IMG/VR virus record: IMGVR_UViG_3300030101_003030
Coordinates: 1 to 56,598 of that record
Strand: one strand, 5' to 3'
Origin: a virus
DNA length: 56,598 bases
The stretch's first letter is position 1. Each line of letters begins with the position of its first letter. Of the stretch, positions 1 to 56,598 are shown in pieces. Below the pieces are notes generated by a model. That model saw nothing but the letters and a program-made list of their open reading frames with translations, ran no database searches and was not told the origin of the DNA. A program made the translations under genes and the position numbers.

Positions 1-84
1 CCAATCACCAAACATTAACTTCTTAAACTCATCAAGAGGGGTGAAATGTTTTGAGTAATACTGATGTAACTCAAGTTCCCACTT
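1..84. repeat. Terminal redundancy, copy 1 (assembly circularity)
   Basis: These 84 bases are identical to the last 84 bases of the window (56515-56598). The primase reading frame runs through the junction without interruption, so the repeat most simply marks a circular assembly whose ends overlap. It is short for a physical terminal repeat and lies inside a gene, so it is probably an assembler overlap. Confidence 0.9.
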
Positions 85-1998
85 ACGCCTTGCAAATGAA
101 TTGCCTGATCCCTTGATGGTATAGTTGGTAGTGATTGCAATCTTAGGAGACTTAGCAAATGGTATCTTGATAGCATCTTTGTTTTTCTTCTCAAGTGTCA
201 GTCCCTCAGTTACTACTGAGAACAATCTCTCAAAGTCAAAGTGTTTTTTTACATCATCAAAGCAAAGTATCTGCGTGTCTGCTGATACAAGTTGATATGC
301 GAAACTCTTTTCAAAAGCAAATGACTTACCATCAATCACTACCACCTTCTTCATCTTCTGTAATGCATTCATAAACAACCCCTTACCTGTGCCACCTTCA
401 GGGTTATCCGAGATGGCTTCATCATTTAGTATTACTGCAGGACAATAGCTGAGGTTTTTATAGCCATGCATTAAATATCCTATCGTTGATTCCATAGATA
501 AGATGCGTACTTGATCCTTGTTACATATGTTGCCAATAAACTTTTTGTAATCACAATCATTTGATTTGCATATGCTAAAGTTCCTATCAATGATATGATC
601 CTTCCATACGTAACCACCCAAATCTAAATAGTCTAGTGGTATTACCTTGTCCTTAGTTATTTTTACTGCACAATTTCTGTAATACAGATATGATGTGTGT
701 TTGGTGTCTTCAATGAAATACACATCAATAGATGACAGGAGAGTTAAGAACTCATCCTTGAAGAACCTAGTGTTATCAGCAAAGTAATTGTATATGCTTA
801 TATCGTCTAGTTCAATGAGGTGATTGAGAATAAAATCTTTTATCTCTTTCTCTGAGGTATGGTCTATTAGATTGTTAACCACTCGAACAAACACGTAGTT
901 TTTACTACCCTCAGGGCAATACTTATAAAAGCCATTATCCTCCAAGAATAGTTTGAATAGTATGTGAACGATCTTGATTGTACCCTTGTCATTCTTAGTC
1001 CAAAAGGTTAGCTTGTCATTATCTTCCTCAGCCCTGTTCAATACTGCCTCAATAACATTATCCTCAATGTCCTTGTCCTTCAACTCATCCCTTACCTCTT
1101 TTTTTGACATGCCACGCTTTAGCTTTATCTTAATGTTATTCACTCGCTCCTCATCCTCATAATATTTTGTTCCAAAGTTCTGAGTGTTTGAGTATGCTGA
1201 GTCAATCGTTCTTATTATCTCACGTTGATTAAAGTCTTTAGTTGCATATTGATTTAGTACATACTTAGCTAACTCTCTGTTGATCCCAAAGTCATTGAAA
1301 GCTGAAGCTAGTACAAAACAATTTTGATTACGCTGTCCCTCTTCCATTGGGAACTTCTTTACCCACCACTTAACAAGTATATCAACTATTTTATTCTCAT
1401 CTGTTATGGGTATGGTAGCTACGTCCCTATGTTTATTTACTTCTTTATACTCCGGCTCTTCAATCTTATCCCACACACTTGAGTTCTCATTGATGTGTAT
1501 CAATGGATCATAACTCTCATAACATACCCTTGATACATTCTTACAGGTCTCATCAAAGTATTCTGAATTGAAATATGTTTTAAGTGAATTGAAATAGTTG
1601 GTATGGTTCTCTTCGTCTTGTGGAATCTTGACAAGTACCTTTAGACCATTACCTGATGGTGATAAGAATACTGAATACACAAATGCGTTCTCACTATACT
1701 TTTGTTTTGCTTCAAGTAAATCTTTTTTCTTTTCAAAGCCATCAAAGTCTAGGCATATCAAACCACTATGCTCAAGTAGTGAAGAATCATTTCGTTTGGT
1801 AAACTTTCCTGAGAAACAGATAGCAGGTAACTTCTTCTTTAGTTCTTGACGTTCAGATTTATTTTTCTCGCTTCTTATATTTTTTACTAACTCTTTGCTA
1901 GTGCCGTTTTTTATTCTATCTAAAATATCCTTTACATCCCTGTAAAATGGGGTGCTTGTGGCTTTAATAGATTGGAATATTGTTATTAAGTGTGTCAT
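1..1998 (-). CDS. VirE-N primase / SF3-like helicase, N-terminal 666 codons (continues at 56598-56095)
   Basis: This is the first part of an 805-residue replication protein that leaves the window at base 1 and resumes at 56514 on the circle. Residues 82-86 (CLDFD) and 113-120 (SPSGNGLK) match the VirE N-terminal (BT4734-like) primase-associated domain typical of Bacteroidota elements. The second half is an SF3/DUF5906-like ATPase with a Walker A GGTGKG at 535-540, a Walker B CFDD at 579-582, an ITTNY sensor-like stretch near 622-626 and an FARRK arginine motif just after. It should prime and unwind DNA for phage replication. The ATG at 1998 sits on two ATGTTGAT iterons (1997-2004, 2014-2021) next to the duplicated control element at 2032-2160, and a terminator separates it from the upstream SSB gene, so it probably has its own promoter. 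The family call is firm; exact domain limits are approximate. Confidence 0.88.
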   Translation of the reverse strand, partial: MTHLITIFQSIKATSTPFYRDVKDILDRIKNGTSKELVKNIRSEKNKSERQELKKKLPAICFSGKFTKRNDSSLLEHSGLICLDFDGFEKKKDLLEAKQKYSENAFVYSVFLSPSGNGLKVLVKIPQDEENHTNYFNSLKTYFNSEYFDETCKNVSRVCYESYDPLIHINENSSVWDKIEEPEYKEVNKHRDVATIPITDENKIVDILVKWWVKKFPMEEGQRNQNCFVLASAFNDFGINRELAKYVLNQYATKDFNQREIIRTIDSAYSNTQNFGTKYYEDEERVNNIKIKLKRGMSKKEVRDELKDKDIEDNVIEAVLNRAEEDNDKLTFWTKNDKGTIKIVHILFKLFLEDNGFYKYCPEGSKNYVFVRVVNNLIDHTSEKEIKDFILNHLIELDDISIYNYFADNTRFFKDEFLTLLSSIDVYFIEDTKHTSYLYYRNCAVKITKDKVIPLDYLDLGGYVWKDHIIDRNFSICKSNDCDYKKFIGNICNKDQVRILSMESTIGYLMHGYKNLSYCPAVILNDEAISDNPEGGTGKGLFMNALQKMKKVVVIDGKSFAFEKSFAYQLVSADTQILCFDDVKKHFDFERLFSVVTEGLTLEKKNKDAIKIPFAKSPKIAITTNYTIKGSGNSFARRKWELELHQYYSKHFTPLDEFKKLMFGDW

Positions 1999-2031
1999 GT
2001 TGATGTCGATTTTATGTTGATTTTATATACG

Positions 2032-2160
2032 TAACTCATTGATAATCAGAGGGGGTGTTGATAATGTTAATTTTTCTTTCTTACATAAGGGGATTAAAAA
2101 TAAAAAAAATAAGAACACTATAGAGAGTATAGCTATAGAAAAAATTAACACCTCAACATC
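2032..2160. promoter_or_regulatory. Duplicated control element, copy 1 (upstream of primase)
   Basis: This non-coding stretch matches 12874-13001 in arrangement. TAACT at 2032, GATAATCAG at 2041, GGTGTTGA at 2054 and ATGTTAA at 2064 form the left arm. AGTATAG lies at 2126, and the mirrored arm TTAACACC (2145) followed by TCAACATC (2153) closes it. Two further ATGTTGAT copies at 1997 and 2014 overlap the primase start. The landmark spacings equal those of the second copy to within a base. Such mirrored iterons suggest an operator or a replication-initiator site; the binding protein is unknown. Confidence 0.65.
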
Positions 2161-2163
2161 GGT

Positions 2164-2189
2164 AAAAAAGGGAGGAACCACCCTCCCTT
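2164..2189 (-). terminator. Rho-independent terminator after the SSB gene
   Basis: On the minus strand an 8-bp stem AAGGGAGG/CCTCCCTT with a 6-base loop is followed by a run of T (2169-2164). It lies just past the SSB stop codon (2212) and before the primase control element, so it should end the leftward early transcript. Confidence 0.8.
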
Positions 2190-2211
2190 ATAAACCATGC
2201 AAGGATAATTA

Positions 2212-2466
2212 TCAGAAGGGTAGATCATCTGTTTTCTTTACTACCTTTTCTTTCTTTTCACTTGGCTTCCAAGTGTCTAACTCTACGTAGTAATTACCAC
2301 TACGAGCCTTGTTAATGTTGAGGTTGATCCAACCATTCTTCATGTTCTTTTTTATGAAAGGTCCTGCATCTTCAACCTTAATACTAACCTGACCTACTAC
2401 AAAGTCAGGTGCGTTTTCTCTTCTTTTAAATGAGAATCCATCTGCAAAAATTTTATCTTCTGCCAT
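2212..2466 (-). CDS. ssb: Single-stranded DNA-binding protein (small phage SSB)
   Basis: This 84-residue protein ends in KKTDDLPF, the acidic tip with a terminal proline-phenylalanine that SSB proteins use to recruit replication and repair partners. The body has alternating hydrophobic residues (VVGQVSIKVED, GWINLNINKA, NYYVELDTW) consistent with a short OB fold. It is shorter than cellular SSB, as is common in phages. It is the last gene before a terminator and follows the exonuclease and annealing genes, with which it should cooperate in recombination and replication. The call rests on the C-terminal tip and the context. Confidence 0.75.
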   Translation of the reverse strand: MAEDKIFADGFSFKRRENAPDFVVGQVSIKVEDAGPFIKKNMKNGWINLNINKARSGNYYVELDTWKPSEKKEKVVKKTDDLPF

Positions 2467-2550
2467 AATATAAATTTAATTTGTCCCAAGATTATTTAGT
2501 TCACAAGGTATCAGGATGGTTGAGACATCCACCTAATACTCCTGTATATT

Positions 2551-3297
2551 TTAAAGTGTTTGATTGATATAGTAATTGTCTAGGTCATCTGTTGGGTTAT
2601 CCCCAAAAAACTTATTATAAACATCAATAGCCCTTTCAACTTTTTCTTCACCACCTCTAATAAAATCTTCTGTTGGTCGAAACATTCCAAGCTGATGTGT
2701 TATCTTATCCACTACTAAAAATATTAGTGGCTTACCAAATAGTTGTTGGTATATATAACACTGACTATCATAGTTGTACTTACGTGCTGACCATCTAAAG
2801 TCTTGTATGTTTGAGGTAGTTTTTAGATCAATCACATTTGTTGGTGTGAGTATGTCTGCCTTACCTTTCCATAGCATACCTTTAATGTTATCAACAGCAG
2901 GTTGTTCATAACTACTACCCTCTTGTGTTATCATATCAAAGAAATCAATGTTACCTCTAATTGTTTTCACAAGTTGTAATATGTTCTCACATTCCTTAGA
3001 TAGTAAAGCTACCTGTACATTATTGTCTGCAATAAATTCTTTGTATGATTTTGAGTTGCGTGATGATACGTCAGCACATAAAGTCTGCATTGCTTTGTCA
3101 GGCTCAAGTAATAACTGATGAAAGTATCTACCCTCAGCAAAGTTTTTGTTATCTTCTTGAGGTACTCTAAACATCTTAGGATTCTTTAGTAGTGTTCCTA
3201 TGTCTGAGTTGCTAAGGTATTGCCTACCTACATCTCCATAATAGTTAGCATCATCCTTTAGTGTTTCAATGATGTCCTTTGTTGCTATTTTACTCAT
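2551..3297 (-). CDS. PD-(D/E)XK exonuclease, RecE/DUF3799-like
   Basis: The 248-residue protein has the hallmarks of phage exodeoxyribonuclease VIII-type nucleases: an N-terminal FAEGRYFHQLL segment with H60, then E131, GKADI with D148, and DLKTT at 157-161 supplying the catalytic D-(x)n-D-x-K core. A conserved ARKYNYDSQCYIYQQ helix follows. It should resect double-strand ends to feed the annealing protein encoded two genes upstream (3592-4173). Its start overlaps the upstream secreted-protein gene by 8 bases, which indicates translational coupling. Confidence 0.82.
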   Translation of the reverse strand: MSKIATKDIIETLKDDANYYGDVGRQYLSNSDIGTLLKNPKMFRVPQEDNKNFAEGRYFHQLLLEPDKAMQTLCADVSSRNSKSYKEFIADNNVQVALLSKECENILQLVKTIRGNIDFFDMITQEGSSYEQPAVDNIKGMLWKGKADILTPTNVIDLKTTSNIQDFRWSARKYNYDSQCYIYQQLFGKPLIFLVVDKITHQLGMFRPTEDFIRGGEEKVERAIDVYNKFFGDNPTDDLDNYYINQTL

Positions 3298-3595
3298 GAT
3301 CTTCAGGCTTTAAAGGTTCATAAACAGTGTGTCCAAGTAATTCTCCTTCATCAAAGTGAGCAATATACTCTAGTTGATTGTGAGGATTGTAATAGTATAT
3401 ATCTCCTGTTATATTTTTATAATGACCAATCAAAAGTTTTAATTTTGCATAGTATTCAACGCTACCATCATCATAAAATAGTGTATCATATATAATCATG
3501 GTGTCTCCTATTATTGTATCAGGATATACAATCTCATCTTGTGCATATATCATTGATGACAATGAGAATGTTATAATTAAAATTAGATTTTTCAT
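3290..3595 (-). CDS. Secreted or periplasmic small protein with signal peptide
   Basis: The 101-residue product starts with a textbook signal peptide: a lysine at position 3, the hydrophobic core LILIITFSLSSMI and a probable cleavage after YA before QDE. The mature part is acidic and tyrosine-rich. The segment YYYNPHNQLEYIAHFDEGEL resembles YwqK/MORN-like repeats, but this is only a resemblance. It lies between the annealing protein and the exonuclease with 4- to 8-base overlaps, an odd place for an exported protein. Superinfection exclusion or surface modification is possible; no function can be assigned. Confidence 0.7.
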   Translation of the reverse strand: MKNLILIITFSLSSMIYAQDEIVYPDTIIGDTMIIYDTLFYDDGSVEYYAKLKLLIGHYKNITGDIYYYNPHNQLEYIAHFDEGELLGHTVYEPLKPEDHE

Positions 3596-4173
3596 TTGAT
3601 TAGTTTTTTTATTTCAGTTTTTACTTTAGTTGTTACATTGTATTTTCTTTGTAGTTGCTCAACAATTTTTGTCAATCCCATTTCCTTGTTTGCTCCTACA
3701 TATTTCAATACCTTATCCCAATTATCATCATTGATATTTAGTTCAATGGTTTTCTTTTGTGTAGGTACAGGCGTTACTTCGGGCAGATCTTCTCCTGTCC
3801 ATAGACTTAACCCTAGACCATGCATAGCTATTGCTTTTGCAGTTGACCTTTGTATTGTTTTGTTTACATCCATTGATGTAATGCTATCTACTTGGATTGA
3901 TCTGTTTCTGTAGTCCATTACAGGTAGGTAGTCTATATGCTCTATGTCATCCACTACTATTCCTACTTTTACATAGGCATAGTTACCATCCGTAAAATAG
4001 TTTAGCCCTGTGTGATCATGTTCATATACTTTCCTTTGTGCTTTAGGATATTTTGTTTTGAGCATAGCCCATGCATTAGCCCATGATAAGTAGTCAAGTT
4101 GTCCCTTGCGTTCTATCTTATCTCTTACTGCAATACTACTTAGTGTTGCGAATACTGATTTAGTTGTTGCCAT
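3592..4173 (-). CDS. Single-strand annealing protein, DUF1071 (Sak3-like)
   Basis: The 193-residue protein carries the DUF1071 signature: LSWANAWAMLK at 29-39, a central strand-rich region (DGNYAYVKVGIVVDD, IEHIDYLPVMD), and the late motif NKTIQRSTAKAIAMHGLGL followed by GEDLP. DUF1071 proteins are phage recombinases that anneal complementary single strands, and here the partner exonuclease and SSB lie directly downstream. The C-terminal part after about residue 140 is lysine-rich and may be a separate DNA-binding tail. The leader AAATCAAATG is shared with several genes in this module. Confidence 0.82.
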   Translation of the reverse strand: MATTKSVFATLSSIAVRDKIERKGQLDYLSWANAWAMLKTKYPKAQRKVYEHDHTGLNYFTDGNYAYVKVGIVVDDIEHIDYLPVMDYRNRSIQVDSITSMDVNKTIQRSTAKAIAMHGLGLSLWTGEDLPEVTPVPTQKKTIELNINDDNWDKVLKYVGANKEMGLTKIVEQLQRKYNVTTKVKTEIKKLIK

Positions 4174-4183
4174 TTGATTTGAT

Positions 4184-4582
4184 TTAATTTATTAATAATT
4201 TATTTAATTTATTTGATGCTCCTCTATAAGATTCAATTAGACTTAACCTTGCTTTTTTGAGTGTCTTGATATGTTTATCATTTTTTCTTGTGTTTACTTC
4301 GTTACGCATTTTATCTTCTACAACTTTTAGTTTTCTTTTGTAGTTAATCAATGCTAACTTATGTACACCTATTACCCATCCGTACTCATAAAAGGTTTGG
4401 TATTGTTCTTCACTTATCTCTTGATAGAAAACACCTATTGTGGTATTGAATATTTGGAATGTATTATTTTCTTTAGTTATTTTTATTCCTTGTCTTAACC
4501 TTGCTTCATATCCTACACCATCAATATTTATACTGACTTCATCTGTGTTTGCTTGATTAAATATGTCATTTAACTTGTACAT
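4184..4582 (-). CDS. Hypothetical protein
   Basis: This 132-residue protein is not recognised. Its N-terminal half looks like a small beta-rich domain (VSINIDGVGYEARLRQGIKI). The C-terminal half is a lysine-rich helix that could bind nucleic acid or form a coiled coil. It overlaps the DnaA-domain gene upstream by 13 bases and precedes the annealing protein, so it is likely part of the replication and recombination set. Confidence 0.6.
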   Translation of the reverse strand: MYKLNDIFNQANTDEVSINIDGVGYEARLRQGIKITKENNTFQIFNTTIGVFYQEISEEQYQTFYEYGWVIGVHKLALINYKRKLKVVEDKMRNEVNTRKNDKHIKTLKKARLSLIESYRGASNKLNKLLIN

Positions 4583-4875
4583 TTTCTTATATCTTCAACC
4601 AAGTCCTTCATGTCTAGGTCATTCTCTAGGTGTCTATTTATTTTTTTAACACCATAGATTACATTTGAATGATCTATCTTATACCCATTATCATCCATAA
4701 ACTTTTGTATGTATGTAATTTTAATTGGACTTTCTCTATTTGCACATAGCCAATACAATAAATGCCTAGCATCTGCACACTCCGATCTTTTGTCCTTAGT
4801 GAATAGTAGATCCGTATCTATTTCGTATGCCTTACATACACTCTTTACGTACTTATTGAATATTTTCTTTTTCAT
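4570..4875 (-). CDS. Stand-alone DnaA domain IV-like DNA-binding protein
   Basis: In this 101-residue protein, RSECADARHLLYWLC at 30-44 followed by DHSNVIYGVKKI at 68-79 reproduces the two helices of the DnaA C-terminal domain, in which the (D)HS(T)V loop reads DnaA boxes. There is no ATPase domain, so it cannot act as a full initiator. It could recognise an origin, recruit host replication proteins or compete with host DnaA. It lies in the replication module between two small genes, overlapping both. Confidence 0.68.
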   Translation of the reverse strand: MKKKIFNKYVKSVCKAYEIDTDLLFTKDKRSECADARHLLYWLCANRESPIKITYIQKFMDDNGYKIDHSNVIYGVKKINRHLENDLDMKDLVEDIRKCTS

Positions 4876-4978
4876 TTGATTTAATTTTTAGTTGTTCATT
4901 TTTTATCTCCTCATCATACTTCCCCTCGCTTGTTTCTTGTTCTCTTATCTCTATAAATTTTTCTTTTACTCTTCCCAT
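4853..4978 (-). CDS. Small hypothetical protein (41 aa)
   Basis: A 41-residue, highly charged helical peptide (start MGRVKEKFIEIREQ, end KENIQ). Its ATG follows an AAATTAAATTGAT leader similar to those of its neighbours, and its end overlaps the DnaA-domain gene by 23 bases. It fills an otherwise empty gap, which supports it being real. No function is suggested. Confidence 0.5.
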   Translation of the reverse strand: MGRVKEKFIEIREQETSEGKYDEEIKNEQLKIKSNEKENIQ

Positions 4979-4979
4979 A

Positions 4980-5378
4980 TCAATTTAATTTAGTTTTAAT
5001 TATTTCTTTTACTTGATTGTTCCAAAAGTATTCTTCTGCTTTGTCAAGTGTAGTTGTCAGGAACACCACTCCATTACACTTCACATAATACTCATCAGTG
5101 TTTAGATATTGTATATAAAGATCATCAAAGTATTTAATTATAAACTTACAATCTTTATGTAGCACACTTTTATCAATGCCCTTGCTGTCTAATGATATTG
5201 CTCTTGCCATTTTTCTAAAGTCTTTCAATTCAATCTCATCTTTTTTATCAGCCATCCTTTGTAGCTTACGTATGTATTTTATATTAGGTCTAAGCCTTAA
5301 CTTCTCTGCTATTATTTCTGTGAATAAAAAGTTCATTACTTTATTATTGTTTGTATAAATATAGTTATTTGTTTTCAT
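4980..5378 (-). CDS. Hypothetical protein
   Basis: 132 residues, lysine-rich and helical in the first half (EIIAEKLRLRPNIKYIRKLQR), with a more globular second half (DDLYIQYLNTDEYYVKCNGVVFLTTTLDKA). No family is recognised. The start is inside the end of the upstream gene (4-base overlap). There is no matching promoter, so it is probably transcribed with the early block. Confidence 0.6.
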   Translation of the reverse strand: MKTNNYIYTNNNKVMNFLFTEIIAEKLRLRPNIKYIRKLQRMADKKDEIELKDFRKMARAISLDSKGIDKSVLHKDCKFIIKYFDDLYIQYLNTDEYYVKCNGVVFLTTTLDKAEEYFWNNQVKEIIKTKLN

Positions 5379-5656
5379 AATTCAAAATTAAATCTTCTGT
5401 ACCACTTACCATCAATTAGTTTCTTATCTGATTCTTTCCAATCGTTTCTGTATTGTGTAGGTAGATGACCTGCTTCAATAACTATTGGTAGTTTAAGATG
5501 AAGTGCTTCGTCTATTTCAAGTGCGCTCTCTAGGTGTGATTCTGTTTCATCATCATGCAGTGCATAAAGATCAATGATACCCAATAGCTTATCAGCTATC
5601 TCCGTTACATCAATGAAAACAAAATTATCTTTCTTTGTTATTATTAATCTGTTCAT
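5375..5656 (-). CDS. Hypothetical protein
   Basis: This 93-residue acidic protein contains a compact helix LYALHDDETESHLESALEID and ends in an aromatic-rich tail (DGKWYRRFNFEL). It resembles conserved unknown proteins of Bacteroidota phages, from memory only. Its ATG is preceded by the block leader ACAAATAGAT, and it is the last gene of the block that uses this leader. Confidence 0.6.
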   Translation of the reverse strand: MNRLIITKKDNFVFIDVTEIADKLLGIIDLYALHDDETESHLESALEIDEALHLKLPIVIEAGHLPTQYRNDWKESDKKLIDGKWYRRFNFEL

Positions 5657-5658
5657 AT

Positions 5659-5946
5659 CTATTTGTTTTTATTGTATTCATTTATAAATTCTACTACTGC
5701 ATTGTAAACATCTTCTCTCTGTCCATATGGTACGATATCCATTAGGTTTTCTCTGTACTCGTTCTCCAAATACTTTTCATCTTTTGTTATCTTAGATACC
5801 ACAGGCATTAACCAATCCCAAGAGGTGTGAAATTTTAATTCATTTAGAGGAATCCAATCTCCACTATTATAAATTCTTTTATAGTATTCTCCGTTACTCT
5901 CCTCCATGCCCATAAATTCTGCTATTAATTTGTTTTCTGTTTTCAT
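5659..5946 (-). CDS. Hypothetical protein
   Basis: A 95-residue acidic protein with a tryptophan-rich middle (SGDWIPLNELKFHTSWDWLMPVVSKI). No known family is recognised. It carries the AAATAGATATG start context of the 5.6-8.4 kb block. A promoter-like element lies 37 bases upstream of its ATG at 5983-6007, so it may begin a sub-operon. Confidence 0.6.
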   Translation of the reverse strand: MKTENKLIAEFMGMEESNGEYYKRIYNSGDWIPLNELKFHTSWDWLMPVVSKITKDEKYLENEYRENLMDIVPYGQREDVYNAVVEFINEYNKNK

Positions 5947-5982
5947 ATCTATTTATTTTATTTGTTATTTACACAATGCTTA

Positions 5983-6007
5983 CACTAATATAACGAATTA
6001 ATTACAC
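5983..6007 (-). promoter_or_regulatory. Promoter-like element, third and weaker copy of the TATTATTAKAACG-N9-CAC motif
   Basis: In plus-strand notation this reads CACTAATATAACG (10 of 13 matches to the copies at 8640 and 12055), nine bases, then CAC, with the same spacing as those copies. TTACAC is repeated four times around it. It stands upstream of a leftward gene, like the other copies, and may be an internal early promoter. Confidence 0.4.
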
Positions 6008-6036
6008 ATAAGTTACACATTGATTTGTTAAAAATG

Positions 6037-6210
6037 TTAAAATTTATTTAACTTCCTGTTAGTCAGCACTTTAACTATAAGATTTTTTCTTTCTGTTATT
6101 TCAAAGATCATCTTCATATATGCCCTTTCGTGTGCTTCATATTTACTATCGGCAATACCTCTCCACACTTCTTTGTTGTTCTGTTTGTTTACTACTTTAT
6201 AATGTTTCAT
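6037..6210 (-). CDS. Small hypothetical protein (57 aa)
   Basis: A 57-residue basic protein beginning MKHYKVVNKQNNKEVWRGIA and ending TNRKLNKF. It has an N-terminal beta-hairpin-like stretch and a charged helix (EAHERAYMKMIFEITER). The start context AAATAGACATG is the block-specific leader, which strongly supports the start. Function unknown. Confidence 0.6.
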   Translation of the reverse strand: MKHYKVVNKQNNKEVWRGIADSKYEAHERAYMKMIFEITERKNLIVKVLTNRKLNKF

Positions 6211-6216
6211 GTCTAT

Positions 6217-6288
6217 TTATTTTAGTTTATATATTCTTATTTTGTATCTCAATATATTCAATCTGAATATGGTTTTATATCTGCTCAT
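6217..6288 (-). CDS. Possible 23-aa basic peptide
   Basis: A 23-residue arginine/lysine-rich reading frame starts right beside the stop codon of the upstream gene (6290) and ends within the leader of the next gene. Coupling and position are consistent with a gene, but it is short and its start has no leader match. It may be spurious. Confidence 0.25.
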   Translation of the reverse strand: MSRYKTIFRLNILRYKIRIYKLK

Positions 6289-6289
6289 G

Positions 6290-6544
6290 TTATTCACTTT
6301 CTTGTTTCTTTTTAAATATTCCTTTTGCTTCTGATTGTTCGTCAATCATCTCAAAGATGTTCTCCATTAACCACTCACTTTGCATTACACTATCCAAAAC
6401 ATTTAATGCTTCCTCTGATGTGCAGTCATACTTAATCATCACATCATCAACGTGCCATAAGTTTTCGGTATAGTTACCTCTTAATTCTAACTCTTGTCTC
6501 AAGTCCTCGCTTGATACCTCTTTTAAATCTATTTCTTTTTTCAT
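6290..6544 (-). CDS. Hypothetical protein
   Basis: This 84-residue acidic protein has the central segment WHVDDVMIKYDCTSEEALNV, which resembles small conserved proteins of Bacteroidota phages and could be a helical bundle. It has the AACAAATAGATATG start context. Function unknown. Confidence 0.62.
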   Translation of the reverse strand: MKKEIDLKEVSSEDLRQELELRGNYTENLWHVDDVMIKYDCTSEEALNVLDSVMQSEWLMENIFEMIDEQSEAKGIFKKKQESE

Positions 6545-6556
6545 ATCTATTTGTTT

Positions 6557-6997
6557 TTATGTTATTTCGTTTTCATAATTCTTTTTACATTCTTTACTGC
6601 AATACTCTTCGCCAACCTCAATCTCTTCTCCACAATAGCAGAAACTTTCTTCTTCATAATCCTCTAGGAAACTTTCTATCTCACTTCTCAATTCAGAAAA
6701 TTCTTCTCTGCATTTTTGTGATTTTAAAAGTGAAGCAAGTAACTCACTATTAATATCTATTGGTCTACATCCGTAGTCATCTGCTAAGGCCATGCTCTCC
6801 CGTAAACTTGCATCATTTTCTTTTAGATATTCAATAGCATTGTAGTAGTATATTACCTCTTGTTGAAATGCTCCTTGATCTTCTAGTTGTTCATATAGCT
6901 CATCATAATTTTCTATATCCTCTGCATAAACATATTCATTAATACTAAAGTCTAATTGCTCACTTAACTCTTCAAAAAATTCTTCTTTCTTATTCAT
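6557..6997 (-). CDS. Hypothetical protein with C-terminal zinc-ribbon-like cysteines
   Basis: This 146-residue acidic protein is largely helical. It ends with CYCGEEIEVGEEYCSKEC, four cysteines in two pairs that could hold a zinc ion. Such knuckles often mediate nucleic-acid or protein contacts. It lies in the early block of tiny genes and has the block-specific leader. A host-takeover role is plausible but unproven. Confidence 0.62.
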   Translation of the reverse strand: MNKKEEFFEELSEQLDFSINEYVYAEDIENYDELYEQLEDQGAFQQEVIYYYNAIEYLKENDASLRESMALADDYGCRPIDINSELLASLLKSQKCREEFSELRSEIESFLEDYEEESFCYCGEEIEVGEEYCSKECKKNYENEIT

Positions 6998-7003
6998 ATC
7001 TAT

Positions 7004-7183
7004 TTATTTATTTGGTTTAACATCATATACTTCTCCACTCAAATCATAATCACAAGTCCATCCTATTGATTCTAGTTCAACTTTAATCCTTGCACATTCT
7101 TTATATAAACTTTCGTTGTCATCATAAGAGTTTACTATATCTTTTATCTCTTGTGGAAAGTTATCATATTCTTCTGCTGTCAT
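7004..7183 (-). CDS. Small hypothetical protein (59 aa)
   Basis: A 59-residue acidic protein starting MTAEEYDNFPQEIKDIVNSY. It contains the helix ESLYKECARIKVELE followed by GWTCDYDLSGEVYDV, a pattern I associate with small conserved proteins of flavobacterial phages. The ATG follows the block leader AACAAATAGAT. Function unknown. Confidence 0.65.
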   Translation of the reverse strand: MTAEEYDNFPQEIKDIVNSYDDNESLYKECARIKVELESIGWTCDYDLSGEVYDVKPNK

Positions 7184-7195
7184 ATCTATTTGTTT

Positions 7196-7459
7196 TTAAA
7201 GTTCATATTGGTTTAATATCTTATTAATCTTTTTTGTATGCAAACTTTTAAGGTAAGTTGCTTTAATCATTCTTTGCAATGTATATTTGAATGAGTTCAT
7301 ATTTCCTAAGTTTACATTTTTTGCATCACCTATATCTATTCTTTCATATTGGTCGTAGTCTGCTTTTGAATTTAGTATTGCTATGAATTTGGTTACCTCC
7401 TCGTTTAATTCATCTTCTGCTTTTTGCAGTATTCTTTCATTTAATTTATCTGTTGTCAT
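7196..7459 (-). CDS. Hypothetical protein
   Basis: 87 residues, mostly helical and mixed-charge. The C-terminal part is basic (LQRMIKATYLKSLHTKKINKIL). It has the block leader AAATAGATATG. Not recognised. Confidence 0.58.
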   Translation of the reverse strand: MTTDKLNERILQKAEDELNEEVTKFIAILNSKADYDQYERIDIGDAKNVNLGNMNSFKYTLQRMIKATYLKSLHTKKINKILNQYEL

Positions 7460-7461
7460 AT

Positions 7462-7662
7462 CTATTTATTTATTTGGTTTATAATTGTATTTATTTTATT
7501 TAATGTTTCATATTGGTTTACCTGTACACTACTTGCTATCTCAATGAAGTAACAATCATCTTGTTCAATCAAGTCTTTATATGTCATCTTTGTTTCCTCT
7601 TGATTCATTTGTATTGATGTTGATATCTCAAATAGTTCTTTCAATAATTCTTTCTTTGTCAT
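7462..7662 (-). CDS. Small hypothetical protein (66 aa)
   Basis: A 66-residue helical protein with two similar stretches: ISTSIQMNQEETK near 13-25 and IASSVQVNQYETL near 42-54. This suggests an internal duplication of a short helical unit. Start context ACAAATAGACATG. Function unknown. Confidence 0.58.
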   Translation of the reverse strand: MTKKELLKELFEISTSIQMNQEETKMTYKDLIEQDDCYFIEIASSVQVNQYETLNKINTIINQINK

Positions 7663-7673
7663 GTCTATTTGTT

Positions 7674-8054
7674 TTAGTCTATTGATATTAGTGTTCCGTT
7701 TATTTCTTCATATTGCATATCTTCTTCGCATTCCCATTCAGTATAGTAAACATAGTCAACATGATACCCAATCGTTAATAAATCTTTGTCAGTATCTTTG
7801 TTTTTCTTTGCGCTGTTTAATGCTGACTCTAATTCTTTTAAGTCATCATCATTGTGTATTGTATCTAGTTCATCTAAATCACACCCAAGATTATTGATTG
7901 CTTCAAGTATATACTCTCTATCTTTTCTGCATTCTTTCAATGTCAATTCTAATGTTGAGGTATAGAACTCTCCATCTCCCCATATCCACCCATCATTCAT
8001 TCCCTCTCCTGTTATATCACATTGTCTTGCCCATAATATTTTTTCTGTTGTCAT
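7674..8054 (-). CDS. Hypothetical protein conserved in phages
   Basis: This 126-residue acidic protein has an N-terminal motif RQCDITGEGMNDGWIWGDG and a C-terminal YYTEWECEED segment. I recall this combination from small unknown proteins of many phages. The cysteines (10, 60, 114 approximately) are too far apart for an obvious zinc site. It has the block leader ACAAATAGACATG. Function unknown. Confidence 0.62.
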   Translation of the reverse strand: MTTEKILWARQCDITGEGMNDGWIWGDGEFYTSTLELTLKECRKDREYILEAINNLGCDLDELDTIHNDDDLKELESALNSAKKNKDTDKDLLTIGYHVDYVYYTEWECEEDMQYEEINGTLISID

Positions 8055-8056
8055 GT

Positions 8057-8236
8057 CTATTTGTTTTTAGTTATTAATACTTTCTCTAAATAATCTCTAA
8101 TGATGTCTTGATATTGAAATTCAGTTGACTCATCAGTATCTATACGATTAGGGCATAATCCCTCATCTACAAATTTATTTACGATACCCACAGCAATACT
8201 TGCTATTATAGTTTTATCAAATTTTTTCTTTGTCAT
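8057..8236 (-). CDS. Small hypothetical protein (59 aa)
   Basis: A 59-residue protein starting MTKKKFDKTIIASIAVGIV, with a hydrophobic N-terminal helix and an acidic middle (VDEGLCPNRIDTDESTEF). Its TAG stop lies inside the AAATAGACATG leader of the next gene, so translation of the pair is probably coupled. Confidence 0.58.
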   Translation of the reverse strand: MTKKKFDKTIIASIAVGIVNKFVDEGLCPNRIDTDESTEFQYQDIIRDYLEKVLITKNK

Positions 8237-8238
8237 GT

Positions 8239-8385
8239 CTATTTGTTTTTAAGTTCATATATTTTTTCGTCTATATACCTCATGTACATAAAGTCTTGTT
8301 TGTTAATAGGCTTTTTTAATTCTCTTTTTAAACATTCTATCCAAAAGTTTAAATCTTTTTTGTTTGTTTTATTTTCTGTGTTCAT
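8239..8385 (-). CDS. Small hypothetical protein (48 aa)
   Basis: A 48-residue basic helical protein (start MNTENKTNKKDLNFWIEC, end KIYELKNK). Its TAG stop is contained in the leader of the following gene and it has the leader AAATAGATATG itself. Function unknown. Confidence 0.55.
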   Translation of the reverse strand: MNTENKTNKKDLNFWIECLKRELKKPINKQDFMYMRYIDEKIYELKNK

Positions 8386-8412
8386 ATCTATTTATTTTAG
8401 TTAGTTAAATTA

Positions 8413-8432
8413 TGGGGGCTTTTACACCCCCA
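8413..8432 (-). terminator. Intergenic hairpin, weak terminator or attenuator
   Basis: TGGGGG and CCCCCA form a 6-bp stem around an 8-base loop between the genes ending at 8441 and starting at 8385. The minus-strand downstream sequence is AT-rich without a clean T run, so it may be a processing or attenuation site rather than a full terminator. Confidence 0.4.
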
Positions 8433-8440
8433 AGTTTAGA

Positions 8441-8578
8441 TTATATTGTTGGAATGTCAACATCAACTCCATGCACTACTGCAAAGTAGATTCCTACAAA
8501 AGCTAATGTACTTGTTGCCAATCCTACGAAGATAATTTTAACCCTATCTTCAATGGTTAATTTTTGAAACGATTTCAT
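8441..8578 (-). CDS. Small membrane protein (45 aa)
   Basis: A 45-residue protein with a charged N-terminus (MKSFQKLTIEDRVK) followed by a single membrane segment IIFVGLATSTLAFVGIYFAVV and a short polar tail. It is the first gene downstream of the control element at 8640-8713 and does not use the block leader. Tiny early membrane proteins often affect host membrane or exclusion functions, but nothing specific is shown. Confidence 0.55.
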   Translation of the reverse strand: MKSFQKLTIEDRVKIIFVGLATSTLAFVGIYFAVVHGVDVDIPTI

Positions 8579-8639
8579 GTCCTAATAATTTATCGTGTTT
8601 CACTTTGCTTACTCTCATCAAGGTTTTTCAGCTACCTCC

Positions 8640-8713
8640 TATTATTATAACGTGCATATTACACTTTTGTTACACTTATTTTATTTATTTTTTATATTTA
8701 TAATCATTCTAAA
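8640..8713 (-). promoter_or_regulatory. Early control element, copy B: TATTATTATAACG-N9-CACTTTTGT plus 17-bp palindrome
   Basis: In plus notation TATTATTATAACG (8640-8652), nine bases and CACTTTTGT (8662-8670) match the element at 12055 exactly in spacing and with one change in the 13-mer. Read leftward, it gives a TATAAT-like box. TTTATAAT-C-ATTCTAAA at 8697-8713 is a near-perfect palindrome and is followed by AAG, so AATCATTCTAAATAAG (8702-8717) is also shared with 12149-12164. It heads the 5.4-8.6 kb block and is probably a repressible early promoter. Confidence 0.6.
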
Positions 8714-8724
8714 TAAGGTTTGTA

Positions 8725-8862
8725 TTAATATAGTCCTATTCCTTTTATTGTTCTACAATCATCATCATATAATACAATCCATTTATAATTTATACTTATA
8801 TCCAATGTATCATAGTTTATTAATTCAATCCATTTGTTTTGTTGGTGCTTATAAAATTTCAT
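8725..8862 (-). CDS. Small hypothetical protein (45 aa)
   Basis: A 45-residue protein starting MKFYKHQQNKWIELINYDTL, with WIVLYDDDCRTIKG near the end, probably a small beta-rich fold. Its leader AAATAAAAAAGATG belongs to the upstream block type. Function unknown. Confidence 0.5.
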   Translation of the reverse strand: MKFYKHQQNKWIELINYDTLDISINYKWIVLYDDDCRTIKGIGLY

Positions 8863-8867
8863 CTTTT

Positions 8868-8948
8868 TTATTTTAGATCTTTTTCGTTTAGTTTATATTG
8901 CATACATAATAATATGCTTATCAGTATTGTTGTTGCTATTGTGTTCAT
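8868..8948 (-). CDS. Possible 26-aa membrane peptide
   Basis: A 26-residue frame, MNTIATTILISILLCMQYKL followed by six polar residues, would form one membrane helix. It sits exactly between two leader-bearing genes and has an A-rich leader itself. It is too short to be certain. Confidence 0.35.
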   Translation of the reverse strand: MNTIATTILISILLCMQYKLNEKDLK

Positions 8949-8949
8949 T

Positions 8950-9132
8950 TTATTTGTTTTTAGTTATTGTATTATAATTATTATCTATCCATTTTTTTAC
9001 GTCTATGAATCTGAAATTTTGTTCATTAACCAATGCCTTTATTATTTCCTTTTTTGACATTCTTTCTTGTGTTTTAATATACCATTTTGATATACGAATT
9101 GCTTTTAAATTAAATTTATTTTTTGCTTTCAT
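8950..9132 (-). CDS. Small basic hypothetical protein (60 aa)
   Basis: 60 residues, strongly basic (KAIRISKWYIKTQERMSKKE), with a predicted helix-turn-helix-like arrangement that cannot be confirmed by eye. Start context AAAATAAGATG, the leader of the 8.9-11.8 kb block. Function unknown. Confidence 0.55.
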   Translation of the reverse strand: MKAKNKFNLKAIRISKWYIKTQERMSKKEIIKALVNEQNFRFIDVKKWIDNNYNTITKNK

Positions 9133-9133
9133 C

Positions 9134-9352
9134 TTATTTTATTTTAGTTAATGTTTTTTTATTATAATCTAGTTCTTTTATTGCTCCAATATATATATCC
9201 CCTTTATCATCATCATCATCAAACCATTCATTGAGAGTACAAATCACATCTTCAATTAATAAATCACATGATTTTATTCTTTGTATCAAAAGTTCATTTT
9301 CTTTTTTTAACTGCTTTATTACATCATTTAACTTTTCTATATCTTTTGTCAT
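9134..9352 (-). CDS. Small coiled-coil hypothetical protein (72 aa)
   Basis: 72 residues. The first 30 form a heptad-rich helix (IEKLNDVIKQLKKENELLIQRI), followed by an acidic stretch with five consecutive aspartates. It has the block leader AAATAAGATG. Function unknown. Confidence 0.55.
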   Translation of the reverse strand: MTKDIEKLNDVIKQLKKENELLIQRIKSCDLLIEDVICTLNEWFDDDDDKGDIYIGAIKELDYNKKTLTKIK

Positions 9353-9358
9353 CTTATT

Positions 9359-9523
9359 TTATTTTAAATTAAATTTTTGTTTATATCCCTCTTTTGTTAA
9401 CTGCATAATTATTTGACTTATACAATTGAAAGTATTTTCATCTTCTTTTTCTTGTTCAAATATTACAATTTCATCATTACGTATATCATATGAATAATTT
9501 CTTAATTTATTTTTAGTTTTCAT
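9359..9523 (-). CDS. Small hypothetical protein (54 aa)
   Basis: A 54-residue protein beginning MKTKNKLRNYSYDIRNDEIV and ending GYKQKFNLK. Its start has the AAATAAGATG block leader and its stop abuts the leader of the next gene. Function unknown. Confidence 0.55.
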   Translation of the reverse strand: MKTKNKLRNYSYDIRNDEIVIFEQEKEDENTFNCISQIIMQLTKEGYKQKFNLK

Positions 9524-9524
9524 C

Positions 9525-9821
9525 TTATTTTATTTTAGTTAATTTTCCATCCCATAATTCACCATTTAAAAACCATTGAAAGTTTTTTTGTCTTATGCTT
9601 ACATTTGGCAAAGCATTTAGACGTTCTTTAGTGGTATTTGATTCCCATCCACAATTAGTTATAAATATCTCATTGTTTTCATTTAAAATTGCTATTGTAT
9701 TCCCGTGTAGTTCTAAATGGGTTTCATTATTATAATTGTTTAATGTTACTTCCATGTTTTGCTTTTTGAATTTCGTTCTGTTCAAAAATGCGTTGATTGA
9801 TTCTTCTGTTATTTTTCTCAT
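9525..9821 (-). CDS. Hypothetical protein
   Basis: This 98-residue protein looks beta-rich, with repeated strand patterns (MEVTLNNYNNETHLELHGNT, IAILNENNEIFITNCGWESN). No family is recognised. It starts in an AAATAAAATG context, 19 bases from the TATTATTATAACG motif at 9840. Confidence 0.58.
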   Translation of the reverse strand: MRKITEESINAFLNRTKFKKQNMEVTLNNYNNETHLELHGNTIAILNENNEIFITNCGWESNTTKERLNALPNVSIRQKNFQWFLNGELWDGKLTKIK

Positions 9822-9839
9822 TTTATTTTATTTTAGGTT

Positions 9840-9852
9840 TATTATTATAACG
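9840..9852 (-). promoter_or_regulatory. TATTATTATAACG motif, isolated copy
   Basis: The 13-mer is identical to the one at 8640-8652 and lies 19 bases upstream of a leftward ATG (9821). It lacks the CAC at the expected distance and lacks the palindrome, so it may be a weaker internal promoter or a chance AT-rich match. Confidence 0.35.
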
Positions 9853-9859
9853 TTCTTAA

Positions 9860-10102
9860 TTAGTAATTATTGTGTAAATATTGGTAAATATCAAAATTAT
9901 ATATCTCCTCATCATTTTTATCATTTAGACTATATATGCTTAATGTATTTATAAATTCAAATACTATTTTTCTATTGTGGTAATTTAAAAATACTTCACA
10001 AATATTATCAATGCAGTTTATTAATTCATGTTTACAATTTACTTCTATTGCATGACAATAATGACTATTGTTTTTTATACACTCTTCTATTATCTTGTTC
10101 AT
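9860..10102 (-). CDS. Hypothetical protein
   Basis: An 80-residue protein with several cysteine and histidine residues in the first third (CIKNNSHYCHAIEVNCKHELINC), possibly metal-binding, and an acidic C-terminus. It is preceded by a GAGGGGG/CCCCCTC hairpin and an AACCAAACAAGATG leader. Function unknown. Confidence 0.55.
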   Translation of the reverse strand: MNKIIEECIKNNSHYCHAIEVNCKHELINCIDNICEVFLNYHNRKIVFEFINTLSIYSLNDKNDEEIYNFDIYQYLHNNY

Positions 10103-10117
10103 CTTGTTTGGTTTTAT

Positions 10118-10135
10118 GAGGGGGTTGCCCCCCTC
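10118..10135. other. Intergenic hairpin 1 of 3 in the early block
   Basis: GAGGGGG-TTGC-CCCCCTC sits between two leftward genes, 15 bases upstream of the ATG at 10102. Two similar hairpins occur at 10405-10422 and 10686-10703 in the same position. No T run follows on the minus strand, so RNA processing or stability is as likely as termination. Confidence 0.6.
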
Positions 10136-10164
10136 GATTAATATTATTTTATTTTAGGTTATTA

Positions 10165-10389
10165 TTATCTGTTTTCGTACTCTTCAAAATCTAAACCGAT
10201 ACACTCGCAAAGGAATTGTTCTTCAAACCAAAACAAATCATTTATTTGTGTTTCTGTTGGTGGTTCTTGATGATAAATATCTTCTAAGATATATTCAATT
10301 TCTTTTAATTCAGTATATGTGAACTCATGTTCTTTTGCTCCACTCCAAAAATTGAAGTCTGTTAAATTTAATTCTGTTGTGTATTTCAT
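10165..10389 (-). CDS. Hypothetical protein conserved in phages
   Basis: A 74-residue acidic protein starting MKYTTELNLTDFNFWSGAK. It contains ELKEIEYILEDIY and INDLFWFEEQFLCECIGLDF, a combination I recall from small conserved phage proteins. The ATG at 10389 is chosen over an in-frame start eight codons upstream because it follows the AACCAAACAAG leader and leaves the hairpin at 10405-10422 outside the gene. Function unknown. Confidence 0.62.
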   Translation of the reverse strand: MKYTTELNLTDFNFWSGAKEHEFTYTELKEIEYILEDIYHQEPPTETQINDLFWFEEQFLCECIGLDFEEYENR

Positions 10390-10404
10390 CTTGTTTGGTT
10401 TTGT

Positions 10405-10422
10405 GAGGGGCAAAAGCCCCTC
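10405..10422. other. Intergenic hairpin 2 of 3 in the early block
   Basis: GAGGGGC-AAAA-GCCCCTC, a 7-bp perfect stem 15 bases upstream of the ATG at 10389. It shares the outer GAGGGG/CCCCTC pairs and the following CACAAAACC leader with the hairpins at 10118 and 10686. Confidence 0.6.
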
Positions 10423-10439
10423 TGATTAATTAATTTTTT

Positions 10440-10670
10440 TTAGCAGAATATATAGTGTAGTTGTTTGTATCCTTTTAATAAACTTCTACATGCTTTGACT
10501 TGATTATATAAGTCATCAAATAATTCTTCGTGGTCATCACTTTCTTCATAGTATCCTTCCAAGTCCCAATACATTGAATCGTGCAAGTTGTCATTATACT
10601 CCATTAGTTCATCTTTTAATTCTGCATACTCATTGTATAGCTTTATAAAATTATTTGCTGTGTTTTTCAT
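10440..10670 (-). CDS. Hypothetical acidic protein
   Basis: 76 residues, helical and very acidic in the middle (EGYYEESDDHEELFDDLYNQ), with a short basic C-terminal part. It could mimic nucleic acid, but that is speculation. The leader AACCTAACAATATG follows the hairpin at 10686. Confidence 0.55.
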   Translation of the reverse strand: MKNTANNFIKLYNEYAELKDELMEYNDNLHDSMYWDLEGYYEESDDHEELFDDLYNQVKACRSLLKGYKQLHYIFC

Positions 10671-10685
10671 ATTGTTAGGTTTTGT

Positions 10686-10703
10686 GAGGGGATTGCTCCC
10701 CTC
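10686..10703. other. Intergenic hairpin 3 of 3 in the early block
   Basis: GAGGGGA-TTGC-TCCCCTC, a 7-bp perfect stem 15 bases upstream of the ATG at 10670. The inner base pairs differ from the other two hairpins while pairing is kept, which points to selection on structure. Confidence 0.6.
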
Positions 10704-10709
10704 TAGTTG

Positions 10710-10925
10710 TTATATATTTTCTATATTTATGTTTATAGATAATGAATTTTGAATTAATGTTTTGTTGATGACTTCAATTAAAACTTCGTTTAAAAGCGTG
10801 TCAATGTCGCCTAAACCCGACCAATTATTTTCTTTTTTAATTTGAGTATTAATATTTTCATTCTCAATAATTTTATTTAGTTTATTTACTAAAAATTCTC
10901 TTTGTAATTGTGTTAATTCTTTCAT
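10710..10925 (-). CDS. Small hypothetical protein (71 aa)
   Basis: 71 helical residues starting MKELTQLQREFLVNKLNKII, with a hydrophobic C-terminal half (LLNEVLIEVINKTLI). Start context AAATAAGATG. Function unknown. Confidence 0.55.
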   Translation of the reverse strand: MKELTQLQREFLVNKLNKIIENENINTQIKKENNWSGLGDIDTLLNEVLIEVINKTLIQNSLSININIENI

Positions 10926-10931
10926 CTTATT

Positions 10932-11324
10932 TTATTTTATGGTTAATCCTTTTAATTTTACTATGCTAATATTATTTATTAAATACTCTTTAATTTGCTC
11001 AAAATTTGTGCATTGTGGCGTGTTTATTTGTTTTTCACCTTTCAATGCTAACTTGTTTAATTCAGGTGCAAACTTATGTATTTCAATGCCTATTATTAAA
11101 GAGTTAAATTTTTTGCTGTTTACAAATGTTTTTTTCTCTTGTTTCTCTTGTTCTAAAATACTTTGTTTAGCAAAGTCAAATTTTAAAACTTTTTCAATAT
11201 CAATATTATTTAATCTGTTAATATTTTTATTGTATTCATCAAGTATCATTTTATTGGTAATATTCTTTTTAAAAATACTTGGGGCTTCATTTAACTTTTT
11301 TTCTATAAATTTTATTCTGTTCAT
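10932..11324 (-). CDS. Hypothetical protein
   Basis: A 130-residue basic, mainly helical protein (start MNRIKFIEKKLNEAPSIFKK). It contains a possible globular stretch SLIIGIEIHKFAPELNKLAL. No family is recognised. It has the block leader AAAATAAGATG. Confidence 0.58.
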   Translation of the reverse strand: MNRIKFIEKKLNEAPSIFKKNITNKMILDEYNKNINRLNNIDIEKVLKFDFAKQSILEQEKQEKKTFVNSKKFNSLIIGIEIHKFAPELNKLALKGEKQINTPQCTNFEQIKEYLINNISIVKLKGLTIK

Positions 11325-11325
11325 C

Positions 11326-11460
11326 TTATTTTATTTTAAGTTTTAATTCAATTTTATATTTTATTCTTGTTAGAAAGTATTTTAATTTACTTTCGCTTTC
11401 GTCTTTTAAAATATTGTGTTTATCAGTTGAGATAAAGTATTTTAATTGTTCCTTTGTCAT
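11326..11460 (-). CDS. Small basic hypothetical protein (44 aa)
   Basis: A 44-residue lysine-rich protein starting MTKEQLKYFISTDKHNILK. The stop TAA lies inside the AAATAAGATG leader of the next gene and its own leader is AACCAAATAAGATG. Function unknown. Confidence 0.52.
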   Translation of the reverse strand: MTKEQLKYFISTDKHNILKDESESKLKYFLTRIKYKIELKLKIK

Positions 11461-11479
11461 CTTATTTGGTTTTAGGTTA

Positions 11480-11821
11480 TTAAAATTTTATTTCTATTTG
11501 TTCACTATTCATTATTATTTCAGCAATACAATTAAAGTATTTATCTGATGTTGCACACTCACACACATTTTTATTGTCTATCATTTCAGTTGCATACATT
11601 AAGTTAATAATATCAAAGTATGTGAAAGGAATTTTAATGCATGAGGGTAAACCTTGCAACCATTGCACAATAGACTTTTTTAATCCTATTCGAGTAACCA
11701 TAAAGCCGTATTCACGCCTAAAAATGTTTAATACTTCGTTTAGTGGTGTTTCACTTTCAATATTATAAGGCTCTAAATCTACAAGGCCTATAATGTGGTT
11801 TTTAAATTCGTTTGTCATCAT
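11480..11821 (-). CDS. Hypothetical protein
   Basis: This 113-residue protein has a globular mixed composition (LVDLEPYNIESETPLNEVLN, VQWLQGLPSCIKIPFTYFDI). No family is recognised. Two adjacent ATGs are possible; the first directly follows the AAATAAG leader. It is the second gene behind the control element at 12055-12160. Confidence 0.6.
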   Translation of the reverse strand: MMTNEFKNHIIGLVDLEPYNIESETPLNEVLNIFRREYGFMVTRIGLKKSIVQWLQGLPSCIKIPFTYFDIINLMYATEMIDNKNVCECATSDKYFNCIAEIIMNSEQIEIKF

Positions 11822-11844
11822 CTTATTTTATTTTAAGTTATTTG

Positions 11845-12015
11845 TTATTTTATATTTAATAATCTGCCTTTATATAAAAGAAAGTCATTATCTAAATTAT
11901 TTATTGCGTTTATTTCTTCTTTTGTGTAATGTAAATGATAAGATTTACTTTTATTGTGGTCAATCATATCTTGTTTTAACGCCTTTTTAATTCTTTCTAT
12001 TAGTTCGTTTTTCAT
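11845..12015 (-). CDS. Small hypothetical protein, first gene of the leftward early operon (56 aa)
   Basis: A 56-residue protein beginning MKNELIERIKKALKQDMIDH and ending GRLLNIK, basic at both ends with an HLHYTKEEINAINNL core. It is the first gene after the promoter box TACATTTG (12054-12047) and the control element at 12055-12160. Its start lacks the block leader. Early expression is likely; function unknown. Confidence 0.6.
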   Translation of the reverse strand: MKNELIERIKKALKQDMIDHNKSKSYHLHYTKEEINAINNLDNDFLLYKGRLLNIK

Positions 12016-12046
12016 ATCGTTTAATATTTAATTAATTATTGTTTAA

Positions 12047-12054
12047 CAAATGTA
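12047..12054 (-). promoter_or_regulatory. Leftward TAnnTTTG promoter box (TACATTTG)
   Basis: The minus strand reads TACATTTG, matching the Bacteroidota -7 box, 31 bases before the ATG at 12015 and directly adjacent to the TATTATTAGAACG motif. It is the best candidate for the start of the leftward operon. Confidence 0.6.
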
Positions 12055-12160
12055 TATTATTAGAACGACATAAAAGCACTTTTGTTTCATTTTTTTTTAA
12101 ACTTTTTTATAAGTTATTAGTTATCAGTATGTTATGAACTAAATTTAGAATCATTCTAAA
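12055..12160 (-). promoter_or_regulatory. Early control element, copy D: TATTATTAGAACG-N9-CACTTTTGT plus perfect 17-bp palindrome
   Basis: In plus notation TATTATTAGAACG (12055-12067) is followed by nine bases and CACTTTTGT (12077-12085), as at 8640. TTTAGAAT-C-ATTCTAAA at 12144-12160 is a perfect inverted repeat with one central base, the 8-1-8 layout typical of dimeric repressor operators and of Fur-family boxes. It commands the outermost leftward operon. Promoter and operator roles are inferred. Confidence 0.65.
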
Positions 12161-12262
12161 TAAGATATTACTATTATCCTGTATTATTTGGGGCTTGATT
12201 GTTTACTGATTCGTGAGGGGTTGCTGTTATTATCCTCCTTCTCTCATTGTCTGTAACAAGTG

Positions 12263-12440
12263 GATAGGGTACGGGAATACGGGACGGGGGAACGGGGGAC
12301 GGGGATGGGAGCAACGGAAACAAGGAGAGCGAAGAACGGACACCATACAACAAGGACACCAAGAAGAAGAACAAGAGCATCCCGATACAAAAAGCCAAAA
12401 AAATCCACCTAGCACCACGAGAACAACACCCCCCCCTATC
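12263..12440. other. G-run array and purine-biased non-coding stretch at the divergent centre
   Basis: The 551-base gap between divergent genes (12016-12566) holds, besides the control sites, a run of GGG to GGGGG tracts at 12267-12311 in repeated ACGGGG(G)A units. A strongly purine-rich plus strand continues to about 12410 and ends in eight C residues (12429-12436). GATAGGG at 12263 can pair with CCCTATC at 12434. The composition is unlike the AT-rich rest of the genome. No convincing gene is present on either strand. G-quadruplex, origin or structured RNA roles are possible. Confidence 0.55.
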
Positions 12441-12542
12441 AAAAATAAATCACTTTGGGTTTGCAAAATTTTTACGTGTAGCCATATATAACCCAAACAC
12501 TCAGTATATCTAAAAAGATTTGTTTAATTAAAAAATTATTAT

Positions 12543-12550
12543 TATATTTG
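12543..12550 (+). promoter_or_regulatory. Rightward promoter box (TATATTTG)
   Basis: TATATTTG stands 16 bases before the ATG at 12567 and is followed by TAAAAAGA, as at 19519 and 30768. It is the first rightward promoter after the divergent centre. Confidence 0.65.
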
Positions 12551-12566
12551 TAAAAAGACTTTTATT

Positions 12567-12764
12567 ATGAAAGATTATGTAGACGGATTATACGTAAAGG
12601 ATGGCAGATTAATTAATGATCGTCCTGATGGTATAAGTGGAATAGAGCAGGCTGCTATGATCAGACGTTCTGTAAAGAAAGCTATAAAAGTAGAAGAGAT
12701 TTCTCAAGGCATTCAAAAGGCTGAGGCAATGAAAATGATTGAGAAGAATATAAAAAGATTCTAA
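12567..12764 (+). CDS. Small hypothetical protein, first rightward gene (65 aa)
   Basis: A 65-residue basic, mostly helical protein (GISGIEQAAMIRRSVKKAIK, EAMKMIEKNIKRF). It forms a single-gene unit between its own promoter box at 12543 and a terminator at 12789. This isolated, promoter-proximal position at the divergent centre suggests early or regulatory expression; the protein itself is not recognised. Confidence 0.62.
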   Translation: MKDYVDGLYVKDGRLINDRPDGISGIEQAAMIRRSVKKAIKVEEISQGIQKAEAMKMIEKNIKRF

Positions 12765-12788
12765 CAACGATGTCCTAATATGTTGTTC

Positions 12789-12822
12789 AAAGGGTTACCC
12801 GAAACGGTAGCCCTTTATTTTT
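12789..12822 (+). terminator. Rho-independent terminator
   Basis: AAAGGGTTACC and GGTAGCCCTTT form an 11-bp stem with one G-U pair around the loop CGAAAC, followed by ATTTTT. It closes the unit of the 12567 gene ahead of the iteron region. Confidence 0.85.
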
Positions 12823-13001
12823 GGTGTTAATTTTTATTTTAATGGTGTTGATTTGGTGTTGATTATTTATAGCTAACTACTTGATTATCAGTAGTGGTGT
12901 TAATAATGTTGATTTTTAAGCCTCGTATGTAGAAATAAAAAATAGAAGTAATAGGAATATATATATAGTATAGGAACACCATTTTTCAACACCTCAACAC
13001 C
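12823..13001. promoter_or_regulatory. GGTGTTRA iteron array and duplicated control element, copy 2 (upstream of GroEL)
   Basis: GGTGTTAA or GGTGTTGA occurs at 12823, 12844, 12855 and 12896, AATGTTGA at 12905, and mirrored TCAACACC at 12986 and 12994. From TAACT at 12874 through GATTATCAG (12883), GGTGTTAA (12896), AGTATAG (12967) to the mirrored pair, the order and spacing copy the element at 2032-2160. The GroEL promoter lies just downstream. It is likely a multi-site operator or origin. Confidence 0.65.
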
Positions 13002-13020
13002 TTGAGTATATTTTTTTTTC

Positions 13021-13028
13021 TATCTTTG
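13021..13028 (+). promoter_or_regulatory. GroEL promoter box (TATCTTTG)
   Basis: TATCTTTG lies 22 bases before the groEL ATG, with TTG at 13002 as a possible upstream box. It directly follows the iteron element, so binding there could control the chaperonin operon. Confidence 0.7.
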
Positions 13029-13050
13029 TGTAAATTAAATTTAATACAAT

Positions 13051-14658
13051 ATGAATCAACAACAAGGATACTCTCCTAAAGATCTAAACTTTGGAGAGAT
13101 AGGACGTAATAAGTTAAAGAGTGGTATCACTAAAATTTCAGAAGCAGTAAAGAGTACCTTAGGACCTAGGGGTAATACTGTGCTTATTGAATCGCCACAG
13201 CACACCTCAAGCATAACAGTTACTAAAGATGGTGTTACTGTAGCTAAGGCTGTTGATCTAATGGATCCGGTGGAGAACTTAGCGGTCAAGATGATGAAGC
13301 AAGCTGCGGATAAGACCGCAAGTGTTGCAGGAGATGGAACGACTACAGCTATAGTATTAACTGAGGCTATTGTGAAGGCAGGTGATGAGTTTATGAGTGA
13401 TGATCACAATAGAACTGAGGTATTAAGGGAATTGAACAGAACGAAAGATTATATTGTTGAGTCCCTGCAGAAAGACTCACAAGAGTTGAGCACGAAAAAG
13501 TTACAAGATGTAGCCACTCTATCAGCGAACAATGATAGTTTTATAGGTGAGTTGATAGCAAAGACATATAGTGAAGTGGGTAAGGATGGCATAGTAACGG
13601 TTGAGAAATCACAGAGTGCTGACACTTACTATGAGAGTACGAATGGTTTAAAAGTAGATAGAGGATATTCATCTGAGTTGTTTATTAACAATCACAAAAA
13701 GGATGAGTGTATATTTGATGATGTTAGGATCTTAACATCAGATGCTGAGATAAGTAATGTCTTACAGATTGAGGCGGTATTGAAACCAATCATATCAGAC
13801 GGGAAGAAGTTATTGATCATTGCACCTTGTTCACAGAACGTGATTAATACACTAGCTGCCAATGTGATGAAGAACAATTTAAAGATATGTGTAATACAGC
13901 CACCTAACTTTGGATACAAGCAGCATGAGCTGATGAGTGATATTGCTGTGGCTGTAGGGGGGAAATATTTCTCAGAGAAGACAGGCGATGATCTGAGTTT
14001 AATTAACTTTGGTGACTTGGGTTATGCATCAAGAGTGATAGTGGGTAGGAACTCATCGGTTATCATCAAGGATGACAATCGTACTACTGAGGATGTACAG
14101 AAGAGAGTGGATGAGCTATGGGATGCTCACGCCATCACAGAGAAGAAACAAGACAAGGAATTTGTGCTGTCGAGAATTGCCACCCTTACGGGCGGCATAG
14201 GTGTTATCCACGTTGGAGGCGATACTGACATACAACAAAAAGAGTTGTATGATAGAGTTGATGATGCTGTATGTGCAGTACGCTCTGCACTTGAAGATGG
14301 TATATTACCGGGAGGTGGCGTTTCATTATTACACTACGCTGACTACTACAAGAACAAACATTCAAATGATAAGAATAAAAATGTAGCATATCAGATAATG
14401 GCTCAGGCATTAACAGCACCTGCTACGCAGATCCTAGCTAATGCAGGAAAAGATGTAAAGAAGATATACAAGCACCTGCCTCCTGTCAATCATGGGTATG
14501 ATGTGAAAAAAGAACAAAATGGAAACTTAATTGAGATGGGGGTAGTTGATCCGACAAAGGTTACAAAGAACGCACTGATCAATGCAATGTCAGTAGCTAC
14601 AACCATACTAAGTACAAATGCAATAATCACAATGGCACGCAGTTATGAAACCAATTAA
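13051..14658 (+). CDS. groEL: GroEL-like chaperonin (Cpn60, group I)
   Basis: The 535-residue protein aligns along its length with GroEL, the ATP-driven barrel that folds proteins in the cytoplasm. The nucleotide site is intact: TLGPRG at 36-41, KDGVTVAKAV at 59-68 and GDGTTTA at 94-100. The late motif VDDAVCAVRSALEDGILPGGG keeps the catalytic aspartate equivalent to E. coli D398. It is slightly shorter than bacterial GroEL and lacks the Gly-Gly-Met tail. The gene overlaps groES by 14 bases, so both subunits are produced together. It probably folds phage capsid or tail proteins, or substitutes for the host chaperonin. The family call is certain; the client proteins are unknown. Confidence 0.96.
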   Translation: MNQQQGYSPKDLNFGEIGRNKLKSGITKISEAVKSTLGPRGNTVLIESPQHTSSITVTKDGVTVAKAVDLMDPVENLAVKMMKQAADKTASVAGDGTTTAIVLTEAIVKAGDEFMSDDHNRTEVLRELNRTKDYIVESLQKDSQELSTKKLQDVATLSANNDSFIGELIAKTYSEVGKDGIVTVEKSQSADTYYESTNGLKVDRGYSSELFINNHKKDECIFDDVRILTSDAEISNVLQIEAVLKPIISDGKKLLIIAPCSQNVINTLAANVMKNNLKICVIQPPNFGYKQHELMSDIAVAVGGKYFSEKTGDDLSLINFGDLGYASRVIVGRNSSVIIKDDNRTTEDVQKRVDELWDAHAITEKKQDKEFVLSRIATLTGGIGVIHVGGDTDIQQKELYDRVDDAVCAVRSALEDGILPGGGVSLLHYADYYKNKHSNDKNKNVAYQIMAQALTAPATQILANAGKDVKKIYKHLPPVNHGYDVKKEQNGNLIEMGVVDPTKVTKNALINAMSVATTILSTNAIITMARSYETN

Positions 14659-14902
14659 TAAATACATTATCGTAAAGGGGATTGATGAGGAGATGAAAAC
14701 AGACTCGGGACTATTGTTATCAGCCGAGGATGTAAATTTGTTTAGATACAAAAAGGGCGAGGTAATAAAACCGGGCACTGAGGTTCATGACATAAATGAG
14801 GGTGATGTGATATACTATGACAAGAGGGCAGGTCACTCAATGCTTATTGATGACAAGCCGGTTACTATTATTCTTGAGAGGGACGTTGTCGTAGTCGTCT
14901 AA
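14645..14902 (+). CDS. groES: GroES-like co-chaperonin
   Basis: The 85-residue protein matches the GroES lid of the chaperonin chamber: PINKYIIVKGIDEEMKTDSGL at the start, a mobile loop around LLLSAEDVN, then KKGEVIKPGTEVHDINEGDV and the roof-proximal YYDKRAGHSMLIDD. It is a little shorter than the usual 95-100 residues. Its start lies within groEL (14-base overlap), which supports a matched pair. The last 35 bases overlap the converging gene at 14868-15305. Confidence 0.9.
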   Translation: MKPINKYIIVKGIDEEMKTDSGLLLSAEDVNLFRYKKGEVIKPGTEVHDINEGDVIYYDKRAGHSMLIDDKPVTIILERDVVVVV

Positions 14903-15305
14903 ACTCATTCATCTTTATGATCATATTGCGATATGTCTTATCGGTATATCGCACATTCTTTTTGAAGAGGGGATTAGTTTGGGGATCAACTGACAGTTCA
15001 GCACCACTCAGTTTGTTATATATATCAGTGAGTAATTTCTGTGACTTGTAGGTTAGCTTGTATATTGTCTCATGTTTTCTTGGTCTTTTAGAGAATACTT
15101 CTAGCCAACCATTAGCTAGAAGATATGTAAAGCGTTTTTTATTCCATGAGACAAGTTGGTTAAACTCATCAAACTTCTTTTTAGTAAAATACTTTTCTGA
15201 CTTGAGGAACAGAAGCATATCAAGGTCTGCTGCTTTCATGTCGTGCTTACGGAGGTAGTAATACTTAATTACTCTCCAATACTTGAGGTAGTCGTTATCA
15301 TGCAT
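14868..15305 (-). CDS. Winged-helix-like DNA-binding protein (putative regulator), counter-oriented
   Basis: A 145-residue basic protein. DLDMLLFLKSEKYFTKKKFDEF and NKKRFTYLLANGWLEVFSKR followed by HETIYKLTYKSQKLL fit a winged helix with recognition helix and wing, and similar proteins occur in Bacteroidota phages. It is the only leftward gene inside the rightward arm. It has its own promoter, TAACTTTG, on the minus strand at 15340-15333, face to face with a rightward promoter. The layout suggests a transcription regulator controlling the early/late switch, perhaps acting on the iteron elements; this is inference. Confidence 0.6.
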   Translation of the reverse strand: MHDNDYLKYWRVIKYYYLRKHDMKAADLDMLLFLKSEKYFTKKKFDEFNQLVSWNKKRFTYLLANGWLEVFSKRPRKHETIYKLTYKSQKLLTDIYNKLSGAELSVDPQTNPLFKKNVRYTDKTYRNMIIKMNEFRRLRQRPSQE

Positions 15306-15320
15306 TAAATTTAATTTTAT

Positions 15321-15340
15321 TATCTTTGCTTACAAAGTTA
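15321..15340. promoter_or_regulatory. Face-to-face promoter boxes (TATCTTTG rightward, TAACTTTG leftward)
   Basis: TATCTTTG at 15321-15328 faces right toward the 15370 gene, and TAACTTTG on the minus strand at 15340-15333 faces left toward the 15305 gene. Only four bases separate the boxes, so the two transcripts overlap at their starts and polymerases would compete, a common arrangement for a genetic switch. Confidence 0.6.
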
Positions 15341-15369
15341 ACTAATTGTACAATTAAAAAAAAGAAACG

Positions 15370-15657
15370 ATGGCAACATTAAAAAGTCAAAAAATGGTGA
15401 GAGGTAGAGACCTCAAGACACCACTAGCAGCATCCACAATGGATAAGAAAAGTAACGGTAAAAAAGGAGGGCCGGGAGATCCACCTAAGAAAAATAAAAA
15501 GGGTGAAATTAACATTAAAATTGCAAGAGATCCAAAGAGACCAAGCCTATATACAAACGCTTCTTTTACTCAAGCTCAGATTGATAGAGCTATACAAAAA
15601 GGCGTATTAAAAAAGGGGCAAGGGAATCGATATATGATGATTAAAAAGAAAAATTAA
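15370..15657 (+). CDS. Small basic hypothetical protein (95 aa)
   Basis: 95 residues, very rich in lysine, with a low-complexity glycine/proline/lysine middle (GKKGGPGDPPKKNKKG). The C-terminal part ASFTQAQIDRAIQKGVLKKGQ looks like a short helical element. It may bind DNA or be packaged in the virion. It has its own promoter box at 15321. Confidence 0.6.
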   Translation: MATLKSQKMVRGRDLKTPLAASTMDKKSNGKKGGPGDPPKKNKKGEINIKIARDPKRPSLYTNASFTQAQIDRAIQKGVLKKGQGNRYMMIKKKN

Positions 15658-15676
15658 AATTTTAAACCAAATACAC

Positions 15677-15714
15677 GCATTCGTATCCTTTCTCAATAGA
15701 GAGAGGATAAATGC
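15677..15714. other. Strong stem-loop in the non-coding gap before 15783
   Basis: TATCCTTTCTC (15684-15694) pairs with GAGAGAGGATA (15699-15709) around an AATA loop, with one G-U pair. GCAT (15677) and ATGC (15711) extend the stem past a small bulge. No T run follows, so it is probably an RNA processing or stability element rather than a terminator. Confidence 0.55.
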
Positions 15715-15782
15715 TATGGTACATTCACACACCCCAATATTTTAACGACAGGGATGAAAAGAAAACAAAATACAGAAGTTAA

Positions 15783-16040
15783 ATGGAAGAAACATTATTG
15801 GACATCATAGTAGAAGCATATCCTGACGAGGAGATATTAAAAGCAGATGGGTTTGATAAAGCCATCATAGGGATTGACGATCACAGTATGCGATTAATAT
15901 ATTCAATACGTAAATGCATAGAGATATTAATGGAAGAAGACTTGAGTGATGAAGAAGCATTAGATGCTTTTTATTACAACACTCACTCAGCATATGTAGG
16001 AGAAAAGACACCGATATGGTGTAATGATTTTACATATTAA
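15783..16040 (+). CDS. Conserved phage protein of unknown function
   Basis: An 85-residue acidic protein with the pattern DGFDKAIIGIDDHSMRLIYS, then a helix with DEEALDAFYYN, then AYVGEKTPIWCND. I recall this combination from small proteins in many phages, where its function is not established. It follows a 125-base gap containing a stem-loop. Confidence 0.68.
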   Translation: MEETLLDIIVEAYPDEEILKADGFDKAIIGIDDHSMRLIYSIRKCIEILMEEDLSDEEALDAFYYNTHSAYVGEKTPIWCNDFTY

Positions 16041-16050
16041 TTTTTATGAT

Positions 16051-16058
16051 TATCTTTG
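16051..16058 (+). promoter_or_regulatory. Promoter box (TATCTTTG)
   Basis: TATCTTTG lies 20 bases before the ATG at 16079 and after the stop of the upstream gene. It probably drives the cluster of small basic proteins and the 17.0-18.6 kb genes. Confidence 0.7.
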
Positions 16059-16078
16059 TGAGTATAAAATAAATTATT

Positions 16079-16237
16079 ATGCCAACAGTTACATACAAAT
16101 GTCCTGATACAGGAAAAATGAAAACAAAAAAATTTGCTTACAATGCAGTAGGCAAAGCACAAGCATCAGAGTTTGCTAAAAACATGGGAGGCAAAATTAA
16201 AAACAACCCCGGCTACGGCATGGAAACTAAATATTAA
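16079..16237 (+). CDS. Small hypothetical protein (52 aa)
   Basis: A 52-residue basic protein that starts MPTVTYKCPDTGKMKTKKFA and ends PGYGMETKY. The YKCPDTGKMKTKKF stretch looks like a short beta-hairpin. It directly follows a promoter box, and the next gene begins four bases after its stop. Function unknown, possibly a minor virion protein like its neighbours. Confidence 0.62.
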   Translation: MPTVTYKCPDTGKMKTKKFAYNAVGKAQASEFAKNMGGKIKNNPGYGMETKY

Positions 16238-16241
16238 TATT

Positions 16242-16466
16242 ATGAAAAAGCAAGGATACAACGCAAGATTAGATGAGTCATTAGGTGCAAAGCATAAAGG
16301 ACCTCATAAGCAATCATTAAAGTCAAGAAGACATGAGAGTGAAGCAATGGAGAAAAAAACTTATGACCACAAATTTGGTTCTGATTCAAAGATGTCATAC
16401 AGACATGATCATCCTGAGTGCGTTAACTATGTAGGAAAACACATATCAGGTTTAATTAAAAAGTAA
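16242..16466 (+). CDS. Small basic histidine-rich protein (74 aa)
   Basis: 74 residues starting MKKQGYNARLDESLGAKHKG. The sequence is rich in His and Lys (GAKHKGPHKQSLKSRRHESE) and ends HPECVNYVGKHISGLIKK. The ATG at 16242 is chosen because it follows the preceding stop; a longer in-frame start would overlap the 16079 gene. Similar small basic proteins are found among phage virion genes; the role is unknown. Confidence 0.65.
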   Translation: MKKQGYNARLDESLGAKHKGPHKQSLKSRRHESEAMEKKTYDHKFGSDSKMSYRHDHPECVNYVGKHISGLIKK

Positions 16467-16666
16467 TGGCTAAGAAAGGTAGAACTAAATTTATTAAAAT
16501 TAAAGAAGCTAATGAAGGCAAGTTCACCAAGTGGGTAGAAAAAAATATGCCCGGCAAATCTGTATGCAGTGCTGCTTCTTCTGTTTTAAAAAACAAAGAT
16601 AGGTATAAAGGCTCTGTTGTTAAGATGGCAAACTTTGCTAATAACTTTGGATGTAAAAGAAAATAA
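16466..16666 (+). CDS. Small basic protein (66 aa), MAKKGRTK type
   Basis: This 66-residue protein begins MAKKGRTK and ends with a region SVVKMANFANNFGCKRK. The gene at 38063 starts with the same eight residues and has a comparable aromatic/Cys C-terminal part, so the two may be distant paralogues. The start overlaps the last base of the previous stop. Function unknown. Confidence 0.62.
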   Translation: MAKKGRTKFIKIKEANEGKFTKWVEKNMPGKSVCSAASSVLKNKDRYKGSVVKMANFANNFGCKRK

Positions 16667-16668
16667 CT

Positions 16669-16836
16669 ATGCACAAGAACAAGTCAAGAGGTTTCGGAGA
16701 TTCAGTAGAGAAGTTTACTACTAAGACAGGTATAAAAAAAGTTGTCGAGAAAGTAACTAAGGCTGCCGGAATTGAAGACTGTGGTTGTGGTAAAAGGCGT
16801 GATACCTTAAACAGAATAATACCTTATAAGAAATGA
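16669..16836 (+). CDS. Small cysteine-motif protein (55 aa)
   Basis: A 55-residue protein starting MHKNKSRGFGDSVEKFTTKT, with repeated helical elements (KTGIKKVVEKVTKAAGIE) and the motif DCGCGKRRDTLN before IIPYKK. The CxC-plus-RRDxLN motif recurs in small proteins of many phages, as far as I recall, and could bind metal. It overlaps the next gene by four bases (ATGA). Confidence 0.62.
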   Translation: MHKNKSRGFGDSVEKFTTKTGIKKVVEKVTKAAGIEDCGCGKRRDTLNRIIPYKK

Positions 16837-17054
16837 AAACAGTTGCAATGAGAAAAGCTGCCAAGGCAAAAGCCAATGGCAACGGTAAAGAAAAGAAACC
16901 CCGTAAAACCTCACGCGTTTCGACACCAAATAAACCTAACATAAAAGATTTTACGTCTATTAGTAAAGATTCTAAAGGTAATTTAACAAAGAATACCAAT
17001 TGGAAAGCATATGAGCGTGCACAGACGAATTATCGAGTACGTACAAAAAATTAA
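16833..17054 (+). CDS. Small basic hypothetical protein (73 aa)
   Basis: 73 residues, lysine/arginine- and asparagine-rich and probably disordered at the start (RKAAKAKANGNGKEKKPRK). It might bind packaged DNA or RNA. The ATGA overlap couples it to the previous gene. Confidence 0.58.
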   Translation: MKTVAMRKAAKAKANGNGKEKKPRKTSRVSTPNKPNIKDFTSISKDSKGNLTKNTNWKAYERAQTNYRVRTKN

Positions 17055-17059
17055 TAAAA

Positions 17060-17533
17060 ATGGCATACCAAAAATTACAAGCCCGTAGAGCATTAGCAGT
17101 AGTAACAGATGATAATATTGACATCCCAAATCCTGCAGCAACAGCAGCAAGTGGTCAAACAAGTGCAGCAACCGCAAACAAGTTAACTGATTCGATTGCT
17201 ACATTCCTTAATGACAATATAAAAGTTGGAGACATTGTATATGATACAACTACTCCTTCAGTAACTACAGTAACAGCAGTAGATAGTGATACTGTTTTAT
17301 CAGTAGCCACAGGAATTGGAAACACTAAAGATTATGTTATATATTCTCAAATTGACAATCCAAGTAACGGATGTGTTTTATTTGCAGGCGGAGCAGGAGA
17401 TATAGAGCTGATCACTGTAGATGATGACACTGTGTTATTCAAAGGAATTGTGGCAGGACAGTTTTTACCTGTACAGGTAAAAAGAGTAAAAGCTGCAAAT
17501 ACTACAGCGACTGACATTGTTGCATTATGGTAG
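17060..17533 (+). CDS. Putative virion structural protein (beta-rich, 157 aa)
   Basis: The protein begins MAYQKLQARRALAVVTDDN and ends FLPVQVKRVKAANTTATDI followed by VALW. This N- and C-terminal pattern is common in small structural proteins of marine and Bacteroidota phages. The middle is a threonine- and valine-rich beta domain (IKVGDIVYDTTTPSVTTVTA). It might be a decoration or fibre-associated protein. The gene overlaps the LamG protein by seven bases. Confidence 0.55.
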   Translation: MAYQKLQARRALAVVTDDNIDIPNPAATAASGQTSAATANKLTDSIATFLNDNIKVGDIVYDTTTPSVTTVTAVDSDTVLSVATGIGNTKDYVIYSQIDNPSNGCVLFAGGAGDIELITVDDDTVLFKGIVAGQFLPVQVKRVKAANTTATDIVALW

Positions 17534-18318
17534 GAGGCGGACTAGCAAATATGATAGGAATTAACACCTGTGGCGGACAAGCCGGAGCAGGTGGAGGTGG
17601 AGGTGAGTTCAGCAATCTTTACTCTTGTGATTTTAACGGTGTAGATATGTACATTGATTGCGGAGTTTTATCAACTTTAAATGGTTTAACTGAAGCAAGT
17701 GTTTCTGTTTGGGTTTATTTAGAATCTAATAATGAGCAATTTATACTTTCTCAATGGGAAGGAACGGGCGGAAGTAATAATAATAGACAATTTACACTAT
17801 TTTTAAAACCTTCTAACAACCAAATTGACGTTAGTTTTGGGCCTAATACAACATATAGAAGTTCATCTATAACAATCAACACAGGGGAATGGTATCATAT
17901 TGTAGCCACTTATAACGCAAGTAATTCGCCAAGTAGAGACAAAACAAAAGTATATGTAAACGGCACGTTATATTTACAATCTATTAATTTTAATAGCCCA
18001 GCAAGTTTAAACCCAAACCCTACAAGCACGTTTAAAATAGGTAAAAGAGGTGGTGATAATTTTAAATTTACAGACGGACAAATTGACGAAGTATCTCTAT
18101 GGAATGTAGAGTTAAGTCTATCAGACGTAAACGCTATATATAATTCAGGCACTCCCACTGATTTAAGCAGTAGCGGTATAAGCGGACTAGTAAATTGGTG
18201 GCGTAATGGGGACCCAACAGGTCCCGGAGCCTTTCCTACTATTGTTGACCAAGTAGGGAGTAATGATGGCACAATGATAAATATGACAGACACACAAATA
18301 GTAACTTCAGTACCATAA
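17527..18318 (+). CDS. LamG / concanavalin A-like lectin-domain protein (putative adhesin)
   Basis: A 263-residue protein with a glycine-rich start (residues 1-35) followed by a LamG-type jelly-roll domain. Diagnostic pieces are SCDFNGVDMYIDCG, SVSVWVYLES, GEWYHIVATYN, KVYVNGTLY and GQIDEVSLWNVELS. LamG domains bind sugars and occur in phage tail fibres and in Bacteroidota surface enzymes. Here it probably helps bind host glycans. It is soon followed by the lysis genes, away from the main tail genes. Confidence 0.75.
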   Translation: MVGGGLANMIGINTCGGQAGAGGGGGEFSNLYSCDFNGVDMYIDCGVLSTLNGLTEASVSVWVYLESNNEQFILSQWEGTGGSNNNRQFTLFLKPSNNQIDVSFGPNTTYRSSSITINTGEWYHIVATYNASNSPSRDKTKVYVNGTLYLQSINFNSPASLNPNPTSTFKIGKRGGDNFKFTDGQIDEVSLWNVELSLSDVNAIYNSGTPTDLSSSGISGLVNWWRNGDPTGPGAFPTIVDQVGSNDGTMINMTDTQIVTSVP

Positions 18319-18323
18319 ACACT

Positions 18324-18581
18324 ATGTTTAAAGATTTTAGAAAATTTATTTATTCAAACATTCATATTGAAGATTTACAGTTTGTAGATTTTTCTCAAGT
18401 AACACAGACATCTGCTGATACTATTAGAAAATCATTAGATGATTCTCAATTTATAATTAGTTGGCTAACAACACCTACTTTTATTGAAGATGGAACTATT
18501 GAGCCTATATCTCTAATGACTCATGCAGAATGTTATGAGCTTGTTAATACTCCTGAATGGACTCCGGAAGACTTAATGTAA
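18324..18581 (+). CDS. Hypothetical protein (85 aa)
   Basis: An acidic 85-residue protein (start MFKDFRKFIYSNIHIEDLQF) ending in a tryptophan-containing acidic tail (NTPEWTPEDLM). It directly follows the LamG gene and may be an accessory or chaperone of it. Not recognised. Confidence 0.55.
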   Translation: MFKDFRKFIYSNIHIEDLQFVDFSQVTQTSADTIRKSLDDSQFIISWLTTPTFIEDGTIEPISLMTHAECYELVNTPEWTPEDLM

Positions 18582-18588
18582 TTTTTTG

Positions 18589-18596
18589 TATATTTG
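18589..18596 (+). promoter_or_regulatory. Promoter box (TATATTTG)
   Basis: TATATTTG lies 32 bases before the ATG at 18629, after the stop of the upstream gene. It may start the lysis genes. Confidence 0.55.
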
Positions 18597-18628
18597 TGAC
18601 AATGAATTAATAGACAACTTTTTATGTC

Positions 18629-18895
18629 ATGAATCTATCAGAAAAAACTAAAATAACTTTTACTCCTGCTAATCTTATTTCACTTATAACTACAGTAGCA
18701 GCAGTAACAGCAGTATGGTTTCATCTTAATGGTCAAATTGAAGAAGCAAAAGAACTTCCTAAAAATAAAAATAGTAAGGTTTTAGAAGAAACAATTATTC
18801 ATATGGACGCTAATACGCAATATATTAAAGAAGAAATAATTGAAATAAAAGAGCGTCTTAATAAAATGGAAGAAAGGCTTTACCAACTTAAATAA
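18629..18895 (+). CDS. Small membrane-anchored coiled-coil protein (holin candidate)
   Basis: An 88-residue protein with one membrane segment (LISLITTVAAVTAVWFHL, about 17-34) and a long charged helix to the end. It lies three bases before a probable endolysin. Small one-helix proteins in that place often act as holins or holin partners, but the long soluble helix is also compatible with a spanin-like or accessory role. Confidence 0.5.
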   Translation: MNLSEKTKITFTPANLISLITTVAAVTAVWFHLNGQIEEAKELPKNKNSKVLEETIIHMDANTQYIKEEIIEIKERLNKMEERLYQLK

Positions 18896-18898
18896 AAT

Positions 18899-19507
18899 AT
18901 GACTCTAGTAGATCAAATTACTTTAAACAAAATACAAGAAGTATTTGCAGAAAAGAAATATGCATTCTTTACCAAAGGAAATTACAACTTAAATATTATA
19001 GGAGTACGAAGCCCTAATCAAGTAGCAAATAGCTTTGATGACTATATGCTTGTTATATATAAGAAACATGACAAGTGGGTGATTGATGAATTTACTATTA
19101 CTACGGATGCAGGGCTGTATTGGTTGCAACATCCTATGAATAGAAAAGGAACAGCACTACTTGTTCCTAATCAGTATAGAAGCACATATAAACTTGATGG
19201 TCATGGAAGCACACGCTACGAAGCATTATGTCAGAGACTCGCTAACGTAGAAGTATATCGTGATGATAATAAAGATCAAATACTTAACTATGATGATGCT
19301 ACAAAAGAATGGGGTATGTTTGGAATAAACATTCACCGTTCACATCCTTACCATGAGAAAGACACAGTAGATAAATACAGTGCGGGCTGTCAAGTCTTTC
19401 AATCTATATATCAGTACAATGACTTCATTGCATTATGCAACACCTCAGCAAGATTGTACGGAAATAGCTTTACATATACCCTTCTTTTAGAAAGTGATTT
19501 ATTATAA
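18899..19507 (+). CDS. L,D-transpeptidase (YkuD)-like endolysin candidate
   Basis: In this 202-residue protein, GINIHRSHP (H146) and KYSAGCQVF (C164) place a histidine and a cysteine as in YkuD-type peptidoglycan enzymes, whose core is a His followed by S-x-G-C. The earlier stretch TTDAGLYWLQHPMNRKGTAL is shared with a family of phage proteins often placed near holins. It probably cleaves or remodels peptidoglycan during lysis. There is no signal peptide, so export would need the membrane protein encoded just upstream. The fold call is by motif only. Confidence 0.6.
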   Translation: MTLVDQITLNKIQEVFAEKKYAFFTKGNYNLNIIGVRSPNQVANSFDDYMLVIYKKHDKWVIDEFTITTDAGLYWLQHPMNRKGTALLVPNQYRSTYKLDGHGSTRYEALCQRLANVEVYRDDNKDQILNYDDATKEWGMFGINIHRSHPYHEKDTVDKYSAGCQVFQSIYQYNDFIALCNTSARLYGNSFTYTLLLESDLL

Positions 19508-19518
19508 TTTAATTTCGT

Positions 19519-19526
19519 TATCTTTG
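19519..19526 (+). promoter_or_regulatory. Promoter box (TATCTTTG)
   Basis: TATCTTTG followed by TAAAAAGACA, 15 bases before the ATG at 19542. It shares the initial transcribed sequence TAAAAAGA with promoters at 12543 and 30768. It probably drives the genes through TerL and portal. Confidence 0.75.
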
Positions 19527-19541
19527 TAAAAAGACAATACA

Positions 19542-19781
19542 ATGAAATTAAATAAGGAAGAACTTGAACGACTTCAACAATTAAACAACTCGTTTAATAA
19601 ATTAAAAATAGCTTTAGGCGATCTTGAGATCAAAAGGCACTCAATGTTAAGTGAGCTTGATGGGCTCAAAGCTATGTTTAGTTCAGAGGAGAAAAAATTT
19701 ATTGATAAATATGGATCCGACTCTGTTATTAATTTACAAACAGGTACGGTGACTAAAAAAGAAACCAATGTCAAAGATTGA
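19542..19781 (+). CDS. Coiled-coil protein (79 aa)
   Basis: A 79-residue protein that is a heptad-rich helix for about 60 residues (ELERLQQLNNSFNKLKIALG) and ends with DSVINLQTGTVTKKE. Similar short coiled-coil proteins are found near lysis and tail genes of phages. It overlaps the next gene by 14 bases. Function unknown. Confidence 0.6.
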   Translation: MKLNKEELERLQQLNNSFNKLKIALGDLEIKRHSMLSELDGLKAMFSSEEKKFIDKYGSDSVINLQTGTVTKKETNVKD

Positions 19782-20028
19782 ATCATACGCAAATGCAGGA
19801 ACCCCAACCTTAAATGATAAATTAATTGGAACGGAAGTTGGAGCAACACCTGTTAATGCAACCAAAAACTTTACCACAACTCAGCTACTAACATTATTTA
19901 ATGCTAACTCTGTACCTGCAAGTGTAGGAGCAACAGGAACAGCAGGTATGATAGCTGCAGATACTAACCACTTATACATCTGTGTAGCTACTAATACATG
20001 GAGAAGAGTAGCTATATCTACATTTTAA
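19768..20028 (+). CDS. Putative virion protein (86 aa), fibre/collar-like
   Basis: An 86-residue threonine- and alanine-rich protein (LNDKLIGTEVGATPVNATKN) ending AADTNHLYICVATNTWRRVA plus a short tail. The last motif, a bead of small residues then YICVATNTWRRV, is seen at the end of many phage fibre and neck proteins. A small structural or assembly role is likely. Confidence 0.55.
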   Translation: MSKIESYANAGTPTLNDKLIGTEVGATPVNATKNFTTTQLLTLFNANSVPASVGATGTAGMIAADTNHLYICVATNTWRRVAISTF

Positions 20029-20031
20029 AAG

Positions 20032-20256
20032 ATGGATATACGGAAGATTTCAATCGGTCCTGACTATAAGTCGGGAGCCATGCACTATCTTGTAGGGCAG
20101 GAAGTGCTTAACGGATCTTACCGTATTCATTTAATACAACTAGATAGGGTTAAACACTCGTTTAAAATTTGGATAATAAAGGACAAAGAAGTAGTTTTAT
20201 GGAAAGAGTTTACTTCTGATGTTCCCGTATCAATAGAGTATAACATAAACTTTTAA
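20032..20256 (+). CDS. Conserved hypothetical protein (74 aa)
   Basis: A 74-residue beta-rich protein beginning MDIRKISIGPDYKSGAMHYL, with SYRIHLIQLD and EVVLWKEF later. The ISIGPDYKSGAMHY stretch recurs, as I recall, in unknown proteins of Bacteroidota phages. It sits between two structural or lysis genes. Function unknown. Confidence 0.6.
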   Translation: MDIRKISIGPDYKSGAMHYLVGQEVLNGSYRIHLIQLDRVKHSFKIWIIKDKEVVLWKEFTSDVPVSIEYNINF

Positions 20257-20258
20257 TT

Positions 20259-20447
20259 ATGAAAACACGAATAGTATCAAATTATGTAACAACTATTATT
20301 GGGTTGTTAATCATGGCATTTTGCCTAGTAATGATTTACACAGAGAAAGCAGACAGCACTGAGATGAGTGGATGGCTAGCAGTATCTTTGTTGTTCTTAC
20401 GATCTAAAGATTCTTTAATTGCTCTACCTAAAGATGGAGAAAAATAA
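20259..20447 (+). CDS. Small membrane protein, holin candidate (62 aa)
   Basis: A 62-residue protein with one clear membrane segment (TTIIGLLIMAFCLVMIYTE) and a second weaker hydrophobic stretch (GWLAVSLLFLRS). Two short membrane segments and placement directly before a spanin-like gene (14-base overlap) suit a holin. Direct evidence is lacking. Confidence 0.5.
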   Translation: MKTRIVSNYVTTIIGLLIMAFCLVMIYTEKADSTEMSGWLAVSLLFLRSKDSLIALPKDGEK

Positions 20448-21147
20448 AGATGACATACTTACTATACGCAATATAATAATAGCGATATTAATTATCTTGT
20501 TGTGCATGAGCGGATGTTCTGCAATAAAAAATTATAACAAACTCAAAGACTACGAAAAAGAAATACAGAAATTTCAACTACACGAACAGGAGTTTAAACT
20601 TATACAAGATAATAACGGTAAGTTAATTGCTCAACAAGAGCAAGTGATATTAACACAAAAACAGGCTATCAACAATGGATTGATAGCCTATGTTGATTTA
20701 AAGAATGTACGAAGTCAAGTAAGAGTTAGGACTGTAACCAAGCTAGATAGTATATTCGTTCCTTTTGTTAAAGACAGTCTTGTTACACAACATGACACAA
20801 TTTATATAGATACTAATCAGCACATTGCAGATTTAACTACTCCCAAACAATTTAAAATATCAAGAGAGTTTTTTAATATAGGCGGGCACATCAAGCCTTT
20901 TGGAGTGGTGTTAGATAGCTTAAATATATTCAATCAAACCAATGTTAGTGTTGGTATGAAGTCGCAAGGATTTTTTAAAAAACCATTACCTGTTGTAAAT
21001 GTAGAGCACTCTAATCCATACATTAAAACAACAGGATTAAGTAATGTAATAATAAAAGACGAAAAGAAGTTCTATGATCGAAAGTTATTTTGGTTTGGAT
21101 TAGGGCTTGTTAGCGGTGTTACAACCACTATTTTTATAAATAAATAA
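20434..21147 (+). CDS. Unimolecular spanin-like protein
   Basis: The 237-residue protein has an N-terminal hydrophobic segment ending LLCMSGCSA, where C28 may be a lipobox cysteine. A long, partly coiled region follows (KLKDYEKEIQKFQLHEQEFK), then a C-terminal membrane segment LFWFGLGLVSGVTTTIFI. A lipoprotein start with a C-terminal inner-membrane anchor is the layout of u-spanins, which bridge both membranes and disrupt the outer one at lysis. The ATG at 20434 is preferred over one 15 bases upstream because it overlaps the previous gene less. If C28 is not acylated, it is simply a protein with two membrane anchors. Confidence 0.55.
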   Translation: MEKNKDDILTIRNIIIAILIILLCMSGCSAIKNYNKLKDYEKEIQKFQLHEQEFKLIQDNNGKLIAQQEQVILTQKQAINNGLIAYVDLKNVRSQVRVRTVTKLDSIFVPFVKDSLVTQHDTIYIDTNQHIADLTTPKQFKISREFFNIGGHIKPFGVVLDSLNIFNQTNVSVGMKSQGFFKKPLPVVNVEHSNPYIKTTGLSNVIIKDEKKFYDRKLFWFGLGLVSGVTTTIFINK

Positions 21148-21153
21148 AATCAA

Positions 21154-21717
21154 ATGCAATCACCTGATAGATTTATAGTTCGTCCTATAAAAGGAAAGAG
21201 GTATAATAATACCAAAGAGATTGGAGGGTTAGAGTTTATTACTAGCACCTCTGAAGAAGATTTCAAATTTTCTAATAGAGAAGCTGAAGTAATATCTGTT
21301 CCTTTAAATTATAAAGGAGAAATAGGGAAAGGAGATGTTCTACTTGTTCATCACAATGTCTTTAAATTTTATAACGACATGAAAGGCAGAAGACAAAGTG
21401 GTAGAAGTTTTTTTAAGGATAATTTATTTTTTATTGAAGATGAACAGTTCTATATGTATAAAAAGAATGGCAAGTGGAAAGCTCATGGAAGGAATTGTTT
21501 TATAAAACCATCTGCAGTAAAGAAAAGTTTTATAGATAAGCCGGGTGAGTATGAGCCTTTAATAGGAACAGTGAAATATATTAATGAAGAGTTAATAAAG
21601 TTAGGCGTAAAAGAAGGAGATGAGATTTCATTTCAACCTGAAAGCGAATATGAGTTTAGAGTAGATGATGAGATTTTATATAGGATGTTTACAAATAACA
21701 TTACATTTATAGTATAG
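21154..21717 (+). CDS. GroES-like fold protein, possible second co-chaperonin
   Basis: The 187-residue protein starts DRFIVRPIKGKRYNN and carries EAEVISVPLNYKGEIGKGDV followed by LLVHHNVF, the pattern of a GroES-type barrel (GEV-I-VP-GxIxxGDxVLVHHN). A second half contains GTVKYINEELIKLGVKEGDE and SEYEFRVDDEILYRM, resembling the T4 gp31-type co-chaperonin region. It has no mobile-loop consensus that I can be sure of. It lies directly upstream of the terminase and capsid genes, so it may adapt the chaperonin for capsid folding. The call is by pattern, not alignment. Confidence 0.42.
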   Translation: MQSPDRFIVRPIKGKRYNNTKEIGGLEFITSTSEEDFKFSNREAEVISVPLNYKGEIGKGDVLLVHHNVFKFYNDMKGRRQSGRSFFKDNLFFIEDEQFYMYKKNGKWKAHGRNCFIKPSAVKKSFIDKPGEYEPLIGTVKYINEELIKLGVKEGDEISFQPESEYEFRVDDEILYRMFTNNITFIV

Positions 21718-21718
21718 A

Positions 21719-22009
21719 ATGGATACGTTTGAGATATTAACACAGTATGGAGTGTTAGGTATATGGGTTCTATATGCTATTACACGTGAGCGTTGGTTGC
21801 TTAGAAAGATTGAGGAAATATCTGAAAGGTCTACAAGAGAACGTGAGACATGGCATGAAGAAAGAGAATCATATATTAAAGAGATTGCTATGATACGTCT
21901 TGAAGAGAGAAATGCTTTTATAAGACAGATTCAAAAAATATTAAATGATAACAATGGAATCAAATCAACTCAAACTAAAAATAATAGAGGCAGGAAAAAA
22001 AGCAGTTAA
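21719..22009 (+). CDS. Small membrane and coiled-coil protein (96 aa)
   Basis: A 96-residue protein with a short membrane segment near the start (ILTQYGVLGIWVLYAITRE), then a highly charged helix and a basic tail. The topology resembles BhlA/UviB holin-like proteins. It overlaps the next gene, so it belongs to the terminase transcript. Function uncertain. Confidence 0.5.
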   Translation: MDTFEILTQYGVLGIWVLYAITRERWLLRKIEEISERSTRERETWHEERESYIKEIAMIRLEERNAFIRQIQKILNDNNGIKSTQTKNNRGRKKSS

Positions 22010-22235
22010 AGAATTAATAAAAGTTGCTCAAGAAGAAATAATAAAGCCTGACCCTGAAGATGAGCTTGCTGCAGATAGATTAAAGAATGCTGCGGCTACA
22101 AAGAAACTAGCCATCATAGATGCGTTTGATATATTAAAACGTATAGATGAAGAGAAAGAAAGATTAGAATACGAGAGTAAAGGAACAAAACGAACAGACA
22201 CAAAACAAGGATTTGCAGAGCGAAGATCAAAATAG
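21945..22235 (+). CDS. Terminase small subunit candidate
   Basis: A 96-residue (93 if it begins at the ATG of 21954) helical protein with KLKIIEAGKKAVKELIKVAQ and DELAADRLKNAAATKKLAII. It lies immediately upstream of the large terminase, overlapping it by 23 bases. That is the usual place of TerS, the DNA-recognition subunit, and I recall this pattern in that position in marine and Bacteroidota phages. No helix-turn-helix is obvious. Confidence 0.5.
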   Translation: MITMESNQLKLKIIEAGKKAVKELIKVAQEEIIKPDPEDELAADRLKNAAATKKLAIIDAFDILKRIDEEKERLEYESKGTKRTDTKQGFAERRSK

Positions 22236-24459
22236 CCTATACAGAGTAGTAAAGGATTATATCCCTGCTAAAAAAATAGCTCGTTACAACAAGCTAAAGA
22301 AATGGGACTATGGATATAATAAGGATTATGACGTAGTTATTATTTCTAAAAACGGCACTATTGGAGATATTATTTGTATCAGTGGTTTATACATAGCTTT
22401 ACCGTCTGCTCCTGACAAAGTATATTCAAGAAGTAAAAAAACAAGCGAACAGTATTGGGAAAGAAAAGATTATGATCGTAGTTTAAGTAGAATCAATTCT
22501 ATATTTCAATGGAATGAAATGCCAAGAGAATTTAAAGACAAATGGGTAGACTACATTGAAGAAGAGTTTGATAGCAGGGACGATGGCTATTGGTTTAAAA
22601 ATAATGGAATGCCTACTTATATTACCGGAGCACACTATATGTATTTACAGTGGACCAAGATTGACGTAGGATACCCTGACTACAGAGAAGCTAATAGAAT
22701 ATTCTTTATTTATTGGGAGGCGTGCAAGGCTGACAAGAGATGCTTTGGAATGATATATTTAAAGATAAGACGTTCAGGTTTTTCATTCATGGGTTCAGCA
22801 GAAGCTGTCAACACAGCAACTATTGCAAGAGATTCAAGGGTAGGTATCTTGTCTAAAACGGGAGCAGATGCAAAGAAGATGTTTACAGATAAGGTAGTTC
22901 CTATATCTCATCACTTGCCTTTCTTTTTTAAACCTATTCAAGATGGTATGGACAAACCAAAGACTGAATTAGCCTACAGGGTTCCTGCCTCTAAGATTAC
23001 AAAAAAGAATATGTATGATGTAGACAACGAGGAAATTCAAGGGCTTGATACTACAATAGATTGGAAGAACACTGATGACAACTCTTATGATGGTGAGAAG
23101 CTATTATTACTTGTACATGATGAGAGTGGTAAATGGCTAAAGCCTAACAATATATTAAATAATTGGAGGGTAACTAAAACTTGTTTAAGGTTAGGTAGTA
23201 AGATAATTGGAAAGTGTATGATGGGATCTACATCAAATGCTTTAAGTAAAGGGGGTGGTACTTTCAAAAAACTATATGAAGATTCTAATGTCTTAAAAAG
23301 AAACTCTAATGGTATGACAAAGAGTGGTATGTATTCTTTGTTTATTCCTATGGAGTGGAATATGGAAGGCTTTATAGACAGATATGGACATCCTGTATTT
23401 AGAACACCTAAGACAGCTATAAGAGGAGTGGATGATGAGATGATTGACTTTGGTGCAGTAAACTATTGGGAGAACGAGGTAACATCTTTAAAAAGTGACC
23501 CTGATGCACTTAATGAATTTTATAGACAGTTTCCTAGAACAGAGTCTCATGCCTTTAGAGATGAAAGTAAATCTTCTTTATTTAATCTTACTAAGATATA
23601 TCAGCAGATAGACTATAACGATTCTTTGATACAAGATCATCATACAACAAGAGGATCATTTCATTGGCTGAATGGAGAGAAAGATACTAAGGTAGTATTT
23701 AGTCCTGATAAGAGAGGCAGGTTCCTTGTAAGTTGGACACCTGAGAAAGCCTTACAAAATAGAATCATTGTTAAGAATGGAATTAAATATCCTGCCAACG
23801 AACATTTAGGCGCGTTTGGTTGTGACTCGTATGATATATCAGGAGTAGTGGGTGGTGGTGGATCTAATGGTGCGTTACATGGTGTAACTAAATTCAATAT
23901 GGACAATGCTCCAAGTAATGAGTTTTTTTTACAGTATGTTGCACGACCACAAACTGCTGAGATATTCTTTGAAGAAGTGTTAATGGCTTGTGTTTTTTAT
24001 GGTATGCCAATACTTGCAGAGAATAATAAACCAAGAATACTTTATCATTTTAAGAACAGGGGCTACCGAGGCTTCTCAATGAATAGACCTGATAAAGTCT
24101 ATACGAAGCTCTCTAAGACCGAAAGAGAACTCGGAGGGATACCTAACACCTCTGAAGATGTAAAACAGTCTCACGCAGCAGCTATTGAGTCTTACATTGA
24201 AAAATATGTAGGAATAGATATGGAAGGAACATATAGAGATAGTGATGAAATGGGATCAATGATATTCACAAGGACATTGGAAGATTGGGCAAGATTTGAT
24301 ATAAATAACAGAACAAGGTATGATGCGACAATAAGCTCAGGACTAGCTGTAATGGCTATTCAAAAACACTTATATCAGCCTCAGAAAAAAGAGTCAAAAA
24401 TAAGCATTAACTTTGCAAGGTATAATAACAAGGGAAGAACAAGCGAATTAATAAGATAG
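22213..24459 (+). CDS. terL: Terminase large subunit
   Basis: The 748-residue packaging motor has an adenine/Walker-A-like segment LKIRRSGFS (about 183-191), a Walker B strand LLLLVHDES with D303-E304, and a C-terminal nuclease domain with GCDSYD at 536-541 and further acidic residues. The middle sequence GSKIIGKCMMGSTSNALSKG fits the coupling region of TerL proteins. It cuts and pumps DNA into the prohead through the portal encoded next. The predicted start is a TTG (22213); no in-frame ATG lies nearby and the next Met is well inside the protein, so an upstream non-ATG start cannot be excluded. Confidence 0.9.
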   Translation: MQSEDQNSLYRVVKDYIPAKKIARYNKLKKWDYGYNKDYDVVIISKNGTIGDIICISGLYIALPSAPDKVYSRSKKTSEQYWERKDYDRSLSRINSIFQWNEMPREFKDKWVDYIEEEFDSRDDGYWFKNNGMPTYITGAHYMYLQWTKIDVGYPDYREANRIFFIYWEACKADKRCFGMIYLKIRRSGFSFMGSAEAVNTATIARDSRVGILSKTGADAKKMFTDKVVPISHHLPFFFKPIQDGMDKPKTELAYRVPASKITKKNMYDVDNEEIQGLDTTIDWKNTDDNSYDGEKLLLLVHDESGKWLKPNNILNNWRVTKTCLRLGSKIIGKCMMGSTSNALSKGGGTFKKLYEDSNVLKRNSNGMTKSGMYSLFIPMEWNMEGFIDRYGHPVFRTPKTAIRGVDDEMIDFGAVNYWENEVTSLKSDPDALNEFYRQFPRTESHAFRDESKSSLFNLTKIYQQIDYNDSLIQDHHTTRGSFHWLNGEKDTKVVFSPDKRGRFLVSWTPEKALQNRIIVKNGIKYPANEHLGAFGCDSYDISGVVGGGGSNGALHGVTKFNMDNAPSNEFFLQYVARPQTAEIFFEEVLMACVFYGMPILAENNKPRILYHFKNRGYRGFSMNRPDKVYTKLSKTERELGGIPNTSEDVKQSHAAAIESYIEKYVGIDMEGTYRDSDEMGSMIFTRTLEDWARFDINNRTRYDATISSGLAVMAIQKHLYQPQKKESKISINFARYNNKGRTSELIR

Positions 24460-26895
24460 ATGAAAGACGTTAAGATAAATATATCCTCAGCAGGATTTCC
24501 AAATCAGTTTGTATCTGATGCGGAAAAAGCAACCGATCAATATGGATTACAAATCGGTCAAGCCATTCAGTATGAGTGGTTTAGAAAAGATGGAAACCAA
24601 TGTAGATTTTACAATCAGTTTGCAAACTTTAATAGGCTAAGGTTGTATGCTAGGGGTGAACAGTCAATAGCTAAATATAAAAATGAAATAGCTGTTGATG
24701 GTGACTTATCTTATTTGAATCTTGATTGGACTCCCGTCCCTATACTCCCTAAGTTTGTAGATATAGTTGTTAATGGTATGTCAGATAGACTATTTAAAGT
24801 TAATGCCTACGCACAAGATGCTGTGTCTCAAGCTAAAAGAAGTAAGTATCAGGAGATGGTAGAATCTCAAATGAATGCTAGAGATCTACTAAGCCTAGTT
24901 AAAGAGGAGTCAGGAGTAGATCCTTTTATTATGCCTGAAGAAGAACTACCAAAAACAGATGAGGAGCTTAGTTTATTTATGCAGGTTAATTATAAACCTG
25001 CAATAGAGATAGCTGAAGAAGAAGCTATTGATACTTTGCTTGAAGCCAATCACTATCAAGACCTAAGAAAAAGATGTGACTATGACCAAATGGTATTAGG
25101 TGTATCTATGGCAAAGCATGAGTTCTTACCGGGAGCAGGAGTTAAAGTATCTTATGTAGATCCGGCCAATGTAGTATATAGCTATACCGAGGACCCTCAC
25201 TTTAAAGATTGTTTCTATTGGGGTGAGATTAAAACACTTCCTATAACAGAGCTTTTAAAAATTGATCAAGATCTAACTAATGAGGATTTAGAAGAAATAA
25301 GTAAGTATAGTCAAAATTGGTATAATTATTATAATGTTGCTCAGTTTTATGAGAATAGTTTATTCTATAAAGACACCTGTACTTTATTATATTTTAATTA
25401 CAAAACTACTCAGAAGACTGTATATAAGAAGAAATACTTTGAAGGAGGAGGAAGCAAAGTAATTGAGAAAGACGATAGTTTCAACCCACCTGCAGAAATG
25501 ATGGAAGAGGGTAGGTTTGAAAAGATAGAGAAAACTATTGATGTGTGGTATGAAGGAGTAATGGTGATGGGAACTAATATATTATTAAAGTGGGAGCTTT
25601 CAAAGAATATGGTTCGTCCTAAGTCTGCAACTCAACACGCTCTACCCAATTACATTGCTGTAGCACCAAGAATGTATAAAGGAAATATTGAGTCGCTTGT
25701 AAGAAGAATGATTCCGTTTGCTGACTTGATTCAAATAACACATTTAAAAATTCAACAAGTATTATCAAGAGTAGTACCTGATGGTGTATTTATAGATGCT
25801 GATGGATTAAATGAAGTAGATCTTGGAACAGGTAATGCTTACAATCCTGAAGATGCATTAAGATTGTATTTCCAAACAGGTAGTGTTATTGGTAGAAGTT
25901 ATACTCAAGATGGTGAGTTTAATAATGCAAGAGTTCCTATTCAAGAATTAAACAGTAACTCAGGAGCAGGTAAATTAAATATGTTGGTTAATAACTACAA
26001 CCATTATTTAAATATGATTAGAGATGTGACAGGACTTAATGAAGCAAGAGATGGTTCATCACCTAATCCTAATTCATTAGTTGGTTTACAAAAACTTGCA
26101 GCTTTAAGTTCTAATACAGCAACAAGACATATCCTAAACAGCAGCTTATATATGATGAGAACTTTAGCTGAAGGACTTACATATAGAGTAGCAGATATAT
26201 TAGAGTATGCCGACTTTGCTGATGAGTTTGCAAATCAAATAGGCAAGTACAATGTAGCGAGACTTGAAGATATAAAAGATCTTTACATATATGACTTTGG
26301 TATTTTTATAGAGGTTAGCCCTGATGAAGAAGAGAAAGCTATGCTTGAGCAAAACATTCAGATGGCATTGTCTCAAAAAGATATTAACCTTGAGGATGCT
26401 ATTGACATTAGAGAAGTTAAAAACATAAAACTTGCTACTCAACTATTAAAGGTTAAAAGAAAGCAGAAGCAAGAGCACGATGACTTTATGGCTATGCAGG
26501 CACAGCAGATGCAAGCACAACAACAAATGCAAGTGCAGCAAATGGCTGCTCAAGCTGCACAAGAAAAGATTCAGGCTGAAACACAATCTAAGATTCAAAT
26601 AAAAGAAGCTGAAATACAGTTTGAGGTACAGAAGATGCAAGCTGAAGCACAACTTAAACGTGAGTTAATGGCTGAAGAGTTTGCTTACAATCAAGAGCTA
26701 AGGGGAATGAGTGAAGCTGCCTTACAGGAAAGAGAAACACAAAGAGAGGTGGCTAAGTCTGACAGGATAACACAACAGAACAATCAACAGTCTAAATTGA
26801 TCAATCAAAGGAAGAATAATTTACCTCCTCAAACCTTTGAATCTAATGAAGATAGTTTAGATGGATTTGACCTTGCAGAATTTTCTCCAAGGTAG
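24460..26895 (+). CDS. Portal protein
   Basis: This 811-residue protein directly abuts terL and has the layout of a crAss-like or podoviral portal. The N-terminal part is long and aromatic (QYEWFRKDGNQCRFYNQFAN, LSYLNLDWTPVPILPKFVDI). Central segments include VSYVDPANVVYSYTEDPHFK and HLKIQQVLSRVVPDGVFIDA. It ends in a glutamine-rich coiled tail from about 680 (MQAQQMQAQQQMQVQQ) to 800. It forms the ring at the capsid vertex through which DNA passes. Identification rests on position and sequence pattern. Confidence 0.88.
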   Translation: MKDVKINISSAGFPNQFVSDAEKATDQYGLQIGQAIQYEWFRKDGNQCRFYNQFANFNRLRLYARGEQSIAKYKNEIAVDGDLSYLNLDWTPVPILPKFVDIVVNGMSDRLFKVNAYAQDAVSQAKRSKYQEMVESQMNARDLLSLVKEESGVDPFIMPEEELPKTDEELSLFMQVNYKPAIEIAEEEAIDTLLEANHYQDLRKRCDYDQMVLGVSMAKHEFLPGAGVKVSYVDPANVVYSYTEDPHFKDCFYWGEIKTLPITELLKIDQDLTNEDLEEISKYSQNWYNYYNVAQFYENSLFYKDTCTLLYFNYKTTQKTVYKKKYFEGGGSKVIEKDDSFNPPAEMMEEGRFEKIEKTIDVWYEGVMVMGTNILLKWELSKNMVRPKSATQHALPNYIAVAPRMYKGNIESLVRRMIPFADLIQITHLKIQQVLSRVVPDGVFIDADGLNEVDLGTGNAYNPEDALRLYFQTGSVIGRSYTQDGEFNNARVPIQELNSNSGAGKLNMLVNNYNHYLNMIRDVTGLNEARDGSSPNPNSLVGLQKLAALSSNTATRHILNSSLYMMRTLAEGLTYRVADILEYADFADEFANQIGKYNVARLEDIKDLYIYDFGIFIEVSPDEEEKAMLEQNIQMALSQKDINLEDAIDIREVKNIKLATQLLKVKRKQKQEHDDFMAMQAQQMQAQQQMQVQQMAAQAAQEKIQAETQSKIQIKEAEIQFEVQKMQAEAQLKRELMAEEFAYNQELRGMSEAALQERETQREVAKSDRITQQNNQQSKLINQRKNNLPPQTFESNEDSLDGFDLAEFSPR

Positions 26896-26921
26896 CTTAA
26901 TTAAGTTGTGTTTTTTTTGTT

Positions 26922-26929
26922 TAACTTTG
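26922..26929 (+). promoter_or_regulatory. Promoter box (TAACTTTG)
   Basis: TAACTTTG lies 17 bases before the ATG at 26947. It gives the scaffold and major capsid protein their own promoter, as expected for abundant products. Confidence 0.65.
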
Positions 26930-26946
26930 TAGTAAAATTTAATTAA

Positions 26947-28062
26947 ATGGAAATAAAAGTAAAAGCAATAGAAGGGAGTGGCGAAAAAAGCACTCAAGAA
27001 GTAGAAAAAGAATTACTTGAAAAGCACGAAGAACAACTTGAAGATTCTTCAGTTGAAGTGCAAGAAAAAACGGAAACTCCTGTAGAGGAAGTTCCACAAG
27101 TTGAATCGAAAGAGGAAACAAAAGAAGAAGCATCCTTAACGGATGATGACGTTCTTTCATATATTGAGAATAGGTACGGAAAGAAAATCAATTCATTTGA
27201 TGAGTTGATGACAGAGCGTGAGACATCAGAAGAATTACCTGAAGATGTAGCCGCTTACTTTAAGTACAAAAAAGATACAGGTCGTGGCATTGAAGATTAT
27301 GTTAAGTTACAACGAGACTTTGATTCAATGGAAAGCGACCATTTGTTAGCTGAATACTATATGGCTACAGAAGAAGGTTTAGACCGAGAAGATGTAGAAG
27401 ATATGGTAGATGATTTTTCGTATGACGAAGACATTGATGACGAGAAGGACATCAAAAAAATGAAGCTAGCAAAGAAAAAAGAAATTGCAAAGGCTAAGAA
27501 GTTTTTCAATGAGCGGAAGGAAATGTATAAACAACCCCTTGAGTCAAGTACGGTTGGAATGTCTGATGAAGCCAAGAAACAACTAGAAGAGTACAAGCAA
27601 TATGTAGACAATGCAAAGTCGTATGAAGAGGAGAACAAGCGTAAGAGCGAGTGGTTCGTAAAGAAGACAGATGAAGTGTTTGACAATGAGTTCAAAGGTT
27701 TTGAGTTCAAGTTAGATGACCGAAGCGTTACTTACTCTCCTGCAGATGCAGCAGAACTGAAGAAGGCACAGATGACTCCAATGAATTTTGTAAATAAATA
27801 CTTGGATGAAAATGGATTAATGAAGGATGCAGCAGGATACCACCGGGCATTATCTATAGCTATGAACCCTGAGAGGTTTGCTAAGTTCTTTTATGAGCAA
27901 GGTAAATCAGAAGCGGTAGACGGAGTGATGCGTAAACAAAAGAATGTCAACATGACAACACGTAAAGCACCTGAGACTGTTAATAAAGGGGGATTACAAA
28001 TTAAAGCTATGAATCCTGATTCAGGACGAGGGCTTAAAATTAGAAGTATAAAAAGAAAATAA
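26947..28062 (+). CDS. Capsid scaffold protein
   Basis: The 371-residue protein is very acidic and low in complexity in the first 70 residues (EVEKELLEKHEEQLEDSSVE). It has a helical, charged centre and a basic C-terminal tail (GRGLKIRSIKRK). It directly precedes the capsid gene, which is where the scaffold of such phages lies, and its composition fits. It probably templates prohead assembly and leaves or is degraded later. There is no protease motif. Confidence 0.75.
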   Translation: MEIKVKAIEGSGEKSTQEVEKELLEKHEEQLEDSSVEVQEKTETPVEEVPQVESKEETKEEASLTDDDVLSYIENRYGKKINSFDELMTERETSEELPEDVAAYFKYKKDTGRGIEDYVKLQRDFDSMESDHLLAEYYMATEEGLDREDVEDMVDDFSYDEDIDDEKDIKKMKLAKKKEIAKAKKFFNERKEMYKQPLESSTVGMSDEAKKQLEEYKQYVDNAKSYEEENKRKSEWFVKKTDEVFDNEFKGFEFKLDDRSVTYSPADAAELKKAQMTPMNFVNKYLDENGLMKDAAGYHRALSIAMNPERFAKFFYEQGKSEAVDGVMRKQKNVNMTTRKAPETVNKGGLQIKAMNPDSGRGLKIRSIKRK

Positions 28063-28085
28063 AAACAATTTAAAAATTAAAAAAA

Positions 28086-29552
28086 ATGGCAGTTTTAGCA
28101 ACACCGGGATTTGACTTACAACCAAGTGCACAACAGGTCCCAACATCAACAAACTACATTACCGATTTTGATTTCTTGAATCAGTATCTACCTGATACTT
28201 ATGAAAAAGAATTTGAAAGATATGGTAATAGAACAATCGCATCTTTCCTTAGAATGGTAGGGGCAGAGATGCCCACAAACTCAGACCAAATAAAATGGGC
28301 GGAGCAAGGAAGATTACATATAAAGTACACTAAAGTAGGATCAGCAGCTCTTGCAACAGCAACTACAGCAACATTACAAATAAATGATGATCCTGTCCCT
28401 GCAGGTTTAGCAGCACCACAAGGTAGCACAGCAGGAACTCCTTTCAACGCTAGTCATGGTATTGCACTCAGAGTTGGACAAACAATTATGTTGGTTCCAA
28501 ATGCAGGGGGTGCAAGTAACAAAGCTGTAATCACTGCAGTAAACACAACTCTTACTCAATGTACAGTAGCATTTTATGACAATGGTGGTTTAGCAGTAGC
28601 AGGTACAGGTGTAGGTAACTCAGACTATACTCTCTTTGTTTATGGTTCTGAATTTAAGAAAGGAACAGCAGGAATGTCAGGAAGCCTTGAGGGTGATGAC
28701 TTTATCTTTGCTAACAATCCTATCATTATCAAAGATACTTATAAAGTATCAGGTTCTGATATGGCTCAAATCGGATGGATTGAAATTTCAACTGAAGACG
28801 GAGGTACAGGATACCTTTGGTATTTAAAGTCTGAACATGAGACAAGACTACGTTTTGAGGATTACCTAGAAACAGCAATGATTGAAGCAGTTCCTGCAAC
28901 TACAGCAGCAGGTGGATCAGGAGCGGCAACAGCAGGCTTCATGGGATCTGAAGGTATCTTCTACGTTGTAGAGAATAGAGGAAATGTATGGGGTGGAGGA
29001 AACCCTGTAGCATTAGCTGACTTTGATGCAGTTATCCAAAGATTAGACAAGCAAGGTTCTATTGAAGAAAATGTTATCTTCTTGAATCGTCAGTTTAGTT
29101 TTGATATGGATGATATGTTAGCAGCTCAAAACTCTTACGGAGCAGGTGGTACGTCTTACGGACTATTTGATAACGATGAGGAGATGGCTCTTAACTTAGG
29201 ATTCTCAGGATTCAGAAGAGGATATGACTTCTACAAAACAGATTGGAAATACTTAAATGATCCAACAATGAGAGGTGGTATTTCAGGAGCAGGCGTAGGA
29301 ATCAATGGACTATTAGTTCCTGCAGGTTCAACTTCTGTTTACGATCAAATCCTTGGAAAGAATGCAAAACGTCCTTTCTTACACGTACGTTACAGAGCTT
29401 CTGAAACAGAAGACAGACGATACAAATCTTGGGTTACAGGTTCAGCAGGAGGAGCAAGAACTTCTGACGATGACTTTATGCAAGTAAACTTCTTATCTGA
29501 AAGAGCAGTTTGTACGCTTGGAGCGAACAACTTCTTCTTATTCAAAGACTAA
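28086..29552 (+). CDS. Major capsid protein
   Basis: A 488-residue protein with the expected size and position for the HK97-fold capsid protein. It resembles crAss-like and related Bacteroidota podoviral capsids: an N-terminal arm (ATPGFDLQPSAQQVPTSTNY), a long inserted beta domain around 90-200 (ALRVGQTIMLVPNAGGASNK) and a C-terminal domain FEDYLETAMIEAVPATTAAG to GANNFFLFKD. There is no obvious protease site. A strong terminator follows directly. Confidence 0.9.
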   Translation: MAVLATPGFDLQPSAQQVPTSTNYITDFDFLNQYLPDTYEKEFERYGNRTIASFLRMVGAEMPTNSDQIKWAEQGRLHIKYTKVGSAALATATTATLQINDDPVPAGLAAPQGSTAGTPFNASHGIALRVGQTIMLVPNAGGASNKAVITAVNTTLTQCTVAFYDNGGLAVAGTGVGNSDYTLFVYGSEFKKGTAGMSGSLEGDDFIFANNPIIIKDTYKVSGSDMAQIGWIEISTEDGGTGYLWYLKSEHETRLRFEDYLETAMIEAVPATTAAGGSGAATAGFMGSEGIFYVVENRGNVWGGGNPVALADFDAVIQRLDKQGSIEENVIFLNRQFSFDMDDMLAAQNSYGAGGTSYGLFDNDEEMALNLGFSGFRRGYDFYKTDWKYLNDPTMRGGISGAGVGINGLLVPAGSTSVYDQILGKNAKRPFLHVRYRASETEDRRYKSWVTGSAGGARTSDDDFMQVNFLSERAVCTLGANNFFLFKD

Positions 29553-29562
29553 GAACACATAT

Positions 29563-29592
29563 AAGGGGAGGGTTAGTTCCCTCCCTTTTTTT
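29563..29592 (+). terminator. Rho-independent terminator after the capsid gene
   Basis: AAGGGGAGGG and CCCTCCCTTT form a 10-bp stem with one G-U pair around the loop TTAGTT, then a T run. It probably sets a higher dose of capsid than of the downstream genes, with some read-through since no new promoter is seen before 29617. Confidence 0.85.
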
Positions 29593-29616
29593 ATTATAAA
29601 TTTTAAATCAAATCAA

Positions 29617-30369
29617 ATGAAAACAAAAAAACAAGCACCTACTGTAAAGCAGTATAGGTTAAAGCAAAACTCAGCTCCTTTATCTTATTTACTTCCTACA
29701 AGACATACAAGGAGAGCACCATTACTTTATTTCGATAAAGACAAAAACATAAACAGACCTTTAAGATATTCATCTAATCAGAAGAGTCCTTTCGAGGATG
29801 AGCAGGATGGAAACTTTATAATTGAGCCAATCATTTTTGAAGATGGTTTTTTAACAGTTCCTGCAAACAATCCTGTTCTTCAACAATTCTTATACTATCA
29901 TCCGCAAAGAGATATTGTATTTGAGGAGGTTGACAAAGAAAGAGATGCTAAAGAAGTGGTGGAAGAATTAAATGCAGAAGTAGATGCTTTAATTAAAGCA
30001 AGACAACTTACCATAGAGCAATTAGAAAATGTATCACGTATCTTGTTTAATGTTGACGTATCTAAAGTTTCAACAGCAGAATTAAAAAGAGATGTGCTTA
30101 TATATGCACGTAATGAACCTGAAAACTTTTTAGATGTTTTATCTGATCCTGAGTTAGATCTTCAAGCTAAGGTAGCCATGTTCTTTGAAAAAGGACTACT
30201 TGGATTTAGAAATAAAAACAAAGATGTATATTTTTATACGCCATCTAATAAAAAGAGAATGCTAACAATTCCTTATAACGAAGATCCTTACTATGTAGTT
30301 ACTTCATACTTACAAAGTGATGATGGTATTGATGCATTAAAGATGCTTGAAAGCCATCTAGAAGACTAG
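29617..30369 (+). CDS. Putative head-completion or structural protein
   Basis: A 250-residue protein directly after the capsid gene. The basic N-terminus (MKTKKQAPTVKQYRLKQNSA) is followed by EDGFLTVPANNPVLQQFLYY and an acidic helical part. The ATG at 29617 is used because it follows an AAATCAAATCAAATG leader past the terminator; the longer frame would begin inside the capsid gene. It resembles proteins found after the capsid gene in Bacteroidota podoviruses. A structural role is inferred from position. Confidence 0.6.
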   Translation: MKTKKQAPTVKQYRLKQNSAPLSYLLPTRHTRRAPLLYFDKDKNINRPLRYSSNQKSPFEDEQDGNFIIEPIIFEDGFLTVPANNPVLQQFLYYHPQRDIVFEEVDKERDAKEVVEELNAEVDALIKARQLTIEQLENVSRILFNVDVSKVSTAELKRDVLIYARNEPENFLDVLSDPELDLQAKVAMFFEKGLLGFRNKNKDVYFYTPSNKKRMLTIPYNEDPYYVVTSYLQSDDGIDALKMLESHLED

Positions 30370-30380
30370 ATTTTTTTACG

Positions 30381-30388
30381 TATCTTTG
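30381..30388 (+). promoter_or_regulatory. Promoter box (TATCTTTG)
   Basis: TATCTTTG, 40 bases before the ATG at 30429, after the stop of the upstream gene. It starts a single-gene unit ended by the terminator at 30729. Confidence 0.65.
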
Positions 30389-30428
30389 TGTTGAGAATAT
30401 TCTCATAACACCATTTAAATTTTTAATA

Positions 30429-30704
30429 ATGGCTAAATATTTATCATTTACTACAGACGTAGGAACAGAATTAGTAAACGCAGGAGCAATCTCTTTTGTT
30501 GTGCTTCAAAGTGCAACTGAGGTTAGAATGTATGAGCTTACAGGAAACAAGCACTTTAAATTAACAGTAGTTACAGGAACTCAAGCTTTTGTTGATTCAA
30601 TCAATGCGGCTTTACAACAAGCTGCTGAGACTTCATGGCAAAACTCCGTTATCGCTGTAACAAATACAGGGGTAGCAAGTATCACAAGTGTTACTGTAGT
30701 TTAA
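30429..30704 (+). CDS. Small structural or decoration protein candidate (91 aa)
   Basis: A 91-residue beta-rich protein (LSFTTDVGTELVNAGAISFV, SVIAVTNTGVASITSVTVV) rich in small and hydroxyl residues. It forms its own unit with promoter (30381) and terminator (30729), suggesting a high dose, as for a decoration or cement protein. Direct evidence is missing. Confidence 0.5.
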   Translation: MAKYLSFTTDVGTELVNAGAISFVVLQSATEVRMYELTGNKHFKLTVVTGTQAFVDSINAALQQAAETSWQNSVIAVTNTGVASITSVTVV

Positions 30705-30728
30705 TTCCAATTTATTAAAACTTATAAA

Positions 30729-30764
30729 AGAGAGGATGTAAAAAAATGCATCCTCTTTTTTTTT
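30729..30764 (+). terminator. Rho-independent terminator
   Basis: AGAGGATG pairs with CATCCTCT around an A-rich loop, followed by eight T residues. It ends the 30429 unit. Confidence 0.85.
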
Positions 30765-30767
30765 CTT

Positions 30768-30775
30768 TATCTTTG
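30768..30775 (+). promoter_or_regulatory. Promoter box (TATCTTTG)
   Basis: TATCTTTG immediately follows the terminator T run, 14 bases before the ATG at 30790, with TAAAAAGA downstream. It starts the connector and tail operon. Confidence 0.75.
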
Positions 30776-30789
30776 TAAAAAGATCACAA

Positions 30790-31536
30790 ATGATAAACTC
30801 GATCAGAAACACTGTACTATCCATTATAAATAAAAATAACTATGGATATATTTCTCCTTCGGACTTTAATCTATTTGCTAAACAAGCACAGCTAGATTTG
30901 TTTGAAGATTATTTTTACACATACAATTTTCAAATCAATAAAGAAAACGCAAGAAGATCAGGAACAGGTTATGCTGACATAAAGAAAGGATTGGCAGAAG
31001 TAATTGAATTTTTTTCGGTTAGTGCTGACCTATCACAAAACTTAGGAAATACTTTTATTGTACCGACAGCAGCTACTACAGGTAGTGATTACTATCTTAT
31101 CAACAAAGTATTGTTTAATACCGGAGTGGCAGGAACACCTTTAAGAGAAATGGAGAAGGTAAACCATACTAAAATAACCATGCTTAACAATTCTTTACTT
31201 ACAGCACCTAACGAAACTTTTCCTGCATATACTTTAGAGGGAGATCTTATTACTGCATATCCTGCCACTATAGATGGTAGCGGGACTCAAAAGGTTAACT
31301 GTCAATACTTTAGGTACCCTAAAGATCCTAAGTGGACCTATGTAGTTCTTGCAAGCGGAACACCTGTATTTGATTCTACACAACCTGACTTTCAAGATTT
31401 TGAATTACCTTTATCTGACGAGCCATACTTGGTAGCAAAGATATTAGAATACGCAGGTATATCTATAAGAGAAACTGAAGTTTATCAATTTGGTAAAACA
31501 GAAGAAACACAAAACATTCAAGAAGAAAGTAGATAA
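30790..31536 (+). CDS. Head-tail connector or ring protein candidate
   Basis: A 248-residue protein starting MINSIRNTVLSIINKNNYGY, then SPSDFNLFAKQAQLDLFEDY. This beginning is common in proteins between capsid and tail genes of Bacteroidota podoviruses. Later segments are beta-rich. It probably belongs to the connector stacked under the portal. Confidence 0.6.
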   Translation: MINSIRNTVLSIINKNNYGYISPSDFNLFAKQAQLDLFEDYFYTYNFQINKENARRSGTGYADIKKGLAEVIEFFSVSADLSQNLGNTFIVPTAATTGSDYYLINKVLFNTGVAGTPLREMEKVNHTKITMLNNSLLTAPNETFPAYTLEGDLITAYPATIDGSGTQKVNCQYFRYPKDPKWTYVVLASGTPVFDSTQPDFQDFELPLSDEPYLVAKILEYAGISIRETEVYQFGKTEETQNIQEESR

Positions 31537-31538
31537 CA

Positions 31539-32462
31539 ATGGCATATTTAACTCAGTATCAATACTATGAAAATGCAGGAGTAGCTCCTACAAATACTAA
31601 TTGGGGTTCATACCAATACATTAGTTTAGAAGATGTTGTTAACAACTTTATGTTAATGTATAGTGGCAACCACGAACTAATAAACAACGAAGAAAGATAT
31701 AAGATTTTATTCCATGCTAAAAGAGCAATACAAGAATTAAACTATGATGCTTTTAAAGAAATTAAAACATTAGAGCTTACAGTATGTGATTTAGTAAGGT
31801 TTGTTCTTCCTTCAGATTATGTTAATTGGGTAAGAATATCTTTATATAAAGATGGTGTTCTAAGACCAATGACAGAAAACATTCAAATAAATGGAGCAAA
31901 AGCATACCTACAAGACAATGATTGTAATATATTGTTTGATGTAAATGGCAATGCACTATCTCCTCAATATTCAGAGCTTGACTTTGATAGAATAACAGGA
32001 TCAAAGAAAAGTATCTATCTTAACAAGTTAAGTCCTTATGACGGAAGAGAAGGTTATTGCTGTGATGGTAATTGGTATTTTGATTACAATATCGGTGCTA
32101 GATATGGATTGAATACTGAGACCGCTAACAATAATCCTACATTTAGAATTGACAACAAAGCAGGAGTTATTAACTTTAGTTCGGAAATGTCAGGAGAAAC
32201 TTGTATATTGGAATATGTTTCTGATGGTATGGAAGGTGGAGTAGATGCAAACATTACAGTCAACAAATTGTTTGAAGATTTTATTTATGCTTATATTCAA
32301 TATGCTATTTTAAATAGTAAGGTTGGGGCACAAGAGTATATAGTGCGTAGAGCACAGAAAAACAAATCAGCTTTACTGCGTAATGCTAAAATCAGAATCA
32401 GTAATATACATCCGGGTAGACTCTTAATGAATCTACGAGGAAGAGATAAATGGATAAAGTAA
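31539..32462 (+). CDS. Tail-tube A / head-completion protein candidate (307 aa)
   Basis: A 307-residue protein. ISLEDVVNNFMLMYSGNHEL, YKILFHAKRAIQELNYDAFK and FVLPSDYVNWVRISLYKDG follow the pattern of podoviral tail-tube A and adaptor proteins. The C-terminal ISNIHPGRLLMNLRGRDKW is highly basic. It lies between connector and large tail genes, two bases from the next start. It should bind the connector and start the tail tube. Confidence 0.65.
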   Translation: MAYLTQYQYYENAGVAPTNTNWGSYQYISLEDVVNNFMLMYSGNHELINNEERYKILFHAKRAIQELNYDAFKEIKTLELTVCDLVRFVLPSDYVNWVRISLYKDGVLRPMTENIQINGAKAYLQDNDCNILFDVNGNALSPQYSELDFDRITGSKKSIYLNKLSPYDGREGYCCDGNWYFDYNIGARYGLNTETANNNPTFRIDNKAGVINFSSEMSGETCILEYVSDGMEGGVDANITVNKLFEDFIYAYIQYAILNSKVGAQEYIVRRAQKNKSALLRNAKIRISNIHPGRLLMNLRGRDKWIK

Positions 32463-32463
32463 T

Positions 32464-35400
32464 ATGCCTAATTTAAAAAGGAATTTTATAAAAGGTAGAA
32501 TGAACAAGGCTGTCGATGAGAGGCTTGTGCGTGATGGCGAATACATTGATGCAATGAATGTTCGTCTTGGATCTACTGAGGAGACAGAGATTGGTTCAGT
32601 AGAAAACTCAAAAGGAAATTTACTTGCTACACCTGCTCTTATATCTTTTAATGGCCATGAGCTTAGTACATCAGCAAGATGTATAGGGGCTTATGAGGAT
32701 GGTGTAAATGAAACTTTATATTGGTTTGTAACTGATTCTGACTTTAACACATCAGGAGCGTCTACAGGTAAGTTAGATTTAATTCTTTCTTTCAACATAC
32801 AAACAAATGTTGTTACCTATCATGTGATAAGTATTAATGATGGAGGCGGAGTGAACACAACATTAAACTTTAATTCAAAGTATCTTATTACAGGAGTAGA
32901 TTTAATAGATGATATGTTATTTTTTACGGATGACCTAAATCCTCCTAGAAAAATAAATGTTACTAAAAGCTATCCTACACCTACCCCCTCAGGGCCAACA
33001 GGAATAGATGATCCTACTTTAGCTGAAGACATATTGGTTATCAAAGCACCACCTGTAGCTTCTCCTACTTTTACTTTGTTTAATTCAGGATCTCAAGATA
33101 ATTTTTTAGAGAGAAGATTTATTTGCTTTGCATATAGATATAGATATGAAGACAATGAATATAGTGCTACCTCACAATTTTCAGATGTGGCTTTTTCAAG
33201 TAGAGCTTTTGGATTATCTTTTTCTAACTTTCTTAATTTAGGTATGTTAAATCTTTTTAACACAGCAACCGTTACTTACAACACAGGAGGTCCGTTGGTT
33301 AAAGGAATTGATTTACTATTTAAAGAAGCAGATAACACAACCATTCGTGTTATTGAAAAGATTGAGAAGTTTGAGAATGGGACTCAAGTAATATCTGATA
33401 ATATTGATAGAACATTTGAGTTTGATAACAGTCGTATATATACAGTATTACCTTCATCAGAGATATTAAGATTATATGATAACGTGCCTAGATTTGCAAA
33501 AGCACAAAGTATAATGGGTAATCGTTTGATGTATGGAAATTATATAGATGGATATAATTTAATAGACAAGAACGGAAATGATTTGCGACTTGATTATCTT
33601 ACAGAGCTTCACACCGAAGCCATAGACTTTGTATCTATTCCAAATACAAGTGTAACATTATCTACTCAAGCATATCCTTTTGGAACACCATCAGGGAATA
33701 ATGTAGCGACTTTAGATTTATCAGGGTTAGCCTTAACAGAGGGAACTGTATTCAGTTTTTCCTTGGAGTTTACTCATGATAGTTTTGTAGGAACTTCTCT
33801 TGGGGCACAAACTACAAATAAAGAAATTTCATTTGCATTTACTTTACAGCAAAACTATACTTCAGTACAAGCAATGATAAACAGTGTTGAATTTAAAAAT
33901 GCTATAGGCGTAACAGGGGATGTCCTTACTCCTATAAGTAATGCTTGTAATGGAACTTCTTTTACTGATAATATGAGGTGTGTTTTGCCAAGCACTTTAA
34001 CAACATATTCTAAAAGCACCACAGGATTAACAGGGTTTAGTATAACAACTCCGGAAGGAATGTGGCAAGTAGGAGCATCAGGATCCAATAATTTTGTAGT
34101 AAAATTACTAGCTGCAAACTTTGTGGACTCTGCAGGTTTAACAACAATAGAGCTTTATAAAATACTCACTGTTAATGCTTCTTGGAATGATACCACAAAT
34201 GCTAGAAGCCTACATAGCGATAGAGACTATGAGGTGGGCATTGTATATATGGATGAATTTAACAGAGCTACTACTGCATTAGTAAGTGATAACACAAATA
34301 CTGTTCATGTTCCTTGTGATAATTCAGATTTACAAAATCAAATAAAGGTTACTCTTGATCCTACTATGCTTGCTCCTGCGTGGGCAAAGAGATATAAGTG
34401 GGTATTAAAACAAGACAAAGATACTTATGAAACTATTTTTTCTGCATTTTTTGTGAAAGATCCAAATAGTAATTATGTATGGTTTTTAGTTGAAGGAGAG
34501 AACGCAAACAAAGTTGCTGTTGGAGATAAATTAAAAGTAAAAACAGATAGCAATGGAGCTGTTAATACTTGTGTGTTTACAACCGTATTAGATAAACAAG
34601 CACAGCCTGAAAACTTTTTATCACCATCAGGTACTACACCACCTTCACCTTTATCTACTGCAGGGGTGTATGTTAAGATGAATCCTAATAATTTTAGTGC
34701 AGTATTTGATTCTAATTCAATTATTGATTTAGGGCTAAACACCTCAACAGCTACGTCTAGCGGTCAAGAGCCTTCAATGTTATACGTAGTAAATCAGCTT
34801 GATGCTGCCGGAACTAATTATGTTGATTTTGATATACCTGCAGGCAGTAAGATAGAGGTGGATATTGAGTTTATTAGAAATGGAACAGGTAACTCTTGTG
34901 GTAAAGACAGTTACTATTTCAATAAAACATTTGTTGCAGGCAATACCTATGCCAATATGTATGATTGGTGGATTGGAGACAATGTAGATGTAACTACAGG
35001 GGTGTGTGATTTTGATCCTAACTCTGAAACTTGTAATGATAATTTATTTGACAGCACGAATCCCGGTCCGTCAGGAGGAGGTGTTCCTTCTGTTACTCTT
35101 GTTCCTCAAAATTCAAAAAATAAATATCAATTTTATAGATTAAACACAAACAATGTTTTATATCTAGGGCTTACAAGTGGGACTCCTGCTTGTGGAGCAA
35201 TAAACAACGATAAGCATTCTATTATAAATTGTCATATAAAAGTATTTAGAAACGAAAACGTATTTGTATTTGAGACTGAGGCTAAGGATACTTCACCTGA
35301 TATATTCTATGAAGGAGCATTGTCGTATCCTATTGATGCTAATGGCTTTCATATAACAGAAACAAACCCTAATGAACCTAACAATATAAATCAAACTGCA

Positions 35401-37104
35401 TCTCAAGCAGGAGAAGTTTTCTTAGACTTCTTTAACTGTTTTGCTTTTGGTAATGGAGTTGAGAGCTATAAGATTGAAGATTCGCTTATAGGTAAATCAT
35501 TTGCTCTTGGTAATAGAGTTACTGCAGTAGCAGCACAAGACTATAAAGAAGCTGATAGATTTGCAGACATTACATATAGTGGTATAGTAAACGATGTAAG
35601 TAATGTAAATAAACTTAATGAGTTTAATCTTGGTTTAGCTAACTATAAGGCTTTAGAAGATACGTATGGATCAATAGAAATATTGCACGCAAGGAAAACG
35701 GACTTGCTTGTTTTACAAGAAGATAGAATATCTTTTGTACAAGTAGGAAAGAACTTGCTAAGTGATGCAGTAGGAGGTGGAGCAGTAACCTCAGTACCTG
35801 AAGTGTTAGGTCAGCAAATAGCAAGACCTGAAGAGTATGGTATAAGCCATAACCCTGAGAGCTTTGCAGTGTATGGATACGATAAATACTTTACTGATGC
35901 CAAGCGTGGAGCAGTATTACAGTTAAGAGGAACATCAGGACCTAATGAAAACTTAATTGTAATATCTGAAGCAGGTATGCGAAGTTGGTTTAGAGACCTG
36001 TTCAATACTTCTTTTAATACACAAAAGTTAGGAGGATACGATCCTTACATGAATGAGTTTGTATTATCATCTAATAATACACTTCTACCTACAGTTGAAG
36101 AGTGTGTTCCTTGTGGAAAAGAAAAACAAATATTTGTTCAAGTAGGTGCACCATATACTTTTTGTATAGATGTTTCAGGTAATGTAGGTGATGTGGCATT
36201 AGCATATAATATTGTCGGAGTGGCAGATATATCTGTGACATACAATTCAGCAGCCTCATCAACAGGAGAAGTTTCAGGGTCAGGAACGCTTACTTTTTCT
36301 AAAGACGTTGTGAATGTAAATACTGCAAGTATAACAATTACAGCAGCAGAAGAAAACGCCTCTATATCATTAACAATTCCTTGCCCTACTATAAAAGAAA
36401 TGGAGATAGTGAGAATAGTTCTTACATCAAATGTAAATGCTAATGAGTCTATTCACAATCAATTTAGATATACAGCAGGGACATATACATCTAGGACTAC
36501 TTCTTCAGGTATGATTTTTAAATCAGGATCGGCCACGCCAATAGTTAGCGAGTACACAAGATTAAAAGGAAGCCAAGGAGATGGGATTATTCCTACTGAT
36601 AGAAGCACAGTTACTATGATTAGTAGTAAGCAAGGATTTGATAATTTTGTGTTTGATACTAATAATAGCAAGTTTAGATTTTTAAGAAGCAATACTTTAT
36701 ATGATGGAGGCTCTTTAGCTGATATGACTACTATGATTGCTGCATCTACTCAAGCATTGCCACTTGTTAGCACAAGAGCACCTCAACAATACTCTGCTGA
36801 CTTTACAATGCCTGCAGGTACAGAAACATATTTATATCTTATATATGACTATAGAGATATTTACCAATGGGGATTATGCTTTGATGCATCAGTGGTATTG
36901 GATGTGTGCTGTAACTGTACACATAATTGGTATCTAGTTAGAAATTCAGCCGATGCTGAAGAAGAATACTTTGCACAATCAGCAGTAGCATTAGTTATTG
37001 GAACACATTATAAATTAAGAGGACTAGGAGATAGATGTTTTGAAGTAATTAGCACAACAACTACTCGTCCAACACAAACAATAGATGTAGCTTGTACACC
37101 ATAA
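32464..37104 (+). CDS. Large tail protein, stabilisation / tail-tube B type
   Basis: This 1546-residue protein starts with FIKGRMNKAVDERLVRDGEY and YIDAMNVRLGSTEETEIGSV, which is the signature of tail-hub and stabilisation proteins of podoviruses (tail-tube B type). The C-terminal half holds many Gly/Ser/Thr-rich beta repeats and Ig-like stretches (residues about 1220-1310). It ends in a short cysteine-rich portion shared in style with the next gene. It should form the tail tube or hub and carry receptor-binding parts. Confidence 0.7.
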   Translation: MPNLKRNFIKGRMNKAVDERLVRDGEYIDAMNVRLGSTEETEIGSVENSKGNLLATPALISFNGHELSTSARCIGAYEDGVNETLYWFVTDSDFNTSGASTGKLDLILSFNIQTNVVTYHVISINDGGGVNTTLNFNSKYLITGVDLIDDMLFFTDDLNPPRKINVTKSYPTPTPSGPTGIDDPTLAEDILVIKAPPVASPTFTLFNSGSQDNFLERRFICFAYRYRYEDNEYSATSQFSDVAFSSRAFGLSFSNFLNLGMLNLFNTATVTYNTGGPLVKGIDLLFKEADNTTIRVIEKIEKFENGTQVISDNIDRTFEFDNSRIYTVLPSSEILRLYDNVPRFAKAQSIMGNRLMYGNYIDGYNLIDKNGNDLRLDYLTELHTEAIDFVSIPNTSVTLSTQAYPFGTPSGNNVATLDLSGLALTEGTVFSFSLEFTHDSFVGTSLGAQTTNKEISFAFTLQQNYTSVQAMINSVEFKNAIGVTGDVLTPISNACNGTSFTDNMRCVLPSTLTTYSKSTTGLTGFSITTPEGMWQVGASGSNNFVVKLLAANFVDSAGLTTIELYKILTVNASWNDTTNARSLHSDRDYEVGIVYMDEFNRATTALVSDNTNTVHVPCDNSDLQNQIKVTLDPTMLAPAWAKRYKWVLKQDKDTYETIFSAFFVKDPNSNYVWFLVEGENANKVAVGDKLKVKTDSNGAVNTCVFTTVLDKQAQPENFLSPSGTTPPSPLSTAGVYVKMNPNNFSAVFDSNSIIDLGLNTSTATSSGQEPSMLYVVNQLDAAGTNYVDFDIPAGSKIEVDIEFIRNGTGNSCGKDSYYFNKTFVAGNTYANMYDWWIGDNVDVTTGVCDFDPNSETCNDNLFDSTNPGPSGGGVPSVTLVPQNSKNKYQFYRLNTNNVLYLGLTSGTPACGAINNDKHSIINCHIKVFRNENVFVFETEAKDTSPDIFYEGALSYPIDANGFHITETNPNEPNNINQTASQAGEVFLDFFNCFAFGNGVESYKIEDSLIGKSFALGNRVTAVAAQDYKEADRFADITYSGIVNDVSNVNKLNEFNLGLANYKALEDTYGSIEILHARKTDLLVLQEDRISFVQVGKNLLSDAVGGGAVTSVPEVLGQQIARPEEYGISHNPESFAVYGYDKYFTDAKRGAVLQLRGTSGPNENLIVISEAGMRSWFRDLFNTSFNTQKLGGYDPYMNEFVLSSNNTLLPTVEECVPCGKEKQIFVQVGAPYTFCIDVSGNVGDVALAYNIVGVADISVTYNSAASSTGEVSGSGTLTFSKDVVNVNTASITITAAEENASISLTIPCPTIKEMEIVRIVLTSNVNANESIHNQFRYTAGTYTSRTTSSGMIFKSGSATPIVSEYTRLKGSQGDGIIPTDRSTVTMISSKQGFDNFVFDTNNSKFRFLRSNTLYDGGSLADMTTMIAASTQALPLVSTRAPQQYSADFTMPAGTETYLYLIYDYRDIYQWGLCFDASVVLDVCCNCTHNWYLVRNSADAEEEYFAQSAVALVIGTHYKLRGLGDRCFEVISTTTTRPTQTIDVACTP

Positions 37105-37115
37105 AAAAATAAAGA

Positions 37116-38051
37116 ATGGCAGCTTTTGGAACATATTATATTGATGCACCAACCCTAGAGGGAGCAACCGCAGTATATACAGATGCAGCACTAACAGTAT
37201 GTGCTACAGATGGAGTATATTCAGATGGTATTATATATCGTCAACAAACCTCTTGCTCATTGGGGGCACCGCTAACTTGCCCAAGTTGTGTGGGTGCTTG
37301 TACAACTCCTATCGCAGGAACAGGAGCACAAGGTGTTTACAATGTGGCTTTCAATGTAGGTACAGGAACGGGAGCAGTGATCATAACTTTCACTCCTACA
37401 GGAGCAGCAGTCCCTAGTGCATTACAAGCTACATTTGATGGAGCAATATACAATGCTTTTAGTACAGCAAACTTTGGATATAAAGCAGGCACTGCAGGAC
37501 TGCCTACGTTTGTAGGTGATACAGCAGCAGACTGTGGTATTGTAGCAGGAAGTCCCTATACGTTAACTGAATATAGTTATTCAGGTGGTGTCTTTTCAGC
37601 TACAGGAAGCACTGTTGTTAAGACAGTAGTTGCAGGTCAGATGCAAATGACAGTAGGCGTTCCGGGAGCTTGTGTAATGGTAGTGCCTAAAACAAGTCTT
37701 ACTGCAAACTTAGACATTGAGATAACATCTCCATGTGGTACGCCACCTGCTTGGTCTATAGCAGCTACTTGCCCTACAGCACTAACAGGCTTCTCATCTA
37801 CTACAGATGTGTCAGCTACTTCAGTTGCTGCTTGTGCCTTGGCTACACCAACAACTTATTATAATGCTCCTGTAACAGGAACGGCAGGTAATCCAAACTT
37901 ATATGATTGGATATTTACAGATGTTAACGGACAGTTTCCTTTAGCATCATTTAAAGGTGCAGGATACTATCATTGGGATGATGGTAGTGCTGCAGGCAGA
38001 TGGATACAAATAGATAGCAATAGTGTTGTAATAAGCACAGGAGCTTGTTAA
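37116..38051 (+). CDS. Tail adhesin or spike candidate
   Basis: A 311-residue protein, low in charge and rich in Thr, Ala, Gly and Cys, starting FGTYYIDAPTLEGATAVYTD. It contains CSLGAPLTCPSCVGACTTP and several beta repeats (VNVGTGTGAV-like and TFDGAIYNAF segments). It ends GYYHWDDGSAAGRWIQIDSN followed by SVVISTGAC. Such secreted-looking, disulfide-prone sequence is typical of tail tips or spikes. It lies right after the large tail gene. No enzymatic motif is seen. Confidence 0.6.
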   Translation: MAAFGTYYIDAPTLEGATAVYTDAALTVCATDGVYSDGIIYRQQTSCSLGAPLTCPSCVGACTTPIAGTGAQGVYNVAFNVGTGTGAVIITFTPTGAAVPSALQATFDGAIYNAFSTANFGYKAGTAGLPTFVGDTAADCGIVAGSPYTLTEYSYSGGVFSATGSTVVKTVVAGQMQMTVGVPGACVMVVPKTSLTANLDIEITSPCGTPPAWSIAATCPTALTGFSSTTDVSATSVAACALATPTTYYNAPVTGTAGNPNLYDWIFTDVNGQFPLASFKGAGYYHWDDGSAAGRWIQIDSNSVVISTGAC

Positions 38052-38062
38052 ATTAAAATATA

Positions 38063-38221
38063 ATGGCAAAAAAAGGAAGAACAAAAAACAATAACAAGAT
38101 ATGTCCTGCAGGGATAGCATGGGCAAAAAGAACTTTTGATAGATACCCGTCAGCATATGCAAATATGGCTGCGAGTAAATATTGTAAAGACCCTAATTAC
38201 GCAAAAAAAGATAAACAATAA
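38063..38221 (+). CDS. Small basic protein (52 aa), MAKKGRTK type
   Basis: The first eight residues, MAKKGRTK, equal those of the gene at 16466. The rest, CPAGIAWAKRTFDRYPSAYA and NMAASKYCKDPNYAKK, is a pattern I recall from small proteins of marine and gut phages. It may be a minor virion or DNA-bound protein. Function not established. Confidence 0.65.
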   Translation: MAKKGRTKNNNKICPAGIAWAKRTFDRYPSAYANMAASKYCKDPNYAKKDKQ

Positions 38222-38231
38222 AACAAAAAAA

Positions 38232-38363
38232 ATGGATAAGAAAAAACTACAAAAAATTTCAAGTGAATTGAAAAAAGCGTCTGCTATGCATAAAGGTCAA
38301 GCAGCAAAGATTGATAAAATGCTAAAGAGCATGAAGCCAACTAAAAAAACTAAACGTGGGTGA
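38232..38363 (+). CDS. Small lysine-rich protein (43 aa)
   Basis: A 43-residue helix with about 16 lysines, starting MDKKKLQKISSELKKASAMH and ending KTKRG. The ATG at 38232 is preferred to a longer in-frame start, which would overlap the previous gene. It may bind packaged DNA. It overlaps the next gene by eight bases. Confidence 0.55.
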   Translation: MDKKKLQKISSELKKASAMHKGQAAKIDKMLKSMKPTKKTKRG

Positions 38364-38595
38364 GTTAAAAAAATGGAGAGATGAGAAGTGGGTTCGTATA
38401 GGAACTGATGGTTCAATACTTGGAGCGTGTGGCACAAGTAAGGATAAAAAAAATCCTGACAGATGCTTACCTTTGAATAAAGCAAAGAGCATGAGCAAGT
38501 CTGAAAGGGCAGCGACAGCTAAAAAGAAAAAAAGATTTGGTAGAAAAAAACAGTTTGTGGCTAATACCAAAGCAGGTAAAGTAACAAGAGGATGA
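38356..38595 (+). CDS. Small basic conserved phage protein (79 aa)
   Basis: The 79-residue protein contains WRDEKWVRIGTDGSILGACG, then SKDKKNPDRCLPLNKAKSMS and KSERAATAKKKKRFGRKKQF. This W-R-x-DGS-x-GxCG-x-SK-x-KNPDRCLP pattern is familiar from virion-associated proteins of many marine phages. It starts with a GTG at 38356 within the end of the preceding gene and overlaps the next by four bases. Probably packaged or capsid-associated; function unknown. Confidence 0.68.
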   Translation: MGELKKWRDEKWVRIGTDGSILGACGTSKDKKNPDRCLPLNKAKSMSKSERAATAKKKKRFGRKKQFVANTKAGKVTRG

Positions 38596-38885
38596 AAGCA
38601 GATAAATCTAAGATGGCTTGTAATAAAGTTAGACCATCATACAAGCGAGGAAAGAAGAAGATGGTTAAAGCCTGTGAAGGTGGCAAAGAGAAACTTATTC
38701 ACTTTGGTGCTAAGGGTTATGGACACAACTATTCATCTGCTGCAAGAAAAAGTTTTAGGGCACGACATAAATGTGGTACAGCTAAGTCAAAGCTAACTGC
38801 AAGGTATTGGGCGTGTAAACATTTATGGGCAGGCAAAGGCGGCTCAACAAAGAGTTCTCCATCAACAAGACGAGGTAAATATTAA
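38592..38885 (+). CDS. Small basic conserved phage protein (97 aa)
   Basis: A 97-residue protein with LIHFGAKGYGHNYSSAARKS and FRARHKCGTAKSKLTARYWA, then CKHLWAGK. This is the partner of the preceding family in many phages, as I recall. It is rich in Lys, Arg and His and has four cysteines that might bind metal. It is likely a minor virion protein. Confidence 0.68.
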   Translation: MKADKSKMACNKVRPSYKRGKKKMVKACEGGKEKLIHFGAKGYGHNYSSAARKSFRARHKCGTAKSKLTARYWACKHLWAGKGGSTKSSPSTRRGKY

Positions 38886-38888
38886 GAT

Positions 38889-39701
38889 ATGTCACAAGAA
38901 TATACATTAACATACAGCGAGAGTGCAGGAGGGTTTCCTTCTTTTTATTCATACATTCCTGATAAGATCATAGGAATGAATAACTATCTATATACTTTTA
39001 AGCAAGGTAATTTATATAGACATAATGTTAATGCAGCTAGAAACACATACTACGGAACATACGTTGCTTCTTCAATTACTTCTGTGTTTAATGCAAAGCC
39101 ATTGGAGAATAAGTTATTTAAAACAATTAACCTTGAATCAGATGATGCTTGGAAAACTGCGTTAAGCACTGATATTCAGAGTGGTGCAAATATAGATAGT
39201 ACATTCTTTGAAAAGAAAGAAGGCTCATGGTATGCATATATTAGAAATGTATCATCACCTTATGCAGCTCCTGCGGCAGCTAGTGAGTATGATCTGCGTT
39301 CACTTAATGGTATAGGAAATAGTAGTAATATTCAGGCAGGTGTTCCTGCGGCAGGATCAGCTACTATCTCATTTGCTCTTACCACAAACATCGGAAGCAT
39401 TTTAAGTATAGGTGATTATTTTTATTATGCAGTCGGTGGAGGTACACCTGTATATGTTGGACAGGTTACCGCTATTAATATAAATTTAAGTGGTGGTATT
39501 AATGATGTGGTTATAAATACTTCATCAACAGGAGCTCAACCATTACCTGCAAACCCTGCTTTCTTTTTGTATATCAAAAACTTAGTAGCTGAGTCACATG
39601 GCGTATTAGGTCACTATTGTGAGTTTACTTTAACCAATGAAAGTACAACCGCTACAGAATTGTTTGCAGTAGAGACCGAGATAATGAAAAGTTATCCTTA
39701 A
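38889..39701 (+). CDS. Conserved structural protein (270 aa)
   Basis: A 270-residue protein starting MSQEYTLTYSESAGGFPSFY and SYIPDKIIGMNNYLYTFKQG, then LYRHNVNAARNTYYGTYVAS. This beginning occurs widely in structural proteins of Bacteroidota and marine podoviruses. The rest is beta-rich. It probably is a tail or fibre-base component. Confidence 0.65.
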   Translation: MSQEYTLTYSESAGGFPSFYSYIPDKIIGMNNYLYTFKQGNLYRHNVNAARNTYYGTYVASSITSVFNAKPLENKLFKTINLESDDAWKTALSTDIQSGANIDSTFFEKKEGSWYAYIRNVSSPYAAPAAASEYDLRSLNGIGNSSNIQAGVPAAGSATISFALTTNIGSILSIGDYFYYAVGGGTPVYVGQVTAININLSGGINDVVINTSSTGAQPLPANPAFFLYIKNLVAESHGVLGHYCEFTLTNESTTATELFAVETEIMKSYP

Positions 39702-39708
39702 AATTTCT

Positions 39709-39716
39709 TATCTTTG
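39709..39716 (+). promoter_or_regulatory. Promoter box (TATCTTTG) with near-zero leader
   Basis: TATCTTTG ends only seven bases before the ATG at 39724. With transcription starting several bases after the box, as in Bacteroidota, the mRNA would be leaderless or almost so. It probably drives the internal-protein genes to 51505. Confidence 0.65.
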
Positions 39717-39723
39717 TATGTAA

Positions 39724-40134
39724 ATGCAATTAAATATAATACCACTCGAACATCATCATTATGATACAGTGCTTGAGAAGTGGTGGAAAGATTGGGGTTG
39801 GGTTCCGCCTAAGCGTGATTTTTTACCTAACGATGGCACAGGAGGAATGATGGTATTAGATGGAAAGATTCCTGTTTGTGCAGGGTTTATGTACGCCACC
39901 AATTCTAAAGTAGCTTGGGTGGATTGGATAATCTCAAACAAGGAGTATAAAGATAGAGTAAAAAGAAAAGAGGCTTTAATGTTATTAATAGATACCATAA
40001 CAAATGTATGCAAGAACACAGGCTTCAAATATTCTTATGCTCTAATTAAACACAAAGCATTAATAAAAACATATGAGGAGTTGGGATATACGCAAGGGGA
40101 TGAGTACAATTCAGAAATGATAAAAGCATTATAA
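39724..40134 (+). CDS. GNAT-type N-acetyltransferase-like protein
   Basis: The 136-residue protein begins MQLNIIPLEHHHYDTVLEKW, then WVPPKRDFLPNDGTGGMMVL and VCAGFMYATNSKVAWVDWII. A later helix-strand part (ALMLLIDTITNVCKNTGFKY to YEELGYTQGD) fits the acetyl-CoA-binding half of GNAT proteins. Similar phage proteins lie among structural genes. No canonical Q/RxxGxG/A loop is obvious, so activity is uncertain; it could modify a virion or host protein. Confidence 0.55.
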   Translation: MQLNIIPLEHHHYDTVLEKWWKDWGWVPPKRDFLPNDGTGGMMVLDGKIPVCAGFMYATNSKVAWVDWIISNKEYKDRVKRKEALMLLIDTITNVCKNTGFKYSYALIKHKALIKTYEELGYTQGDEYNSEMIKAL

Positions 40135-40135
40135 T

Positions 40136-40771
40136 ATGGCAGCAGTAACAACAGCAGTGATAGGAGGGGTAACGGCAGGAGCAGGAATCATTCAAGGTTT
40201 TCAACAAAACAAATTAGCCAAACAAGCAGCCGTTGCTGCTGAGAAGTCAATGGCTGAAGCAAAAAAGAACATTGGTATTATTGAGAGTGAGGCTCGTACC
40301 ATTCCTACTTTAGCTACAGAAAATTTACGTAGACGTTCCGACTTACAATCGGAAGCAATATTGTCAGCAGCACAAGCAGCCGATCCAAGAGGTCTTGCTG
40401 CAGTAGCAGGACAACTTGCTCAAGCTCAAACTGAAAGAGAAGCTAATATAGCAGCTAAAGAAGAACAGCAACTACTTGATATTGAGAAGGATGTGATAGC
40501 TGAAAAGAAAGCTAGAAACCTACAATTAGCTGATATTGATTTAGCTGAGTCGGCTAGACAAAGACAAGAGCAGATGGCAGCAAGAGAAGCGGCTATGAGT
40601 GCTTTCCAAGGTGCTTTAGGATCAGTAGCAGGAACAGTTGGTGCGATAGGTGATATTAAGAATCAAGAAGCTCTTGGAACGATTGAATCGTTTAAAGCTC
40701 AAACAGATAGAATAAAAGCAAATCCTTTATATGCTGTAACAAACGAAAGTATAAAACTTCCCTACGAATAA
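40136..40771 (+). CDS. Internal virion protein candidate (211 aa)
   Basis: The 211-residue protein has a hydrophobic glycine-rich N-terminus (VTTAVIGGVTAGAGIIQGF) and a long alanine- and glutamate-rich helical body. This is like the small ejection proteins of T7-type phages that first enter the host membrane. It precedes two larger internal proteins. Confidence 0.6.
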   Translation: MAAVTTAVIGGVTAGAGIIQGFQQNKLAKQAAVAAEKSMAEAKKNIGIIESEARTIPTLATENLRRRSDLQSEAILSAAQAADPRGLAAVAGQLAQAQTEREANIAAKEEQQLLDIEKDVIAEKKARNLQLADIDLAESARQRQEQMAAREAAMSAFQGALGSVAGTVGAIGDIKNQEALGTIESFKAQTDRIKANPLYAVTNESIKLPYE

Positions 40772-40784
40772 ATAATATTTTATA

Positions 40785-42320
40785 ATGGCAAAGACAGACA
40801 ATACAAATCCTAGAAGCTACAAAAGAACAGTAGATTGGGGTGCTATAGGTAAGCAGTTTACTGATGCTATCGTAGATACAAAGACCAAGCAAACTGAGAC
40901 AGCAAAGAAAGGCTTTGAGGCACAGAAAGAACGTGCTAAGGTAAAAAGGGAAAGAGCAGAAAGAAAAGAAGTTTTTAAGGATGAAGCCATAGAGTTTGCA
41001 AGACTTCAACGTGCTAATCAGCGTGCCATTCAAACCAATACTAAAAGTAGGAATGATATTACCTTGGCAGTTACTAGTCAAGGTGTTGATAAGTACAATG
41101 AATTGTTTCAAGGATTTAAGTCAGGAAAAATAAGTGAAAGAGAGTTCCTGCGTTCACGACAAAACCTAAAGGATGGGTTTAGTAATTATTTTAGAATAGC
41201 TAAAGAATATAATGACATGAAAGCTAATGCTGAAAAGTCAATAGCAGAAGGAGGATCTAAAACAATTACAGATTTTATGTTAGGTCAGCTTGAGTCATTG
41301 CAGAATACTGAGGAGCTAGAAGTATCATTCACTGACAAAGGACAATGGAATGTAAGTTATTTAGATGGAGTTACTCAAACAAAGCAAGAAATGCCTATCG
41401 AAACATTTGGTGTTATAGGTAGAGTTAACTACAGTGGTTTTGATGAGGAGACAGCAGCTAAAGAAATAGATGATACTATAGGTACGTTTACTAATCAATA
41501 TGGAAATGTAATAAAAATTGATCCTAGAGACAGACCTGACTATGAGAATTTGATAGATAAAAAACTAAATGTAGCACTAGGCAATGCAGGTCAGCTAGCA
41601 TCATATCTTTTAGATAATATTGATGTAGATGAAAATGGTGAACCGTTTGAATTAACTTTTGATCCTAAAGTAGCTGCCACTAATAAAAACTACATCTTAG
41701 TAACTATAAGTAACAATGATAGTGTCCCTACTTTTCAAGTTTCTGATGAAGCAAAAGAGTATGCTAAACAAAAATTAAAAGAACAAGTTGAAGGTCGCTT
41801 TGATATTTCTAAAAAAGTAACTAGAAACAGAGGCGGTGGCAGCAGTAGAGGCGGCGGCGGCGGTGGTGGCACTACATCGAAACCTACTTTTGTTCCCTTG
41901 AGTAGTGATAGGGAGTTGTTTACAAAACTTATAGCATATGAAGATAAAATAGGTGGGGGCGAAGGAAGGTCTAGACTTGAGATTGCAACAGGTGCTATAA
42001 GGGAGAAAAGGTTCCCCATGGAAGAGAGGGATGAAGTAAAAGCTCTTTTAGGTGGAGAGTTTGATAGTGAAGGAAACCTATCTGTAAAAGGTGATAAATA
42101 TTATCGCCCTGCAGTGGTAAGATATTTAGCAAACACAGGGTTTTTGCCACCGGGTACTGAACTAATAACTGAAGAGAAAGATGGCGTTTTAAAAATAAAC
42201 CGAGAGGCATTACAAAAAGCAGATCAATACATAGAGGGTGTGACTACAGGTACAATAACTCCTCCTTCAGGCTCAAACTCAGGGACAGGATCTAAATATA
42301 AAATTGAAGGAAAACCATGA
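40785..42320 (+). CDS. Internal or ejection protein candidate (511 aa)
   Basis: A 511-residue protein with a charged coiled N-terminus (KKGFEAQKERAKVKRERAER) and a middle globular part. A glycine linker follows at about 347-363 (RGGGSSRGGGGGGG), then a C-terminal domain beginning PLSSDRELFTKLIAYEDKI. It overlaps the giant gene by four bases. It is probably an inner virion protein ejected with DNA. Confidence 0.55.
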   Translation: MAKTDNTNPRSYKRTVDWGAIGKQFTDAIVDTKTKQTETAKKGFEAQKERAKVKRERAERKEVFKDEAIEFARLQRANQRAIQTNTKSRNDITLAVTSQGVDKYNELFQGFKSGKISEREFLRSRQNLKDGFSNYFRIAKEYNDMKANAEKSIAEGGSKTITDFMLGQLESLQNTEELEVSFTDKGQWNVSYLDGVTQTKQEMPIETFGVIGRVNYSGFDEETAAKEIDDTIGTFTNQYGNVIKIDPRDRPDYENLIDKKLNVALGNAGQLASYLLDNIDVDENGEPFELTFDPKVAATNKNYILVTISNNDSVPTFQVSDEAKEYAKQKLKEQVEGRFDISKKVTRNRGGGSSRGGGGGGGTTSKPTFVPLSSDRELFTKLIAYEDKIGGGEGRSRLEIATGAIREKRFPMEERDEVKALLGGEFDSEGNLSVKGDKYYRPAVVRYLANTGFLPPGTELITEEKDGVLKINREALQKADQYIEGVTTGTITPPSGSNSGTGSKYKIEGKP

Positions 42321-45300
42321 ACGAAGAAGCAATAAGAGACGGGTATAACTATTTTGTTAGTACAGGATACAATGGGACTTATGATGATTATGTTGCCTTG
42401 ATTAATGGAAATGAAAACGCACTCAATGATACCTATTTACACTTTACATCTACAGGTTATAACGGGGGTATAGATGACTTTAAAACTTTAATGGGTGTTG
42501 GAACTAAGATACAGGAGAAAGTAGAAGTTCAACCTAAAACCCCTATAACTAAAGGAGTAAAAGGAGTTGCTTCTGAAATATTAAATATTAAAAAAAAAGA
42601 AGATACGGAATCAGCATCAGAGGATGGTTCATTGGTATCACCAAAAGCTACTACAGTTGAGGAATTTAAAGAGATGTATATGGGTAAAAGTGACCCCATA
42701 ACAGTAGAGCAGGCAAGTAAAAAAATAGATTTTAATTCTCTTAAAACTGAAGAAGAACGAGTAACCTATTCCAATATGGATGAGGAAACTAAACGTACAT
42801 ACAATAATTTATCGGATGAAATAAATAGACTTCAAACAAAACTAGATGATCAACTTAAACAACCATCTAATCCTTTTCAAGAGCAGTCTATTGCTAATAC
42901 TAAAAATCAATTATCTTTTAATAAAAAAACAAGAGAATTATTATATAATCAGAATAAACCTGTTGATCCCATACTTGGACCCCAAGATGATGTGAATTGG
43001 TTTAGTGAAAGTGTAGAAAAAATAGTTAATCCAAGACTGATAGCAGGTGAAGGAGCATTATCAGGAGGGATAGAAGAAACTGTAGTCAATCAATTAAATT
43101 ATACTTTTGGTGATTATGGTTTTAAATTTGAAGAGGCAGATTACTTGGGCGATGGGATGAATGTATATACTGCTACAGGTGAAAAGCTCTATATTGATTT
43201 AGATAATTTTACAGATGCTAATAATAAAAAAGAATCTGAAAAACTTAAAAAGTTTTTATACGATAATAAAAGGTCTAGTGAACTTGCATATTCTATGGAT
43301 AAAGGCCCTATAAGAAAAACCAAAAAGTATAGGGACGAGAAAGAACTGCAACGTGAGATGAAAATGTTTCAGTATAAAACAAATCAATTTCAAAAAGAAA
43401 CTCAAGATTTTATAAATAAAAGAATATCTTTTGAAGAAAAAGTAAAAGAGTTTAACAAAAAGGCACAAAAAGAAGGGGCCACTGAAGAGAATATTTTATT
43501 GCAACAAGAAATTATTAAAGAGCAAGAAGAATTAACTGCAGAAGCAAAGTTGTTAGAAGAAAAAAATAATGATTTTGCAGGAAGAGGACAGGAGATAGAT
43601 AAGCTCACAGCAGAATATTATAATGTTCTTGAAGATAGAGGAGGTTTCTTTGGAACTACAAACTCTATGTTTATGGAGGGAGTGGGAGAGATAGTAGCAG
43701 GAGCAGTGGAGACAGGAAGAATGCTACCTGAAATAATAGGTGATACATTAACTTTTATTTCAGGCAAAGCATTACAAGGAGTAGGATATGTAACAGGAGA
43801 GGACATTGAAATGAAGGATGTTAATATCATTCCTACTTCAGCACTTATAGACAACTATGATTACTATCTTTTAGAAGCAGCAAAAGAAAAAGGATACAAA
43901 TCTATTGATGAACTTCCTCCAAATATTAAAAATGAAATAGATCGTGACCTTAGAGATAAAGCAATCAAGACACAGTTATATGGAAAGAAAGGTCAAAGCA
44001 ATCCTTATTCTAAATATACCAATCAATTACTTAAAGACAGAAGCGGAGGTGTATTAGATAATATAAGAGATGGTTTTAGAACAGCGTTAGGAGAAACATC
44101 AACAAGACAATATGATGAAGACTTTCAAAACTCATGGCTTGGTCAAGTGTATGCCGGAACTATTAAATCTGTTCCTGCCATTTTATCTTTATTCTTAAAT
44201 CCTGTATCAGCAGGAACTAAAGCAAGTACAATAGCAAAGAGAGCGTTGAACCCAAAAGAAAGTTGGGCATTGATATTTCAATCTCAAGATGCTATCAGTC
44301 AGCAAATGAATACTGCTGAGTTTGAAAACGTAAGTGAGACAGAGAAACTTGCAGTGTCAGTTCCTATTGCTCTAACTACTGCTACTCTAGAAAATATTGG
44401 GTTTCGTAACATGAGTAAGTTGAAAGGTTTTACCAATGGTATTCTAATGAGGGCTTTAGGTAGGACAGGAGGTAAGCAGGTAACAGCCAAAACATTTGAA
44501 GAGATAATTAAAAATGAAGTAAAAAGTTTAACAGCAAAAGGTCTTCTTACTATGGGTGCTATGGGAGCGGCTGAGTTTGAAACAGGACTTGCTCAAGAGT
44601 TTGCAGACGTTACAGTTAAACAAATTTACAATGCTGTTAAAGGATCTGAAATGTTTGAGACTCCTGAATCATTAGCTGAATACACTTTACAATTATTAAA
44701 TAGTGGAGCTCAAGAGGCAGTAGGTGCACAGATTTTAGGTATGCCTAAAACTGTTTCTGTATTGGCAAGTAAAAATGATTTGAAAGCTGCTGACAATGCG
44801 ACATGGAATTTGTTTACCAACCTAAATAACAAGCCTACATTTTTAGGTTTATTCAAAGAACATTTAGAGGTAGAGATTCGTAATAAAAGAATGAGTGCTG
44901 CAGAAGCTAAAAGAGTTTTTGAAACTTACAAAAACACTACGCAGGCTTATGAGCAAATACCTAAAGATATGTCACGTGAAGCTCAGAAAGAATCTGTTGA
45001 TTTGATAATGAGAAGACAGGCTTTAGAAGAAAGTAAAAGAGATAAGAACCCTAATCTTGTTGTACCTATTGACAATGAGATACAGGCAATCGACAATAGG
45101 TTAAAAGAAATATCAGAACAGGATGCCATTCAAAAGCAAAGCACAGGAAAAGTGGATGCGAATCAACAAACCTCGGATGCACAAACAGTGGAGACAGGAG
45201 AATCCACAACAGAGTCTCAAAAACTTACCGGAGAGGAACTCCAAGATCAGGAAGCAGATGCAGTCCAAGAGGTAACTGAAGAAGAAGTTAAAAAAGAAAT

Positions 45301-48300
45301 AAGTGGTATAGTAGCTGAAACAGCGTTGCCATTAAAATTAGAAACAGGGAAGCTAGGAACTGTATCCAAGAAAATGGATCAGGCTGAATTGATAAATGAA
45401 AAAGAAATTAATGAGGCGGCAGATGAACTGTATGACCTAATGGATGAGGTAAATAACAGACAAGATATATCCGAAAATTCTAGAAAAAAAATATTAAATG
45501 AAATAGAAAGTGAAATAAGAAAATTAGAAGCATATGAATTTGAAACAAAAACTGAGACTCGCACACTTACCAAAAAAGAAAAGGTTAAAGGTATTAGAAA
45601 AGTTGGAACAGATACAAAAAGGCAAAAAGTAATACCATCTACTTTAGGTAAATCTAAAGGCAAGACAGTCAGGTTTATTGGTAAGACACAGAAAGAAGTA
45701 GGAGGTAAAGGTGTATTGACAACAGAAACACGACCTGATGGTAAAGAAGTTTTCATAGTAGAATATCCATCCGGACAGAAGAGTGTGGTGAATGAAACAA
45801 TGGAATCACCTGTAGTCAACAAAGATAAGAACGGAGATCCTGTAAGTGTAACCCTAACAGATAAAAGCGGTAATCAACTTACAGTGTTGGATGCTGACTA
45901 TGCATTAGATGAAGCTATTATTCAAAGAGAAAATGCTCTTGGACCTATTGAAGAAAATGTATTTGAACAAGTATTAGAAGAGGTTGAAAGAGAAGTTACT
46001 GAACAACAAGAAGTTATAAAAGAAAAACAAGCAACACCTGAAGCTGTTGTTACGGAAGAAGTAGTGACTGAAGAAGCAGTAGAAAAAACTCCTGTTGCTA
46101 AAGAGACAATAGACGAAAGCCTTGAGTCTTTATTTGATGAGATAGTAGGTGAACCTAATACAACTGAAGATGCTCCAATTAAAAAACAAAAGACAGAGGT
46201 TGAAAGTGTTACTGTTAACAGATCAAGCGACAGACCTTTTAGTTCTCCTATTAAAAAAATTATTGGGCAGGCAAAACGTGCAGCAAAGTCAATAAAAAAT
46301 ATTGCTCCCAATGTAAAGATAATCTTACACGAATCAGAGGCTGACTACAGAAACTCTGTGCCGGGAGCACAAGATGGAGAAGCAGGTGCATTCAATGCAG
46401 GAACTAACACCATTCACATTAACCTTCCTAATGCTGCTGCAAGAACTAATATAACTACAGTAGGGCATGAAACTTTTCACAGCATACTATTTAATCTATT
46501 CAACAATGAGGCGTTAACACAGGCGTTCTCAAGAGATATGTTGGAGGGATTAAAGAAGGCTTCTGTAAAAGGTTCTGCTATTGAAAAACAACTTGATGCG
46601 TATATTAAACAATATGATGATCAAGGCGTACACAATGAGGAGAAGTTGGCTGAGATCTTTGGGTATCTTGCAGGCAACTATGAAACCTTAGATGTAAAGT
46701 CTAAAAATATTCTAAAGAGACTTATAGAAAAGCTAGCTAAGATTTTAAACATAGCAAAATATAAAGCTAAGTTTACTGAGGATGATGTGGCTATGGTTAA
46801 GCTAATGAATAACTTATCAGCTAAAATATCTGAAGGAATAGAAATAACAGAGGCTGATATTCCTATAGAAGTATCAAAAAGAAAAGAACAGCAGCAAAAT
46901 TTAAAAAGACAATTAAAAGAAAAAATAAATGAAAAAGAAAAAACAACAGCAGGAAGCAGGCTCATCAATGAGCCCTTACAGGATGCGACAAAAATTGCTA
47001 ATAGATTTGCAAAAAGAAAAGGCTTCTCTTTTAGAGGAGATGAGACAAGCACAGAGTTCAACAAAGAGCGTGCAACAAGGATAGCCAAAGCCTATGAGGC
47101 AATGGCTAATGATCCTAATAACCCTGAAGTAAAAGCAGCGTATCAAGCCTTGATTGATGAAACTCTTGAGCAGTATCAAGAGATATTAAAAGATGGCTAC
47201 GTTGTAGAGATTGACAATGAAGATGCTTACAATAATTCTCAAGAAATGATTGAGGATGTAAGAGAAAATAAAAGGTTAAAAATCTTTGCAACAGAGGCAG
47301 GTTTTGGTGACGTACAAATTACAGATGAACAAAGAAAAAGAAACCCTCTTTTACAAGACAGTGGGCTAAAAGATGTTAACGGAAAAATACTTTTAGTTAA
47401 TGATGTGTTTAGATTTGTTCATGACTTCTTTGGTCATGCTAAAGAAGGCAATAGCTTTGGTCCAAAGGGAGAAGAGATAGCTTGGAGAGTTCATTCGCAA
47501 ATGTATTCTCCGCTTGCAAGAAGGGCGATGACTACTGAAACTAGAGGTCAGAACTCATGGGTAAACTTCTCAGGTGTTAATGAAGAGGCTTTTAAATTAC
47601 GTGATAAAGCGAGACAACTAAGGAAAGAAGGTAAGCTTGAGGAGGCTTTAAAGTTAGTTGATCAGGTATATGAGATGATGTCTTTTGCAGAACAAAAGAT
47701 AGGACTGTTACCTGTCGAATTTACAGTATTAGAAAAACAACCAAGTATAAAAAGACAGTTAGGTGACACTAATAAAATAAATGAATTTGTAAAACAAGCA
47801 AAAGAAAAAGGAGCTACAGATAGTGCTATTAAACTTGTGCTTGAATCTAGGGGGGTAACTAAAAGTGTTATAGATAAAATATTTGCTGCCAAGGTACGAA
47901 CCAAGAGACCACCTTCAGCAGCTAAAATATTAGGTAAGCCAAAGCCTAAAAAGGTAACGGCAAATGAAATGACATTGCTCAAAGAAAAGATAAGAGCCAT
48001 TGCAAAAGAAACAAGAAGTGTAGGGGTAGCAGTAAATAAAATACGTAAAGAGTTACAACGTGAGATAGCACAAATAGGTAAGGGAAGAAAGGTAGAGCTT
48101 TCACCTGCGACATTAACTAAGATAACCTCACGTATTAATAAAGCAAAGTTATTTACTAAAGAAGGAACGCTTAACAATGAGATGATTGATGAGATCGTTC
48201 AGTACATTGATGAGCAATACACTACCCTTGAAAGGAAAAAAGAAAATGTAGCTCTTAACAAAAAGAGAAAGACAGCATTAAAAAATATTATGTCCGGCAA

Positions 48301-51300
48301 GTTGGGAGTGCCAAAAGTAATAACGAGACAAATGCAAAGATTGTTTGCGGCAGACTCCACTCTTATTCCTGACTCAGCTTTAAATAAATATAAAGCTCTA
48401 GTCGAATCCATAGGGGAAAGAACTAGCGTTTTAACAGTGGATGAAGTATCACAAGTAGAAAGACAAGTTGATTCTATATTAAAAGATCTTGACTTCAGAA
48501 CATCTCAAATAGATATATATGCTGAGATGTATAAAGACTATGATAAAAAAGTAAAGAATGCTGATGGAAGTATTAGCTATTCTAAAACCATAGATAAGAT
48601 GGTGGATGATGGTGAACTTAATTTATCTACCGAAGATGCTGCACTAATGAAGAAGTTTAAAAAAGAAATACTTCCTCCGCCTGAACCAAAAACTAAAGAA
48701 GAAAAACAAAAAGAAGAAGAAGAAGCAGCAATAGAAAAAGAATTATTTCTTGAAGAGATTGGAGAGCTGAGTATAAAATCAGACAAGCTAACAACTAGGG
48801 ATGAGAGAAAGGTTGCTAATAAATTAAATAAACTTATAAAAACAGACGGAGTAAAAGACCTGAGCAACAATGATTTAAAAAAATTAATAAAGATCATTGA
48901 CAATATAAATAACGGATGGCTTCCTCACCTATCACAAATAATGGTAGAGAAGATCAATAGTAATAATAGATCTAAAATAGTTTCATCAGCTATTCGGAAA
49001 GCTAAAGTATTTAGTCCTCTTCAACAAGCTAAAAAATTAAGAGCCTTACTTAATTCTCAGCTAAGTCCTGACGGAAGAAGAAAGAATAAAATATATCAAG
49101 CAGTGTCAGTGCGTTCACTTAGTTACATAGACTCAGTGATAGGGCTAAAGGGAAGAGAGATATTTAAAAATATATTCGACTCAACAGCTAAAGCGTTTAC
49201 AAATTTTGATTCAGACAACAACAAAGTAAACAAGCGTATAGATGAAGCATTAAATAAAATATCAAAATCATACAAAAATAACAACAATAAAATACATGAG
49301 GCAAAAGCACGTATGATGACATACTTAATTCAAAGAGAGTTTGAGTCTAATCCTGAGCGAGTGGGAGAGGTTAACCCTGCAATAGATTATTTAAACGATA
49401 CTATTAAAAATGAAAGGGAACAAGGTAATGAGGGTGAGGCTGATATGCTTCAAAACATAATAGATAAGTATTCTATAGAGGGAGAGCTCGATGCAGATGG
49501 GAAACCTACTAAAGAAATATCTCTTGATAAGATATATAAATCTTTTAACAAGGCAGAACTAAATGGCATTAAAGTTATTGATGAAGTAAATAAAGAGCTA
49601 ACTGATATAGCAGAGTTTACTGCAGGTGTAGTAAGAGGAAAGATAATGAGTCCTATTGTAGACTACATTCATATGTGGGTCAAACAAGATAATACACAGC
49701 AACAATTTGAAGATAAAAACTCTGACTTTAATTCTTACATGAAGGGTACTAAGCCATCCACAAAAGCTAAAAACTTAGAGGAAAGAACACAAAAATCTAA
49801 GGCTATAAATTTTGATCCCTTTGGAGCAACAAGAAGAGGGGCAAGAATGACCTTGCTTGATTACCACATGACACCTGTAGTGAGAGAAACAAACAGAACC
49901 CTTAGAAAGACAAAAGATATTTTAGAAGAGGATAACAAACAAACAAGGGAGATATTTAGAGGGGTTAAGGCAGCATACGATCAAGTAGTAGAGGATGTAA
50001 TAGGAAGAGGATTTAATAGTAGCTCAGTAGGAGATAATGCTATTAAGTATATAGCTAAGGCAGGTTATCGAACAATGCTTTCGAGTCCTGCAAGAATGAC
50101 ATTAGAATTTCTCGCCAACCTTCTTAATGCAGGCGTTATAAATCCATTAGGGTTTGCTAAAGGGTTTAGTGTGATGAGTAAATTAAGCGGACAAGAGCAG
50201 GCGGAGCTTCTTAGAATTTTAGAATCAAAACAACAAACAAGATTATATTCGGATGCTTTAAAAGGAAGAATGGTAGATACAAGTATTATTGAATCAAAAG
50301 CAGGAATACAAAACACAAAACTGAAAGGAGAGGTAATTAATAGAGCATCTCAAATTGGATCTTATCTTAGAAAATATCCTTCGGGTATAGAGTTTATAGC
50401 TGACACCATGATTACCACTCCGGATAAAGCGGTAATGCGACCTTTGTGGTTAGGAACTTTTAGCAGAGAGTTTAAAAAAATAACAGGCAAGGAAATAGAC
50501 ATGGATAAAGTTCTTGCAAAGGATGAGGCATACTTAAATAAAAACCAAGAGGCACTCGATAAGGCAACTGAAGTAGCTGATAGAGATAGTATATTTTCAG
50601 GATACACTGACAATCCTTTTATGAAAGTTATTAGTGGAACAAAAAGGTCGGAAACAAAAATAGATCCAATAAAAAATATATATAAAGACTACAACAGGTT
50701 TATGTTAAGTTTTTTATTGAACGAATATGAAACGACAAGATATTCTATTAATGTTCTGTATGAAGGAGGAGAAATATCAAGAATAAAAGCAGGGCAACTA
50801 TTAGCCGCTACTACCTCACGTATGGTTTTATATACTTCTTTGATTGGATTAGTAGGGAATGTCTTTGCAGACTTTATAAGAAGCATGTTCGGAGCCGACA
50901 TGGAAGACGAAGAAGAAGAGAAAGATTTAACCCTGTCAATAGGTCAAGGATTGGTTTCTACTTTTAATACCTTAGCTTTTGGAGCATCTTACGGACAGTT
51001 TATGAGAAGTATAATTAATAACCCTTACTTTGGAACTGAATACTTTAATGAAAAATATCTTACTGCTCTGCAAGAAGGAGAGTATGATCCATACAAAGAT
51101 GCTATAGGGTTCTCTGCATTCACTAAACCTACAGGGCAGGAAAAATATAAAGGAAAAAATACTTTCAAATTTTTTGTAAACTTTTTAGGTCCTTACTCTC
51201 CTCTAGCAAAAACATTTGATAAATTCTACACCATGAAAACAAGAGAAGAGGAGGCTAAAAAAGAAGAAACAAAAGCAAGAAGATCTCAAGAAGAAATACT

Positions 51301-51505
51301 TCTAATAATGCAAGGTTTAGGTCATTTTAACTTAATCCCTTTCTTTAAAGATGTCAACAAAGCATACACAAGAGAAGTGTATAAAGACTTTAGAAAGGCA
51401 GAGAAAGAAATAAAGAAAACGTCAAGAGAAAAAAGAGCGGAAAAATATTTAAAGAAAAGAAAGGATAGAAGAAAAAGATATTTAGACAGAAGAAAGAGAG
51501 AATAA
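42317..51505 (+). CDS. Giant polyvalent internal protein with HExxH zincin domain (3062 aa)
   Basis: A single 9.2-kb reading frame at the end of the rightward arm. Residues 1-55 contain two similar units (NYFVSTGYNGTYDDYVALIN and HFTSTGYNGGIDDFKTLMG). A metallopeptidase-like domain carries HETFH at 1384-1388 (the HExxH motif) with a downstream EEKLAEIFGYLAG helix. At about 1695-1750, VHDFFGHAKEGNSFGPKGEE and TTETRGQNSWVNF match a domain that recurs in phage polyvalent proteins. A hydrophobic region near 2830-2850 and a basic tail end it. Polyvalent proteins are packed with DNA and delivered into the host, where their domains act early. Further domains between about 150-1100 and 1900-2700 are helical and unidentified. 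Confidence 0.75.
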   Translation: MNEEAIRDGYNYFVSTGYNGTYDDYVALINGNENALNDTYLHFTSTGYNGGIDDFKTLMGVGTKIQEKVEVQPKTPITKGVKGVASEILNIKKKEDTESASEDGSLVSPKATTVEEFKEMYMGKSDPITVEQASKKIDFNSLKTEEERVTYSNMDEETKRTYNNLSDEINRLQTKLDDQLKQPSNPFQEQSIANTKNQLSFNKKTRELLYNQNKPVDPILGPQDDVNWFSESVEKIVNPRLIAGEGALSGGIEETVVNQLNYTFGDYGFKFEEADYLGDGMNVYTATGEKLYIDLDNFTDANNKKESEKLKKFLYDNKRSSELAYSMDKGPIRKTKKYRDEKELQREMKMFQYKTNQFQKETQDFINKRISFEEKVKEFNKKAQKEGATEENILLQQEIIKEQEELTAEAKLLEEKNNDFAGRGQEIDKLTAEYYNVLEDRGGFFGTTNSMFMEGVGEIVAGAVETGRMLPEIIGDTLTFISGKALQGVGYVTGEDIEMKDVNIIPTSALIDNYDYYLLEAAKEKGYKSIDELPPNIKNEIDRDLRDKAIKTQLYGKKGQSNPYSKYTNQLLKDRSGGVLDNIRDGFRTALGETSTRQYDEDFQNSWLGQVYAGTIKSVPAILSLFLNPVSAGTKASTIAKRALNPKESWALIFQSQDAISQQMNTAEFENVSETEKLAVSVPIALTTATLENIGFRNMSKLKGFTNGILMRALGRTGGKQVTAKTFEEIIKNEVKSLTAKGLLTMGAMGAAEFETGLAQEFADVTVKQIYNAVKGSEMFETPESLAEYTLQLLNSGAQEAVGAQILGMPKTVSVLASKNDLKAADNATWNLFTNLNNKPTFLGLFKEHLEVEIRNKRMSAAEAKRVFETYKNTTQAYEQIPKDMSREAQKESVDLIMRRQALEESKRDKNPNLVVPIDNEIQAIDNRLKEISEQDAIQKQSTGKVDANQQTSDAQTVETGESTTESQKLTGEELQDQEADAVQEVTEEEVKKEISGIVAETALPLKLETGKLGTVSKKMDQAELINEKEINEAADELYDLMDEVNNRQDISENSRKKILNEIESEIRKLEAYEFETKTETRTLTKKEKVKGIRKVGTDTKRQKVIPSTLGKSKGKTVRFIGKTQKEVGGKGVLTTETRPDGKEVFIVEYPSGQKSVVNETMESPVVNKDKNGDPVSVTLTDKSGNQLTVLDADYALDEAIIQRENALGPIEENVFEQVLEEVEREVTEQQEVIKEKQATPEAVVTEEVVTEEAVEKTPVAKETIDESLESLFDEIVGEPNTTEDAPIKKQKTEVESVTVNRSSDRPFSSPIKKIIGQAKRAAKSIKNIAPNVKIILHESEADYRNSVPGAQDGEAGAFNAGTNTIHINLPNAAARTNITTVGHETFHSILFNLFNNEALTQAFSRDMLEGLKKASVKGSAIEKQLDAYIKQYDDQGVHNEEKLAEIFGYLAGNYETLDVKSKNILKRLIEKLAKILNIAKYKAKFTEDDVAMVKLMNNLSAKISEGIEITEADIPIEVSKRKEQQQNLKRQLKEKINEKEKTTAGSRLINEPLQDATKIANRFAKRKGFSFRGDETSTEFNKERATRIAKAYEAMANDPNNPEVKAAYQALIDETLEQYQEILKDGYVVEIDNEDAYNNSQEMIEDVRENKRLKIFATEAGFGDVQITDEQRKRNPLLQDSGLKDVNGKILLVNDVFRFVHDFFGHAKEGNSFGPKGEEIAWRVHSQMYSPLARRAMTTETRGQNSWVNFSGVNEEAFKLRDKARQLRKEGKLEEALKLVDQVYEMMSFAEQKIGLLPVEFTVLEKQPSIKRQLGDTNKINEFVKQAKEKGATDSAIKLVLESRGVTKSVIDKIFAAKVRTKRPPSAAKILGKPKPKKVTANEMTLLKEKIRAIAKETRSVGVAVNKIRKELQREIAQIGKGRKVELSPATLTKITSRINKAKLFTKEGTLNNEMIDEIVQYIDEQYTTLERKKENVALNKKRKTALKNIMSGKLGVPKVITRQMQRLFAADSTLIPDSALNKYKALVESIGERTSVLTVDEVSQVERQVDSILKDLDFRTSQIDIYAEMYKDYDKKVKNADGSISYSKTIDKMVDDGELNLSTEDAALMKKFKKEILPPPEPKTKEEKQKEEEEAAIEKELFLEEIGELSIKSDKLTTRDERKVANKLNKLIKTDGVKDLSNNDLKKLIKIIDNINNGWLPHLSQIMVEKINSNNRSKIVSSAIRKAKVFSPLQQAKKLRALLNSQLSPDGRRKNKIYQAVSVRSLSYIDSVIGLKGREIFKNIFDSTAKAFTNFDSDNNKVNKRIDEALNKISKSYKNNNNKIHEAKARMMTYLIQREFESNPERVGEVNPAIDYLNDTIKNEREQGNEGEADMLQNIIDKYSIEGELDADGKPTKEISLDKIYKSFNKAELNGIKVIDEVNKELTDIAEFTAGVVRGKIMSPIVDYIHMWVKQDNTQQQFEDKNSDFNSYMKGTKPSTKAKNLEERTQKSKAINFDPFGATRRGARMTLLDYHMTPVVRETNRTLRKTKDILEEDNKQTREIFRGVKAAYDQVVEDVIGRGFNSSSVGDNAIKYIAKAGYRTMLSSPARMTLEFLANLLNAGVINPLGFAKGFSVMSKLSGQEQAELLRILESKQQTRLYSDALKGRMVDTSIIESKAGIQNTKLKGEVINRASQIGSYLRKYPSGIEFIADTMITTPDKAVMRPLWLGTFSREFKKITGKEIDMDKVLAKDEAYLNKNQEALDKATEVADRDSIFSGYTDNPFMKVISGTKRSETKIDPIKNIYKDYNRFMLSFLLNEYETTRYSINVLYEGGEISRIKAGQLLAATTSRMVLYTSLIGLVGNVFADFIRSMFGADMEDEEEEKDLTLSIGQGLVSTFNTLAFGASYGQFMRSIINNPYFGTEYFNEKYLTALQEGEYDPYKDAIGFSAFTKPTGQEKYKGKNTFKFFVNFLGPYSPLAKTFDKFYTMKTREEEAKKEETKARRSQEEILLIMQGLGHFNLIPFFKDVNKAYTREVYKDFRKAEKEIKKTSREKRAEKYLKKRKDRRKRYLDRRKRE

Positions 51506-51512
51506 AAACACT

Positions 51513-51941
51513 TCAATAATACTTTACGTACTTAAATGACTTGTTGAATTTAAAGTAAGCCATTAGCTCCTGATCGTTGACCGCTCCTTCACGTGGTGGT
51601 CTACCTCCCCACATTACCTCTCCCTTTAATATTCTAACAGGTGAGTAGATGAGACCATCATCACACGCCCATATCATTATAGGGTTCAGCCTCTTGTCTG
51701 ATAGCTTAACCAACTTACGCAAGGCTACAGGTAATGGGAATGCTTTGTTCATATTGCAATGCCTACCCTTGATCTCAGCATAGGCTATCAGCTCACTCTC
51801 CTCATTGAAGATCTTGTAGTCAATGTCATTGTCACCTAGCTTTTCAAATGATCCTTTGAAGATACGAACAAAAGCCTTGACAGCTTTACGCTCCCTCTCA
51901 ATATCTGCAGTGGTTTCAAATCTCATAGGTTCATCAAACAA
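51513..51941 (-). CDS. PD-(D/E)XK nuclease-like protein
   Basis: The 142-residue protein has the minimal catalytic arrangement NDIDYKIFNEESELIAYAEIKGR, with D41, E56 and K58. This is the core of PD-(D/E)XK nucleases such as Holliday-junction resolvases and very short patch types. The last two-thirds are not diagnostic. It is the last gene of the leftward arm and its stop lies seven bases from the end of the giant gene. A resolvase or repair role is possible. Confidence 0.55.
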   Translation of the reverse strand: MFDEPMRFETTADIERERKAVKAFVRIFKGSFEKLGDNDIDYKIFNEESELIAYAEIKGRHCNMNKAFPLPVALRKLVKLSDKRLNPIMIWACDDGLIYSPVRILKGEVMWGGRPPREGAVNDQELMAYFKFNKSFKYVKYY

Positions 51942-52633
51942 TTAAAGGCAGTGTGTCCACCGATTACTATACCAACTCCTATCGCCTGCTTCTTAAAGTT
52001 CTTTGCATAAGCAGCAGCGTATGAGGTCCTATCTATACCACACCCCACTTGCATTCCAAATATCTTTTCATGTGTACCTACTGTCCAATCTACATACGCC
52101 TGTGTATGTATATGTCCCTGACAGGTAGACATCATATCGTTCTTTGCACGTGTCCTTGCTGTGCCACCCTCACCATGTACGTACTGCACATCATCATACA
52201 CCACCCTGTCCTGCCAATTCCATTTTGTACCAAGCACATCATTGTATGACTTGATCCACTGCTTAGGTATGGCAGATGAAAAAGCCTTTCTCATTATCAT
52301 GCGATCATGGTTACCGATGATCACGTCTGCTTTCTTAAATGATTCTTTCCATGGTTTTAGTTTTCTAATAGCCGCAGTCAGTTCATCTCCTCCGCCCATA
52401 GCATTAGGATCAGTCTCATGATAGCTTGAATAGTGGTTGTCAATAATATCTCCAATAAATATTGTGTGGTTGCAGTTGTATATATTATATATATGTTTAC
52501 AGAACTCAAAGTAACCCTCTTGAATAAAGGGTGCATGTAAGTCCCCTATCACTAAGACTCTTCTTTCTTTTTTATTTAAGTTCTCAAAAGCTTCTTTTCT
52601 TTTTCCTTTTAGTCTTGGTCTAATTGATGTCAT
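51923..52633 (-). CDS. Calcineurin-like metallophosphoesterase
   Basis: A 236-residue protein with a full set of metal-binding motifs: GDLHAP at 30-35, GDIIDNH at 61-67, GNHDR at 107-111, VHGEGG at 152-157 and GHIHTQ at 173-178. These ligate two metals that hydrolyse phosphodiesters. Phage members act on nucleotides, DNA ends or RNA caps; the substrate here is unknown. It sits between nuclease and small genes, with overlaps of 14 to 19 bases. Confidence 0.85.
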   Translation of the reverse strand: MTSIRPRLKGKRKEAFENLNKKERRVLVIGDLHAPFIQEGYFEFCKHIYNIYNCNHTIFIGDIIDNHYSSYHETDPNAMGGGDELTAAIRKLKPWKESFKKADVIIGNHDRMIMRKAFSSAIPKQWIKSYNDVLGTKWNWQDRVVYDDVQYVHGEGGTARTRAKNDMMSTCQGHIHTQAYVDWTVGTHEKIFGMQVGCGIDRTSYAAAYAKNFKKQAIGVGIVIGGHTAFNCLMNL

Positions 52634-52811
52634 CTTGTAACGAATCTAATAAAACTTGGAGGCTTTTAATCTGTTCTTTTACCACAGACTTTAAGTCCTC
52701 ATACTCTCTGTCAATTAAGTGTTCGTAGATTTGATTATTTGTTTCGTGCAGCTCCTTCATCATCATGTTTATATGACGTAATCTTTCTTGCTCTATTGCA
52801 CTTATGCTCAT
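52620..52811 (-). CDS. Small coiled-coil protein (63 aa)
   Basis: 63 residues, almost entirely helical with heptads (EQERLRHINMMMKELHETNN). It overlaps genes on both sides by 4 and 14 bases. Function unknown. Confidence 0.58.
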   Translation of the reverse strand: MSISAIEQERLRHINMMMKELHETNNQIYEHLIDREYEDLKSVVKEQIKSLQVLLDSLQDDIN

Positions 52812-53047
52812 TGAATTGTATCCATGGTCTCCATATAAAAGCGACCTTGATTTTCATTTACTTTTCTTATTCTTCTATAAATTGCTCTAGACATTCTCTT
52901 AACTGCATCCTTCTCTGCCTTAGTGGAGTCGCTACCAAGATGTGCATATAACGAACAGTCTATGCGTAATAGCTCATCAAGTTTTTGCTTGTCCGTCCAA
53001 GAGGAGAACTCTACAATCTTATCTATATCTTCAAATTTATAAGTCAT
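52808..53047 (-). CDS. Conserved hypothetical protein (79 aa)
   Basis: 79 residues with the stretch DKQKLDELLRIDCSLYAHLG followed by SDSTKAEKDAVKRMS, a pattern that I recall from unknown phage proteins. It is the first gene of the unit starting at the promoter box at 53053. Function unknown. Confidence 0.62.
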   Translation of the reverse strand: MTYKFEDIDKIVEFSSWTDKQKLDELLRIDCSLYAHLGSDSTKAEKDAVKRMSRAIYRRIRKVNENQGRFYMETMDTIQ

Positions 53048-53052
53048 CTAAA

Positions 53053-53060
53053 CAAATATA
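53053..53060 (-). promoter_or_regulatory. Leftward promoter box (TATATTTG)
   Basis: The minus strand reads TATATTTG five bases before the ATG at 53047, so the transcript would have almost no leader. It serves the metallophosphoesterase and nuclease unit. Confidence 0.6.
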
Positions 53061-53093
53061 CTAAATTAAAACAAATATTACAATAGCAAATAG

Positions 53094-53287
53094 TTTGATT
53101 AAAATCAAACAAATCAAACTTTGCCCATTTAGGGGCAAGACCATAACATTTATGTTACACTACTGTAACATGGCTAGTGTTTATAAGGGTTTCAGCCTGC
53201 CCATTTAGGGACAAGACATGGTATCATGCCTAAAAAGACATGGTATCATACCCAAGCAATGGGTAAAATCTTTGCATAATGGGTAAA
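53094..53287. promoter_or_regulatory. Repeat- and palindrome-rich non-coding region (origin or control region candidate)
   Basis: This 339-base gap (53048-53386) holds no gene. It contains palindromes TTTGATT-AA-AATCAAA (53094-53109) and ATGTTACA-CTAC-TGTAACAT (53152-53171). It also contains three direct repeat pairs: GCCCATTTAGGGRCAAGAC at 53123 and 53199, GACATGGTATCAT at 53215 and 53237, and AATGGGTAAA at 53258 and 53278. The density of repeats is unlike any other gap here. It may be an origin, a packaging site or a regulatory RNA. Confidence 0.6.
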
Positions 53288-53303
53288 GAAAAATTATATA
53301 CAC

Positions 53304-53333
53304 AAAAAAAGGGGACATTGGCGTATGTCCCCC
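53304..53333 (-). terminator. Rho-independent terminator of the primase-helicase operon
   Basis: On the minus strand, GGGGACAT and ATGTCCCC pair around a six-base loop, followed by seven T residues. It lies past the stop of the 53387 gene and isolates the repeat region from read-through. Confidence 0.85.
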
Positions 53334-53386
53334 TTCCTGATTTACTAAAATAAATAGAAAAATATATGAGATTATAAATATAATAA

Positions 53387-53653
53387 TTATTTTCTAATAG
53401 TTTTAGAAGGTGACTTTATTTTTCTAATCTCTTCCTGAATAGCTTTCTTGCTGTTCTTTGCTTTGCTATTCCATATGTCCCACCAATCCTTAAACTTGTC
53501 CTCCTGTTGTTCGCCAAGATCTTCCACTGAAATAATAATCTCAGGCTTTACTTTTCTGATAGCCTCTGACTTGCTATCTGCAGGAATTAAGGTGTAGTGT
53601 GTTACATATCCTGTCTCATGTTGTTGACTGTGTGTGATTTTAAATACGTTCAT
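53387..53653 (-). CDS. Hypothetical protein (88 aa)
   Basis: An 88-residue protein beginning MNVFKITHSQQHETGYVTHY, with a compact N-terminal beta part (TLIPADSKSEAIRKVK) and a basic helical tail. Last gene before the terminator. Function unknown. Confidence 0.6.
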   Translation of the reverse strand: MNVFKITHSQQHETGYVTHYTLIPADSKSEAIRKVKPEIIISVEDLGEQQEDKFKDWWDIWNSKAKNSKKAIQEEIRKIKSPSKTIRK

Positions 53654-53969
53654 CTGATAAAATTTGATTTAAGTTAATATAATCGAGATAGTCATCCACA
53701 TCTATCTCCTTTATGCTTATGTATATTGGGACATCTCCCTCTTGTTTTAAGTATTCGATCTCAAAGTATAAAGGCTCATCAAGTTTTACTACGCCACCTA
53801 CCTTCTGTGCCCATCCATCTTTCTCAGGTAACAGAGGTGCATTGACATCAACCTGATTGGCTATGTTCAATGAATAATGAAGCTCATAATCTTTTAGCTG
53901 ATCAATGAATTGCATATCAACCTCAAAGTTATTCTGTTGCTCCTCTATATATTTCTGTTCTGCATCCAT
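53640..53969 (-). CDS. Hypothetical acidic protein (109 aa)
   Basis: 109 residues, acidic, with a helical N-terminus and the late beta part YFEIEYLKQEGDVPIYISIK. The start at 53969 overlaps the VRR-NUC gene by 41 bases; an internal Met (53915) would avoid the overlap, so the start is uncertain. Function unknown. Confidence 0.58.
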   Translation of the reverse strand: MDAEQKYIEEQQNNFEVDMQFIDQLKDYELHYSLNIANQVDVNAPLLPEKDGWAQKVGGVVKLDEPLYFEIEYLKQEGDVPIYISIKEIDVDDYLDYINLNQILSDERI

Positions 53970-54177
53970 GGTCTTTTAGTTCTTTTAGTCTATACTCCTG
54001 TAGCTTTGACACCCTGCCTTTTGGTGTCTTCACTTCGCTGAATAAAACATCACAATCTTTTGGTATAGCTATGATGTCAGGGATTCCATTCTTATTTGTC
54101 TTTACTAACTTGATAACGTAGTATCCTTCAGCTTCAAGTTGTTTGATTCGTTTAGATTGGATTTGTTGCTCGGTCAT
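53929..54177 (-). CDS. VRR-NUC domain nuclease
   Basis: The 82-residue protein matches VRR-NUC (PF08774) nucleases: GYYVIKLVKTNKNGIPDIIA with D34, then LFSEVKTPKGRVSKLQ with E48, K50 and Q60. This is a metal-dependent structure-specific endonuclease core. In phages it usually stands alone, next to helicase genes, as here. It probably acts in replication or recombination intermediates. Confidence 0.85.
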   Translation of the reverse strand: MTEQQIQSKRIKQLEAEGYYVIKLVKTNKNGIPDIIAIPKDCDVLFSEVKTPKGRVSKLQEYRLKELKDHGCRTEIYRGATE

Positions 54178-54452
54178 CTTATGGTATCTCCTACATCTGT
54201 AATGTCTAGGTCTATGCCCTTTAAATATTTTAATATATTAATAATAAAGTTATTGTGATAAGCTGTGTCTACGTGCTTATCTTTTTCATCAAAAACTAAA
54301 CATATTCCTTTAGATATACCTAGCTCTCTTCTGTGTGTGGGATGGGCATACACATCATCCATACGTCTAGCTGTCTTAATTATTTCTTTATGGCTATGAG
54401 TTCCTATGATTTTACTCAGCTCCTTAACACTTGTGAAATTTTCTTTAATCAT
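54174..54452 (-). CDS. Hypothetical protein (92 aa)
   Basis: A 92-residue protein beginning MIKENFTSVKELSKIIGTHS with HKEIIKTARRMDDVYAHPTH, which could be a helix-turn-helix-like start. The ATG at 54452 is preferred over one eight codons upstream because it overlaps the previous gene less. Overlaps the VRR-NUC gene by four bases. Function unknown. Confidence 0.55.
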   Translation of the reverse strand: MIKENFTSVKELSKIIGTHSHKEIIKTARRMDDVYAHPTHRRELGISKGICLVFDEKDKHVDTAYHNNFIINILKYLKGIDLDITDVGDTIR

Positions 54453-54636
54453 TTTTTTTATTTTTAAATTTAACATTATACAAAGACAGGTATGGCTCCA
54501 CCTCTTTTAGTTTAGCAAACTTAATATATTCTCCTTGTTCGTCTAAAACTTTTACCATTGAGATTACAATCTTTGGTTCACCATCTATTAGTTTATAATC
54601 ATATCTTGTCACTTCTAAGCTACCTACTTTTTTCAT
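54445..54636 (-). CDS. Small hypothetical protein (63 aa)
   Basis: A 63-residue basic beta-rich protein starting MKKVGSLEVTRYDYKLIDGE. It has the AAATTAAATCAAATG leader used by the recombination genes and a weak promoter box at 54653. Function unknown. Confidence 0.58.
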   Translation of the reverse strand: MKKVGSLEVTRYDYKLIDGEPKIVISMVKVLDEQGEYIKFAKLKEVEPYLSLYNVKFKNKKND

Positions 54637-54652
54637 TTGATTTAATTTATTA

Positions 54653-54660
54653 TAAAGATA
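54653..54660 (-). promoter_or_regulatory. Weak leftward promoter box (TATCTTTA)
   Basis: Minus strand TATCTTTA differs from TAnnTTTG at one base. It lies 16 bases before the ATG at 54636 and could be a minor promoter for the small genes and VRR-NUC. Confidence 0.35.
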
Positions 54661-54680
54661 CGAAATCCTTTTTTAAAAAA

Positions 54681-54872
54681 TTAGTCACGAGGTGTGCCTA
54701 CATAAATCTCTCTCTCTAGTTCTTTTATATTTTCTTTTAGTTCATTTACTTTATTACACGTATGGTTTAAAGATTCAATTAGCTCTTTTTTTATTTTAAT
54801 AAGTGTAATTATAACGCTTTCCTTATGCTCAATTACTTCTTGCATGTGTTTTATTTTTTCATCTTTTGTCAT
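54681..54872 (-). CDS. Small coiled-coil protein (63 aa)
   Basis: 63 helical residues (KIKHMQEVIEHKESVIITLI, KVNELKENIKELEREIYVG) that form a likely coiled coil. It overlaps the helicase by four bases (ATGA). Function unknown. Confidence 0.58.
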   Translation of the reverse strand: MTKDEKIKHMQEVIEHKESVIITLIKIKKELIESLNHTCNKVNELKENIKELEREIYVGTPRD

Positions 54873-56098
54873 ATAAATTGTTTTTTAAAATGGTTAAGTG
54901 TATAATCTTTCTTCTTGGTTACTGTTTTATATATCTGCTTTTCAATGCCACCTTTAGCAAAGATCCAATACACATCGTTATGTAACCTGTCTTTAGTGGT
55001 CATCCTATCTCTACTCTGCCAATAAGACGTAGCACTAAAGTCAATGTTATAATACACAAGTGCTGATGCCTGTCGCAATGACAGTCCCTCCCTACCACTA
55101 ACAATCTGCAGGGCTATTGACTTGTCAGTAGATTCAAACTCACCAAGCTCAGTGGTAAGCTCATCACCAAACACATCCTTCATTGCCTTGAGTTCTGCTG
55201 TAAACTTGTAGAAGATTCCAATCTTCTTACCCTTGAAATGTTTCTTAATAAACTCAGCCTTACTGTAGTCCATCACCATAGAACTGCCTGACTCAAACTT
55301 AACTGTGCCTGAGAACATCTGATGTAACTTCATCATTAACTTTACAGGTGTGTCAGCAAGTATGGTTTCTTTCTTTCCCTCGATCACCAAGTCTTTCTGC
55401 AACCTCTTGGTCATATCATAAGTATATGGTTTCATCTCCACCTCTAATACTTTCTCTGTAGTCTTGACCTTAAATCCTGCGTTCTCCTGCGTGAAACGGA
55501 TGGTGTATGGTGTCATCATATCTATAATCTTTTTAAGTCCCTTAGAATAGTCGTTAATGAACATTCCGTTGATTTTTTTCTGTGTTACTTTCACATACTC
55601 ATGAGCAAACTTATAAAAGTTTGTGCAATGCTTGAAAGGATTGTTAGGAATACCATACACCTGATGGTACATCTGTGAGTAAGACTCAGGTGTAGGTGTT
55701 CCCGACATCAATATAACTTTGCTATTACATTTTTGTATCAAATCTTTTACTGACTTCGCTCTCTTGTTTGGCTTGGCAAATGCACCAAGACTATGTGCCT
55801 CATCACATATGATCACGTCCCACTTAACATCAGGTAACTTATGCATACTTTCATAGTTAATTGTAAACAATATATAATTAGTAGGGCATAACATATCAAA
55901 ATCCTTAGTGATTGAGCTGATTGCCTTCTTCTTAGTCAAGAAGAGTACGTGTTCAACATTAAGTTTCTCACATATACCAAGACTTGTTAGTGTCTTTCCG
56001 GTCCTAACTTCCATAGCAAGATATAAGAAGTCGTGTGCTTCTATTATAGATGTTCCTAGTTCTATAATAGATAACTGATAATCTCTGTATTCTATCAT
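54869..56098 (-). CDS. SNF2-type superfamily 2 DNA helicase
   Basis: A 409-residue helicase with motif I RTGKT (about 32-36), a DEAH box CDEAH (98-102), motif III SGTP (132-135) and, late, VSGREGLSLRQASALVYYNI and YWQSRDRM as motifs V and VI. The start at 56098 (MIEYRDYQ) is chosen because it forms a four-base ATGA overlap with the primase stop at 56095. A longer start at 56152 would overlap the primase by 58 bases. It lies with the primase and probably remodels replication forks. Confidence 0.88.
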   Translation of the reverse strand: MIEYRDYQLSIIELGTSIIEAHDFLYLAMEVRTGKTLTSLGICEKLNVEHVLFLTKKKAISSITKDFDMLCPTNYILFTINYESMHKLPDVKWDVIICDEAHSLGAFAKPNKRAKSVKDLIQKCNSKVILMSGTPTPESYSQMYHQVYGIPNNPFKHCTNFYKFAHEYVKVTQKKINGMFINDYSKGLKKIIDMMTPYTIRFTQENAGFKVKTTEKVLEVEMKPYTYDMTKRLQKDLVIEGKKETILADTPVKLMMKLHQMFSGTVKFESGSSMVMDYSKAEFIKKHFKGKKIGIFYKFTAELKAMKDVFGDELTTELGEFESTDKSIALQIVSGREGLSLRQASALVYYNIDFSATSYWQSRDRMTTKDRLHNDVYWIFAKGGIEKQIYKTVTKKKDYTLNHFKKQFI

Positions 56099-56598
56099 AG
56101 CTTCAATGTTCCTGTTTCTTCTACGTCTTGTTTGCGTAAAAATATTATCCACTTACCATGCTTGTCTCTTCCGTCTTTTGGTTCAACGCCATGGTGGTAC
56201 TTTCCATAATCATTTAACCATCTATAAAATTCAGTACGTGAGATCTTCATATTACCTCTTGATGAATAGTCAGGGTAGTCCTCAATAAACTCCAAGTACA
56301 GATCCTGCTTATATGTTTTTACATTGGGCGTAAGTAATGTATTGAAAGGATAACCCTCAAGTAAACCACACCACTCCAAGAAGTCTTTACTTGTATCTCT
56401 TATGAGGTTTTTAAGATGAGCGTTAACTAATTCACTCTTAACAAAACCTTTTTCTAAGTAATACTGTAAACAACTTATCATGTAGTTATCAAAGATACAC
56501 CACTCATCATCATCCCAATCACCAAACATTAACTTCTTAAACTCATCAAGAGGGGTGAAATGTTTTGAGTAATACTGATGTAACTCAAGTTCCCACTT
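56095..56598 (-). CDS. VirE-N primase / SF3-like helicase, C-terminal part (starts at 1998 across the circle)
   Basis: This is the last part of the 805-residue primase whose start is at 1998. In the circular genome the frame continues from base 1 into 56514, and 56515-56598 repeats 1-84. The visible segment contains FGDWDDDEWCIFDNYM, a helical middle, and a winged-helix-like end (SRTEFYRWLNDYGKYHHGVE). It stops at 56095 with a TGA that overlaps the helicase start. Confidence 0.85.
   Translation of the reverse strand, partial: KWELELHQYYSKHFTPLDEFKKLMFGDWDDDEWCIFDNYMISCLQYYLEKGFVKSELVNAHLKNLIRDTSKDFLEWCGLLEGYPFNTLLTPNVKTYKQDLYLEFIEDYPDYSSRGNMKISRTEFYRWLNDYGKYHHGVEPKDGRDKHGKWIIFLRKQDVEETGTLKL
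56515..56598. repeat. Terminal redundancy, copy 2
   Basis: Exact copy of bases 1-84. It shows that the sequence closes on itself and that the unique genome runs from 1 to 56514. Confidence 0.9.

What the first reader, a model, noticed from the sequence alone, without database searches (positions are those of the whole stretch)
2032..2160. A 129-bp control element is duplicated 10.8 kb away, beside primase and beside GroEL
The order TAACT, GATWATCAG, GGTGTTRA, AATGTTRA, AGTATAG, TYAACACC, TCAACAYC occurs at 2032-2160 and 12874-13001. Gaps between landmarks are equal to within a base, although the filler sequence between them differs. Extra iterons extend outward: ATGTTGAT at 1997 and 2014, overlapping the primase start, and GGTGTTRA at 12823, 12844 and 12855. 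Conservation of arrangement with loss of filler identity means a protein-binding architecture under selection. It could couple replication onset to chaperonin expression, or be a pair of origins.
Basis: partly seen in the sequence, partly recalled or inferred. Interest (0 to 1): 0.78.

Follow-up and report, generated by a model that had tools for sequence, protein, structure and literature searches.

The report
Twin iteron origins in a phage
A family of viruses of Bacteroidota bacteria keeps two matching clusters of short DNA repeats about 11 kb apart, most likely landing pads where the virus's own primase-helicase starts copying the genome, and the repeat 'password' differs between viruses but is shared by both clusters of each one.

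Summary
The two copies (A 2032-2160, B 12874-13001) align end to end with score 94, against at most 50 for 200 shuffles, and are the only two in the circular 56.5-kb phage genome. The same architecture occurs in 42 relatives compared genome-wide: B in all 42, A in 40, always as direct repeats (median spacing 10.7 kb). It consists of direct iterons on an 11-bp ladder, an IHF-type box, two inner iterons 8-9 bp apart, an AT-rich stretch, and inverted iterons. Inner iterons shift only by whole helical turns (+24, +34/35, +46). Iteron letters differ between phages but agree within a phage (class agreement 39/41). Of the proteins tested, only the primase-helicase tracks iteron type clearly. Half of its best-associated columns lie in its C-terminal domain, predicted as a winged helix. 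DnaA-IV, the 14868-15305 regulator and GroEL do not track it. Best reading: a pair of iteron origins bound by the phage's primase-helicase, working like phage P4 (ori + crr, alpha protein) or PICI origins. Coupling to chaperonin expression is not supported, since B also persists away from groEL. No binding or replication has been measured. Whether both copies fire, or one assists the other, is unknown.

The parts
1993..2022 (+). Element A outer iterons on an 11-bp ladder: TGTCATG (1993), TGTCGAT (2004), TGTTGAT (2015); the first overlaps the primase start codon (1998-1996, minus strand)
   Evidence: Sequence; ladder at about -17/-28/-39/-50 across 84 elements
2032..2044 (-). Element A IHF-type box (minus strand TATCAATGAGTTA, matches WATCAANNNNTTR)
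   Evidence: Sequence; at most 1 mismatch in 65/84 elements, partly circular because anchors were chosen by a similar pattern
2054..2071 (+). Element A inner iteron pair GGTGTTGA (2054) and ATGTTAAT (2064), TG starts 9 bp apart
   Evidence: pair conserved at +24 from the box
2072..2144 (.). Element A AT-rich tract, candidate unwinding region, ending in AGTATAGCTATAG
   Evidence: Sequence; AT-rich tract in relatives; unwinding is inferred
2145..2160 (-). Element A inverted iterons (TTAACACC, TCAACATC)
   Evidence: inverted iterons cluster about 84-102 bp from the first inner iteron
2166..2191 (-). Hairpin plus T-run, terminator-like, between the SSB-like gene and element A
   Evidence: Read from sequence and seen in relatives; not reported by the pattern scan
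12789..12821 (+). Intrinsic terminator-like site before element B
   Evidence: 11-pair stem followed by T-rich tail
12823..12863 (+). Element B outer iterons GGTGTTAA (12823), GGTGTTGA (12844), GGTGTTGA (12855)
   Evidence: ladder
12874..12886 (-). Element B IHF-type box (minus strand AATCAAGTAGTTA, matches WATCAANNNNTTR)
   Evidence: Sequence
12896..12913 (+). Element B inner iteron pair GGTGTTAA (12896), ATGTTGAT (12906)
12914..12985 (.). Element B AT-rich tract with TATATATATAGTATAG
   Evidence: Sequence; conserved in relatives
12986..13001 (-). Element B inverted iterons TCAACACC x2
13021..13028 (+). TATCTTTG, Bacteroidota-type -7 promoter motif of groEL, outside the element
   Evidence: TAnnTTTG within 100 bp upstream of groEL in 39/42 genomes, of primase in 3/42
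1..1998 (-). Primase-helicase, first part (805 aa in all; continues across the circle junction at 56514 to 56095); proposed iteron binder
   Evidence: BT4734-like_N, PriCT_1, DUF5906; covaries with the iterons
56095..56442 (-). C-terminal domain of the primase-helicase (about aa 690-805), predicted winged helix
   Evidence: AlphaFold pLDDT 87.7; 10 of the 20 best iteron-associated columns in aa 701-805
4570..4875 (-). DnaA domain IV-like protein, conserved in 45/46 relatives; tested as iteron binder and not supported
   Evidence: Bac_DnaA_C; partial Mantel 0.06

Best explanation
A and B are two iteron-type replication initiation sites (origins, or an origin plus an origin-like helper site) of a Bacteroidota tailed phage. 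The phage's own 805-aa primase-helicase binds the iterons through its C-terminal winged-helix domain. An IHF/HU-type protein bends the DNA between outer and inner iterons, the AT-rich tract before the inverted iterons melts, and the helicase loads and primes there. Shown here: the architecture, its conservation in both places, its helical phasing, the concerted change of iteron sequence in the two copies, and the association of iteron type with the primase, most clearly its C-terminal domain. Inferred: binding, bending, melting, replication start, and any division of labour between the copies. B was found in every genome compared, so it may be the main site, with A auxiliary and perhaps autoregulatory because its outer iterons overlap the primase start.
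For: Architecture in 43 genomes, B 43/43 and A 41/43, always direct repeats. Ladder at about -17/-28/-39/-50; inner pair at +24, +34/35 or +46, so shifts of one or two helical turns. A and B share iteron class in 39/41 genomes and own pairs are closer than random pairings, P 1e-4. Partial Mantel with iteron distance: primase 0.42, others at most 0.18; with B alone, primase C-term 0.34, P 0.002, against groEL 0.03. 10 of the 20 top columns in aa 701-805, P 8e-4, at helix 2, recognition helix and wing of a predicted winged helix. Precedents: two iteron sets flanking an AT-rich region in PICI origins (PMC6092414); P4 alpha binds origin repeats by a winged helix (PMC4234260); RepA/ori covariation proven by swaps in PLEs (PMC8263062).
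Against: No binding or replication data. Iteron class changes only 3-6 times on the trees, so the covariation rests on few independent events and related phages inflate P values. Primase aa 71-210 show a similarly strong signal. Homology of the domain to the P4 origin-binding domain is not significant (1ka8 rank 18, E 0.27; no sequence match). G006 and G007 lack A. GC skew does not settle the origin.
Confidence: 0.65

Rival explanations
1. A and B are operators: a phage regulator binds the iterons to time expression of primase and groEL together.
For: Both lie upstream of a gene start; in the window the last inverted iteron of B ends about 20 bp before the groEL -7 motif, and A overlaps the primase start. 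Autoregulation by the initiator is common in iteron systems (general knowledge), so a secondary regulatory role is possible.
Against: The gene-near end is the inverted iterons at groEL but the outer iterons at primase. B persists away from groEL in G038 and is separated from the groEL promoter by a tRNA or other inserts in L026 and L020. The TAnnTTTG motif is upstream of groEL in 39/42 genomes but of primase in 3/42. The regulator 14868-15305 does not covary with the iterons (-0.09).
Confidence: 0.15
2. The conserved phage DnaA domain IV-like protein, not the primase-helicase, is the iteron binder; the sites are still origins.
For: Present in 45/46 relatives, Bac_DnaA_C match, HSSIIHGI resembles the DnaA HTH signature, and TGTCGATAA or TGTTGATAA is one base from a DnaA box on the other strand (own observation).
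Against: Its divergence does not track iteron type (partial r 0.06, P 0.20), and neither does the second DnaA-IV-like protein (0.08). A slowly changing contact set could hide covariation.
Confidence: 0.12
3. A and B are recombination, packaging or partition sites (attachment site with arm sites and IHF, cosB-like, or centromere-like).
For: Repeats around an IHF-type box are also known from attP and lambda cosB (general knowledge).
Against: No tyrosine integrase or resolvase family match in 18 genomes, while controls ring. Two copies in most genomes; B is about 9 kb from the terminase. Iterons track the primase rather than the terminase (0.42 against 0.07). ParA/ParB-type genes were not searched for.
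Confidence: 0.05

Closest known systems
Phage P4 replicon (alpha protein, ori and crr)
   Same: Primase-helicase fusion with a C-terminal DNA-binding winged helix proposed to bind short iterons; two separate cis-acting sites with the same iterons (P4 ori/crr from general knowledge; winged helix from PMC4234260).
   Different: Here the primase is BT4734-like rather than Toprim; each site has a full set of iterons, IHF-type box and AT tract; sites are about 11 kb apart; the phage is not a satellite; homology of the binding domain not shown.
PICI/SaPI Pri-Rep origins
   Different: PICIs have one origin 3' of rep; here there are two elements, one 5' of primase and one about 11 kb away by groEL, with an IHF-type box.
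PLE RepA/ori modules
   Same: DNA-binding domain of the initiator covaries with the origin, proven by swaps (PMC8263062).
   Different: PLE RepA is a RepA_N protein with three roughly 30-bp repeats and one origin.
Iteron plasmid origins with IHF sites
   Same: Phased direct repeats, IHF-type bend, AT-rich unwinding region (general knowledge).
   Different: Initiator proposed here is a fused primase-helicase; inverted iterons lie beyond the AT tract; two copies per genome.

Membership tests
P4-type replicon | Initiator fuses primase, helicase and C-terminal winged helix | tested here: met
   Primase N-domain, PriCT_1 and DUF5906 helicase; predicted winged helix
P4-type replicon | Toprim-type primase | tested here: not met
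   BT4734-like_N and PriCT_1 instead; so it is not filed as a P4 member
P4-type replicon | Winged helix homologous to the P4 origin-binding domain | tested here: inconclusive
   1ka8 at rank 18, E 0.27; no sequence match
P4-type replicon | Two cis sites sharing iterons | tested here: met
   A and B share iteron class in 39/41 genomes
P4-type replicon | Both sites needed for replication; initiator binds both | not testable with these tools
   Needs experiments; G006 and G007 have only B
PICI-type origin | Two iteron sets flanking an AT-rich region | tested here: met
PICI-type origin | Single origin immediately 3' of rep | tested here: not met
   A is 5' of primase and B about 11 kb away
IHF site | WATCAANNNNTTR consensus and IHF binding | tested here: inconclusive
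   Consensus met in both window copies; at most 1 mismatch in 65/84 elements; binding untested and host protein unknown
Site-specific recombination site | Cognate integrase or resolvase in the phage | tested here: not met
   0 of 18 genomes for PF00589 and PF00239

The most novel reading that the evidence does not exclude
A phage family whose genome carries two full iteron origins in direct orientation that must stay matched in specificity, acting together as one bipartite origin (for example bridged by primase-helicase), with a private primase-iteron code in each lineage so that co-infecting relatives cannot use each other's initiator.
Probability: 0.3. Interest if true: 0.8.

Novelty: new variant of a known kind. 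Interest (0 to 1): 0.62.

Why it matters
Replication origins of most uncultured tailed phages are unknown. This gives a candidate, readable origin for a family of GroEL-carrying Bacteroidota phages, with a natural series of paired iteron types and recognition-domain variants that makes the specificity code testable. It also raises a plain question: why does a 57-kb phage keep two matching sites, and is this a P4-like bipartite origin in a non-satellite phage? A short paper search found no description of it, which is not proof of absence.

Tried and rejected
DnaA-IV protein as the specificity factor: attractive because the iterons are one base from DnaA boxes, but no covariation. Regulator 14868-15305: none. 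groEL/primase operator: orientation, promoter and the G038, L020 and L026 cases speak against it. Integration or recombination site: no integrase or resolvase. GC skew as proof of the origin: minimum often near B, but confounded by gene direction and by edge effects of my script; third-position skew inconclusive. Near-identical DNA in the phage collection: none for 1-13500. P4 domain by sequence: no match. AGTATAG as a landmark: 14 in the window, not specific. Elemovirus GroEL phages: primase resembles ours only in the N-terminal part; their origin was not examined. The tree test is weak: 3 changes of iteron class on the primase C-term tree against 4-6 on other trees.

Full report
What was claimed and whether it is there. 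The two copies exist at the stated places. The 129-bp stretch 2032-2160 aligns end to end with 12874-13000 at score 94, while 200 dinucleotide shuffles of it never exceed 50 against the same genome. A core pattern with up to 3 mismatches finds exactly these two sites in the genome. The window is a circular phage genome of 56,514 bp (84-bp terminal overlap); the primase gene starts at 1998 and runs across the junction to 56095.

Relatives. GroEL and primase searches of IMG/VR gave 160 loci. I took 42 near-complete genomes of relatives and compared them with the window (43 in all). All have primase and groEL on opposite strands in the same arrangement. Upstream of groEL (B) and of primase (A) the same architecture appears again and again, with different iteron letters. 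B is in 43/43, counting G038, where it lies near the other end of the contig, after a homologue of the small gene 12567-12764 and away from groEL. A is in 41/43, absent from G006 and G007. Some anchors were set by hand (five A, two B, plus G038 B), so those counts are softer. A k-mer search starting from B found the primase-upstream site as the best other place in the whole genome for roughly 30 of the 43. The complete phage genome MW202828 from Manatee Spring also has both. Genome-bin hits include a Cytophagales and an Aureispira bin, which fits Bacteroidota hosts; other hits were in bins labelled Aliivibrio, so the host is tentative.

Anatomy. Reading along the element: outer iterons with TG starts at about -17, -28, -39 and -50 from the box, an 11-bp ladder; the box TAACTNNTTGATW; the inner iteron pair, 9 bp apart in 70 of 83 elements and 8 bp in 12; an AT-rich tract often ending TATATATATAG; then one or two inverted iterons. 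The first inner iteron starts at +23 to +25 in 64 of 84 elements, +33 to +35 in 15 and +46 in 2; 3 at +28 come from hand-set anchors. The shifts are thus about one and two helical turns. Except for the hand-set ones, anchors were chosen without looking at the iterons, so the ladder is not built in. The box, read on the other strand, is a perfect IHF consensus in both window copies. Across relatives the match is partly circular, because anchors were picked by a similar pattern.

Both copies share one code. Within a phage, A and B carry the same iteron class (C or T at position four) in 39 of 41 genomes, and own pairs are closer than random pairings (P 1e-4). Rarer types also match between copies, such as TGACGA in G012 and TACCTAC in the record behind L026 and L146. 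Related phages resemble each other, so the P values overstate independence.

Who reads the code. Partial rank Mantel tests, controlling for terminase and portal distance, give 0.42 for the primase-helicase and at most 0.18 for the other proteins tested. Using B alone, which is about 10 kb from the primase, the primase C-term still gives 0.34 (P 0.002), while groEL next door gives 0.03, so simple hitchhiking of A with primase does not explain it. Within the primase the signal is strong at aa 701-805 and also at 71-210. In a non-redundant set of 59 phages with C or T class iterons, 10 of the 20 best-associated columns lie in aa 701-805 (P 8e-4); residues 734 and 735 are Y and K in 35 of 37 C-type phages and vary in T-type. 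AlphaFold predicts a winged helix there (pLDDT 87.7), and columns 734/735, 760/763/774 and 784/785 fall at the start of helix 2, in the recognition helix and at the wing tip. Foldseek hits are mainly winged-helix proteins, including the P4 origin-binding domain 1ka8 at rank 18, but none is significant. On trees the class changes only 3 to 6 times, so this is suggestive rather than proven.

Reading. The best account is a pair of iteron origins bound by the phage primase-helicase. It works like P4 and PICI replicons (PMC4234260, PMC6092414), and repeat/initiator covariation has been shown by experiment for PLE satellites (PMC8263062). It is not filed as a P4 member, because the primase type differs and homology of the binding domain was not shown. 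Coupling to chaperonin expression is not needed and not supported. Whether A and B both fire, or B fires and A assists or restrains primase expression, is open; two genomes with B alone suggest B is the main site.

Noticed in passing
L-loci and genomes G003, G004 and others: Most relatives carry a second DnaA domain IV-like protein of about 140-210 aa downstream of the helicase; the window and its close relatives G001, G002 and G009 appear to lack it.
   Followed up: partly
window 2212-2466: 84-aa protein before element A ends in DDLPF, like the tail of single-strand binding proteins, though no family model matched.
   Followed up: no
window 21154-21717: Protein just upstream of the terminase has a weak C-terminal Cpn10 match below the curated cut-off, in addition to the gene called groES here at 14645-14902; an Elemovirus record annotates a cpn10 protein just before its terminase-like gene.
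   Followed up: no
window 42317-51505: A 3062-aa open frame, very large for a 57-kb phage genome.
   Followed up: no
L019, upstream of groEL: This more distant relative has ATGTTGA-type repeats and a long TAATAATAA/TATATATA tract but no clear IHF-type box, possibly a degenerate or variant form.
   Followed up: no
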